NCBI GenBank assembly: GCA_037893245.1
Contig: JBAIAA010000452.1
Span: 558,001-622,000 of the forward strand
Origin: Crossaster papposus
Lineage: Eukaryota > Echinodermata > Asteroidea > Velatida > Solasteridae
Direction: 5' to 3'
DNA length: 64,000 nt
Part shown: positions 1-64,000 of the stretch, piece by piece
How the letters are laid out: each line of letters begins with the position of its first letter
Position numbering within the stretch: the stretch's first letter is position 1
Notes under the pieces: model-generated
Databases searched by the model: none
The model's input: only the letters and a program-made list of their open reading frames with translations
Told to the model about the DNA's origin: nothing
Made by a program: the position numbers and the translations under genes

Positions 1-28
1 TCCCCGCCCACAAATAAGGGAATGAAGG

Positions 29-120
29 AAAGCATGCCCCGGGAAGGGGCTGGGTGTTAGGAGATAGAGGGGGGGCCTCCAGGAATGGCAAAATTAGCAA
101 TTTGACCCGGGGCATGCTTT
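29..120. repeat. 15-bp perfect inverted repeat inside each 199-bp unit (example unit)
   Basis: The arm AAAGCATGCCCCGGG at 29-43 is the exact reverse complement of CCCGGGGCATGCTTT at 106-120, with about 61-62 bp between them. The pair recurs in nearly every unit of both arms; an occasional unit carries one substitution, such as GCATGCTCCGGG near 1430. Each unit could therefore form a GC-rich stem with a loop of about 61 nt as single-stranded DNA or RNA, or a cruciform under supercoiling. The arms also contain GCATGC and CCCGGG. The geometry resembles a very short terminal-inverted-repeat element of about 91 bp, but no target-site duplication is visible around it (flanks GAAGG and GTTAG). Confidence 0.9.
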
Positions 121-1168
121 GTTAGTATTTTATTTCGATTTTCTGAAAATGTTAACGTTAACACACGCGTTTCAAATGCGCCATAGGTTTGTGCACACAA
201 TCCCCGCCCACAAATAAGGGCCTGAAGGAAAGCATGCCCCGGGAAGGGACTGGGTGTTAGGAGATAGAGGGGGGCCTCCAGAAATGGCAAAATTAGCAAT
301 TTGACCCCGGGCATGCTTTGTTAGTATTTTATTTCGATTTTCTGAAAATTGTAACGTTAACACACGCGTTTCAAATTCGCCATAGGTTTGTGCACACAAT
401 CCCCGCCCACAAATAAGGGCATGAAGGAAAGCATGCCCCGGGAAGGGGATGGGTGTTAGGAGATAGAGGGGGGCCTCCAGGAATGGCAAAATTAGCAATT
501 TGACCCGGGGCATGCTTTGTTAGTATTTTTTTTTCGATTTTCTGAAAATGTTAACGTTAACACACGCGTTTCAAATGCGCCATAGGTTTGTGCACACAAT
601 CCCCGCCCACAAATAAGGGCATGAAGGAAAGCATGCCCCGGGAAGGGGCTGGGTGTTAGGAGATAGAGGGGGGCCACCAGGAATGGCACAATTAGCAATT
701 TGACCCCGGGGCATGCTTTGTTAGTATTTTATTTCGATTTTCTGAAAATGTTAACGTTAACACACGCGTTTCAAATTCGCCATAGGTTTGTGCACACAAT
801 CCCCGCCCACAAATAAGGGCATGAAGGAAAGCATGCCCCGGGAAGGGGCTGGGTGTTAGGAGATAGAGGGGGGCCTCCAGGAATGGCAAAATTAGCAATT
901 TGACCCGGGGCATGCTTTGTTAGTATTTTATTTCGACCTTCTGAAAATTTTAACGTTAACACACGCGTTTCAAATTCGCCATAGGTTTGTGCACACAATC
1001 CCCGCCCACAAATAAGGGCCTGAAGGAAAGCATGCCCCGGGAAGGGACTGGGTGTTAGGAGATAGAGGGGGGCCTCCAGGAATGGCAAAATTAGCAATTT
1101 GACCCGGGGCATACTTTGTTAGTATTTTATTTCGATTTTCTGAAAATTTTAACGTTAACACACGCGTT

Positions 1169-3700
1169 TCAAATTCGCCATAGGTTTGTGCACACAATCC
1201 CCGCCCACAAATAAGGGCATGAAGGAAAGCATGCCCCGGGAAGGGGCTGGGTGTTAGGAGATAGAGGGGGGCCTCCAGGAATGGCAAAATTAGCAATTTG
1301 ACCCGGGGCATGCTTTGTTAGTATTTTTTTTCGATTTTCTGAACATTTTAACGTTAACACACGCGTTTCAAATTCGCCATAGGTGTGTGCACACAATCCC
1401 CGCCCACAAATAAGGGAATGAAGGAAAGCATGCTCCGGGAAGGGGCTGGGTGTTAGGAGATAGAGGGGGGCCTCCAGGAATGGCAAAATTAGCAATTTGA
1501 CCCGGGGCATGCTTTGTTAGTATTTTATTTCGATTTTCTGAAAATGTTAACGTTAACACACGCGTTTCAAATTCGCCATAGGTTTGTGCACACAATCCCC
1601 GCCCACAAATAAGGGCATGAAGGAAAGCATGCCCCGGGAAGGGGCTGGGTGTTAGGAGATAGAGGGGGGCCTCCAGGAATGGCAAAATTAGCAATTTGAC
1701 CCGGGGCATGCTTTGTTAGTATTTTATTTCGATTTTCTGAAAATTTTTACGTTAACACACGCGTTTCAAATTCGCCATAGGTTTGTGCACACAATCCCCG
1801 CCCACAAATAAGGGCATGAAGGAAAGCATGCCCCGGGAAGGGGCTGGGTGTTAGGAGATAGAGGGGGGCCTCCAGGAATGGCAAAATTAGCAATTTGACC
1901 CGGGGCATGCTTTGTTAGTATTTTATTTCGATTTTCTGAAAATGTTAACGTTAACACACGCGTTTCAAATTCGCCATAGGTTTGTGCACACAATCCCCGC
2001 CCACAAATAAGGGCATGAAGGAAAGCATGCCCCGGGAAGGGGCTGGGTGTTAGGAGATAGAGGGGGGCCTCCAGGAATGGCAAAATTAGCAATTTGACCC
2101 GGGGCATGCTTTGTTAGTATTTTATTTCGATTTTCTGGAAATTTTAACGTTAACACACGCGTTTCAAATTCGCCATAGGTTTGTGCACACAATCCCCGCC
2201 CACAAATAAGGGCCTGAAGGAAAGCATGCCCCGGGAAGGGACTGGGTGTTAGGAGATAGAGGGGGGCCTCCAAGAATGGCAAAATTAGCAATTTGACCCG
2301 GGGCATGCTTTGTTAGTATTTTATTTCGATTTTCTGAAAATTGTAACGTTAACACACGCGTTTCAAATTCGCCATAGGTTTGTGCACACAATCCCCGCCC
2401 ACAAATAAGGGCATGAAGGAAAGCATGCCCCGGGAAGGGGATGGGTGTTAGGAGATAGAGGGGGGCCTCCAGGAATGGCAAAATTAGCAATTTGACCCGG
2501 GGCATGCTTTGTTAGTATTTTTTTTTCGATTTTCTGAACATTTTAACGTTAACACACGCGTTTCAAATTCGCCATAGGTGTGTGCACACAATCCCCGCCC
2601 ACAAATAAGGGAATGAAGGAAAGCATGCCCCGGGAAGGGGCTGGGTGTTAGGAGATAGAGGGGGGCCTCCAGGAATGGCAAAATTAGCAATTTGACCCGG
2701 GGCATGCTTTGTTAGTATTTTATTTCGATTTTCTGAAAATGTTAACGTTAACACACGCGTTTCAAATGCGCCATAGGTTTGTGCACACAATCCCCGCCCA
2801 CAAATAAGGGCATGAAGGAAAGCATGCCCCGGGAAGGGGCTGGGTGTTAGGAGATAGAGGGGGGCCTCCAGGAATGGCACAATTAGCAATTTGACCCGGG
2901 GCATGCTTTGTTAGTATTTTATTTCGATTTTCTGAAAATTTTAACGTTAACACACGCGTTTCCAATTCGCCATATGTTTGTGCACACAATCCCCGCCCAC
3001 AAATAAGGGCCTGAAGGAAAGCATGCCCCGGGAAGGGGCTGGGTGTTAGGAGATAGAGGGGGGCCTCCAGGAATGGCAAAATTAGCAATTTGACCCGGGG
3101 CATGCTTTGTTAGTATTTTATTTCGATTTTCTGAAAATTGTAACGTTAACACACGCGTTTCAAATTCGCCATAGGTTTGTGCACACAATCCCCGCCCACA
3201 AATAAGGGCATGAAGGAAAGCATGCCCCGGGAAGGGGCTGGGTGTTAGGAGATAGAGGGGGGCCTCCAGGAATGGCAAAATTAGCAATTTGACCCGGGGC
3301 ATGCTTTGTTAGTATTTTTTTTCGATTTTCTGAACATTTTAACGTTAACACACGCGTTTCAAATTCGCCATAGGTGTGTGCACACAATCCCCGCCCACAA
3401 ATAAGGGAATGAAGGAAAGCATGCCCCGGGAAGGGGCTGGGTGTTAGGAGATAGAGGGGGGCCTCCAGGAATGGCAAAATTAGCAATTTGACCCGGGGCA
3501 TGCTTTGTTAGTATTTTATTTCGATTTTCTGAAAATGTTAACGTTAACACACGCGTTTCAAATTCGCCATAGGTTTGTGCACACAATCCCCGCCCACAAA
3601 TAAGGGCATGAAGGAAAGCATGCCCCGGGAAGGGGCTGGGTGTTAGGAGATAGAGGGGGGCCTCCAGGAATGGCAAAATTAGCAATTTGACCCGGGGCAT
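1169..3700 (+). repeat. Partial ten-unit higher-order periodicity (~1,991 bp) in the 199-bp array
   Basis: Marker units recur ten units apart. The GAACATTTTAACG-bearing unit followed by a unit with AGGTGTGTGCACAC at 1169-1709 matches the pair at 3160-3700 (offset 1,991). The subtype at 172-513, with GGGATGGGTG and TTGTAACG, matches 2164-2505 (offset 1,992). The subtype with GGGCCTGAAGG at 771-1112 matches 2762-3103. Other units between these do not keep the phase, so this is a mosaic higher-order structure and not a clean one. Read from variants by eye. Confidence 0.55.
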
Positions 3701-6097
3701 GCTTTGTTAGTATTTTATTTCGATTTTCTGAAAATGTTAACGTTAACACACGCGTTTCAAATTCGCCATAGGTTTGTGCACACAATCCCCGCCCACAAAT
3801 AAGGGCATGAAGGAAAGCATGCCCCGGGAAGGGGCTGGGTGTTAGGAGATAAAGGGGGGCCTCCAGGAATGGCAAAATTAGCAATTTGACCCGGGGCATG
3901 CTTTGTTAGTATTTTATTTCGATTTTCTGAAAACTTTAACGTTAACACACGCGTTTCAAATTCGCCATAGGTTTGTGCACACAATCCCCGCCCACAAATA
4001 AGGGCATGAAGGAAAGCATGCCCCGGGAAGGGGCTGGGTGTTAGGAGATAGAGGGGGGCCTCCAGGAATGGCAAAATTAGCAATTTGACCCGGGGCATGC
4101 TTTGTTAGTATTTTATTTCGATTTTCTGAAAATGTTAACGTTAACACACGCGTTTCAAATTCGCCATAGGTTTGTGCACACAATCCCCGCCCACAAATAA
4201 GGGCATGAAGGAAAGCATGCCCCGGGAAGGGGCTGGGTGTTAGGAGATAGAGGGGGGCCTCCAGGAATGGCAAAATTAGCAATTTGACCGGGGGCATGCT
4301 TTGTTAGTATTTTATTTCGATTTTCTGAAAATTTTAACGTTAACACACGCGTTTCAAATTCGCTATAGGTTTGTGCACACAATCCCCGCCCACAAATAAG
4401 GGCATGAAGGAAAGCATGCCCCGGGAAGGGGCTGGGTGTTAGGAGATAGAGGGGGGCCTCCAGGAATGGCAAAATTAGCAATTTGACCCGGGGCATGCTT
4501 TGTTAGTATTTCATTTCGATTTTCTGAAAATTTTAACGTTAACACACGCGTTTCAAATTCGCCATATGTTTGTGCACACAATCCCCGCCCACAAATAAGG
4601 GCATGAAGGAAAGCATGCCCCGGGAAGGGGCTGGGTGTTAGGAGATAGAGGGGGGCCTCCAGGAATGGCAACATTAGCAATTTGACCCGGGGCATGCTTT
4701 GTTAGTATTTTATTTCGATTTTCTGAAAATTTTAACGTTAACACACGCGTTTCAAATTCGCCATAGGTTTGTGCACACAATCCCCGCCCACAAATAAGGG
4801 CATGAAGGAAAGCATGCCCCGGGAAGGGGCTGGGTGTTAGGAGATAGAGGGGGGCCTCCAGGAATGGCAAAATTAGCAATTTGACCCGGGGCATGCTTTG
4901 TTAGTATTTTATTTCGATTTTATGAAAATTTTAACGTTAACACACGCGTTTCAAATTCGCCATAGGTTTGTGCACACAATCCCCGCCCACAAATAAGGGC
5001 ATGAAGGAAAGCATGCCCCGGGAAGGGGCTGGGTGTTAGGAGATAGAGGGGGGCCTCCAGGAATGGCAAAATTAGCAATTTGACCCGGGGCATGCTTTGT
5101 TAGTATTTTATTTCGATTTTCTGAAAATTTTAACGTTAACACACGCGTTTCAAATTCGCCATATGTTTGTGCACACAATCCCCGCCCACAAATAAGGGCA
5201 TGAAGGAAAGCATGCCCCGGGAAGGGGCTGGGTGTTAGGAGATAGAGGGGGGCCTCCAGGAATGGCAACATTAGCAATTTGACCCGGGGCATGCTTTGTT
5301 AGTATTTTATTTCGATTTTCTGAAAATTTTAACGTTAACACACGCGTTTCAAATTCGCCATAGGTTTGTGCACACAATCCCCGCCCACAAATAAGGGCAT
5401 GAAGGAAAGCATGCCCCGGGAAGGGGCTGGGTGTTAGGAGATAGAGGGGGGCCTCCAGGAATGGCAAAATTAGCAATTTGACCCGGGGCATGCTTTGTTA
5501 GTATTTTATTTCGATTTTCTGAAAATTTTAACGTTAACACACGCGTTTCAAATTCGCCATAGGTTTGTGCACACAATCCCCGCCCACAAATAAGGGCATG
5601 AAGGAAAGCATGCCCCGGGAAGGGGCTGGGTGTTAGGAGATAGAGGGGGGCCTCCAGGAATGGCAAAATTAGCAATTTGACCCGGGGCATGCTTTGTTAG
5701 TATTTTATTTCGATTTTCTGAAAATTGTAACGTTAACACACGCGTTTCAAATTCGCCATAGGTGTGTGCACATAATCCCCGCCCACAAATAAGGGCATGA
5801 AGGAAAGCATGCCCCGGGAAGGGGCTGGGTGTTAGGAGATAGAGGGGGGCCTCCAGGAATGGCAAAATTAGCAATTTGACCCGGGGCATGCTTTGTTAGT
5901 ATTTTATTTCGATTTTCTGAAAACTTTAACGTTAACACACGCGTTTCAAATTCGCCATAGGTTTGTGCACACAATCCCCGCCCACAAATAAGGGCATAAA
6001 GGAAAGCATGCCCCGGGAAGGGGCTGGGTGTTAGGAGATAGAGGGGGGCCTCCAGGAATGGCAAAATTAGCAATTTGACCCGGGGCATGCTTTGTTA

Positions 6098-6342
6098 ACG
6101 TTAAAGTTAACGTTAACATTTTCAGAAAATCGAAATAAAATACTAACAAAGCATGCCCCGGGTCAAATTGCTAATTGTGCCATTCCTGGTGGCCCCCCTC
6201 TATCTCCTAACACCCAGCCCCTTCCCGGGGCATGCTTTCCTTCATGCCCTTATTTGTGGGCGGGGATTGTGTGCACAAACCTATGGCGCATTTGAAACGC
6301 GTGTGTTAACGTTAACATTTTCAGAAAATCGAAATAAAATAC
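6098..6342. other. Asymmetric centre of the 199-bp inverted repeat
   Basis: The left arm runs normally to CATGCTTTGTTA at 6097, where GTATTTTATTTCG is expected. It continues instead as ACGTTAAAGTTAACGTTAACATTTTCAG, which is satellite in the opposite orientation. The mirror axis is near 6220: 6097 pairs with 6343, the left unit 5747-6088 pairs with 6352-6693, and 5548-5889 pairs with 6551-6892. The 245 bases between are unpaired and contain one extra inverted unit. That unit belongs to a rare class (ATTGTGCC plus GGTGGCCC) otherwise seen near 665-700 and 9355-9375. The breakpoint shares TGTTA between the two possible templates and lies within TTAACGTTAA, itself a palindrome. Confidence 0.9.
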
Positions 6343-9300
6343 TAACAAAGCATGCCCCGGGTCAAATTGCTAATTTTGCCATTCCTGGAGCCCCCCCTCT
6401 ATCTCCTAACACCCAGCCCCTTCCCGGGGCATGCTTTCCTTTATGCCCTTATTTGTGGGCGGGGATTGTGTGCACAAACCTATGGCGAATTTGAAACGCG
6501 TGTGTTAACGTTAAAGTTTTCAGAAAATCGAAATAAAATACTAACAAAGCATGCCCCGGGTCAAATTGCTAATTTTGCCATTCCTGGAGGCCCCCCTCTA
6601 TCTCCTAACACCCAGCCCCTTCCCGGGGCATGCTTTCCTTCATGCCCTTATTTGTGGGCGGGGATTATGTGCACACACCTATGGCGAATTTGAAACGCGT
6701 GTGTTAACGTTACAATTTTCAGAAAATCGAAATAAAATACTAACAAAGCATGCCCCGGGTCAAATTGCTAATTTTGCCATTCCTGGAGGCCCCCCTCTAT
6801 CTCCTAACACCCAGCCCCTTCCCGGGGCATGCTTTCCTTCATGCCCTTATTTGTGGGCGGGGATTGTGTGCACAAACCTATGGCGAATTTGAAACGCGTG
6901 TGTTAACGTTAACATTTTCAGAAAATCGAAATAAAATACTAACAAAGCATGCCCCGGGTCAAATTGCTAATTTTGCCATTCCTGGAGGCCCCCCTCTATA
7001 TCCTAACACCCAGCCCCTTCCCGGGGCATGCTTTCCTTCATGCCCTTATTTGTGGGCGGGGATTGTGTGCACAAACCTATGGCGAATTTGAAACGCGTGT
7101 GTTAACGTTAAAATTTTCAGAAAATCGAAATAAAATACTAACAAAGCATGCCCCGGGTCAAATTGCTAATTTTGCCATTCCTGGAGGCCCCCCTCTATCT
7201 CCTAACACCCAGCCCCTTCTCGGGGCATGCTTTCCTTCATGCCCTTATTTGTGGGCGGGGATTGTGTGCACAAACCTATGGCGAATTTGAAACGCGTGTG
7301 TTAACGTTAACATTTTCAGAAAATCGAAATAAAATACTAACAAAGCATGTCCCGGGTCAAATTGCTAATTTTGCCATTCCTGGAGGCCCCCCTCTATCTC
7401 CTAACACCCAGCCCCTTCCCGGGGCATGCTTTCCTTCATGCCCTTATTTGTGGGCGGGGATTGTGTGCACAAACCTATGGCGAATTTGAAACGCGTGTGT
7501 TAACGTTAAAATTTTCAGAAAATCGAAATAAAATACTAACAAAGCATGCCCCGGGTCAAATTGCTAATGTTGCCATTCCTGGAGGCCCCCCTCTATCTCC
7601 TAACACCCAGCCCCTTCCCGGGGCATGCTTTCCTTCATGCCCTTATTTGTGGGCGGGGATTGTGTGCACAAACATATGGCGAATTTGAAACGCGTGTGTT
7701 AACGTTAACATTTTCAGAAAATCGAAATAAAATACTAACAAAGCATGCCCCGGGTCAAATTGCTAATTTTGCCATTCCTGGAGGCCCCCCTCTATCTCCT
7801 AACACCCAGCCCCTTCCCGGGGCATGCTTTCCTTCATGCCCTTATTTGTGGGCGGGGATTGTGTGCACAAACCTATGGCGAATTTGAAACGCGTGTGTTA
7901 ACGTTAAAATTTTCATAAAATCGAAATAAAATACTAACAAAGCATGCCCCGGGTCAAATTGCTAATTTTGCCATCCCTGGAGGCCCCCCTCTATCTCCTA
8001 ACACCCAGCCCCTTCCCGGGGCATGCTTTCCTTCATGCCCTTATTTGTGGGCGGGGATTGTGTGCACAAACCTATGGCGAATTTGAAACGCGTGTGTTAA
8101 CGTTAAAATTTTCAGAAAATCGAAATAAAATACTAACAAAGCATGCCCCGGGTCAAATTGCTAATGTTGCCATTCCTGGAGGCCCCCCTCTATCTCCTAA
8201 CACCCAGCCCCTTCCCGGGGCATGCTTTCCTTCATGCCCTTATTTGTGGGCGGGGATTGTGTGCACAAACATATGGCGAATTTGAAACGCGTGTGTTAAC
8301 GTTAAAATTTTCAGAAAATCGAAATGAAATAATAACAAAGCATGCCCCGGGTCAAATTGCTAATTTTGCCATTCCTGGAGGCCCCCCTCTATCTCCTAAC
8401 ACCCAGCCCCTTCCCGGGGCATGCTTTCCTTCATGCCCTTATTTGTGGGCGGGGATTGTGTGCACAAACCTATGGCGAATTTGAAACGCGTGTGTTAACG
8501 TTAAAATTTTCAGAAAATCGAAATAAAATACTAACAAAGCATGCCCCGGGTCAAATTGCTAATTTTGCCATTCCTGGAGGCCCCCCTCTATCTCCTAACA
8601 CCCAGCCCCTTCCCGGGGCATGCTTTCCTTCATGCCCTTATTTGTGGGCGGGGATTGTGTGCACAAACCTATGGCGAATTTGAAACGCGTGTGTTAACGT
8701 TAACATTTTCAGAAAATCGAAATAAAATACTAACAAAGCATGCCCCGGGTCAAATTGCTAATTTTGCTATTCCTGGAGGCCCCCCTCTATCTCCTAACAC
8801 CCAGTCCCTTCCCGGGGCATGCTTTCCTTCAGGCCCTTATTTGTGGGCGGGGATTGTGTGCACAAACCTATGGCGAATTTGAAACGCGTGTGTTAACGTT
8901 AAAATTTTCAGAAGGTCGAAATAAAATACTAACAAAGCATGCCCCGGGTCAAATTGCTAATTTTGCCATTCCTGGAGGCCCCCCTCTATCTCCTAACACC
9001 CAGTCCCTTCCCGGGGCATGCTTTCCTTCAGGCCCTTATTTGTGGGCGGGGATTGTGTGCACAAACCTATGGCGAATTTGAAACGCGTGTGTTAACGTTA
9101 AAATTTTCAGAAGGTCGAAATAAAATACTAACAAAGCATGCCCCGGGTCAAATTGCTAATTTTGCCATTCCTGGAGGCCCCCCTCTATCTCCTAACACCC
9201 AGCCCCTTCCCGGGGCATGCTTTCCTTCATGCCCTTATTTGTGGGCGGGGATTGTGTGCACAAACCTATGGCGAATTTGAAACGCGTGTGTTAACGTTAA

Positions 9301-10400
9301 CATTTTAAGAAAATCGAAATAAAATACTAACAAAGCATGCCCCGGGGTCAAATTGCTAATTGTGCCATTCCTGGTGGCCCCCCTCTATCTCCTAACACCC
9401 AGCCCCTTCCCGGGGCATGCTTTCCTTCATGCCCTTATTTGTGGGCGGGGATTGTGTGCACAAACCTATGGCGCATTTGAAACGCGTGTGTTAACGTTAA
9501 CATTTTCAGAAAATCGAAATAAAATACTAATAAAGCATGCCCCGGGTCAAATTGCTAATTTTGCCATTCCTGGAGGTCCCCCCCCCCTATCTCCTAACAC
9601 CCAGCCCCTTCCCGGGGCATGCTTTCCTTCATTCCCTTATTTGTGGGCGGGGATTGTGTGCACACACCTATGGCGAATTTGAAACGCGTGTGTTAACGTT
9701 AAAATGTTCAGAAAATCGAAAAAAAAATACTAACAAAGCATGCCCCGGGTCAAATTGCTAATTTTGCCATTCCTGGAGGCCCCCCTCTATCTCCTAACAC
9801 CCAGCCCCTTCCCGGGGCATGCTTTCCTTCATGCCCTTATTTGTGGGCGGGGATTGTGTGCACAAACCTATGGCGAATTTGAAACGCGTGTGTTAACGTT
9901 ACAATTTTCAGAAAATCGAAATAAAATACTAACAAAGCATGCCCCGGGTCAAATTGCTAATTTTGCCATTCCTGGAGGCCCCCCTCTATCTCCTAACACC
10001 CATCCCCTTCCCGGGGCATGCTTTCCTTCATGCCCTTATTTGTGGGCGGGGATTGTGTGCACAAACCTATGGCGAATTGGAAACGCGTGTGTTAACGTTA
10101 AAATTTTCAGAAAATCGAAATAAAATACTAACAAAGCATGCCCCGGGTCAAATTGATAATTTTGCCATTTCTGGAGGCCCCCCTCTATCTCCTAACACCC
10201 AGTCCCTTCCCGGGGCATGCTTTCCTTCAGGCCCTTATTTGTGGGCGGGGATTGTGTGCACAAACCTATGGCGCATTTGAAACGCGTGTGTTAACGTTAA
10301 CATTTTCAGAAAATCGAAATAAAATACTAACAAAGCATGCCCCGGGTCAAATTGCTAATTTTGCCATTCCTGGAGGCCCCCCCTCTATCTCCTACACCCA
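6343..10400 (-). repeat. 199-bp satellite array, right (inverted) arm
   Basis: About 20 units of the satellite at 1-6097, reverse-complemented. Private variants are shared in mirrored order with the left arm. CCTTTATGCCC (near 6438) mirrors GGGCATAAAGG (near 5995). GGGATTATGTGCAC (near 6661) mirrors the left unit near 5772. The GCTAATGTTGCC units at 7560 and 8160 mirror GGCAACATTAGC near 5265 and 4667. Between 6551 and 7347 the right arm has three units where the left has one, so the axis sum shifts by 398 bp. Further out, the two GAAGGTCG units (near 8912 and 9112) correspond to a single one near 937 on the left. The arm ends at 10400 inside a unit (CCTACACCCA), joined directly to the 31-bp satellite. 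Confidence 0.96.
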
Positions 10401-13400
10401 GTAAAGGGAAAGAAGTGTGCATACGAAATATGTAAAGGGAAAGAAGTGTGCATAAGAAATATGTAAAGGGAAAGAAGTGTGCATAATAAATATGTAAAGG
10501 GAAAGAAGTGTGCATAAGAAATATGTAAAGGGAAAGAAGTGTGCATAAGAAATATGTAAAGGGAAAGAAGTGTGGATAAGAAATAAACACATGATGTGGG
10601 AACAAGCCCTCGAGTTAAATATGTAAAGGGAAAGAAGTGTGCATAAGAAATATGTAAAGGGAAAGAAGTGTGCATAAGAAATATGTAAAGGGAAAGAAGT
10701 GTGCATAAGAAATATGTAAAGGGAAAGAAGTGTGCATAAGAAATATGTAAAGGGAAAGAAGTGTGCATAAGAAATATGTAAAGGGAAAGAAGTGTGCATA
10801 AGAAATATGTAAAGGGAAAGAAGTGTGCATAAGAAATAAACACATGATGTCGAAACAAGCCCTCGAGTTAAATATGTAAAGGGAAAGAAGTGTGCATAAG
10901 AAATATGTAAAGGGAAAGAAGTGTGCATAAGAAATATGTAAAGGGAAAGAAGTGTGCATAAGAAATATGTAAAGGGAAAGAAGTGTGCATAAGAAATATG
11001 TAAAGGGAAAGAAGTGTGCATAAGAAATATGTAAAGGGAAAGAAGTGTGCATAAGAAATATGTAAAGGGAAAGAAGTGTGCATAAGAAATATGTAAAGGG
11101 AAAGAAGTGTGCATAAGAAATATGTAAAGGGAAAGAAGTGTGCATAAGAAATATGTAAAGGGAAAGAAGTGTGCATACAAAAATATGTAAAGGGAAAGAA
11201 GTGTGCATAAGAAATAAACACATGATGTGGGAACAAGCCCTCGAGTTAAATATGTAGAGGGAAAGAAGTGTGCATAAGAAATATGTAAAGGGAAAGAAGT
11301 GTGCATAAGAAATATGTAAAGGGAAAGAAGTGTGCATAAAAAATATGTAAAGGGAAAGAAGTGTGCATAAGAAATATGTAAAGGGAAAGAAGTGTGCATA
11401 AGAAATATGTAAAGGGAAAGAAGTGTGCATAAGAAATATGTAAAGGGAAAGAAGTGTGCATAAGAAATAAACACATGATGTCGAAACAAGCCCTCGAGTT
11501 AAATATGTAAAGGGAAAGAAGTGTGCATAAGAAATATGTAAAGGGAAAGAAGTGTGCATAAGAAATATGTAAAGGGAAAGAAGTGTGCATAAGAAATATG
11601 TAAAGGGAAAGAAGTGTGCATAAGAAATATGTAAAGGGAAAGAAGTGTGCATAAGAAATATGTAAAGGGAAAGAAGTGTGCATAAGAAATATGTAAAGGG
11701 AAAGAAGTGTGCATAAGAAATATGTAAAGGGAAAGAATTGTGCATACGAAATAAACACATGATGTCGAAACAAGCCCTCGAGTTAAATATGTAAAGGGAA
11801 AGAAGTGTGCATAAGAAATATGTAAAGGGAAAGAAGTGTGCATAAGAAATATGTAAAGGGAAAGAAGTGTGCATAAGAAATATGTAAAGGGAAAGAAGTG
11901 TGCATAAGAAATATGTAAAGGGAAAGAAGTGTGCATAAGAAATATGTAAAGGGAAAGAAGTGTGCATAAGAAATATGTAAAGGGAAAGAAGTGTGCATAA
12001 GAAATATGTAAAGGGAAAGAAGTGTGCATAAGAAATATGTAAAGGGAAAGAAGTGTGCATAAGAAATATGTAAAGGGAAAGAAGTGTGCATAAGAAATAT
12101 GTAAAGGGGAAGAAGTGTGCATAAGAAATATGTAAAGGGAAAGAAGTGTGCATAAGAAATATGTAAAGGGAAAGAAGTGTGCATAAGAAATATGTAAAAG
12201 GAAAGAAGTGTGCATAAGAAATATGTAAAGGGAAAGAAGTGTGCATAAGAAATATGTAAAGGGAAAGAAGTGTGCATAAGAAATATGTAAAGGGAAAGAA
12301 GTGTGCATAAGAAATATGTAAAGGGAAAGAAGTGTGCATAAGAAATATGTAAAGGGAAAGAAGTGTGCATAAGAAATATGTAAAGGGAAAGAAGTGTGCA
12401 TAAGAAATATGTAAAGGGAAAGAAGTGTGCATAAGAAATATGTAAAGGGAAAGAAGTGTGCATAAGAAATATGTAAAGGGAAAGAAGTGTGCATAAGAAA
12501 TATGTATAGGGAAAGAAGTGTGCATAAGAAATAAACACATGATGTGGGAACAAGCCCTCGAGTTAAATATGTAAAGGGAAAGAAGTGTGCATAAGAAATA
12601 TGTAAAGGGAAAGAAGTGTGCATAAGAAATATGTAAAGGGAAAGAAGTGTGCATAAGAAGTGTGCATAAGAAATATGTAAAGGGAAAGAAGTGTGCATAA
12701 GAAATATGTAAAGGGAAAGAAGTGTGCATAAGAAATATGTAAAGGGAAAGAAGTGTGCATAAGAAATATGTAAAGGGAAAGAAGTGTGCATAAGAAATAT
12801 GTAAAGGGAAAGAAGTGTGCATAAGAAATATGTAAAGGGAAAGAAGTGTGCATAAGAAATATGTAAAGGGAAAGAAGTGTCCATAAGAAATATGTAAAGG
12901 GAAAGAAGTGTGCATAAGAAATATGTAAAGGGAAAGAAGTGTGCATAAGAAATATGTAAAGGGAAAGCAGTGTGCATAAGAAATAAACACATGATGTGGG
13001 ATCAAGCCCTCGAGTTAAATATGTAAAGGGAAAGAAGTGTGCATAAGAAATATGTAAAGGGAAAGAAGTGTGCATAAGAAATATGTAAAGGGAAAGAAGT
13101 GTGCATAAGAAATATGTAAAGGGAAAGAAGTGTGCATAAGAAATATGTAAAGGGAAAGAAGTGTGCATAAGAAATAAACACATGATGTGGGAACAAGCCC
13201 TCGAGTTAAATATGTAAAGGGAAAGAAGTGTGCATAAGAAATATGTAAAGGGAAAGAAGTGTGCATAAGAAATATGTAAAGGGAAAGAAGTGTGCATAAG
13301 AAATATGTAAAGGGAAAGAAGTGTGCATAAGAAATATGTAAAGGGAAAGAAGTGTGCATAAGAAATAAACACATGATGTGGGAACAAGCCCTCGAGTTAA

Positions 13401-16400
13401 ATATGTAAAGGGAAAGAAGTGTGCATAAGAAATATGTAAAGGGAAAGAAGTGTGCATAAGAAATATGTAAAGGGAAAGAAGTGTGCATAAGAAATATGTA
13501 AAGGGAAAGAAGTGTGCATAAGAAATATGTAAAGGGAAAGAAGTGTGCATAAGAAATATGTAAAGGGAAAGAAGGGTGCATAAGAAATATGTAAAGGGAA
13601 AGAAGTGTGCATAAGAAATATGTAAAGGGAAAGAAGTGTGCATAAGAAATATGTAAAGGGAAAGAAGTGTGCATAAGAAATATGTAAAGGGAAAGAAGTG
13701 TGCATAAGAAATATGTAAAGGGAAAGAAGTGTGCATAAGAAATATGTAAAGGGAAAGAAGTGTGCATAAGAAATAAACACATGATGTGGGAACAAGCCCT
13801 CGAGTTAAATATGTAAAGGGAAAGAAGTGTGCATAAGAAATAATAAAGGGAAAGAAGTGTGCATAAGAAATAATAAAGGGAAAGAAGTGTGCATAAGAAA
13901 TAAACACATGATGTGGGAACAAGCCCTCGAGTTAAATATGTAAAGGGAAAGAAGTGTGCATAAGAAATATGTAAAGGGAAAGAAGTGTGCATAAGAAATA
14001 TGTAAAGGGAAAGAAGTGTGCATAAGAAATATGTAAAGGGAAAGAAGTGTGCATAAGAAATATGTAAAGGGAAAGAAGTGTGCATAAGAAATAAACACAT
14101 GATGTCGAAACAAGCCCTCGAGTTAAATATGTAAAGGGAAAGAAGTGTGCATAAGAAATATGTAAAGGGAAAGAAGTGTGCATAAGAAATATGTAAAGGG
14201 AAAGAAGTGTGCATAAGAAATATGTAAAGGGAAAGAAGTGTGCATAAGAAATATGTAAAGGGAAAGAAGTGTGCATAAGAAATATGTAAAGGGAAAGAAG
14301 TGTGCATAAGAAATATGTAAAGGGAAAGAAGTGTGCATAAGAAATATGTAAAGGGAAAGAAGTGTGCATAAGAAATATGTAAAGGGAAAGAAGTGTGCAT
14401 AAGAAATATGTAAAGGGAAAGAAGTGTGCATAAGAAATATGTAAAGGAAAAGAAGTGTGCATAAGAAATATGTAAAGGGAAAGAAGTGTGCATAAGAAAT
14501 ATGTAAAGGGAAAGAAGTGTGCATAAGAAATATGTAAAGGGAAAGAAGTGTGCATAAGAAATATGTAAAGGGAAAGAAGTGTGCATAAGAAATATGTAAA
14601 GGGAAATAAGTGTGCATAAGAAATATGTAAAGGGAAATAAGTGTGCATAAGAAATATGTAAAGGGAAAGAAGTGTGCATAAGAAATATGTAAAGGGAAAG
14701 AAGTGTGCATAAGAAATATGTAAAGGGAAAGAAGTGTGCATAAGAAATATGTAAAGGGAAAGAAGTGTGCATAAGAAATATGTAAAGGGAAAGAAGTGTG
14801 CATAAGAAATATGTAAAGGGAAAGAAGTGTGCATAAGAAATATGTAAAGGGAAAGAAGTGTGCATAAGAAATATGTAAAGGGAAAGAAGTGTGCATAAGA
14901 AATATGTAAAGGGAAAGAAGTGTGCATAAGAAATATGTAAAGGGAAAGAAGTGTGCATAAGAAATATGTAAAGGGAAAGAAGTGTGCATAAGAAATAAAC
15001 ACATGATGTCGGGACAAGCCCTCGAGTTAAATATGTAAAGGGAAAGAAGTGTGCATAAGAAATAATAAAGGGAAAGAAGTGTGCATAAGAAATATGTAAA
15101 GGGAAAGAAGTGTGCATAAGAAATATGTAAAGGGAAAGAAGTGTGCATAAGAAATATGTAAAGGGAAAGAAGTGTGCATAAGAAATATGTAAAGGGAAAG
15201 AAGTGTGCATAAGAAATATGTAAAGGGAAAGAAGTGTGCATAAGAAATATGTAAAGGGAAAGAAGTGTGCATAAGAAATATGTAAAGGGAAAGAAGTGTG
15301 CATAAGAAATATGTAAAGGGAAAGAAGTGTGCATAAGAAATATGTAAAGGGAAAGAAGTGTGCATAAGAAATATGTAAAGGGAAAGAAGTGTGCATAAGA
15401 AATATGTAAAGGGAAAGAAGTGTGCATAAGAAATATGTAAAGGGAAAGAAGTGTGCATAAGAAATATGTAAAGGGAAAGAAGTGTGCATAAGAAATATGT
15501 AAAGGGAAAGAAGTGTGCATAAGAAATATGTAAAGGGAAAGAAGTGTGCATAAGAAATATGTAAAGGGAAAGAAGTGTGCATAAGAAATATGTAAAGGGA
15601 AAGAAGTGTGCATAAGAAATATGTAAAGGGAAAGAAGTGTGCATAAGAAATATGTAAAGGGAAAGAAGTGTGCATAAGAAATATGTAAAGGGAAAGAAGT
15701 GTGCATAAGAAATAAACACATGATGTGGGAACAAGCCCTCGAGTTAAATATGTAAAGGGAAAGAAGTGTGCATAAGAAATATGTAAAGGGAAAGAAGTGT
15801 GCATAATAAATATGTAAAGGGAAAGAAGTGTGCATAAGAAATATGTAAAGGGAAAGAAGTGTGCATAAGACATATGTAAAGGGAAAGAAGTGTGCATAAG
15901 AAATATGTAAAGGGAAAGAAGTGTGCATAAGAAATATGTAAAGGGAAAGAAGTGTGCATAAGAAATATGTAAAGGGAAAGAAGTGTGCATAAGAAATATG
16001 TAAAGGGAAAGAAGTGTGCATAAGAAATATGTAAAGGGAAAGAAGTGTGCATAAGAAATATGTAAAGGGAAAGAAGGGTGCATAAGAAATATGTAAAGGG
16101 AAAGAAGTGTGCATAAGAAATATGTAAAGGGAAAGAAGTGTGCATAAGAAATATGTAAAGGGAAAGAAGTGTGCATAAGAAATATGTAAAGGGAAAGAAG
16201 TGTGCATAAGAAATATGTAAAGGGAAAGAAGTGTGCATAAGAAATATGTAAAGGGAAAGAAGTGTGCATAAGAAATAAACACATGATGTGGGAACAAGCC
16301 CTCGAGTTAAATATGTAAAGGGAAAGAAGTGTGCATAAGAAATAATAAAGGGAAAGAAGTGTGCATAAGAAATAATAAAGGGAAAGAAGTGTGCATAAGA

Positions 16401-18452
16401 AATAAACACATGATGTGGGAACAAGCCCTCGAGTTAAATATGTAAAGGGAAAGAAGTGTGCATAAGAAATATGTAAAGGGAAAGAAGTGTGCATAAGAAA
16501 TATGTAAAGGGAAAGAAGTGTGCATAAGAAATATGTAAAGGGAAAGAAGTGTGCATAAGAAATATGTAAAGGGAAAGAAGTGTGCATAAGAAATAAACAC
16601 ATGATGTCGAAACAAGCCCTCGAGTTAAATATGTAAAGGGAAAGAAGTGTGCATAAGAAATATGTAAAGGGAAAGAAGTGTGCATAAGAAATATGTAAAG
16701 GGAAAGAAGTGTGCATAAGAAATATGTAAAGGGAAAGAAGTGTGCATAAGAAATATGTAAAGGGAAAGAAGTGTGCATAAGAAATATGTAAAGGGAAAGA
16801 AGTGTGCATAAGAAATATGTAAAGGGAAAGAAGTGTGCATAAGAAATATGTAAAGGGAAAGAAGTGTGCATAAGAAATATGTAAAGGGAAAGAAGTGTGC
16901 ATAAGAAATATGTAAAGGGAAAGAAGTGTGCATAAGAAATATGTAAAGGGAAAGAAGTGTGCATAAGAAATATGTAAAGGGAAAGAAGTGTGCATAAGAA
17001 ATATGTAAAGGGAAAGAAGTGTGCATAAGAAATATGTAAAGGGAAAGAAGTGTGCATAAGAAATATGTAAAGGGAAAGAAGTGTGCATAAGAAATATGTA
17101 AAGGGAAAGAAGTGTGCATAAGAAATATGTAAAGGGAAATAAGTGTGCATAAGAAATATGTAAAGGGAAAGAAGTGTGCATAAGAAATATGTAAAGGGAA
17201 AGAAGTGTGCATAAGAAATATGTAAAGGGAAAGAAGTGTGCATAAGAAATATGTAAAGGGAAATAAGTGTGCATAAGAAATATGTAAAGGGAAAGAAGTG
17301 TGCATAAGAAATATGTAAAGGGAAAGAAGTGTGCATAAGAAATATGTAAAGGGAAAGAAGTGTGCATAAGAAATAAACACATGATGTCGGGACAAGCCCT
17401 CGAGTTAAATATGTAAAGGGAAAGAAGTGTGCATAAGAAATAATAAAGGGAAAGAAGTGTGCATAAGAAATATGTAAAGGGAAAGAAGTGTGCATAAGAA
17501 ATATGTAAAGGGAAAGAAGTGTGCATAAGAAATATGTAAAGGGAAAGAAGTGTGCATAAGAAATATGTAAAGGGAAAGAAGTGTGCATAAGAAATATGTA
17601 AAGGGAAAGAAGTGTGCATAAGAAATATGTAAAGGGAAAGAAGTGTGCATAAGAAATATGTAAAGGGAAAGAAGTGTGCATAAGAAATATGTAAAGGGAA
17701 AGAAGTGTGCATAAGAAATATGTAAAGGGAAAGAAGTGTGCATAAGAAATATGTAAAGGGAAAGAAGTGTGCATAAGAAATATGTAAAGGGAAAGAAGTG
17801 TGCATAAGAAATAAACACATGATGTGGGAACAAGCCCTCGAGTTAAATATGTAAAGGGAAAGAAGTGTGCATAAGAAATATGTAAAGGGAAAGAAGTGTG
17901 CATAAGAAATATGTAAAGGGAAAGAAGTGTGCATAAGAAATATGTAAAGGGAAAGAAGTGTGCATAAGAAATATGTAAAGGGAAAGAAGTGTGCATAAGA
18001 AATATGTAAAGGGAAAGAAGTGTGCATAAGAAATATGTAAAGGGAAAGAAGTGTGCATAAGAAATATGTAAAGGGAAAGAAGTGTGCATAAGAAATATGT
18101 AAAGGGAAAGAAGTGTGCATAAGAAATATGTAAAGGGAAAGAAGTGTGCATAAGAAATATGTAAAGGGAAAGAAGTGTGCATAAGAAATAAACACATGAT
18201 GTGGGAACAAGCCCTCGAGTTAAATATGTAAAGGGAAAGAAGTGTGCATAAGAAATATGTAAAGGGAAAGAAGTGTGCATAATAAATATGTAAAGGGAAA
18301 GAAGTGTGCATAAGAAATATGTAAAGGGAAAGAAGTGTGCATAAGACATATGTAAAGGGAAAGAAGTGTGCATAAGAAATATGTAAAGGGAAAGAAGTGT
18401 GCATAAGAAATATGTAAAGGGAAAGAAGTGTGCATAAGAAATATGTAAAGGG
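10401..18452 (+). repeat. 31-bp satellite array I with 36-bp linkers
   Basis: About 235 monomers of 31 bp. On the plus strand each begins ATGTAAAGGGAAAGAAG and ends GTGCATAAGAAAT; composition is 15 A, 6 T, 9 G, 1 C. Blocks are separated by a 36-bp linker containing ACACATGATG and CTCGAG. Linkers are anchored at the last A of CAAGCCC's CAA and run from anchor minus 20 to anchor plus 15. Anchors: 10605, 10858, 11236, 11489, 11773, 12553, 13005, 13196, 13387, 13795, 13922, 14113, 15017, 15734, 16297, 16424, 16615, 17395, 17833, 18210. Three linker classes occur: GTGGGAAC, GTCGAAAC (10858, 11489, 11773, 14113, 16615) and GTCGGGAC (15017, 17395); 13005 has GTGGGATC. A partial monomer of about 14 bp lies near 12656. 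The array ends in ATGTAAAGGGATATACTC at 18452. Confidence 0.97.
13571..18452 (+). repeat. ~2.5-kb tandem segmental duplication within array I
   Basis: Linkers at 13795, 13922 and 14113 recur at 16297, 16424 and 16615, each 2,502 bp later and with the same class order (GTGGGAAC, GTGGGAAC, GTCGAAAC). The rare monomer GAAGGGTGCA at 13571 recurs at 16073, also 2,502 bp later. Both copies contain a 127-bp block with two AATAATAAAG monomers. Later in the unit the offset falls to 2,378 (linkers 15017 and 17395, four monomers fewer), then becomes 2,476 (linkers 15734 and 18210; AAGACATATG near 15871 and 18347). The second copy is cut by the island at 18452. Confidence 0.88.
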
Positions 18453-19148
18453 ATATACTCTGCGTTCGTACACGGACGCTTTATCAGAAATAGGTTTTAG
18501 TGCATTCTTTGGTGGTAGTTGGACACACGGACGATGGCCCTTGTCAGTGCGTCCACGAAGTTGTCCATTGCTTTCCTCGAGCTTTTCCCCATTGTGGAAA
18601 GGCCGGTGTTAATAAATAGATTCTGTCGCCCCTCGTATGCATTCGGTTTATCAGCGCGCTTAGCAATTCTTCCCCCTACACCATACCCCCTGTTTTTGCC
18701 CGCTTTTGATGTATATATAGTTTGCACACTTCATTGTTCTTTCTAGTGCTTAGTAATTTGATTATTTCATATATATATATTATGTGCGCATACTATTTAG
18801 TGTTTTTGTGTATTTATCTTCCTTTCACGAGCCATGGTGCAACGGGCGTACAAGACTTCAATGTGGATTGTGGGCGACCTTGTCGTCAATTGGACCTGCC
18901 GAATTGCAGTTATTACACCGGAGTGAGCAGATCTGCACGCGTTAGCGACGCTGCACCCGGGAGACACAGCCATCGAACCCAGACTAAATAACATTTAATG
19001 TCGATTGTACCGACCTGGGAGGTTTTGCCGCACACATACAGAACTGATGAATGCTATCAATCACTATTATTAATTTGTGCCACTTCTCTCATGCTTTTAT
19101 TATTTAACAAAAAAATGGGCCTATTTGGCGGCGGTCATGAATGACCGT
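18453..19148. other. Left part of the non-satellite island
   Basis: Single-copy in this window. It follows a 31-bp monomer broken after ATGTAAAGGGA. It contains an (AT)6 run at 18769-18780 and a TATATATA string at 18712-18719. Short open frames overlap on both strands: minus 18497-18727 (76 codons, with the stretch TMGKSSRKAMDNFVDALTRA) and plus 18519-18746. Both look moderately protein-like, but neither has an initiation context, codon bias or family I can identify. Minus 18797-18994 and plus 18722-18991 overlap each other and are weaker. This may be a fragment of a decayed mobile element or host gene; I assign no function. Confidence 0.5.
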
Positions 19149-19349
19149 TTGGCGGAATTGCATTCGGGACGCCGTCATAGGCCCCAATAACTTAACTTGA
19201 CACCAACGTAAGCCATGCCCAGTATACGAATTTTAAGTTCAAATGTAATGATAATTTTTGCGGCTTCCTGTTTAACCTTAATTGTAATTTACGGCTATGT
19301 TAAGGCGGCTATGTTAACAGTACGTTTTTAGTTTCGCTATAGCGTTATC

Positions 19350-19935
19350 ACGGTTATTGGGTTTTATGTTATTATGGTAAATAACTAAAACATGATTGAT
19401 ACGTTTTAATTTGCGATTGGTACAATGGCGCTATCATTGGGTTTTCGTAAAGTACGGAGACATGATAGTATTGCAACTATTATTGGGTTTTGTGTTATTT
19501 TGGTAAATAGCCAAAACATGATAGTGATACGTTTTAATTTTGCGATCGGTGCACTGGCAATCCGGCATTATTATTGGGTTTTCGTAAAGTACGGAGACAT
19601 GATAATGTTGGCATCGCTATTATCGGGTTTTGTGTTATTTTGGTAAATAACTAAAACATGATGGCGATCATGTGCACTGGCAGGCAGTCTGGCATTATTA
19701 TTGGGTTTTCGTAAAATACGGAGACATGATAATGTTGGCATCGCTATTATCGGGTTTTAGGTTATTTTGGTAAATAACTAAAACATGATAGTGATACGTT
19801 TAATTTCGCGATCGGTGCGCTGGCAGTCTGTCATTATTATTGGGTTTTCGTAAAGTGCGGAGACATGATAATGTTGGCATCGTTATTATTGGGTTTTATG
19901 TTATTTGGGTAAATAACTAAAACAGGATAGCGATA
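19350..19935 (+). repeat. Degenerate ~137-bp tandem repeat, copy 1
   Basis: GGGTTTTCGTAAA recurs at 19439, 19576, 19703 and 19842 (spacings 137, 127, 139), preceded by a partial unit from about 19353. Each unit has two related halves. One reads TTATTGGGTTTTCGTAAAG followed by CGGAGACATGATA; the other reads TTATTGGGTTTTGTGTTA, then GGTAAATAACTAAAACATGAT and a GCGATCGGTGC segment. Both halves share TTATTGGGTTTT, GTAAA and CATGAT, so the ~137-bp unit probably arose from an older duplicated half-unit. Chance frames such as plus 19425-19646 lie inside the repeat and are not considered genes. Confidence 0.88.
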
Positions 19936-19959
19936 CTCGCGCACCGATTCGAAGCAAAC

Positions 19960-20396
19960 TTATATACTTTGTAATATGCTATTGTAATATACTGCTAGTT
20001 GGAAATAATAATATGTTTTGAGATCAACCTGGCAATAAACTGCTTCGGCCTTACGATACAAAAAGAAATTAAACTCTTTAGCCAATGCATGAATATTTTG
20101 TGAGGTCCTGTCGCTTGGGATGATAACCACTTTTAAGACATCAAGCTTAAAAGAATTTATCATCCCGAAGACAGATGGGTATGCGGGATCTCGTCCAATG
20201 CCTCTTTCCCACGCTACATAGAGGTCACTGGGGTATGGGGACGCTGTTTTATGGCCCTGCGGTTAAAACAGACAAGGCCAGGTATACAGCCATAATCTTG
20301 ACGACTGGTCAGAATATCACTTTGTCGCAGCAGTTTAAGCCAGGAGGACGTTTGTTTGCTATTGCTATTCAGCAGAGTAATTATCTGTTCTTGTAA
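19960..20396 (-). pseudogene. Possible decayed coding remnant with a frameshift
   Basis: Two minus-strand open frames abut with a short overlap. Frame A (20396 down to a stop at 20214) encodes about 60 residues including SSWLKLLRQSDIL and YGCIPGLVCFNRRA. Frame B is open from 20262 down to a stop at 19960 and includes LYVAWERGIGRDP, NSFKLDVLKVV and AKEFNFFLYRKAEAVYCQ. Read in sequence they resemble one globular protein segment of about 140 residues broken by a +1 or -1 shift in 20214-20262, near the C-rich CCCCATACCCCAG. No start, splice signals or known motif is evident. The opposite strand (20175-20396, 73 codons) is also open, so the coding strand is unproven. I recognise no family; it could be a last exon of a host gene or a transposon fragment. 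Confidence 0.33.
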
Positions 20397-20622
20397 TTAA
20401 TTTCGAAGCCCGCCGCCTCCCCTGTTTACTGCCACCTGTTTCCTACATAAGTTTAATTAATTGTGGTTTATCTGCCATTGGGACCCAATTCTGGAGTTAC
20501 ACAATACTCGGTTGCCGTTAGGAGCCGGAGGGGAATTTCCTCCTGTTTTCCTCTTTTAAAAGTGTCGAAGCAAAGTTTAGAGGTTTTGCAGGAGTTTTTC
20601 GCCCTTCCCTGAATTGAGTTTC
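20397..20622. other. Island spacer between remnant and duplication junction
   Basis: About 225 bp with no credible open frame. It contains a pyrimidine-rich stretch (TTTCCTCCTGTTTTCCTCTTTT, around 20535-20557) followed by AAAAG. On its own this is too weak to call a splice acceptor or polyadenylation signal. It ends at the tandem-duplication joint TTTC|TTGGCGG at 20622/20623. Confidence 0.6.
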
Positions 20623-20823
20623 TTGGCGGAATTGCATTCGGGACGCCGTCATAGGCCCCAATAACTTAACTTGACACCAACGTAAGCCATGCCCAGTATA
20701 CGAATTTTAAGTTCAAATGTAATGATAATTTTTGCGGCTTCCTGTTTAACCTTAATTGTAATTTACGGCTATGTTAAGGCGGCTATGTTAACGGTACGTT
20801 TTTAGTTTCGCTATAGCGTTATC

Positions 20824-21409
20824 ACGGTTATTGGGTTTTATGTTATTATGGTAAATAACTAAAACATGATTGATACGTTTTAATTTGCGATTGGTACAAT
20901 GGCGCTATCATTGGGTTTTCGTAAAGTACGGAGACATGATCGTATTGCAACTATTATTGGGTTTTGTGTTATTTTGGTAAATAGCCAAAACATGATAGTG
21001 ATACGTTTTAATTTTGCGATCGGTGCACTGGCAATCCGGCATTATTATTGGGTTTTCGTAAAGTACGGAGACATGATAATGTTGGCATCGCTATTATCGG
21101 GTTTTGTGTTATTTTGGTAAATAACTAAAACATGATGGCGATCATGTGCACTGGCAGGCAGTCTGGCATTATTATTGGGTTTTCGTAAAATACGGAGACA
21201 TGATAATGTTGGCATCGCTATTATCGGGTTTTAGGTTATTTTGGTAAATAACTAAAACATGATAGTGATACGTTTAATTTCGCGATCGGTGCGCTGGCAG
21301 TCTGGCATTATTATTGGGTTTTCGTAAAGTGCGGAGACATGATAATGTTGGCATCGTTATTATTGGGTTTTATGTTATTTGGGTAAATAACTAAAACAGG
21401 ATAGCGATA
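20824..21409 (+). repeat. Degenerate ~137-bp tandem repeat, copy 2
   Basis: Same repeat as at 19350-19935, displaced by 1,474 bp. GGGTTTTCGTAAA landmarks fall at about 20913, 21050, 21177 and 21316. It differs from copy 1 at 20941 and 21305. It was carried along by the segmental duplication and not independently amplified. Confidence 0.88.
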
Positions 21410-21433
21410 CTCGCGCACCGATTCGAAGCAAAC

Positions 21434-21600
21434 TTATATACTTTGTAATATGCTATTGTAATATACTGCTAGTTGGAAATAATAATATGTTTTGAGATCA
21501 ACCTGGCAATAAACTGCTTCGGCCTTACGATACAAAAAGAAATTAAACTCTTTAGCCAATGCATGAATATTTTGTGAGGTCCTGTCGCTTGGGATGATAA
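21434..21600 (-). pseudogene. 3' end of the coding remnant, fused to satellite
   Basis: This is the duplicate of the last ~55 codons of frame B (19960-20126), with the same stop at 21434. Its upstream part is replaced by 31-bp satellite. Because the satellite minus strand is free of stops, the frame runs through the junction without interruption to about 21739, giving a chimeric open frame of 101 codons (...AHFFPF|IIPSDRTSQN...). This is a breakpoint by-product; nothing suggests it is expressed. Confidence 0.33.
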
Positions 21601-22420
21601 AGGGAAAGAAGTGTGCATAAGAAATATGTAAAGGGAAAGAAGTGTGCATAAGAAATATGTAAAGGGAAAGAAGTGTGCATAAGAAATATGTAAAGGGAAA
21701 GAAGTGTGCATAAGAAATAAACACATGATGTGGGAACAAGCCCTCGAGTTAAATATGTAAAGGGAAAGAAGTGTGCATAAGAAATATGTAAAGGGAAAGA
21801 AGTGTGCATAAGAAATATGTAAAGGGAAAGAAGTGTGCATAAGAAATATGTAAAGGGAAAGAAGTGTGCATAAGAAATATGTAAAGGGAAAGAAGTGTGC
21901 ATAAGAAATAAACACATGATGTGGGAACAAGCCCTCGAGTTAAATATGTAAAGGGAAAGAAGTGTGCATAAGAAATATGTAAAGGGAAAGAAGTGTGCAT
22001 AAGAAATATGTAAAGGGAAAGAAGTGTGCATAAGAAATATGTAAAGGGAAAGAAGTGTGCATAAGAAATATGTAAAGGGAAAGAAGTGTGCATAAGAAAT
22101 AAACACATGATGTGGGAACAAGCCCTCGAGTTAAATATGTAAAGGGAAAGAAGTGTGCATAAGAAATATGTAAAGGGAAAGAAGTGTGCATAAGAAATAT
22201 GTAAAGGGAAAGAAGTGTGCATAAGAAATATGTAAAGGGAAAGAAGTGTGCATAAGAAATATGTAAAGGGAAAGAAGTGTGCATAAGAAATATGTAAAGG
22301 GAAAGAAGTGTGCATAAGAAATATGTAAAGGGAAAGAAGTGTGCATAAGAAATATGTAAAGGGAAAGAAGTGTGCATAAGAAATATGTAAAGGGAAAGAA
22401 GTGTGCATAAGAAATATGTA

Positions 22421-25400
22421 AAGAGAAAGAAGTGTGCATACAAAATATGTAAAGGGAAAGAAGTGTGCATAAGAAATATGTAAAGGGAAAGAAGTGTGCA
22501 TAAGAAATATGTAAAGGGAAAGAAGTGTGCATAAGAAATATGTAAAGGGAAAGAAGTGTGCATAAGAAATATGTAAAGGGAAAGAAGTGTGCATAAGAAA
22601 TATGTAAAGGGAAAGAAGTGTGCATAAGAAATATGTAAAGGGAAAGAAGTGTGCATAAGAAATATGTAAAGGGAAAGAAGTGTGCATAAGAAATATGTAA
22701 AGGGAAAGAAGTGTGCATAAGAAATATGTAAAGGGAAAGAAGTGTGCATAAGAAATATGTAAAGGGAAAGAAGTGTGCATAAGAAATATGTAAAGGGAAA
22801 GAAGTGTGCATAAGAAATATGTAAAGGGAAAGAAGTGTGCATAAGAAATATGTAAAGGGAAAGAAGTGTGCATAAGAAATATGTAAAGGGAAAGAAGTGT
22901 GCATAAGAAATATGTAAATGGAAAGAAGTGTGCATAAGAAATATGTAAAGGGAAAGAAGTGTGCATAAGAAATAAACACATGATGTCGGGACAAGCCCTC
23001 GAGTTAAATATGTAAAGGGAAAGAAGTGTGCATAAGAAATAATAAAGGGAAAGAAGTGTGCATAAGAAATATGTAAAGGGAAAGAAGTGTGAATAAGAAA
23101 TATGTAAAGGGAAAGAAGTGTGCATAAGAAATATGTAAAGGGAAAGAAGTGTGCATAAGAAATATGTAAAGGGAAAGAAGTGTGCATAAGAAATATGTAA
23201 AGGGAAAGAAGTGTGCATAAGAAATATGTAAAGGGAAAGAAGTGTGCATAAGAAATATGTAAAGGGAAAGAAGTGTGCATAAGAAATATGTAAAGGGAAA
23301 GAAGTGTGCATAAGAAATATGTAAAGGGAAAGAAGTGTGCATAAGAAATATGTAAAGGGAAAGAAGTGTGCATAAGAAATATGTAAAGGGAAAGAAGTGT
23401 GCATAAGAAATATGTAAAGGGAAAGAAGTGTGCATAAGAAATATGTAAAGGGAAAGAAGTGTGCATAAGAAATATGTAAAGGGAAAGAAGTGTGCATAAG
23501 AAATATGTAAAGGGAAAGAAGTGTGCATAAGAAATAAACACATGATGTGGGAACAAGCCCTCGAGTTAAATATGTAAAGGGAAAGAAGTGTGCATAAGAA
23601 ATATGTAAAGGGAAAGAAGTGTGCATAAGAAATATGTAAAGGGAAAGAAGTGTGCATAAGAAATATGTAAAGGGAAAGAAGTGTGCATAAGAAATATGTA
23701 AAGGGAAAGAAGTGTGCATAAGAAATATGTAAAGGGAAAGAAGTGTGCATAAGAAATATGTAAAGGGAAAGAAGTGTGCATACGAAATATGTAAAGGGAA
23801 AGAAGTGTGCATAAGAAATATGTAAAGGGAAAGAAGTGTGCATAAGAAATATGTAAAGGGAAAGAAGTGTGCATAAGAAATATGTAAAGGGAAAGAAGTG
23901 TGCATAAGAAATATGTAAAGGGAAAGAAGTGTGCATAAGAAATATGTAAAGGGAAAGAAGTGTGCATAAGAAATATGTAAAGGGAAAGAAGTGTGCATAA
24001 GAAATAAACACATGATGTGGGAACAAGCCCTCGAGTTAAATATGTAAAGGGAAAGAAGTGTGCATAAGAAATATGTAAAGGGAAAGAAGTGTGCATAAGA
24101 AATATGTAAAGGGAAAGAAGTGTGCATAAGAAATATGTAAAGGGAAAGAAGTGTGCATAAGAAATATGTAAAGGGAAAGAAGTGTGCATAAGAAATATGT
24201 AAAGGGAAAGAAGTGTGCATAAGAAATATGTAAAGGGAAAGAAGTGTGCATAAGAAATATGTAAAGGGAAAGAAGTGTGCATAAGAAATATGTAAAGGGA
24301 AAGAAGTGTGCATAAGAAATATGTAAAGGGAAAGAAGTGTGCATAAGAAATATGTAAAGGGAAAGAAGTGTGCATAAGAAATATGTAAAGGGAAAGAAGT
24401 GTGCATAAGAAATATGTAAAGGGAAAGAAGTGTGCATAAAAAATATGTAAAGGGAAAGAAGTGTGCATAAGAAATATGTAAAGGGAAAGAAGTGTTCATA
24501 AGAAATAAACACATGATGTGGGAACAAGCCCTCGAGTTAAATATGTAAAGGGAAAGAAGTGTGCATAAGAAATATGTAAAGGGAAAGAAGTGTGCATAAG
24601 AAATATGTAAAGGGAAAGAAGTGTGCATAAGAAATATGTAAAGGGAAAGAAGTGTGCATAAGAAATATGTAAAGGGAAAGAAGTGTGCATAAGAAATAAA
24701 CACATGATGTGGGAACAAGCCCTCGAGTTAAATATGTAAAGGGAAAGAAGTGTGCATAAGAAATATGTAAAGGGAAAGAAGTGTGCATAAGAAATATGTA
24801 AAGGGAAAGAATTGTGCATAAGAAATATGTAAAGGGAAAGAAGTGTGCATAAGAAATATGTAAAGGGAAAGAAGTGTGCATAAGAAATATGTAAAGGGAA
24901 AGAAGTGTGCATAAGAAATAAACACATGATGTGGGAACAAGCCCTCGAGTTAAATATGTAAAGGGAAAGAAGTGTGCATAAGAAATATGTAAAGGGAAAG
25001 AAGTGTGCATAAGAAATATGTAAAGGGAAAGAAGTGTGCATAAGAAATATGTAAAGGGAAAGAAGTGTGCATAAGAAATAAACACATGATGTGGGAACAA
25101 GCCCTCGAGTTAAATATGTAAAGGGAAAGAAGTGTGCATAAGAAATATGTAAAGGGAAAGAAGTGTGCATAAGAAATATGTAAAGGGAAAGAATTGTGCA
25201 TAAGAAATATGTAAAGGGAAAGAAGTGTGCATAAGAAATATGTAAAGGGAAAGAAGTGTGCATAAGAAATATGTAAAGGGAAAGAAGTGTGCATAAGAAA
25301 TATGTAAAGGGAAAGAAGTGTGCATAAGAAATATGTAAAGGGAAAGAAGTGTGCATAAGAAATATGTAAAGGGAAAGAAGTGTGCATAAGAAATAAACAC

Positions 25401-28400
25401 ATGATGTGGGAACAAGCCCTCGAGTTAAATATGTAAAGGGAAAGAAGTGTGCATAAGAAATATGTAAAGGGAAAGAAGTGTGCATAAGAAATATGTAAAG
25501 GGAAAGAAGTGTGCATAAGAAATATGTAAAGGGAAAGAAGTGTGCATAAGAAATATGTAAAGGGAAAGAAGTGTGCATAAGAAATATGTAAAGGGAAAGA
25601 AGTGTGCATAAGAAATATGTAAAGGGAAAGAAGTGTGCATAAGAAATATGTAAAGTGAAAGAAGTGTGCATAAGAAATGTGTAAAGGGAAAGAAGTGTGC
25701 ATAAGAAATATGTAAAGGGAAAGAAGTGTGCATAAGAAATATGTAAAGGGAAAGAAGTGTGCATAAGAAATATGTAAAGGGAAAGAAGTGTGCATAAGAA
25801 ATAAACACATGATGTCGGGACAAGCCCTCGAGTTAAATATGTAAAGGGAAAGAAGTGTGCATAAGAAATAATAAAGGGAAAGAAGTGTGCATAAGAAATA
25901 TGTAAAGGGAAAGAAGTGTGCATAAGAAATATGTAAAGGGAAAGAAGTGTGCATAAGAAATATGTAAAGGGAAAGAAGTGTGCATAATAAATATGTAAAG
26001 GGAAAGAAGTGTGCATAATAAATATGTAAAGGGAAAGAAGTGTGCATAAGAAATATGTAAAGGGAAAGAAGTGTGCATAAGAAATATGTAAAGGGAAAGA
26101 AGTGTGCATAAGAAATGTGTAAAGGGAAAGAAGTGTGCATAAGAAATATGTAAAGGGAAAGAAGTGTGCATAAGAAATATGTAAAGGGAAAGAAGTGTGC
26201 ATAAGAAATATGTAAAGGGAAAGAAGTGTGCATAAGAAATATGTAAAGGGAAAGAAGTGTGCATAAGAAATATGTAAAGGGAAAAAAGTGTGCATAAGAA
26301 ATATGTAAAGGGAAAGAAGTGTGCATAAGAAATATGTAAAGGGAAAGAAGTGTGCATAAGAAATATGTAAAGGGAAAGAAGTGTGCATAAGAAATATGTA
26401 AAGGGAAAGAAGTGTGCATAAGAAATATGTAAAGGGAAAGAAGTGTGCATAAGAAATATGTAAAGGGAAAGAAGTGTGCATAAGAAATATGTAAAGGGAA
26501 AGAAGTGTGCATAAGAAATATGTAAAGGGAAAGAAGTGTGCATAAGAAATATGTAAAGGGAAAGAAGTGTGCATAAGAAATATGTAAAGGGAAAGAAGTG
26601 TGCATAAGAAATATGTAAAGGGAAAGAAGTGTGCATAAGAAATATGTAAAGGGAAAGAAGTGTGCATAAGAAATATGTAAAGGGAAAGAAGTGTGCATAA
26701 GAAATATGTAAAGGGAAAGAAGTGTGCATAAGAAATATGTAAAGAGAAAGAAGTGTGCATACAAAATATGTAAAGGGAAAGAAGTGTGCATAAGAAATAT
26801 GTAAAGGGAAAGAAGTGTGCATAAGAAATATGTAAAGGGAAAGAAGTGTGCATAAGAAATATGTAAAGGGAAAGAAGTGTGCATAAGAAATATGTAAAGG
26901 GAAAGAAGTGTGCATAAGAAATATGTAAAGGGAAAGAAGTGTGCATAAGAAATATGTAAAGGGAAAGAAGTGTGCATAAGAAATATGTAAAGGGAAAGAA
27001 GTGTGCATAAGAAATATGTAAAGGGAAAGAAGTGTGCATAAGAAATATGTAAAGGGAAAGAAGTGTGCATAAGAAATATGTAAAGGGAAAGAAGTGTGCA
27101 TAAGAAATATGTAAAGGGAAAGAAGTGTGCATAAGAAATATGTAAAGGGAAAGAAGTGTGCATAAGAAATATGTAAAGGGAAAGAAGTGTGCATAAGAAA
27201 TATGTAAAGGGAAAGAAGTGTGCATAAGAAATATGTAAATGGAAAGAAGTGTGCATAAGAAATATGTAAAGGGAAAGAAGTGTGCATAAGAAATAAACAC
27301 ATGATGTCGGGACAAGCCCTCGAGTTAAATATGTAAAGGGAAAGAAGTGTGCATAAGAAATAATAAAGGGAAAGAAGTGTGCATAAGAAATATGTAAAGG
27401 GAAAGAAGTGTGAATAAGAAATATGTAAAGGGAAAGAAGTGTGCATAAGAAATATGTAAAGGGAAAGAAGTGTGCATAAGAAATATGTAAAGGGAAAGAA
27501 GTGTGCATAAGAAATATGTAAAGGGAAAGAAGTGTGCATAAGAAATATGTAAAGGGAAAGAAGTGTGCATAAGAAATATGTAAAGGGAAAGAAGTGTGCA
27601 TAAGAAATATGTAAAGGGAAAGAAGTGTGCATAAGAAATATGTAAAGGGAAAGAAGTGTGCATAAGAAATATGTAAAGGGAAAGAAGTGTGCATAAGAAA
27701 TATGTAAAGGGAAAGAAGTGTGCATAAGAAATATGTAAAGGGAAAGAAGTGTGCATAAGAAATATGTAAAGGGAAAGAAGTGTGCATAAGAAATATGTAA
27801 AGGGAAAGAAGTGTGCATAAGAAATATGTAAAGGGAAAGAAGTGTGCATAAGAAATAAACACATGATGTGGGAACAAGCCCTCGAGTTAAATATGTAAAG
27901 GGAAAGAAGTGTGCATAAGAAATATGTAAAGGGAAAGAAGTGTGCATAAGAAATATGTAAAGGGAAAGAAGTGTGCATAAGAAATATGTAAAGGGAAAGA
28001 AGTGTGCATAAGAAATATGTAAAGGGAAAGAAGTGTGCATAAGAAATATGTAAAGGGAAAGAAGTGTGCATAAGAAATATGTAAAGGGAAAGAAGTGTGC
28101 ATACGAAATATGTAAAGGGAAAGAAGTGTGCATAAGAAATATGTAAAGGGAAAGAAGTGTGCATAAGAAATATGTAAAGGGAAAGAAGTGTGCATAAGAA
28201 ATATGTAAAGGGAAAGAAGTGTGCATAAGAAATATGTAAAGGGAAAGAAGTGTGCATAAGAAATATGTAAAGGGAAAGAAGTGTGCATAAGAAATATGTA
28301 AAGGGAAAGAAGTGTGCATAAGAAATAAACACATGATGTGGGAACAAGCCCTCGAGTTAAATATGTAAAGGGAAAGAAGTGTGCATAAGAAATATGTAAA

Positions 28401-30475
28401 GGGAAAGAAGTGTGCATAAGAAATATGTAAAGGGAAAGAAGTGTGCATAAGAAATATGTAAAGGGAAAGAAGTGTGCATAAGAAATATGTAAAGGGAAAG
28501 AAGTGTGCATAAGAAATATGTAAAGGGAAAGAAGTGTGCATAAGAAATATGTAAAGGGAAAGAAGTGTGCATAAGAAATATGTAAAGGGAAAGAAGTGTG
28601 CATAAGAAATATGTAAAGGGAAAGAAGTGTGCATAAGAAATATGTAAAGGGAAAGAAGTGTGCATAAGAAATATGTAAAGGGAAAGAAGTGTGCATAAGA
28701 AATATGTAAAGGGAAAGAAGTGTGCATAAGAAATATGTAAAGGGAAAGAAGTGTGCATAAAAAATATGTAAAGGGAAAGAAGTGTGCATAAGAAATATGT
28801 AAAGGGAAAGAAGTGTGCATAAGAAATAAACACATGATGTGGGAACAAGCCCTCGAGTTAAATATGTAAAGGGAAAGAAGTGTGCATAAGAAATATGTAA
28901 AGGGAAAGAAGTGTGCATAAGAAATATGTAAAGGGAAAGAAGTGTGCATAAGAAATATGTAAAGGGAAAGAAGTGTGCATAAGAAATATGTAAAGGGAAA
29001 GAAGTGTGCATAAGAAATAAACACATGATGTGGGAACAAGCCCTCGAGTTAAATATGTAAAGGGAAAGAAGTGTGCATAAGAAATATGTAAAGGGAAAGA
29101 AGTGTGCATAAGAAATATGTAAAGGGAAAGAATTGTGCATAAGAAATATGTAAAGGGAAAGAAGTGTGCATAAGAAATATGTAAAGGGAAAGAAGTGTGC
29201 ATAAGAAATATGTAAAGGGAAAGAAGTGTGCATAAGAAATAAACACATGATGTGGGAACAAGCCCTCGAGTTAAATATGTAAAGGGAAAGAAGTGTGCAT
29301 AAGAAATATGTAAAGGGAAAGAAGTGTGCATAAGAAATATGTAAAGGGAAAGAAGTGTGCATAAGAAATATGTAAAGGGAAAGAAGTGTGCATAAGAAAT
29401 ATGTAAAGGGAAAGAAGTGTGCATAAGAAATAAACACATGATGTGGGAACAAGCCCTCGAGTTAAATATGTAAAGGGAAAGAAGTGTGCATAAGAAATAT
29501 GTAAAGGGAAAGAAGTGTGCATAAGAAATATGTAAAGGGAAAGAATTGTGCATAAGAAATATGTAAAGGGAAAGAAGTGTGCATAAGAAATATGTAAAGG
29601 GAAAGAAGTGTGCATAAGAAATATGTAAAGGGAAAGAAGTGTGCATAAGAAATATGTAAAGGGAAAGAAGTGTGCATAAGAAATATGTAAAGGGAAAGAA
29701 GTGTGCATAAGAAATATGTAAAGGGAAAGAAGTGTGCATAAGAAATAAACACATGATGTGGGAACAAGCCCTCGAGTTAAATATGTAAAGGGAAAGAAGT
29801 GTGCATAAGAAATATGTAAAGGGAAAGAAGTGTGCATAAGAAATATGTAAAGGGAAAGAAGTGTGCATAAGAAATATGTAAAGGGAAAGAAGTGTGCATA
29901 AGAAATATGTAAAGGGAAAGAAGTGTGCATAAGAAATATGTAAAGGGAAAGAAGTGTGCATAAGAAATATGTAAAGGGAAAGAAGTGTGCATAAGAAATA
30001 TGTAAAGTGAAAGAAGTGTGCATAAGAAATGTGTAAAGGGAAAGAAGTGTGCATAAGAAATATGTAAAGGGAAAGAAGTGTGCATAAGAAATATGTAAAG
30101 GGAAAGAAGTGTGCATAAGAAATATGTAAAGGGAAAGAAGTGTGCATAAGAAATAAACACATGATGTCGGGACAAGCCCTCGAGTTAAATATGTAAAGGG
30201 AAAGAAGTGTGCATAAGAAATAATAAAGGGAAAGAAGTGTGCATAAGAAATATGTAAAGGGAAAGAAGTGTGCATAAGAAATATGTAAAGGGAAAGAAGT
30301 GTGCATAAGAAATATGTAAAGGGAAAGAAGTGTGCATAATAAATATGTAAAGGGAAAGAAGTGTGCATAATAAATATGTAAAGGGAAAGAAGTGTGCATA
30401 AGAAATATGTAAAGGGAAAGAAGTGTGCATAAGAAATATGTAAAGGGAAAGAAGTGTGCATAAGAAATGTGTGAA
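22421..30475 (+). repeat. ~4.32-kb tandem segmental duplication in array II
   Basis: Private variants recur exactly 4,321 bp apart: AAGAGAAAG with CATACAAAAT (22421 and 26742), TAAATGGAAAG (22916 and 27237), GTGAATAAG (23091 and 27412) and CATAAAAAATATG (24434 and 28755). Linkers 22994, 23556, 24026, 24527, 24718 and 24940 recur at 27315, 27877, 28347, 28848, 29039 and 29261. One added monomer then shifts the offset to 4,352 (25100, 25415 and 25823 against 29452, 29767 and 30175; the CATAATAAAT pair near 25985 and 30337). The linker at 22121 has no partner near 26442, so the duplicate starts between 26442 and 26742. Confidence 0.93.
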
Positions 30476-33400
30476 GGGAAAGAAGTGTGCATAAGAAATA
30501 TGTAAAGGGAAAGAAGTGTGCATAAGAAATATGTAAAGGGAAAGAAGTGTGCATAAGAAATATGTAAAGGGAAAGAAGTGTGCATAAGAAATATGTAAAG
30601 GGAAAGAAGTGTGCATACGAAATATGTAAAGGGAAAGAAGTGTGCATAAGAAATATGTAAAGGGAAAGAAGTGTGCATAAGAAATATGTAAAGGGAAAGA
30701 AGTGTGCATAAGAAATATGTAAAGGGAAAGAAGTGTGCATAAGAAATATGTAAAGGGAAAGAAGTGTGCATAAGAAATATGTAAAGGGAAAGAAGTGTGC
30801 ATAAGAAATATGTAAAGGGAAAGAAGTGTGCATAAGAAATAAACACATGATGTGGGAACAAGCCCTCGAGTTAAATATGTAAAGGGAAAGAAGTGTGCAT
30901 AAGAAATATGTAAAGGGAAAGAAGTGTGCATAAGAAATATGTAAAGGGAAAGAAGTGTGCATAAGAAATATGTAAAGGGAAAGAAGTGTGCATAAGAAAT
31001 ATGTAAAGGGAAAGAAGTGTGCATAAGAAATATGTAAAGGGAAGGAAGTGTGCATAAGAAATATGTAAAGGGAAAGAAGTGTGCATAAGAAATATGTAAA
31101 GGGAAAGAAGTGTGCATAAGAAATATGTAAAGGGAAAGAAGTGTGCATAAGAAATATGTAAAGGGAAAGAAGTGTGCATAAGAAATATGTAAAGGGAAAG
31201 AAGTGTGCATAATAAATATGTAAAGGGAAAGAAGTGTGCATAAGAAATATGTAAAGGGAAAGAAGTGTGCATAAGAAATATGTAAAGGGAAAGAAGTGTG
31301 CATAAGAAATATGTAAAGGGAAAGAAGTGTGCATAAGAAATATGTAAAGGGAAAGAAGTGTGCATAAGAAATATGTAAAGGGAAAGAAGTGTGCATAAGA
31401 AATATGTAAAGGGAAAGAAGTGTGCATAAGAAATATGTAAAGGGAAAGAAGTGTGCATAAGAAATATGTAAAGGGAAAGAAGTGTGCATAAGAAATATGT
31501 AAAGGGAAAGAAGTGTGCATAAGAAATATGTAAAGGGAAAGAAGTGTGCATAAGAAATAAACACATGATGTGGGAACAAGCCCTCGAGTTAAATATGTAA
31601 AGGGAAAGAAGTGTGCATAAGAAATATGTAAAGGGAAAGAAGTGTGCATAAGAAATATGTAAAGGGAAAGAAGTGTGCATAAGAAATATGTAAAGGGAAA
31701 GAAGTGTGCATAAGAAATATGTAAAGGGAAAGAAGTGTGCATAAGAAATAAACACATGATGTGGGAACAAGCCCTCGAGTTAAATATGTAAAGGGAAAGA
31801 AGTGTGCATAAGAAATATGTAAAGGGAAAGAAGTGTGCATAAGAAATATGTAAAGGGAAAGAATTGTGCATAAGAAATATGTAAAGGGAAAGAAGTGTGC
31901 ATAAGAAATATGTAAAGGGAAAGAAGTGTGCATAAGAAATATGTAAAGGGAAAGAAGTGTGCATAAGAAATATGTAAAGGGAAAGAAGTGTGCATAAGAA
32001 ATATGTAAAGGGAAAGAAGTGTGCATAAGAAATATGTAAAGGGAAAGAAGTGTGCATAAGAAATAAACACATGATGTGGGAACAAGCCCTCGAGTTAAAT
32101 ATGTAAAGGGAAAGAAGTGTGCATAAGAAATATGTAAAGGGAAAGAAGTGTGCATAAGAAATATGTAAAGGGAAAGAAGTGTGCATAAGAAATATGTAAA
32201 GGGAAAGAAGTGTGCATAAGAAATATGTAAAGGGAAAGAAGTGTGCATAAGAAATATGTAAAGTGAAAGAAGTGTGCATAAGAAATGTGTAAAGGGAAAG
32301 AAGTGTGCATAAGAAATATGTAAAGGGAAAGAAGTGTGCATAAGAAATATGTAAAGGGAAAGAAGTGTGCATAAGAAATATGTAAAGGGAAAGAAGTGTG
32401 CATAAGAAATAAACACATGATGTCGGGACAAGCCCTCGAGTTAAATATGTAAAGGGAAAGAAGTGTGCATAAGAAATAATAAAGGGAAAGAAGTGTGCAT
32501 AAGAAATATGTAAAGGGAAAGAAGTGTGCATAAGAAATATGTAAAGGGAAAGAAGTGTGCATAAGAAATATGTAAAGGGAAAGAAGTGTGCATAAGAAAT
32601 ATGTAAAGGGAAAGAAGTGTGCATAAGAAATATGTAAAGGGAAAGAAGTGTGCATAAGAAATATGTAAAGGGAAAGAAGTGTGCATAAGAAATATGTAAA
32701 GGGAAAGAAGTGTGCATAAGAAATGTGTAAAGGGAAAGAAGTGTGCATAAGAAATATGTAAAGGGAAAGAAGTGTGCATAAGAAATATGTAAAGGGAAAG
32801 AAATGTGCATAAGAAATATGTAAAGGGAAAGAAGTGTGCATAAGAAATAAACACATGATGTGGGAACAAGCCCTCGAGTTAAATATGTAAAGGGAAAGAA
32901 GTGTGCATAAGAAATAATAAAGGGAAAGAAGTGTGCATAAGAAATATGTAAAGGGAAAGAAGTGTGCATAAGAAATATGTAAAGGGAAAGAAGTGTGCAT
33001 AAGAAATATGTAAAAGGAAAGAAGTGTGCATAAGAAATATGTAAAGGGAAAGAAGTGTGCATAAGAAATATGTAAAGGGAAAGAAGTGTGCATAAGAAAT
33101 ATGTAAAGGGAAAGAAGTGTGCATAAGAAATATGTAAAGGGAAAGAAGTGTGCATAAGAAATGTGTAAAGGGAAAGAAGTGTGCATAAGAAATATGTAAA
33201 GGGAAAGAAGTGTGCATAAGAAATATGTAAAGGGAAAGAAATGTGCATAAGAAATATGTAAAGGGAAAGAAGTGTGCATAAGAAATAAACACATGATGTG
33301 GGAACAAGCCCTCGAGTTAAATATGTAAAGGGAAAGAAGTGTGCATAAGAAATATGTAAAGGGAAAGAAGTGTGCATAAGAAATATGTAAAGGGAAAGAA

Positions 33401-33776
33401 GTGTGCATAAGAAATATGTAAAGGGAAAGAAGTGTGCATAAGAAATATGTAAAGGGAAAGAAGTGTGCATAAGAAATATGTAAAGGGAAAGAAGTGTGCA
33501 TAAGAAATATGTAAAGGGAAAGAAGTGTGCATAAGAAATATGTAAAGGGAAAGAAGTGTGCATAAGAAATATGTAAAGGGAAAGAAGTGTGCATAAGAAA
33601 TATGTAAAGGGAAAGAAGTGTGCATAAGAAATATGTAAAGGGAAAGAAGTGTGCATAAGAAATATGTAAAGGGAAAGAAGTGTGCATAAGAAATATGTAA
33701 ATGGAAAGAAGTGTGCATAAGAAATATGTAAAGGGAAAGAAGTGTGCATAAGAAATAAACACATGATGTCGGGACA

Positions 33777-36700
33777 AGCCCTCGAGTTAAATATGTAAAG
33801 GGAAAGAAGTGTGCATAAGAAATAATAAAGGGAAAGAAGTGTGCATAAGAAATATGTAAAGGGAAAGAAGTGTGCATAAGAAATATGTAAAGGGAAAGAA
33901 GTGTGCATAAGAAATATGTAAAGGGAAAGAAGTGTGCATAAGAAATATGTAAAGGGAAAGAAGTGTGCATAAGAAATAAACACATGATGTGGGAACAAGC
34001 CCTCGAGTTAAATATGTAAAGGGAAAGAAGTGTGCATAAGAAATATGTAAAGGGAAAGAAGTGTGCATAAGAAATATGTAAAGGGAAAGAATTGTGCATA
34101 AGAAATATGTAAAGGGAAAGAAGTGTGCATAAGAAATATGTAAAGGGAAAGAAGTGTGCATAAGAAATATGTAAAGGGAAAGAAGTGTGCATAAGAAATA
34201 TGTAAAGGGAAAGAAGTGTGCATAAGAAATATGTAAAGGGAAAGAAGTGTGCATAAGAAATATGTAAAGGGAAAGAAGTGTGCATAAGAAATAAACACAT
34301 GATGTGGGAACAAGCCCTCGAGTTAAATATGTAAAGGGAAAGAAGTGTGCATAAGAAATATGTAAAGGGAAAGAAGTGTGCATAAGAAATATGTAAAGGG
34401 AAAGAAGTGTGCATAAGAAATATGTAAAGGGAAAGAAGTGTGCATAAGAAATATGTAAAGGGAAAGAAGTGTGCATAAGAAATATGTAAAGGGAAAGAAG
34501 TGTGCATAAGAAATATGTAAAGGGAAAGAAGTGTGCATAAGAAATATGTAAAGGGAAAGAAGTGTGCATAAGAAATATGTAAAGGGAAAGAAGTGTGCAT
34601 AAGAAATATGTAAAGGGAAAGAAGTGTGCATAATAAATATGTAAAGGGAAAGAAGTGTGCATAAGAAATATGTAAAGGGAAAGAAGTGTGCATAAGAAAT
34701 ATGTAAAGGGAAAGAAGTGTGCATAAGAAATATGTAAAGGGAAAGAAGTGTGCATAAGAAATATGTAAAGGGAAAGAAGTGTGCATAAGAAATATGTAAA
34801 GGGAAAGAAGTGTGCATAAGAAATATGTAAAGGGAAAGAAGTGTGCATAAGAAATATGTAAAGGGAAAGAAGTGTGCATAAGAAATATGTAAAGGGAAAG
34901 AAGTGTGCATAAGAAATATGTAAAGGGAAAGAAGTGTGCATAAGAAATATGTAAAGGGAAAGAAGTGTGCATAAGAAATAAACACATGATGTGGGAACAA
35001 GCCCTCGAGTTAAATATGTAAAGGGAAAGAAGTGTGCATAAGAAATATGTAAAGGGAAAGAAGTGTGCATAAGAAATATGTAAAGGGAAAGAAGTGTGCA
35101 TAAGAAATATGTAAAGGGAAAGAAGTGTGCATAAGAAATATGTAAAGGGAAAGAAGTGTGCATAAGAAATAAACACATGATGTGGGAACAAGCCCTCGAG
35201 TTAAATATGTAAAGGGAAAGAAGTGTGCATAAGAAATATGTAAAGGGAAAGAAGTGTGCATAAGAAATATGTAAAGGGAAAGAATTGTGCATAAGAAATA
35301 TGTAAAGGGAAAGAAGTGTGCATAAGAAATATGTAAAGGGAAAGAAGTGTGCATAAGAAATATGTAAAGGGAAAGAAGTGTGCATAAGAAATATGTAAAG
35401 GGAAAGAAGTGTGCATAAGAAATATGTAAAGGGAAAGAAGTGTGCATAAGAAATATGTAAAGGGAAAGAAGTGTGCATAAGAAATAAACACATGATGTGG
35501 GAACAAGCCCTCGAGTTAAATATGTAAAGGGAAAGAAGTGTGCATAAGAAATATGTAAAGGGAAAGAAGTGTGCATAAGAAATATGTAAAGGGAAAGAAG
35601 TGTGCATAAGAAATATGTAAAGGGAAAGAAGTGTGCATAAGAAATATGTAAAGGGAAAGAAGTGTGCATAAGAAATATGTAAAGGGAAAGAAGTGTGCAT
35701 AAGAAATATGTAAAGGGAAAGAAGTGTGCATAAGAAATATGTAAAGTGAAAGAAGTGTGCATAAGAAATGTGTAAAGGGAAAGAAGTGTGCATAAGAAAT
35801 ATGTAAAGGGAAAGAAGTGTGCATAAGAAATATGTAAAGGGAAAGAAGTGTGCATAAGAAATATGTAAAGGGAAAGAAGTGTGCATAAGAAATAAACACA
35901 TGATGTCGGGACAAGCCCTCGAGTTAAATATGTAAAGGGAAAGAAGTGTGCATAAGAAATAATAAAGGGAAAGAAGTGTGCATAAGAAATATGTAAAGGG
36001 AAAGAAGTGTGCATAAGAAATATGTAAAGGGAAAGAAGTGTGCATAAGAAATATGTAAAGGGAAAGAAGTGTGCATAAGAAATATGTAAAGGGAAAGAAG
36101 TGTGCATAAGAAATATGTAAAGGGAAAGAAGTGTGCATAAGAAATATGTAAAGGGAAAGAAGTGTGCATAAGAAATATGTAAAGGGAAAGAAGTGTGCAT
36201 AAGAAATGTGTAAAGGGAAAGAAGTGTGCATAAGAAATATGTAAAGGGAAAGAAGTGTGCATAAGAAATATGTAAAGGGAAAGAAATGTGCATAAGAAAT
36301 ATGTAAAGGGAAAGAAGTGTGCATAAGAAATAAACACATGATGTGGGAACAAGCCCTCGAGTTAAATATGTAAAGGGAAAGAAGTGTGCATAAGAAATAA
36401 TAAAGGGAAAGAAGTGTGCATAAGAAATATGTAAAGGGAAAGAAGTGTGCATAAGAAATATGTAAAGGGAAAGAAGTGTGCATAAGAAATATGTAAAGGG
36501 AAAGAAGTGTGCATAAGAAATATGTAAAGGGAAAGAAGTGTGCATAAGAAATATGTAAAGGGAAAGAAGTGTGCATAAGAAATATGTAAAGGGAAAGAAG
36601 TGTGCATAAGAAATATGTAAAGGGAAAGAAGTGTGCATAAGAAATGTGTAAAGGGAAAGAAGTGTGCATAAGAAATATGTAAAGGGAAAGAAGTGTGCAT

Positions 36701-39700
36701 AAGAAATATGTAAAGGGAAAGAAATGTGCATAAGAAATATGTAAAGGGAAAGAAGTGTGCATAAGAAATAAACACATGATGTGGGAACAAGCCCTCGAGT
36801 TAAATATGTAAAGGGAAAGAAGTGTGCATAAGAAATATGTAAAGGGAAAGAAGTGTGCATAAGAAATATGTAAAGGGAAAGAAGTGTGCATAAGAAATAT
36901 GTAAAGGGAAAGAAGTGTGCATAAGAAATATGTAAAGGGAAAGAAGTGTGCATAAGAAATAAACACATGATGTGGGAACAAGCCCTCGAGTTAAATATGT
37001 AAAGGGAAAGAAGTGTGCATAAGAAATATGTAAAGGGAAAGAAGTGTGCATAAGAAATATGTAAAGGGAAAGAATTGTGCATAAGAAATATGTAAAGGGA
37101 AAGAAGTGTGCATAAGAAATATGTAAAGGGAAAGAAGTGTGCATAAGAAATATGTAAAGGGAAAGAAGTGTGCATAAGAAATATGTAAAGGGAAAGAAGT
37201 GTGCATAAGAAATATGTAAAGGGAAAGAAGTGTGCATAAGAAATATGTAAAGGGAAAGAAGTGTGCATAAGAAATATGTAAAGGGAAAGAAGTGTGCATA
37301 AGAAATAAACACATGATGTGGGAACAAGCCCTCGAGTTAAATATGTAAAGGGAAAGAAGTGTGCATAAGAAATATGTAAAGGGAAAGAAGTGTGCATAAG
37401 AAATATGTAAAGGGAAAGAAGTGTGCATAAGAAATATGTAAAGGGAAAGAAGTGTGCATAAGAAATATGTAAAGGGAAAGAAGTGTGCATAAGAAATATG
37501 TAAAGGGAAAGAAGTGTGCATAAGAAATATGTAAAGGGAAAGAAGTGTGCATAAGAAATATGTAAAGTGAAAGAAGTGTGCATAAGAAATGTGTAAAGGG
37601 AAAGAAGTGTGCATAAGAAATATGTAAAGGGAAAGAAGTGTGCATAAGAAATATGTAAAGGGAAAGAAGTGTGCATAAGAAATATGTAAAGGGAAAGAAG
37701 TGTGCATAAGAAATAAACACATGATGTCGGGACAAGCCCTCGAGTTAAATATGTAAAGGGAAAGAAGTGTGCATAAGAAATAATAAAGGGAAAGAAGTGT
37801 GCATAAGAAATATGTAAAGGGAAAGAAGTGTGCATAAGAAATATGTAAAGGGAAAGAAGTGTGCATAAGAAATATGTAAAGGGAAAGAAGTGTGCATAAG
37901 AAATATGTAAAGGGAAAGAAGTGTGCATAAGAAATATGTAAAGGGAAAGAAGTGTGCATAAGAAATATGTAAAGGGAAAGAAGTGTGCATAAGAAATATG
38001 TAAAGGGAAAGAAGTGTGCATAAGAAATGTGTAAAGGGAAAGAAGTGTGCATAAGAAATATGTAAAGGGAAAGAAGTGTGCATAAGAAATATGTAAAGGG
38101 AAAGAAATGTGCATAAGAAATATGTAAAGGGAAAGAAGTGTGCATAAGAAATAAACACATGATGTGGGAACAAGCCCTCGAGTTAAATATGTAAAGGGAA
38201 AGAAGTGTGCATAAGAAATAATAAAGGGAAAGAAGTGTGCATAAGAAATATGTAAAGGGAAAGAAGTGTGCATAAGAAATATGTAAAGGGAAAGAAGTGT
38301 GCATAAGAAATATGTAAAGGGAAAGAAGTGTGCATAAGAAATATGTAAAGGGAAAGAAGTGTGCATAAGAAATATGTAAAGGGAAAGAAGTGTGCATAAG
38401 AAATATGTAAAGGGAAAGAAGTGTGCATAAGAAATATGTAAAGGGAAAGAAGTGTGCATAAGAAATGTGTAAAGGGAAAGAAGTGTGCATAAGAAATATG
38501 TAAAGGGAAAGAAGTGTGCATAAGAAATATGTAAAGGGAAAGAAATGTGCATAAGAAATATGTAAAGGGAAAGAAGTGTGCATAAGAAATAAACACATGA
38601 TGTGGGAACAAGCCCTCGAGTTAAATATGTAAAGGGAAAGAAGTGTGCATAAGAAATATGTAAAGGGAAAGAAGTGTGCATAAGAAATATGTAAAGGGAA
38701 AGAAGTGTGCATAAGAAATATGTAAAGGGAAAGAAGTGTGCATAAGAAATATGTAAAGGGAAAGAAGTGTGCATAAGAAATATGTAAAGGGAAAGAAGTG
38801 TGCATAAGAAATATGTAAAGGGAAAGAAGTGTGCATAAGAAATATGTAAAGGGAAAGAAGTGTGCATAAGAAATATGTAAAGGGAAAGAAGTGTGCATAA
38901 GAAATATGTAAAGGGAAAGAAGTGTGCATAAGAAATATGTAAAGGGAAAGAAGTGTGCATAAGAAATATGTAAAGGGAAAGAAGTGTGCATAAGAAATAT
39001 GTAAATGGAAAGAAGTGTGCATAAGAAATATGTAAAGGGAAAGAAGTGTGCATAAGAAATAAACACATGATGTCGGGACAAGCCCTCGAGTTAAATATGT
39101 AAAGGGAAAGAAGTGTGCATAAGAAATAATAAAGGGAAAGAAGTGTGCATAAGAAATATGTAAAGGGAAAGAAGTGTGCATAAGAAATATGTAAAGGGAA
39201 AGAAGTGTGCATAAGAAATATGTAAAGGGAAAGAAGTGTGCATAAGAAATATGTAAAGGGAAAGACGTGTGCATAAGAAATAAACACATGATGTGGGAAC
39301 AAGCCCTCGAGTTAAATATGTAAAGGGAAAGAAGTGTGCATAAGAAATATGTAAAGGGAAAGAAGTGTGCATAAGAAATATGTAAAGGGAAAGAATTGTG
39401 CATAAGAAATATGTAAAGGGAAAGATGTGTGCATAAGAAATATGTAAAGGGAAAGAAGTGTGCATAAGAAATATGTAAAGGGAAAGAAGTGTGCATAAGA
39501 AATATGTAAAGGGAAAGAAGTGTGCATAAGAAATATGTAAAGGGAAAGAAGTGTGCATAAGAAATATGTAAAGGGAAAGAAGTGTGCATAAGAAATAAAC
39601 ACATGATGTGGGAACAAGCCCTCGAGTTAAATATGTAAAGGGAAAGAAGTGTGCATAAGAAATATGTAAAGGGAAAGAAGTGTGCATAAGAAATATGTAA

Positions 39701-42700
39701 AGGGAAAGAAGTGTGCATAAGAAATATGTAAAGGGAAAGAAGTGTGCATAAGAAATATGTAAAGGGAAAGAAGTGTGCATAAGAAATATGTAAAGGGAAA
39801 GAAGTGTGCATAAGAAATATGTAAAGGGAAAGAAGTGTGCATAAGAAATATGTAAAGTGAAAGAAGTGTGCATAAGAAATGTGTAAAGGGAAAGAAGTGT
39901 GCATAAGAAATATGTAAAGGGAAAGAAGTGTGCATAAGAAATATGTAAAGGGAAAGAAGTGTGCATAAGAAATATGTAAAGGGAAAGAAGTGTGTATAAG
40001 AAATAAACACATGATGTCGGGACAAGCCCTCGAGTTAAATATGTAAAGGGAAAGAAGTGTGCATAAGAAATATGTAAAGGGAAAGAAGTGTGCATAAGAA
40101 ATATGTAAAGGGAAAGAAGTGTGCATAAGAAATATGTAAAGGGAAAGAAGTGTGCATAAGAAATATGTAAAGGGAAAGAAGTGTGCATAAGAAATATGTA
40201 AAGGGAAAGAAGTGTGCATAAGAAATATGTAAAGGGAAAGAAGTGTGCATAAGAAATGTGTAAAGGGAAAGAAGTGTGCATAAGAAATATGTAAAGGGAA
40301 AGAAGTGTGCATAAGAAATATGTAAAGGGAAAGAAGTGTGCATAAGAAATATGTAAAGGGAAAGAAATGTGCATAAGAAATATGTAAAGGGAAAGAAGTG
40401 TGCATAAGAAATATGTAAAGGGAAAGAAGTGTGCATAAGAAATATGTAAAGGGAAAGAAGTGTGCATAAGAAATATGTAAAGGGAAAGAAGTGTGCATAA
40501 GAAATATGTAAAGGGAAAGAAGTGTGCATAAGAAATATGTAAATGGAAAGAAGTGTGCATAAGAAATATGTAAAGGGAAAGAAGTGTGCATAAGAAATAA
40601 ACACATGATGTCGGGACAAGCCCTCGAGTTAAATATGTAAAGGGAAAGAAGTGTGCATAAGAAATAATAAAGGGAAAGAAGTGTGCATAAGAAATATGTA
40701 AAGGGAAATAAGTGTGCATAAGAAATATGTAAAGGGAAAGAAGTGTGCATAAGAAATATGTAAAGGGAAAGAAGTGTGCATAAGAAATATGTAAAGGGAA
40801 AGAAGTGTGCATAAGAAATAAACACATGATGTGGGAACAAGCCCTCGAGTTAAATATGTAAAGGGAAAGAAGTGTGCATAAGAAATATGTAAAGGGAAAG
40901 AAGTGTGCATAAGAAATATGTAAAGGGAAAGAATTGTGCATAAGAAATATGTAAAGGGAAAGAAGTGTGCATAAGAAATATGTAAAGGGAAAGAAGTGTG
41001 CATAAGAAATATGTAAAGGGAAAGAAGTGTGCATAAGAAATATGTAAAGGGAAAGAAGTGTGCATAAGAAATATGTAAAGGGAAAGAAGTGTGCATAAGA
41101 AATATGTAAAGGGAAAGAAGTGTGCATAAGAAATAAACACATGATGTGGGAACAAGCCCTCGAGTTAAATATGTAAAGGGAAAGAAGTGTGCATAAGAAA
41201 TATGTAAAGGGAAAGAAGTGTGCATAAGAAATATGTAAAGGGAAAGAAGTGTGCATAAGAAATATGTAAAGGGAAAGAAGTGTGCATAAGAAATATGTAA
41301 AGGGAAAGAAGTGTGCATAAGAAATATGTAAAGGGAAAGAAGTGTGCATAAGAAATATGTAAAGGGAAAGAAGTGTGCATAAGAAATATGTAAAGTGAAA
41401 GAAGTGTGCATAAGAAATGTGTAAAGGGAAAGAAGTGTGCATAAGAAATATGTAAAGGGAAAGAAGTGTGCATAAGAAATATGTAAAGGGAAAGAAGTGT
41501 GCATAAGAAATATGTAAAGGGAAAGAAGTGTGCATAAGAAATAAACACATGATGTCGGGACAAGCCCTCGAGTTAAATATGTAAAGGGAAAGAAGTGTGC
41601 ATAAGAAATAAACACATGATGTCGGGACAAGCCCTCGAGTTAAATATGTAAAGGGAAAGAAGTGTGCATAAGAAATAATAAAGGGAAAGAAGTGTGCATA
41701 AGAAATATGTAAAGGGAAAGAAGTGTGCATAAGAAATATGTAAAGGGAAAGAAGTGTGCATAAGAAATATGTAAAGGGAAAGAAGTGTGCATAAGAAATA
41801 TGTAAAGGGAAAGAAGTGTGCATAAGAAATATGTAAAGGGAAAGAAGTGTGCATAAGAAATATGTAAAGGGAAAGAAGTGTGCATAAGAAATATGTAAAG
41901 GGAAAGAAGTGTGCATAAGAAATGTGTAAAGGGAAAGAAGTGTGCATAAGAAATATGTAAAGGGAAAGAAGTGTGCATAAGAAATATGTAAAGGGAAAGA
42001 AATGTGCATAAGAAATATGTAAAGGGAAAGAAGTGTGCATAAGAAATAAACACATGATGTGGGAACAAGCCCTCGAGTTAAATATGTAAAGGGAAAGAAG
42101 TGTGCATAAGAAATAATAAAGGGAAAGAAGTGTGCATAAGAAATATGTAAAGGGAAAGAAGTGTGCATAAGAAATATGTAAAGGGAAAGAAGTGTGCATA
42201 AGAAATATGTAAAGGGAAAGAAGTGTGCATAAGAAATATGTAAAGGGAAAGAAGTGTGCATAAGAAATATGTAAAGGGAAAGAAGTGTGCATAAGAAATA
42301 TGTAAAGGGAAAGAAGTGTGCATAAGAAATATGTAAAGGGAAAGAAGTGTGCATAAGAAATGTGTAAAGGGAAAGAAGTGTGCATAAGAAATATGTAAAG
42401 GGAAAGAAGTGTGCATAAGAAATATGTAAAGGGAAAGAAATGTGCATAAGAAATATGTAAAGGGAAAGAAGTGTGCATAAGAAATAAACACATGATGTGG
42501 GAACAAGCCCTCGAGTTAAATATGTAAAGGGAAAGAAGTGTGCATAAGAAATATGTAAAGGGAAAGAAGTGTGCATAAGAAATATGTAAAGGGAAAGAAG
42601 TGTGCATAAGAAATATGTAAAGGGAAAGAAGTGTGCATAAGAAATATGTAAAGGGAAAGAAGTGTGCATAAGAAATATGTAAAGGGAAAGAAGTGTGCAT

Positions 42701-45700
42701 AAGAAATATGTAAAGGGAAAGAAGTGTGCATAAGAAATATGTAAAGGGAAAGAAGTGTGCATAAGAAATTTGTAAAGTTAAAGAAGTGTGCATAAGAAAT
42801 ATGTAAAGTGAAAGAAGTGTGCATAAGAAATGTGTAAAGGGAAAGAAGTGTGCATAAGAAATATGTAAAGGGAAAGAAGTGTGCATAAGAAATATGTAAA
42901 GGGAAAGAAGTGTGCATAAGAAATATGTAAAGGGAAAGAAGTGTGCATAAGAAATAAACACATGATGTCGGGACAAGCCCTCGAGTTAAATATGTAAAGG
43001 GAAAGAAGTGTGCATAAGAAATAATAAAGGGAAAGAAGTGTGCATAAGAAATATGTAAAGGGAAAGAAGTGTGCATAAGAAATATGTAAAGGGAAAGAAG
43101 TGTGCATAAGAAATATGTAAAGGGAAAGAAGTGTGCATAAGAAATATGTAAAGGGAAAGAAGTGTGCATAAGAAATATGTAAAGGGAAAGAAGTGTGCAT
43201 AAGAAATATGTAAAGGGAAAGAAGTGTGCATAAGAAATATGTAAAGGGAAAGAAGTGTGCATAAGAAATGTGTAAAGGGAAAGAAGTGTGCATAAGAAAT
43301 ATGTAAAGGGAAAGAAGTGTGCATAAGAAATATGTAAAGGGAAAGAAATGTGCATAAGAAATATGTAAAGGGAAAGAAGTGTGCATAAGAAATATGTAAA
43401 GGGAAAGAAGTGTGCATAAGAAATATGTAAAGGGAAAGAAGTGTGCATAAGAAATAAACACATGATGTGGGAACAAGCCCTCGAGTTAAATATGTAAAGG
43501 GAAAGAAGTGTGCATAAAAAATATGTAAAGGGAAAGAAGTGTGCATAAGAAATATGTAAAGGGAAAGAAGTGTGCATAAGAAATATGTAAAGGGAAAGAA
43601 GTGTGCATAAGAAATATGTAAAGGGAAAGAAGTGTGCATAAGAAATATGTAAAGGGAAAGAAGTGTGCATAAGAAATATGTAAAGGGAAAGAAGTGTGCA
43701 TAAGAAATATGTAAAGGGAAAGAAGTGTGCATAAGAAATTTGTAAAGTTAAAGAAGTGTGCATAAGAAATATGTAAAGTGAAAGAAGTGTGCATAAGAAA
43801 TGTGTAAAGGGAAAGAAGTGTGCATAAGAAATATGTAAAGGGAAAGAAGTGTGCATAAGAAATATGTAAAGGGAAAGAAGTGTGCATAAGAAATATGTAA
43901 AGGGAAAGAAGTGTGCATAAGAAATAAACACATGATGTCGGGACAAGCCCTCGAGTTAAATATGTAAAGGGAAAGAAGTGTGCATAAGAAATAATAAAGG
44001 GAAAGAAGTGTGCATAAGAAATATGTAAAGGGAAAGAAGTGTGCATAAGAAATATGTAAAGGGAAAGAAGTGTGCATAAGAAATATGTAAAGGGAAAGAA
44101 GTGTGCATAAGAAATATGTAAAGGGAAAGAAGTGTGCATAAGAAATATGTAAAGGGAAAGAAGTGTGCATAAGAAATATGTAAAGGGAAAGAAGTGTGCA
44201 TAAGAAATATGTAAAGGGAAAGAAGTGTGCATAAGAAATGTGTAAAGGGAAAGAAGTGTGCATAAGAAATATGTAAAGGGAAAGAAGTGTGCATAAGAAA
44301 TATGTAAAGGGAAAGAAATGTGCATAAGAAATATGTAAAGGGAAAGAAGTGTGCATAAGAAATAAACACATGATGTGGGAACAAGCCCTCGAGTTAAATA
44401 TGTAAAGGGAAAGAAGTGTGCATAAGAAATAATAAAGGGAAAGAAGTGTGCATAAGAAATATGTAAAGGGAAAGAAGTGTGCATAAGAAATATGTAAAGG
44501 GAAAGAAGTGTGCATAAGAAATATGTAAAGGGAAAGAAGTGTGCATAAGAAATATGTAAAGGGAAAGAAGTGTGCATAAGAAATATGTAAAGGGAAAGAA
44601 GTGTGCATAAGAAATATGTAAAGGGAAAGAAGTGTGCATAAGAAATATGTAAAGGGAAAGAAGTGTGCATAAGAAATGTGTAAAGGGAAAGAAGTGTGCA
44701 TAAGAAATATGTAAAGGGAAAGAAGTGTGCATAAGAAATATGTAAAGGGAAAGAAATGTGCATAAGAAATATGTAAAGGGAAAGAAGTGTGCATAAGAAA
44801 TAAACACATGATGTGGGAACAAGCCCTCGAGTTAAATATGTAAAGGGAAAGAAGTGTGCATAAGAAATATGTAAAGGGAAAGAAGTGTGCATAAGAAATA
44901 TGTAAAGGGAAAGAAGTGTGCATAAGAAATATGTAAAGGGAAAGAAGTGTGCATAAAAAATATGTAAAGGGAAAGAAGTGTGCATAAGAAATATGTAAAG
45001 GGAAAGAAGTGTGCATAAGAAATATGTAAAGGGAAAGAAATGTGCATAAGAAATATGTAAAGGGAAAGAAGTGTGCATAAGAAATATGTAAAGGGAAAGA
45101 AGTGTGCATAAGAAATATGTAAAGGGAAAGAAGTGTGCATAAGAAATATGTAAAGGGAAAGAAGTGTGCATAAGAAATATGTAAAGGGAAAGAAGTGTGC
45201 CTAAGAAATATGTAAAGGGAAAGAAGTGTGCATAAGAAATATGTAAATGGAAAGAAGTGTGCATAAGAAATATGTAAAGGGAAAGAAGTGTGCATAAGAA
45301 ATAAACACATGATGTCGGGACAAGCCCTCGAGTTAAATATGTAAAGGGAAAGAAGTGTGCATAAGAAATAATAAAGGGAAAGAAGTGTGCATAAGAAATA
45401 TGTAAAGGGAAAGAAGTGTGCATAAGAAATATGTAAAGGGAAAGAAGTGTGCATAAGAAATATGTAAAGGGAAAGAAGTGTGCATAAGAAATATGTAAAG
45501 GGAAAGAAGTGTGCATAAGAAATAAACACATGATGTGGGAACAAGCCCTCGAGTTAAATATGTAAAGGGAAAGAAGTGTGCATAAGAAATATGTAAAGGG
45601 AAAGAAGTGTGCATAAGAAATATGTAAAGGGAAAGAATTGTGCATAAGAAATATGTAAAGGGAAAGAAGTGTGCATAAGAAATATGTAAAGGGAAAGAAG

Positions 45701-48700
45701 TGTGCATAAGAAATATGTAAAGGGAAAGAAGTGTGCATAAGAAATATGTAAAGGGAAAGAAGTGTGCATAAGAAATATGTAAAGGGAAAGAAGTGTGCAT
45801 AAGAAATATGTAAAGGGAAAGAAGTGTGCATAAGAAATATGTAAAGGGAAAGAAGTGTGCATAAGAAATATGTAAAGGGAAAGAAGTGTGCATAAGAAAT
45901 ATGTAAAGTGAAAGAAGTGTGCATAAGAAATGTGTAAAGGGAAAGAAGTGTGCATAAGAAATATGTAAAGGGAAAGAAGTGTGCATAAGAAATATGTAAA
46001 GGGAAAGAAGTGTGCATAAGAAATATGTAAAGGGAAAGAAGTGTGCATAAGAAATAAACACATGATGTCGGGACAAGCCCTCGAGTTAAATATGTAAAGG
46101 GAAAGAAGTGTGCATAAGAAATATGTAAAGGGAAAGAAGTGTGCATAAGAAATATGTAAAGGGAAAGAAGTGTGCATAAGAAATATGTAAAGGGAAAGAA
46201 GTGTGCATAAGAAATATGTAAAGGGAAAGAAGTGTGCATAAGAAATATGTAAAGGGAAAGAAGTGTGCATAAGAAATATGTAAAGGGAAAGAAGTGTGCA
46301 TAAGAAATGTGTAAAGGGAAAGAAGTGTGCATAAGAAATATGTAAAGGGAAAGAAGTGTGCATAAGAAATATGTAAAGGGAAAGAAGTGTGCATAAGAAA
46401 TATGTAAAGGGAAAGAAATGTGCATAAGAAATATGTAAAGGGAAAGAAGTGTGCATAAGAAATATGTAAAGGGAAAGAAGTGTGCATAAGAAATATGTAA
46501 AGGGAAAGAAGTGTGCATAAGAAATATGTAAAGGGAAAGAAGTGTGCATAAGAAATATGTAAAGGGAAAGAAGTGTGCATAAGAAATATGTAAATGGAAA
46601 GAAGTGTGCATAAGAAATATGTAAAGGGAAAGAAGTGTGCATAAGAAATAAACACATGATGTCGGGACAAGCCCTCGAGTTAAATATGTAAAGGGAAAGA
46701 AGTGTGCATAAGAAATAATAAAGGGAAAGAAGTGTGCATAAGAAATATGTAAAGGGAAATAAGTGTGCATAAGAAATATGTAAAGGGAAAGAAGTGTGCA
46801 TAAGAAATATGTAAAGGGAAAGAAGTGTGCATAAGAAATATGTAAAGGGAAAGAAGTGTGCATAAGAAATAAACACATGATGTGGGAACAAGCCCTCGAG
46901 TTAAATATGTAAAGGGAAAGAAGTGTGCATAAGAAATATGTAAAGGGAAAGAAGTGTGCATAAGAAATATGTAAAGGGAAAGAATTGTGCATAAGAAATA
47001 TGTAAAGGGAAAGAAGTGTGCATAAGAAATATGTAAAGGGAAAGAAGTGTGCATAAGAAATATGTAAAGGGAAAGAAGTGTGCATAATAAATATGTAAAG
47101 GGAAAGAAGTGTGCATAAGAAATATGTAAAGGGAAAGAAGTGTGCATAAGAAATATGTAAAGGGAAAGAAGTGTGCATAAGAAATAAACACATGATGTGG
47201 GAACAAGCCCTCGAGTTAAATATGTAAAGGGAAAGAAGTGTGCATAAGAAATATGTAAAGGGAAAGAAGTGTGCATAAGAAATATGTAAAGGGAAAGAAG
47301 TGTGCATAAGAAATATGTAAAGGGAAAGAAGTGTGCATAAGAAATATGTAAAGGGAAAGAAGTGTGCATAAGAAATATGTAAAGGGAAAGAAGTGTGCAT
47401 AAGAAATATGTAAAGGGAAAGAAGTGTGCATAAGAAATATGTAAAGTGAAAGAAGTGTGCATAAGAAATGTGTAAAGGGAAAGAAGTGTGCATAAGAAAT
47501 ATGTAAAGGGAAAGAAGTGTGCATAAGAAATATGTAAAGGGAAAGAAGTGTGCATAAGAAATATGTAAAGGGAAAGAAGTGTGCATAAGAAATAAACACA
47601 TGATGTCGGGACAAGCCCTCGAGTTAAATATGTAAAGGGAAAGAAGTGTGCATAAGAAATAATAAAGGGAAAGAAGTGTGCATAAGAAATATGTAAAGGG
47701 AAAGAAGTGTGCATAAGAAATATGTAAAGGGAAAGAAGTGTGCATAAGAAATATGTAAAGGGAAAGAAGTGTGCATAAGAAATATGTAAAGGGAAAGAAG
47801 TGTGCATAAGAAATATGTAAAGGGAAAGAAGTGTGCATAAGAAATATGTAAAGGGAAAGAAGTGTGCATAAGAAATATGTAAAGGGAAAGAAGTGTGCAT
47901 AAGAAATGTGTAAAGGGAAAGAAGTGTGCATAAGAAATATGTAAAGGGAAAGAAGTGTGCATAAGAAATATGTAAAGGGAAAGAAATGTGCATAAGAAAT
48001 ATGTAAAGGGAAAGAAGTGTGCATAAGAAATAAACACATGATGTGGGAACAAGCCCTCGAGTTAAATATGTAAAGGGAAAGAAGTGTGCATAAGAAATAA
48101 TAAAGGGAAAGAAGTGTGCATAAGAAATATGTAAAGGGAAAGAAGTGTGCATAAGAAATATGTAAAGGGAAAGAAGTGTGCATAAGAAATATGTAAAGGG
48201 AAAGAAGTGTGCATAAGAAATATGTAAAGGGAAAGAAGTGTGCATAAGAAATATGTAAAGGGAAAGAAGTGTGCATAAGAAATATGTAAAGGGAAAGAAG
48301 TGTGCATAAGAAATATGTAAAGGGAAAGAAGTGTGCATAAGAAATGTGTAAAGGGAAAGAAGTGTGCATAAGAAATATGTAAAGGGAAAGAAGTGTGCAT
48401 AAGAAATATGTAAAGGGAAAGAAGTGTGCATAAGAAATATGTAAAGGGAAAGAAATGTGCATAAGAAATATGTAAAGGGAAAGAAGTGTGCATAAGAAAT
48501 ATGTAAAGGGAAAGAAGTGTGCATAAGAAATATGTAAAGGGAAAGAAGTGTGCATAAGAAATATGTAAAGGGAAAGAAGTGTGCATAAGAAATATGTAAA
48601 GGGAAAGAAGTGTGCATAAGAAATATGTAAATGGAAAGAAGTGTGCATAAGAAATATGTAAAGGGAAAGAAGTGTGCATAAGAAATAAACACATGATGTC

Positions 48701-51700
48701 GGGACAAGCCCTCGAGTTAAATATGTAAAGGGAAAGAAGTGTGCATAAGAAATAATAAAGGGAAAGAAGTGTGCATAAGAAATATGTAAAGGGAAATAAG
48801 TGTGCATAAGAAATATGTAAAGGGAAAGAAGTGTGCATAAGAAATATGTAAAGGGAAAGAAGTGTGCATAAGAAATATGTAAAGGGAAAGAAGTGTGCAT
48901 AAGAAATAAACACATGATGTGGGAACAAGCCCTCGAGTTAAATATGTAAAGGGAAAGAAGTGTGCATAAGAAATATGTAAAGGGAAAGAAGTGTGCATAA
49001 GAAATATGTAAAGGGAAAGAATTGTGCATAAGAAATATGTAAAGGGAAAGAAGTGTGCATAAGAAATATGTAAAGGGAAAGAAGTGTGCATAAGAAATAT
49101 GTAAAGGGAAAGAAGTGTGCATAATAAATATGTAAAGGGAAAGAAGTGTGCATAAGAAATATGTAAAGGGAAAGAAGTGTGCATAAGAAATATGTAAAGG
49201 GAAAGAAGTGTGCATAAGAAATAAACACATGATGTGGGAACAAGCCCTCGAGTTAAATATGTAAAGGGAAAGAAGTGTGCATAAGAAATATGTAAAGGGA
49301 AAGAAGTGTGCATAAGAAATATGTAAAGGGAAAGAAGTGTGCATAAGAAATATGTAAAGGGAAAGAAGTGTGCATAAGAAATATGTAAAGGGAAAGAAGT
49401 GTGCATAAGAAATATGTAAAGGGAAAGAAGTGTGCATAAGAAATATGTAAAGGGAAAGAAGTGTGCATAAGAAATATGTAAAGTGAAAGAAGTGTGCATA
49501 AGAAATGTGTAAAGGGAAAGAAGTGTGCATAAGAAATATGTAAAGGGAAAGAAGTGTGCATAAGAAATATGTAAAGGGAAAGAAGTGTGCATAAGAAATA
49601 TGTAAAGGGAAAGAAGTGTGCATAAGAAATAAACACATGATGTCGGGACAAGCCCTCGAGTTAAATATGTAAAGGGAAAGAAGTGTGCATAAGAAATAAT
49701 AAAGGGAAAGAAGTGTGCATAAGAAATATGTAAAGGGAAAGAAGTGTGCATAAGAAATATGTAAAGGGAAAGAAGTGTGCATAAGAAATATGTAAAGGGA
49801 AAGAAGTGTGCATAAGAAATATGTAAAGGGAAAGAAGTGTGCATAAGAAATATGTAAAGGGAAAGAAGTGTGCATAAGAAATATGTAAAGGGAAAGAAGT
49901 GTGCATAAGAAATATGTAAAGGGAAAGAAGTGTGCATAAGAAATGTGTAAAGGGAAAGAAGTGTGCATAAGAAATATGTAAAGGGAAAGAAGTGTGCATA
50001 AGAAATATGTAAAGGGAAAGAAATGTGCATAAGAAATATGTAAAGGGAAAGAAGTGTGCATAAGAAATAAACACATGATGTGGGAACAAGCCCTCGAGTT
50101 AAATATGTAAAGGGAAAGAAGTGTGCATAAGAAATAATAAAGGGAAAGAAGTGTGCATAAGAAATATGTAAAGGGAAAGAAGTGTGCATAAGAAATATGT
50201 AAAGGGAAAGAAGTGTGCATAAGAAATATGTAAAGGGAAAGAAGTGTGCATAAGAAATATGTAAAGGGAAAGAAGTGTGCATAAGAAATATGTAAAGGGA
50301 AAGAAGTGTGCATAAGAAATATGTAAAGGGAAAGAAGTGTGAATAAGAAATATGTAAAGGGAAAGAAGTGTGCATAAGAAATGTGTAAAGGGAAAGAAGT
50401 GTGCATAAGAAATATGTAAAGGGAAAGAAGTGTGCATAAGAAATATGTAAAGGGAAAGAAATGTGCATAAGAAATATGTAAAGGGAAAGAAGTGTGCATA
50501 AGAAATAAACACATGATGTGGGAACAAGCCCTCGAGTTAAATATGTAAAGGGAAAGAAGTGTGCATAAGAAATATGTAAAGGGAAAGAAGTGTGCATAAG
50601 AAATATGTAAAGGGAAAGAAGTGTGCATAAGAAATATGTAAAGGGAAAGAAGTGTGCATAAGAAATATGTAAAGGGAAAGAAGTGTGCATAAGAAATATG
50701 TAAAGGGAAAGAAGTGTGCATAAGAAATATGTAAAGGGAAAGAAGTGTGCATAAGAAATATGTAAAGGGAAAGAAGTGTGCATAAGAAATATGTAAAGGG
50801 AAAGAAGTGTGCATAAGAAATATGTAAAGGGAAAGAAGTGTGCCTAAGAAATATGTAAAGGGAAAGAAGTGTGCATAAGAAATATGTAAATGGAAAGAAG
50901 TGTGCATAAGAAATATGTAAAGGGAAAGAAGTGTGCATAAGAAATAAACACATGATGTCGGGACAAGCCCTCGAGTTAAATATGTAAAGGGAAAGAAGTG
51001 TGCATAAGAAATAATAAAGGGAAAGAAGTGTGCATAAGAAATATGTAAAGGGAAAGAAGTGTGCATAAGAAATATGTAAAGGGAAAGAAGTGTGCATAAG
51101 AAATATGTAAAGGGAAAGAAGTGTGCATAAGAAATATGTAAAGGGAAAGAAGTGTGCATAAGAAATAAACACATGATGTGGGAACAAGCCCTCGAGTTAA
51201 ATATGTAAAGGGAAAGAAGTGTGCATAAGAAATATGTAAAGGGAAAGAAGTGTGCATAAGAAATATGTAAAGGGAAAGAATTGTGCATAAGAAATATGTA
51301 AAGGGAAAGAAGTGTGCATAAGAAATATGTAAAGGGAAAGAAGTGTGCATAAGAAATATGTAAAGGGAAAGAAGTGTGCATAAGAAATATGTAAAGGGAA
51401 AGAAGTGTGCATAAGAAATATGTAAAGGGAAAGAAGTGTGCATAAGAAATATGTAAAGGGAAAGAAGTGTGCATAAGAAATAAACACATGATGTGGGAAC
51501 AAGCCCTCGAGTTAAATATGTAAAGGGAAAGAAGTGTGCATAAGAAATATGTAAAGGGAAAGAAGTGTGCATAAGAAATATGTAAAGGGAAAGAAGTGTG
51601 CATAAGAAATATGTAAAGGGAAAGAAGTGTGCATAAGAAATATGTAAAGGGAAAGAAGTGTGCATAAGAAATATGTAAAGGGAAAGAAGTGTGCATAAGA

Positions 51701-53448
51701 AATATGTAAAGGGAAAGAAGTGTGCATAAGAAATATGTAAAGTGAAAGAAGTGTGCATAAGAAATGTGTAAAGGGAAAGAAGTGTGCATAAGAAATATGT
51801 AAAGGGAAAGAAGTGTGCATAAGAAATATGTAAAGGGAAAGAAGTGTGCATAAGAAATATGTAAAGGGAAAGAAGTGTGCATAAGAAATAAACACATGAT
51901 GTCGGGACAAGCCCTCGAGTTAAATATGTAAAGGGAAAGAAGTGTGCATAAGAAATATGTAAAGGGAAAGAAGTGTGCATAAGAAATATGTAAAGGGAAA
52001 GAAGTGTGCATAAGAAATATGTAAAGGGAAAGAAGTGTGCATAAGAAATATGTAAAGGGAAAGAAGTGTGCATAAGAAATATGTAAAGGGAAAGAAGTGT
52101 GCATAAGAAATATGTAAAGGGAAAGAAGTGTGCATAAGAAATGTGTAAAGGGAAAGAAGTGTGCATAAGAAATATGTAAAGGGAAAGAAGTGTGCATAAG
52201 AAATATGTAAAGGGAAAGAAGTGTGCATAAGAAATATGTAAAGGGAAAGAAATGTGCATAAGAAATATGTAAAGGGAAAGAAGTGTGCATAAGAAATATG
52301 TAAAGGGAAAGAAGTGTGCATAAGAAATATGTAAAGGGAAAGAAGTGTGCATAAGAAATATGTAAAGGGAAAGAAGTGTGCATAAGAAATATGTAAAGGG
52401 AAAGAAGTGTGCATAAGAAATATGTAAATGGAAAGAAGTGTGCATAAGAAATATGTAAAGGGAAAGAAGTGTGCATAAGAAATAAACACATGATGTCGGG
52501 ACAAGCCCTCGAGTTAAATATGTAAAGGGAAAGAAGTGTGCATAAGAAATAATAAAGGGAAAGAAGTGTGCATAAGAAATATGTAAAGGGAAATAAGTGT
52601 GCATAAGAAATATGTAAAGGGAAAGAAGTGTGCATAAGAAATATGTAAAGGGAAAGAAGTGTGCATAAGAAATATGTAAAGGGAAAGAAGTGTGCATAAG
52701 AAATAAACACATGATGTGGGAACAAGCCCTCGAGTTAAATATGTAAAGGGAAAGAAGTGTGCATAAGAAATATGTAAAGGGAAAGAAGTGTGCATAAGAA
52801 ATATGTAAAGGGAAAGAATTGTGCATAAGAAATATGTAAAGGGAAAGAAGTGTGCATAAGAAATATGTAAAGGGAAAGAAGTGTGCATAAGAAATATGTA
52901 AAGGGAAAGAAGTGTGCATAATAAATATGTAAAGGGAAAGAAGTGTGCATAAGAAATATGTAAAGGGAAAGAAGTGTGCATAAGAAATATGTAAAGGGAA
53001 AGAAGTGTGCATAAGAAATAAACACATGATGTGGGAACAAGCCCTCGAGTTAAATATGTAAAGGGAAAGAAGTGTGCATAAGAAATATGTAAAGGGAAAG
53101 AAGTGTGCATAAGAAATATGTAAAGGGAAAGAAGTGTGCATAAGAAATATGTAAAGGGAAAGAAGTGTGCATAAGAAATATGTAAAGGGAAAGAAGTGTG
53201 CATAAGAAATATGTAAAGGGAAAGAAGTGTGCATAAGAAATATGTAAAGGGAAAGAAGTGTGCATAAGAAATATGTAAAGTGAAAGAAGTGTGCATAAGA
53301 AATGTGTAAAGGGAAAGAAGTGTGCATAAGAAATATGTAAAGGGAAAGAAGTGTGCATAAGAAATATGTAAAGGGAAAGAAGTGTGCATAAGAAATATGT
53401 AAAGGGAAAGAAGTGTGCATAAGAAATAAACACATGATGTCGGGACAA
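33777..53448 (+). repeat. Recurrent 221-315-408 bp block motif, a HOR core
   Basis: Linker spacings 221, 315, 408 occur in this order starting at anchors 39081, 40619, 46670, 48707, 50966 and 52504; a 221-315 pair also starts at 33777. In each full case the linker classes run GTCGGGAC, GTGGGAAC, GTGGGAAC, GTCGGGAC. The 221 block opens with the 30-bp AATAATAAAG monomer, the 315 block has GAATTGTGC in its third monomer, and the 408 block carries the paired AAAGTGAAAG and AAATGTGTAAAG monomers. Core blocks are followed by either 594 bp (unit 1,538 bp: 39081-40619 and 50966-52504) or by one or two 438-bp blocks (units of 2,037 and 2,259 bp: 46670-48707 and 48707-50966). Confidence 0.9.
42506..44384 (+). 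repeat. 970-bp tandem HOR pair
   Basis: Blocks of 470 and 500 bp (anchors 42506, 42976, 43476) are followed by another 470-bp block to 43946 and a 438-bp block to 44384. The otherwise rare monomer AATTTGTAAAGTTAAAG occurs at 42769 and again at 43739, exactly 970 bp later, followed in both cases by the AAAGTGAAAG and AAATGTGTAAAG monomers. The second copy is two monomers shorter at its end. Confidence 0.85.
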
Positions 53449-54417
53449 GCCCTCGAGTTAAATATGTAAAGGGAAAGAAGTGTGCATAAGAAATAATAAA
53501 GGGAAAGAAGTGTGCATAAGAAATATGTAAAGGGAAAGAAGTGTGCATAAGAAATATGTAAAGGGAAAGAAGTGTGCATAAGAAATATGTAAAGGGAAAG
53601 AAGTGTGCATAAGAAATATGTAAAGGGAAAGAAGTGTGCATAAGAAATATGTAAAGGGAAAGAAGTGTGCATAAGAAATATGTAAAGGGAAAGAAGTGTG
53701 CATAAGAAATATGTAAAGGGAAAGAAGTGTGCATAAGAAATGTGTAAAGGGAAAGAAGTGTGCATAAGAAATATGTAAAGGGAAAGAAGTGTGCATAAGA
53801 AATATGTAAAGGGAAAGAAATGTGCATAAGAAATATGTAAAGGGAAAGAAGTGTGCATAAGAAATAAACACATGATGTGGGAACAAGCCCTCGAGTTAAA
53901 TATGTAAAGGGAAAGAAGTGTGCATAAGAAATAATAAAGGGAAAGAAGTGTGCATAAGAAATATGTAAAGGGAAAGAAGTGTGCATAAGAAATATGTAAA
54001 GGGAAAGAAGTGTGCATAAGAAATATGTAAAGGGAAAGAAGTGTGCATAAGAAATATGTAAAGGGAAAGAAGTGTGCATAAGAAATATGTAAAGGGAAAG
54101 AAGTGTGCATAAGAAATATGTAAAGGGAAAGAAGTGTGCATAAGAAATATGTAAAGGGAAAGAAGTGTGCATAAGAAATGTGTAAAGGGAAAGAAGTGTG
54201 CATAAGAAATATGTAAAGGGAAAGAAGTGTGCATAAGAAATATGTAAAGGGAAAGAAGTGTGCATAAGAAATGTGTAAAGGGAAAGAAGTGTGCATAAGA
54301 AATATGTAAAGGGAAAGAAGTGTGCATAAGAAATATGTAAAGGGAAAGAAATGTGCATAAGAAATATGTAAAGGGAAAGAAGTGTGCATAAGAAATAAAC
54401 ACATGATGTGGGAACAA

Positions 54418-57400
54418 GCCCTCGAGTTAAATATGTAAAGGGAAAGAAGTGTGCATAAGAAATATGTAAAGGGAAAGAAGTGTGCATAAGAAATATGTAA
54501 AGGGAAAGAAGTGTGCATAATAAATATGTAAAGGGAAAGAAGTGTGCATACTAAATATGTAAAGGGAAAGAAGTGTGCATAATAAATATGTAAAGGGAAA
54601 GAAGTGTGCATAAGAAATATGTAAAGGGAAAAAAGTGTGCATAAGAAATATGTAAAGGGAAAGAAGTGTGCATAAGAAATATGTAAAGGGAAAGAAGTGT
54701 GCATAAGAAATATGTAAAGGGAAAGAAGTGTGCATAAGAAATATGTAAAGGGAAAGAAGTGTGCATAAGAAATATGTAAAGGGAAAGAAGTGTGCATAAG
54801 AAATATGTAAAGGGAAAGAAGTGTGCATAAGAAATATGTAAAGGGAAAGAAGTGTGCATAAGAAATATGTAAAGGGAAAGAAGTGTGCATAAGAAATATG
54901 TAAAGGGAAAGAAGTGTGCATAAGAAATATGTAAAGGGAAAGAAGTGTGCATAAGAAATATGTAAAGGGAAAGAAGTGTGCATAAGAAATATGTAAAGGG
55001 AAAGAAGTGTGCATAAGAAATATGTAAAGGGAAAGAAGTGTGCATAAGAAATATGTAAAGGGAAAGAAGTGTGCATAAGAAATATGTAAAGGGAAAGAAG
55101 TGTGCATAAGAAATATGTAAAGGGAAAGAAGTGTGCATAAGAAATATGTAAAGGGAAAGAAGTGTGCATAAGAAATATGTAAAGGGAAAGAAGTGTGCAT
55201 AAGAAATATGTAAAGGGAAAGAAGTGTGCATAAGAAATATGTAAAGGGAAAGAAGTGTGCATAAGAAATATGTAAAGGGAAAGAAGTGTGCATAAGAAAT
55301 ATGTAAAGGGAAAGAAGTGTGCATAAGAAATATGTAAAGGGAAAGAAGTGTGCATAAGAAATATGTAAAGGGAAAGAAGTGTGCATAAGAAATATGTAAA
55401 GGGAAAGAAGTGTGCATAAGAAATATGTAAAGGGAAAGAAGTGTGCATAAGAAATATGTAAAGGGAAAGAAGTGTGCATAAGAAATATGTAAAGGGAAAG
55501 AAGTGTGCATAAGAAATATGTAAAGGGAAAGAAGTGTGCATAAGAAATATGTAAAGGGAAAGAAGTGTGCATAAGAAATATGTAAAGGGAAAGAAGTGTG
55601 CATAAGAAATAAACACATGATGTGGGAACAAGCCCTCGAGTTAAATATGTAAAGGGAAAGAAGTGTGCATAAGAAATATGTAAAGGGAAAGAAGTGTGCA
55701 TAAGAAATATGTAAAGGGAAAGAAGTGTGCATAATAAATATGTAAAGGGAAAGAAGTGTGCATAATAAATATGTAAAGGGAAAGAAGTGTGCATAATAAA
55801 TATGTAAAGGGAAAGAAGTGTGCATAATAAATATGTAAAGGGAAAGAAGTGTGCATAATAAATATGTAAAGGGAAAGAAGTGTGCATAAGAAATATGTAA
55901 AGGGAAAAAAGTGTGCATAAGAAATATGTAAAGGGAAAGAAGTGTGCATAAGAAATATGTAAAGGGAAAGAAGTGTGCATAAGAAATATGTAAAGGGAAA
56001 GAAGTGTGCATAAGAAATATGTAAAGGGAAAGAAGTGTGCATAAGAAATATGTAAAGGGAAAGAAGTGTGCATAAGAAATATGTAAAGGGAAAGAAGTGT
56101 GCATAAGAAATATGTAAAGGGAAAGAAGTGTGCATAAGAAATATGTAAAGGGAAAGAAGTGTGCATAAGAAATATGTAAAGGGAAAGAAGTGTGCATAAG
56201 AAATATGTAAAGGGAAAGAAGTGTGCATAAGAAATATGTAAAGGGAAAGAAGTGTGCATAAGAAATATGTAAAGGGAAAGAAGTGTGCATAAGAAATATG
56301 TAAAGGGAAAGAAGTGTGCATAAGAAATATGTAAAGGGAAAGAAGTGTGCATAAGAAATATGTAAAGGGAAAGAAGTGTGCATAAGAAATATGTAAAGGG
56401 AAAGAAGTGTGCATAAGAAATATGTAAAGGGAAAAAAGTGTGCATAAGAAATATGTAAAGGGAAAGAAGTGTGCATAAGAAATATGTAAAGGGAAAGAAG
56501 TGTGCATAAGAAATATGTAAAGGGAAAGAAGTGTGCATAAGAAATATGTAAAGGGAAAGAAGTGTGCATAAGAAATATGTAAAGGGAAAGAAGTGTGCAT
56601 AAGAAATAAACACATGATGTGGGAACAAGCCCTCGAGTTAAATATGTAAAGGGAAAGAAGTGTGCATAAGAAATATGTAAAGGGAAAGAAGTGTGCATAA
56701 GAAATATGTAAAGGGAAAGAAGTGTGCATAATAAATATGTAAAGGGAAAGAAGTGTGCATCATAAATATGTAAAGGGAAAGAAGTGTGCATAATAAATAT
56801 GTTAAGGGAAAGAAGTGTGCATAATAAATATGTAAAGGGAAAGAAGTGTGCATAATAAATATGTAAAGGGAAAGAAGTGTGCATAAGAAATATGTAAAGG
56901 GAAAAAAGTGTGCATAAGAAATATGTAAAGGGAAAGAAGTGTGCATAAGAAATATGTAAAGGGAAAGAAGTGTGCATAAGAAATATGTAAAGGAAAGAAG
57001 TGTGCATAAGAAATATGTAAAGGGAAAGAAGTGTGCATAAGAAATATGTAAAGGGAAAGAAGTGTGCATAAGAAATATGTAAAGGGAAAGAAGTGTGCAT
57101 AAGAAATATGTAAAGGGAAAGAAGTGTGCATAAGAAATATGTAAAGGGAAAGAAGTGTGCATAAGAAATATGTAAAGGGAAAGAAGTGTGCATAAGAAAT
57201 ATGTAAAGGGAAAGAAGTGTGCATAAGAAATATGTAAAGGGAAAGAAGTGTGCATAAGAAATATGTAAAGGGAAAGAAGTGTGCATAAGAAATATGTAAA
57301 GGGAAAGAAGTGTGCATAAGAAATATGTAAAGGGAAAGAAGTGTGCATAAGAAATATGTAAAGGGAAAGAAGTGTGCATAAGAAATAAACACATGATGTG

Positions 57401-60400
57401 GGAACAAGCCCTCGAGTTAAATATGTAAAGGGAAAGAAGTGTGCATAAGAAATATGTAAAGGGAAGAAGTGTGCATAAGAAATATGTAAAGGGAAAGAAG
57501 TGTGCATAATAAATATGTAAATGGAAAGAAGTGTGCATCATAAATATGTAAAGGGAAAGAAGTGTGCATAATAAATATGTAAAGGGAAAGAAGTGTGCAT
57601 AATAAATATGTAAAGGGAAAGAAGTGTGCATAATAAATATGTAAAGTGAAAAAAGTGTGCATAAGAAATATGTAAAGGGAAAGAAGTGTGCATAAGAAAT
57701 ATGTAAAGGGAAAGAAGTGTGCATAAGAAATATGTAAAGGGAAAGAAGTGTGCATAAGAAATATGTAAAGGGAAAGAAGTGTGCATAAGAAATATGTAAA
57801 GGGAAAGAAGTGTGCATAAGAAATATGTAAAGGGAAAGAAGTGTGCATAAGCAATATGTAAAGGGAAAGAAGTGTGCATAAGAAATATGTAAAGGGAAAG
57901 AAGTGTGCATAAGAAATATGTAAAGGGAAAGAAGTGTGCATAAGAAATATGTAAAGGGAAAGAAGTGTGCATAAGAAATATGTAAAGGGAAAGAAGTGTG
58001 CATAAGAAATATGTAAAGGGAAAGAAGTGTGCATAAGAAATATGTAAAGGGAAAGAAGTGTGCATAAGAAATATGTAAAGGGAAAGAAGTGTGCATAAGA
58101 AATATGTAAAGGGAAAGAAGTGTGCATAAGAAATATGTAAAGGGAAAGAAGTGTGCATAAGAAATATGTAAAGGGAAAGAAGTGTGCATAAGAAATATGT
58201 AAAGGGAAAGAAGTGTGCATAAGAAATATGTAAAGGGAAAGAAGTGTGCATAAGAAATATGTAAAGGGAAAGAAGTGTGCATAAGAAATATGTAAAGGGA
58301 AAGAAGTGTGCATAAGAAATATGTAAAGGGAAAGAAGTGTGCATAAGAAATATGTAAAGGGAAAGAAGTGTGCATAAGAAATATGTAAAGGGAAAGAAGT
58401 GTGCATAAGAAATATGTAAAGGGAAAGAAGTGTGCATAAGAAATATGTAAAGGGAAAGAAGTGTGCATAAGAAATATGTAAAGGGAAAGAAGTGTGCATA
58501 AGAAATATGTAAAGGGAAAGAAGTGTGCATAAGAAATATGTAAAGGGAAAGAAGTGTGCATAAGAAATATGTAAAGGGAAAGAAGTGTGCATAAGAAATA
58601 TGTAAAGGGAAAGAAGTGTGCATAAGAAATATGTAAAGGGAAAGAAGTGTGCATAAGAAATATGTAAAGGGAAAGAAGTGTGCATAAGAAATATGTAAAG
58701 GGAAAGAAGTGTGCATAAGAAATATGTAAAGGGAAAGAAGTGTGCATAAGAAATATGTAAAGGGAAAGAAGTGTGCATAAGAAATATGTAAAGGGAAAGA
58801 AGTGTGCATAAGAAATATGTAAAGGGAAAGAAGTGTGCATAAGAAATATGTAAAGGGAAAGAAGTGTGCATAAGAAATATGTAAAGGGAAAGAAGTGTGC
58901 ATAAGAAATATGTAAAGGGAAAGAAGTGTGCATAAGAAATATGTAAAGGGAAAGAAGTGTGCATAAGAAATATGTAAAGGGAAAGAAGTGTGCATAAGAA
59001 ATATGTAAAGGTAAAGAAGTGTGCATAAGAAATATGTAAAGGGAAAGAAGTGTGCATAAGAAATATGTAAAGGGAAAGAAGTGTGCATAATAAATATGTA
59101 AAGGGAAAGAAGTGTGCATAAGAAATATGTAAAGGGAAAGAAGTGTGCATAAGAAATATGTAAAGGAAAAGAAGTGTGCATAAGAAATAAATACATGATG
59201 TGGGAACAAGCCCTCGAGTTAAATATGTAAAGGGAAAGAAGTGTGCATAAGAAATATGTAAAGGGAAAGAAGTGTGCATAAGAAATATGTAAAGGGAAAG
59301 AAGTGTGCATAATAAATATGTAAAGGGAAAGAAGTGTGCATCATAAATATGTAAAGGGAAAGAAGTGTGCATAATAAATATGTAAAGGGAAAGAAGTGTG
59401 CATAATAAATATGTAAAGGGAAAGAAGTGTGCATAAGGAATATGTAAAGGGAAAGAAGTGTGCATAAGAAATATGTAAAGGGAAAAAAGTGTGCATAAGA
59501 AATATGTAAAGGGAAAGAAGTGTGCATAAGAAATATGTAAAGGGAAAGAAGTGTGCATAAGAAATATGTAAAGGGAAAGAAGTGTGCATACGAAATATGT
59601 AAAGGGAAAGAAGTGTGCATAAGAAATATGTAAAGGGAAAGAAGTGTGCATAAGAAATATGTAAAGGGAAAGAAGTGTGCATAAGAAATATGTAAAGGGA
59701 AAGAAGTGTGCATAAGAAATATGTAAAGGGAAAGAAGTGTGCATAAGAAATATGTAAAGGGAAAGAAGTGTGCATAAGAAATATGTAAAGGGAAAGAAGT
59801 GTGCATAAGAAATATGTAAAGGGAAAGAAGTGTGCATAAGAAATATGTAAAGGGAAAGAAGTGTGCATAAGAAATATGTAAAGGGAAAGAAGTGTGCATA
59901 AGAAATATGTAAAGGGAAAGAAGTGTGCATAAGAAATATGTAAAGGGAAAGAAGTGTGCATAAGAAATATGTAAAGGGAAAGAAGTGTGCATAAGAAATA
60001 TGTAAAGGGAAAGAAGTGTGCATAAGAAATATGTAAAGGGAAATAAGTGTGCATAAGAAATAAACACATGATGTGGGAACAAGCCCTCGAGTTAAATATG
60101 TAAAGGGAAAGAAGTGTGCATAAGAAATATGTAAAGGGAAAGAAGTGTGCATAAGAAATATGTAAAGGGAAAGAAGTGTGCATAATAAATATGTAAAGGG
60201 AAAGAAGTGTGCATAATAAATATGTAAAGGGAAAGAAGTGTGCATAATAAATATGTAAAGGGAAAGAAGTGTGCATAATAAATATGTAAAGGGAAAGAAG
60301 TGTGCATAATAAATATGTAAAGGGAAAGAAGTGTGCATAAGAAATATGTAAAGGGAAAAAAGTGTGCATAAGAAATATGTAAAGGGAAAGAAGTGTGCAT

Positions 60401-63400
60401 AAGAAATATGTAAAGGGAAAGAAGTGTGCATAAGAAATATGTAAAGGGAAAGAAGTGTGCATAAGAAATATGTAAAGGGAAAGAAGTGTGCATAAGAAAT
60501 ATGTAAAGGGAAAGAAGTGTGCATAAGAAATATGTAAAGGGAAAGAAGTGTGCATAAGAAATATGTAAAGGGAAAGAAGTGTGCATAAGAAATATGTAAA
60601 GGGAAAGAAGTGTGCATAAGAAATATGTAAAGGGAAAGAAGTGTGCATAAGAAATATGTAAAGGGAAAGAAGTGTGCATAAGAAATATGTAAAGGGAAAG
60701 AAGTGTGCATAAGAAATATGTAAAGGGAAAGAAGTGTGCATAAGAAATATGTAAAGGGAAAGAAGTGTGCATAAGAAATATGTAAAGGGAAAGAAGTGTG
60801 CATAAGAAATATGTAAAGGGAAAGAAGTGTGCATAAGAAATATGTAAAGGGAAAGAAGTGTGCATAAGAAATATGTAAAGGGAAAGAAGTGTGCATAAGA
60901 AATATGTAAAGGGAAAGAAGTGTGCATAAGAAATATGTAAAGGGAAAGAAGTGTGCATAAGAAATATGTAAAGGGAAAGAAGTGTGCATAAGAAATATGT
61001 AAAGGGAAAGAAGTGTGCATAAGAAATATGTAAAGGGAAAGAAGTGTGCATAAGAAATATGTAAAGGGAAAGAAGTGTGCATAAGAAATATGTAAAGGGA
61101 AAGAAGTGTGCATAAGAAATATGTAAAGGTAAAGAAGTGTGCATAAGAAATATGTAAAGGGAAAGAAGTGTGCATAAGAAATATGTAAAGGGAAAGAAGT
61201 GTGCATAATAAATATGTAAAGGGAAAGAAGTGTGCATAAGAAATATGTAAAGGGAAAGAAGTGTGCATAAGAAATATGTAAAGGAAAAGAAGTGTGCATA
61301 AGAAATAAATACATGATGTGGGAACAAGCCCTCGAGTTAAATATGTAAAGGGAAAGAAGTGTGCATAAGAAATATGTAAAGGGAAAGAAGTGTGCATAAG
61401 AAATATGTAAAGGGAAAGAAGTGTGCATAATAAATATGTAAAGGGAAAGAAGTGTGCATCATAAATATGTAAAGGGAAAGAAGTGTGCATAATAAATATG
61501 TAAAGGGAAAGAAGTGTGCATAATAAATATGTAAAGGGAAAGAAGTGTGCATAAGGAATATGTAAAGGGAAAGAAGTGTGCATAAGAAATATGTAAAGGG
61601 AAAAAAGTGTGCATAAGAAATATGTAAAGGGAAAGAAGTGTGCATAAGAAATATGTAAAGGGAAAGAAGTGTGCATAAGAAATATGTAAAGGGAAAGAAG
61701 TGTGCATACGAAATATGTAAAGGGAAAGAAGTGTGCATAAGAAATATGTAAAGGGAAAGAAGTGTGCATAAGAAATATGTAAAGGGAAAGAAGTGTGCAT
61801 AAGAAATATGTAAAGGGAAAGAAGTGTGCATAAGAAATATGTAAAGGGAAAGAAGTGTGCATAAGAAATATGTAAAGGGAAAGAAGTGTGCATAAGAAAT
61901 ATGTAAAGGGAAAGAAGTGTGCATAAGAAATATGTAAAGGGAAAGAAGTGTGCATAAGAAATATGTAAAGGGAAAGAAGTGTGCATAAGAAATATGTAAA
62001 GGGAAAGAAGTGTGCATAAGAAATATGTAAAGGGAAAGAAGTGTGCATAAGAAATATGTAAAGGGAAAGAAGTGTGCATAAGAAATATGTAAAGGGAAAG
62101 AAGTGTGCATAAGAAATATGTAAAGGGAAAGAAGTGTGCATAAGAAATATGTAAAGGGAAATAAGTGTGCATAAGAAATAAACACATGATGTGGGAACAA
62201 GCCCTCGAGTTAAATATGTAAAGGGAAAGAAGTGTGCATAAGAAATATGTAAAGGGAAAGAAGTGTGCATAAGAAATATGTAAAGGGAAAGAAGTGTGCA
62301 TAATAAATATGTAAAGGGAAAGAAGTGTGCATAATAAATATGTAAAGGGAAAGAAGTGTGCATAATAAATATGTAAAGGGAAAGAAGTGTGCATAATAAA
62401 TATGTAAAGGGAAAGAAGTGTGCATAATAAATATGTAAAGGGAAAGAAGTGTGCATAAGAAATATGTAAAGGGAAAAAAGTGTGCATAAGAAATATGTAA
62501 AGGGAAAGAAGTGTGCATAAGAAATATGTAAAGGGAAAGAAGTGTGCATAAGAAATATGTAAAGGGAAAGAAGTGTGCATAAGAAATATGTAAAGGGAAA
62601 GAAGTGTGCATAAGAAATATGTAAAGGGAAAGAAGTGTGCATAAGAAATATGTAAAGGGAAAGAAGTGTGCATAAGAAATATGTAAAGGGAAAGAAGTGT
62701 GCATAAGAAATATGTAAAGGGAAAGAAGTGTGCATAAGAAATATGTAAAGGGAAAGAAGTGTGCATAAGAAATATGTAAAGGGAAAGAAGTGTGCATAAG
62801 AAATATGTAAAGGGAAAGAAGTGTGCATAAGAAATATGTAAAGGGAAAGAAGTGTGCATAAGAAATATGTAAAGGGAAAGAAGTGTGCATAAGAAATATG
62901 TAAAGGGAAAGAAGTGTGCATAAGAAATATGTAAAGGGAAAGAAGTGTGCATAAGAAATATGTAAAGGGAAAGAAGTGTGCATAAGAAATATGTAAAGGG
63001 AAAAAAGTGTGCATAAGAAATATGTAAAGGGAAAGAAGTGTGCATAAGAAATATGTAAAGGGAAAGAAGTGTGCATAAGAAATATGTAAAGGGAAAGAAG
63101 TGTGCATAAGAAATATGTAAAGGGAAAGAAGTGTGCATAAGAAATAAACACATGATGTGGGAACAAGCCCTCGAGTTAAATATGTAAAGGGAAAGAAGTG
63201 TGCATAAGAAATATGTAAAGGGAAAGAAGTGTGCATAAGAAATATGTAAAGGGAAAGAAGTGTGCATAATAAATATGTAAAGGGAAAGAAGTGTGCATCA
63301 TAAATATGTAAAGGGAAAGAAGTGTGCATAATAAATATGTTAAGGGAAAGAAGTGTGCATAATAAATATGTAAAGGGAAAGAAGTGTGCATAATAAATAT

Positions 63401-64000
63401 GTAAAGGGAAAGAAGTGTGCATAAGAAATATGTAAAGGGAAAAAAGTGTGCATAAGAAATATGTAAAGGGAAAGAAGTGTGCATAAGAAATATGTAAAGG
63501 GAAAGAAGTGTGCATAAGAAATATGTAAAGGAAAGAAGTGTGCATAAGAAATATGTAAAGGGAAAGAAGTGTGCATAAGAAATATGTAAAGGGAAAGAAG
63601 TGTGCATAAGAAATATGTAAAGGGAAAGAAGTGTGCATAAGAAATATGTAAAGGGAAAGAAGTGTGCATAAGAAATATGTAAAGGGAAAGAAGTGTGCAT
63701 AAGAAATATGTAAAGGGAAAGAAGTGTGCATAAGAAATATGTAAAGGGAAAGAAGTGTGCATAAGAAATATGTAAAGGGAAAGAAGTGTGCATAAGAAAT
63801 ATGTAAAGGGAAAGAAGTGTGCATAAGAAATATGTAAAGGGAAAGAAGTGTGCATAAGAAATATGTAAAGGGAAAGAAGTGTGCATAAGAAATATGTAAA
63901 GGGAAAGAAGTGTGCATAAGAAATAAACACATGATGTGGGAACAAGCCCTCGAGTTAAATATGTAAAGGGAAAGAAGTGTGCATAAGAAATATGTAAAGG
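54418..64000 (+). repeat. 31-bp satellite array III: long blocks, one linker class
   Basis: Same monomer, but the blocks are long. Linker anchors are 55631, 56628, 57407, 59209, 60082, 61327, 62200, 63166 and 63945, with spacings 1214, 997, 779, 1802, 873, 1245, 873, 966 and 779. Every linker is of the GTGGGAAC class; two (59209, 61327) have AATACATG in place of AACACATG. After most linkers, two or three standard monomers are followed by a run of about five CATAATAAAT monomers (sometimes CATCATAAAT), then a GGGAAAAAAGTG monomer. The array runs off the right edge of the window. Confidence 0.96.
56628..63945 (+). repeat. Nested duplications of 2,118 bp and 6,538 bp in array III
   Basis: Offset 2,118 bp: linkers 59209 and 60082 recur at 61327 and 62200, together with AAAGGTAAAG (59012, 61130), CATAAGGAATATG (59434, 61552), CATACGAAAT (59590, 61708) and the AATACATG linker variant. 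Offset 6,538 bp: linkers 56628 and 57407 recur at 63166 and 63945, with GTTAAGGG (56801, 63339) and the one-base-short monomer TAAAGGAAAGAAG (near 56992 and 63530). The 779-bp block therefore reappears after the pair of 2,118-bp units. Confidence 0.9.

Follow-up and report, generated by a model that had tools for sequence, protein, structure and literature searches.

Nested inverted duplications of a 199-bp satellite at the border with a 31-bp satellite in Crossaster papposus

The window analyzed here is a 64,000-nt stretch of the Crossaster papposus genome (assembly GCA_037893245.1, contig JBAIAA010000452.1, hereafter C452, positions 558,001 to 622,000), and it holds arrays of two satellites (Table 1). 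One has a period of 199 bp and lies on the (+) strand at 1-6097 and on the (-) strand at 6106-10401; the other has a period of 31 bp. No paper on a 199-bp satellite emerged from the literature, as judged by title and abstract of the search results.

Table 1. Features of the window, in window coordinates unless marked C452. Unit positions in the haplotype of the spacer unit are numbered separately from those of the hybrid unit.
Feature	Position	Strand	Remark
199-bp satellite, inner part of arm C	1..6097	+	arm C begins left of the window at ~C452:553.28k
Left mirrored arm adjoining junction	5548..6097	+	1/550 mismatch to 6343-6892
Stretch around junction	5761..6374		614 nt, exact match to reverse complement of c1 region 22 kb upstream
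Junction c3, 32-mer	6086..6117		4 copies found in assembly
Whole non-mirrored spacer	6098..6342		245 nt
Junction insertion, ACGTTAAA	6098..6105		8 nt; resembles adjoining GTTAACGTTAA(A/C) of unit
Spacer unit, haplotype T16G T119A A132C T194G	6106..6304	-	no mirrored partner left of junction; fold-back loop
199-bp satellite, arm D	6305..10400	-	unit order fits reversed C and reversed A
Right mirrored arm adjoining junction	6343..6892	-	
Two arm D units without partner in arm C	7101..7498	-	like units at equivalent place in A and B; also next to each junction copy on C590
Hybrid unit (A60C G87A with G124A T188G)	8693..8891	-	
Border of 199-bp array and 31-bp satellite	10383..10412		breakpoint ~10401
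31-bp satellite	10401..64000	+	runs on to at least C452:692k

On either side of the change in orientation, the array is mirrored. In reverse-complement register about an axis at 6220, the arms at 5548-6097 and 6343-6892 differ at a single position in 550, versus 8 to 14 mismatches in eight other registers (steps of 199 in i+j). Two pairs of unit variants, GGGCATAAAGG at 5992 with CCTTTATGCCC at 6438 and GCACATAATCC at 5768 with GGATTATGTGC at 6662, are made up of sequences that each occur once in the window, and across 264 kb of C452 both pairs are confined to the four arms described below, once per arm. The mirrored unit order carries on, with whole-unit gaps, as far as the array edge at 10401; the last pairing reaches 10091-10289, past two extra units on the right and about 15 partnerless units on the left. 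An earlier note on this stretch had described private variants mirrored around ~6220 and read them as an inverted duplication of an existing segment, and the variant pairs, the pairing of units, the register test and unit-order alignment uphold both points, along with the spacer that it implied at 6098-6342. The ends that it gave (5548 and 6892) bound the stretch free of unit gaps, but the mirror itself extends further, to the edge of the array. Two independent arrays facing each other are ruled out by private variants that pair in mirrored order.

Beyond the window, the order along C452 is A(+) c1 B(-) c2 C(+) c3 D(-), followed by the 31-bp satellite, with runs of a single orientation from ~4.5 kb up to at least 114 kb, that is, kilobase-scale inverted subarrays of one satellite. 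The second inversion, c2, lies at ~C452:553.28k, with c1 and c3 in mirror image about it. A-c1-B is mirrored about c2, and the whole is a palindrome of a palindrome. Alignment of unit orders gave a score of 79.3 for reversed C (53 units, partly left of the window) against D (20 units), which none of 200 order shuffles reached (maximum 55.1), while the same-direction control of C against D scored 29.5. Scores were likewise beyond all shuffles for B against reversed C (339.7; 0/200, maximum 149.8), for reversed A against B (340.5 with the nearest 80 of 569 units; 0/50, maximum 166.8), and for reversed A against D (76.1 with the nearest 60 units; 0/200, maximum 53.5). Rather than being an independent array, the second arm copies the first in mirror image. 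A single simple inversion is ruled out by the reverse-complement twin of c3. The inverted duplication proposed in the earlier note therefore stands, but the junction in the window is secondary, its reverse complement (c1) lying 22 kb upstream and the junctions being present on a second contig, C590, as well.

Non-mirrored loops separate the arms at c1/c3 and at c2, as would be seen after fold-back. The loop in the window holds one unit without a partner, and at each of the other three junction copies there is one unit more (A129C T188G), giving a loop of ~444 nt. Read from the unit tables, the c2 loop measures ~1.5 kb on C452 and ~2.3 kb on C590. At the c2 edge there is a 2-nt overlap (GC), and at the c1 edge the 8-nt insertion, which may be a re-copied piece, is accompanied by ~4 nt in common (TAAC/GTTA, partly by reading). 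This 2-4-nt microhomology at the loop edges is a weak trace, since the unit itself holds inverted repeats; the hairpin strength of the monomer is unexceptional (z -1.65).

Searching the 1.02-Gb assembly for the junction 32-mer returned four matches, two on C452 and two on C590, in opposite orientation within each contig, and with up to 2 mismatches allowed c1/c3 was found on 2 of 1841 contigs; the repeat counts from this genome-wide search are lower bounds. For c1/c3, with four copies found on two contigs, this search showed no conservation in many arrays genome-wide. On contig C590, c1, c3, c2 and the boundary with the 31-bp satellite follow the order seen on C452, with different numbers of units between them. 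Comparison of C452 with C590, which covered 131-200 kb of C590 on either side of 175,001-190,028 (part of B') and, for the most part, samples outside that range, showed c2 to be exact over 567 nt and window positions 10197-10423 to match in reverse complement the border at 135.9k on C590, exact over 227 nt. It follows that a single older event underlies at least four junction copies, the one in the window among them, and the sequence shared with a second contig indicates that the rearrangement is very probably real. Among nine contigs that have at least two of the 40 best full-length matches to one unit, both orientations occur, within those best matches, only on C452 and C590.

Arms have also diverged by units and by bases. 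The two units at 7101-7498 of D that C lacks are most simply explained by loss of whole units from C, and the hybrid unit may mark the place where D lost ~13 units compared with its C590 counterpart, D'. Point changes amount to 0.2-0.5% in 31 of 36 arm comparisons, with 0.223% between B and C, 0.344% between A and B, 0.267% between A and C, 0.402% between A and D, and 0.414% between C and D; ~0.3% leaves too few sites per arm for a tree of units. Between contigs, C differs from the C590 arm a by 0.188%, which is below A/a (0.206%) and C/c (0.232%). The 36 comparisons gave no consistent order of events, and so there may have been one episode with two turns, or gene conversion from arm to arm.

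The structure is most likely a scar left by DNA repair or by replication and not an assembly error. We consider it probable that fold-back inverted duplication took place twice, in nested fashion and with a non-mirrored loop each time, and that gain and loss of whole units followed. Synthesis through arm A would have made a loop of ~0.44 kb at c1 and returned along the array, copying it backwards as B; a second reversal at c2, with a loop of ~1.5-2.3 kb, would have yielded backward copies of B, c1 and A, namely C, c3 (c1 in reverse complement) and D, terminating in the 31-bp satellite. Later gain or loss of whole units and point changes would have made the arms imperfect. Fold-back had been suggested in the earlier note and is the best mechanism; fold-back or template switching would be the agent rather than breakage-fusion-bridge or sister exchange, and both the direction of synthesis given here and a lack of function are presumed. 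What this scheme leaves unexplained is the join of D to the 31-bp satellite. On C590 the outer border between the 199-bp and 31-bp satellites falls within 410,190-410,301 and differs in phase from the inner border, so the mirror image excludes the outer flank; no mirroring of the outer border was found on this contig, the 199-bp array persisting at the predicted place (410,061-410,190).

Dicentric breakage, the alternative in the earlier note, is compatible with the four-arm pattern. In breakage-fusion-bridge, a chromosome end broken within the satellite would have undergone two sister fusions, taking the number of arms from 1 to 2 to 4, and the last broken end would have been joined to the 31-bp satellite. 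Two rounds would yield this nested order, with c1 in two mirrored copies and c2 single; nested fold-backs with doubled arms are seen in A c1 B c2 C c3 D, and D does stop abruptly at another satellite. A terminal break and a rescue joining are required, however, and nothing here points to a lost chromosome end, while the short loops at both turns suit fold-back at least equally; we regard breakage-fusion-bridge as unlikely. Inverted joins in satellite DNA are a recognized assembly hazard, and fold-back reads or a wrong join might be invoked, but the arms are distinguished from one another by point changes as well as by whole units, and the inversion junctions and border recur base for base on C590 with different arm lengths, which rules out an artefact as the main reading and leaves it scarcely any probability. 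A macro-dyad structure maintained for a putative chromatin role, as proposed for Tribolium, would fit its retention on both contigs despite drifting arm lengths. Shared descent accounts for that retention, however, and with the junction on two contigs only and both orientations on two of the nine contigs that have at least two of the 40 best matches, we find maintenance very improbable. An inverted amplification like ODIRA would give copies of alternating orientation and two recurring junctions. The structure here alternates + - + - with two junction types, one of them present twice per contig, and has in common with ODIRA inverted triplication the alternating copies and palindromic junctions; as far as the model is set out in the sections drawn on, it begins with an inverted triplication (PMC10766186), whereas here there are four arms, the last ending in another satellite, and such an origin seems improbable.

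Compared with published systems, the structure would belong to a known kind, near the macro-dyad symmetries of Tribolium. In the parts of the Tribolium madens report used here, arrays of TmSat1 and TmSat2 change orientation, and the resulting palindrome-like subarrays measure from several to tens of kilobases, with near-identical inversion sites that recur, defined borders to a second satellite, and thousands of inversion-site sequences, mostly with two subarrays per array; according to that account, macro-dyad symmetries had previously been documented only in Tribolium (PMC13081366). Kilobase-scale subarrays that switch orientation, recurring inversion sites and a border to a second satellite are common to both, but here the junction was found in four copies on two contigs, the nested arms number four, and unit haplotypes allow the copies to be traced back to a single event. 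Human fold-back inverted duplications, as far as the portions consulted describe them, have a non-duplicated spacer with short inverted sequences at its edge and are nonrecurrent rearrangements in patients, some with terminal deletions or translocations (PMC3907307). A spacer between inverted copies is shared, and a weak 2-4-nt trace is seen at its edge here. In Crossaster the events lie inside satellite DNA, twice and nested. Primate alpha-satellite arrays also switch orientation, in some cases polymorphically. The switches are presented as large inversions or inversion blocks, and the excerpts of that source give no account of duplication mirrored unit by unit as seen here (PMC11062924).

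Large inverted satellite arrangements have been proposed as relevant to centromeres, partly on the basis of conserved inversion sites. Here the unit-by-unit haplotypes make the history readable, in that the four copies found are explained by a single junction, which a second inversion mirrored and which two contigs carry. Conservation of inversion sites can come from copying alone, and this offers a route to tell inheritance from selection in other genomes. As a long shot, a four-arm nested mirror outside Tribolium, at the border of two satellites and kept by two contigs while arm lengths drift, would mean that recurrent "conserved" inversion sites are possibly inherited copies of one fold-back event, which would give macro-dyad symmetries a testable neutral origin or, if selection holds the structure, an architecture that forms (peri)centromeres.

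Smaller features of the two contigs were also recorded. C71G beside G80A occurs in two units of arm A and in one unit of its C590 counterpart, and is absent from the other arm stretches compared. The 31-bp satellite appears again at C452 806.5-809k, near the contig end. On both contigs a unit with a 30-bp deletion adjoins c2 on the C side; the same deletion occurs twice more in arm A (515.5k and 522.4k) and is therefore shared by position rather than private to c2.

The palindrome in the window lies where the two strands of the 199-bp satellite meet. Bases 5548-6097 and 6343-6892, read in reverse-complement register about an axis at 6220, differ by 1 mismatch in 550, against 8-14 mismatches in each of eight alternative registers, confirming the palindrome with mirrored private variants described in the earlier note. 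Both variant pairs that it had singled out occur once per strand in the whole window. In the unit table, where variants are named as base changes within the unit (numbering differs between unit tables), the mirrored order extends through G62A, T27G+C36T+T193C and T195G, after which it is interrupted by two extra units on the right. Beyond these it continues with G24T+A133C, C186A, G24T+A133C and T174C, followed by approximately 15 unpaired left units; past them lie A60C+G87A, T182C+T183C and T16G+T119A+A132C, with mirroring continuing to the right-hand edge. The earlier interpretation, an inverted duplication of an existing array segment, was correct in kind but incomplete, as the palindrome belongs to a larger structure.

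Sequence was added around the window (C452:428001-558000 and 622001-692000, C452 being contig JBAIAA010000452.1, with the window at 558001-622000), and orientation was scored in 500-base steps. The turns between the resulting arms were named c1 (A/B), c2 (B/C), and c3 (C/D). Across 614 nt (window 5761-6374), the c3 region matches the reverse-complemented c1 region with 0 mismatches. Unit-order alignments, which exclude partial terminal units and spacer units, scored 339.7 for B (55 units) against reversed C (53 units) and 79.3 for reversed C against D, with none of 200 shuffles as high in either case and same-direction controls of 109.5 and 29.5, respectively. Reversed A scored 340.5 against B (nearest 80 of 569 units; 0/50 shuffles as high; same-direction control, 118.3) and 76.1 against D (nearest 60 units against 20; 0/200 shuffles as high; control, 19.5). 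Across 264 kb of C452, each of the two variant pairs occurs exactly once in every one of the arms A, B, C, and D. Therefore, the array order is A c1 B c2 C c3 D, in which A-c1-B is mirrored by C-c3-D.

Coordinates of repeat features in the window and on C452
Feature	Location	Content or strand
199-bp satellite	window 1-6097	+
199-bp satellite	window 6106-10401	-
31-bp satellite	window 10401 onward	
Arm A	C452 428-542 kb	199-bp satellite (+)
Arm B	C452 542-553.5 kb	199-bp satellite (-)
Arm C	C452 553.5-564 kb	199-bp satellite (+)
Arm D	C452 564-568.5 kb	199-bp satellite (-)
31-bp satellite	C452 568.5 kb to 692 kb	broken by 3-kb insert
Non-satellite insert	window 18454-21597	3.1 kb, inside 31-bp satellite
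Direct repeats of insert	window ~19149-20124 and ~20623-21598	~975 bp each, full length by eye

With up to two mismatches allowed, a junction 32-mer matched four times in the assembly (1.02 Gb, 1841 contigs), a lower bound for repetitive sequence; all matches were exact, two on C452 and two on a second contig, C590. The two copies face opposite ways within each contig, and the units flanking the four are alike save for single-unit gaps, point changes and the two units missing from arm C. On C590, c2 lies at 163,598-163,634, and the 567 nt around it are the exact reverse complement of c2 on C452. A border with 31-bp satellite lies at 135.9 kb, where 227 nt are identical in reverse to window 10197-10423. 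Based on the shared junctions, c2 and border, C590 therefore reads backwards as A' c1 B' c2 C' c3 D' and then 31-bp satellite, for sequence other than 175.0-190.0 kb within B'. The c1-c2 distance is ~11 kb on C452 versus 28 kb on C590, the c2-c3 distance ~11 kb versus 14 kb, and D is 4.3 kb versus ~13.6 kb for D'. Among the arm stretches compared, C71G is confined to arm A and the matching arm of C590. On both contigs a unit shortened by a 30-bp deletion adjoins c2 on the C side, although this deletion occurs twice in arm A as well. Together with the shared junctions, c2 and border, these patterns make it very likely that C452 and C590 derive from one rearranged array; the two may be haplotypes or separate loci.

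The c1/c3 loop, the non-mirrored spacer at the turn, comprises a T16G-T115A-A128C unit and, in three of four copies, an A129C unit (~444 nt); the window junction copy has no A129C unit and a loop of 245 nt. The c2 loop, judged from unit tables, spans ~1.5 kb on C452 or 2.3 kb on C590. The c2 junction has a 2-nt overlap (GC), and the c1 junction has an 8-nt insertion resembling the adjoining GTTAACGTTAAC and ~4 nt in common (TAAC, partly by reading); both overlaps are short and may be chance matches. The monomer holds a 15-bp inverted repeat, with ordinary predicted folding (z -1.65). Human fold-back inverted duplications, as reported in PMC3907307, have non-duplicated spacers with short inverted sequences at the spacer edges; the turns here likewise have non-mirrored spacers. 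The structure is very probably real, and probably a nested fold-back inverted duplication within satellite DNA.

Provided that c2 represents a single inverted duplication, the c1 turn would be earlier than the c2 turn because c1 is present in mirrored copies; arm-to-arm gene conversion instead of such copying is a less simple alternative. Divergence of matched units (small letters, C590 arms; d, inner 32 units of D' only) is 0.2-0.5% in 31 of 36 arm comparisons. Same-position arms across contigs differ by 0.206% (A/a), 0.157% (B/b_outer), 0.232% (C/c) and 0.503% (D/d), arms within C452 by 0.223% (B/C), 0.344% (A/B), 0.414% (C/D) and 0.402% (A/D), c/d on C590 by 0.419%, and C/a by 0.188%. For A, B, and C, same-position arms rank among the closer pairs without standing apart from the rest; D lies at least 0.40% from seven of eight other arm stretches. 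These figures fall short of proving two separate episodes.

The nearest known kind, judging from excerpts of PMC13081366, is the macro-dyad symmetries of Tribolium madens, whose inverted subarrays measure from a few kilobases to tens of kilobases and turn at conserved inversion sites, stated there to be documented in Tribolium only. The array here resembles them in scale and in having a junction that recurs, but matches to this junction lie on 2 of the 1841 contigs, and descent accounts for its recurrence. Inversions within primate alpha-satellite arrays are also known (PMC11062924, in excerpt). No nested four-arm satellite palindrome was named in the titles or abstract openings listed by searches of an open-licence library.

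Later change went by whole units. By counts from unit tables, arm C is missing two units, D falls ~16 units short of one copy of D', and D' (C590:136.0-149.4k) carries a tandem duplication, its second copy of ~31 units, that is absent from D. The hybrid unit at 8693-8891, in arm D, is likely a scar of D shortening. At sampled positions, the C590 array is flanked on either side by inverted 31-bp satellite (before 135.9k and after 410.3k), and the two borders cut the 199-bp unit in different phases. Had the mirror image taken in the outer 31-bp border, the same breakpoint would be expected at ~410.11 kb on C590; it is absent there, and the continuing 199-bp array rules out a mirror image extending to that border.

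Among sampled positions, the 199-bp satellite is first met on C452 at 150 kb. The left part of the contig holds a third kind of tandem repeat, whose unit (CTCAATGGGCTCTATAGACC...) measures ~85 bp by eye; it was seen at C452:1-2500 and in samples at 40, 100, and 125 kb. In the window, the 31-bp satellite (10401-64000) has a higher-order pattern, its 31-bp runs interrupted by a variant with AACACATGATGT...CAAGCCCTCGAGTT. The direct repeats of its insert are 100% alike over the 300-nt part compared. The insert also has inner tandem repeats of ~127-139 bp and may be a non-autonomous mobile element.
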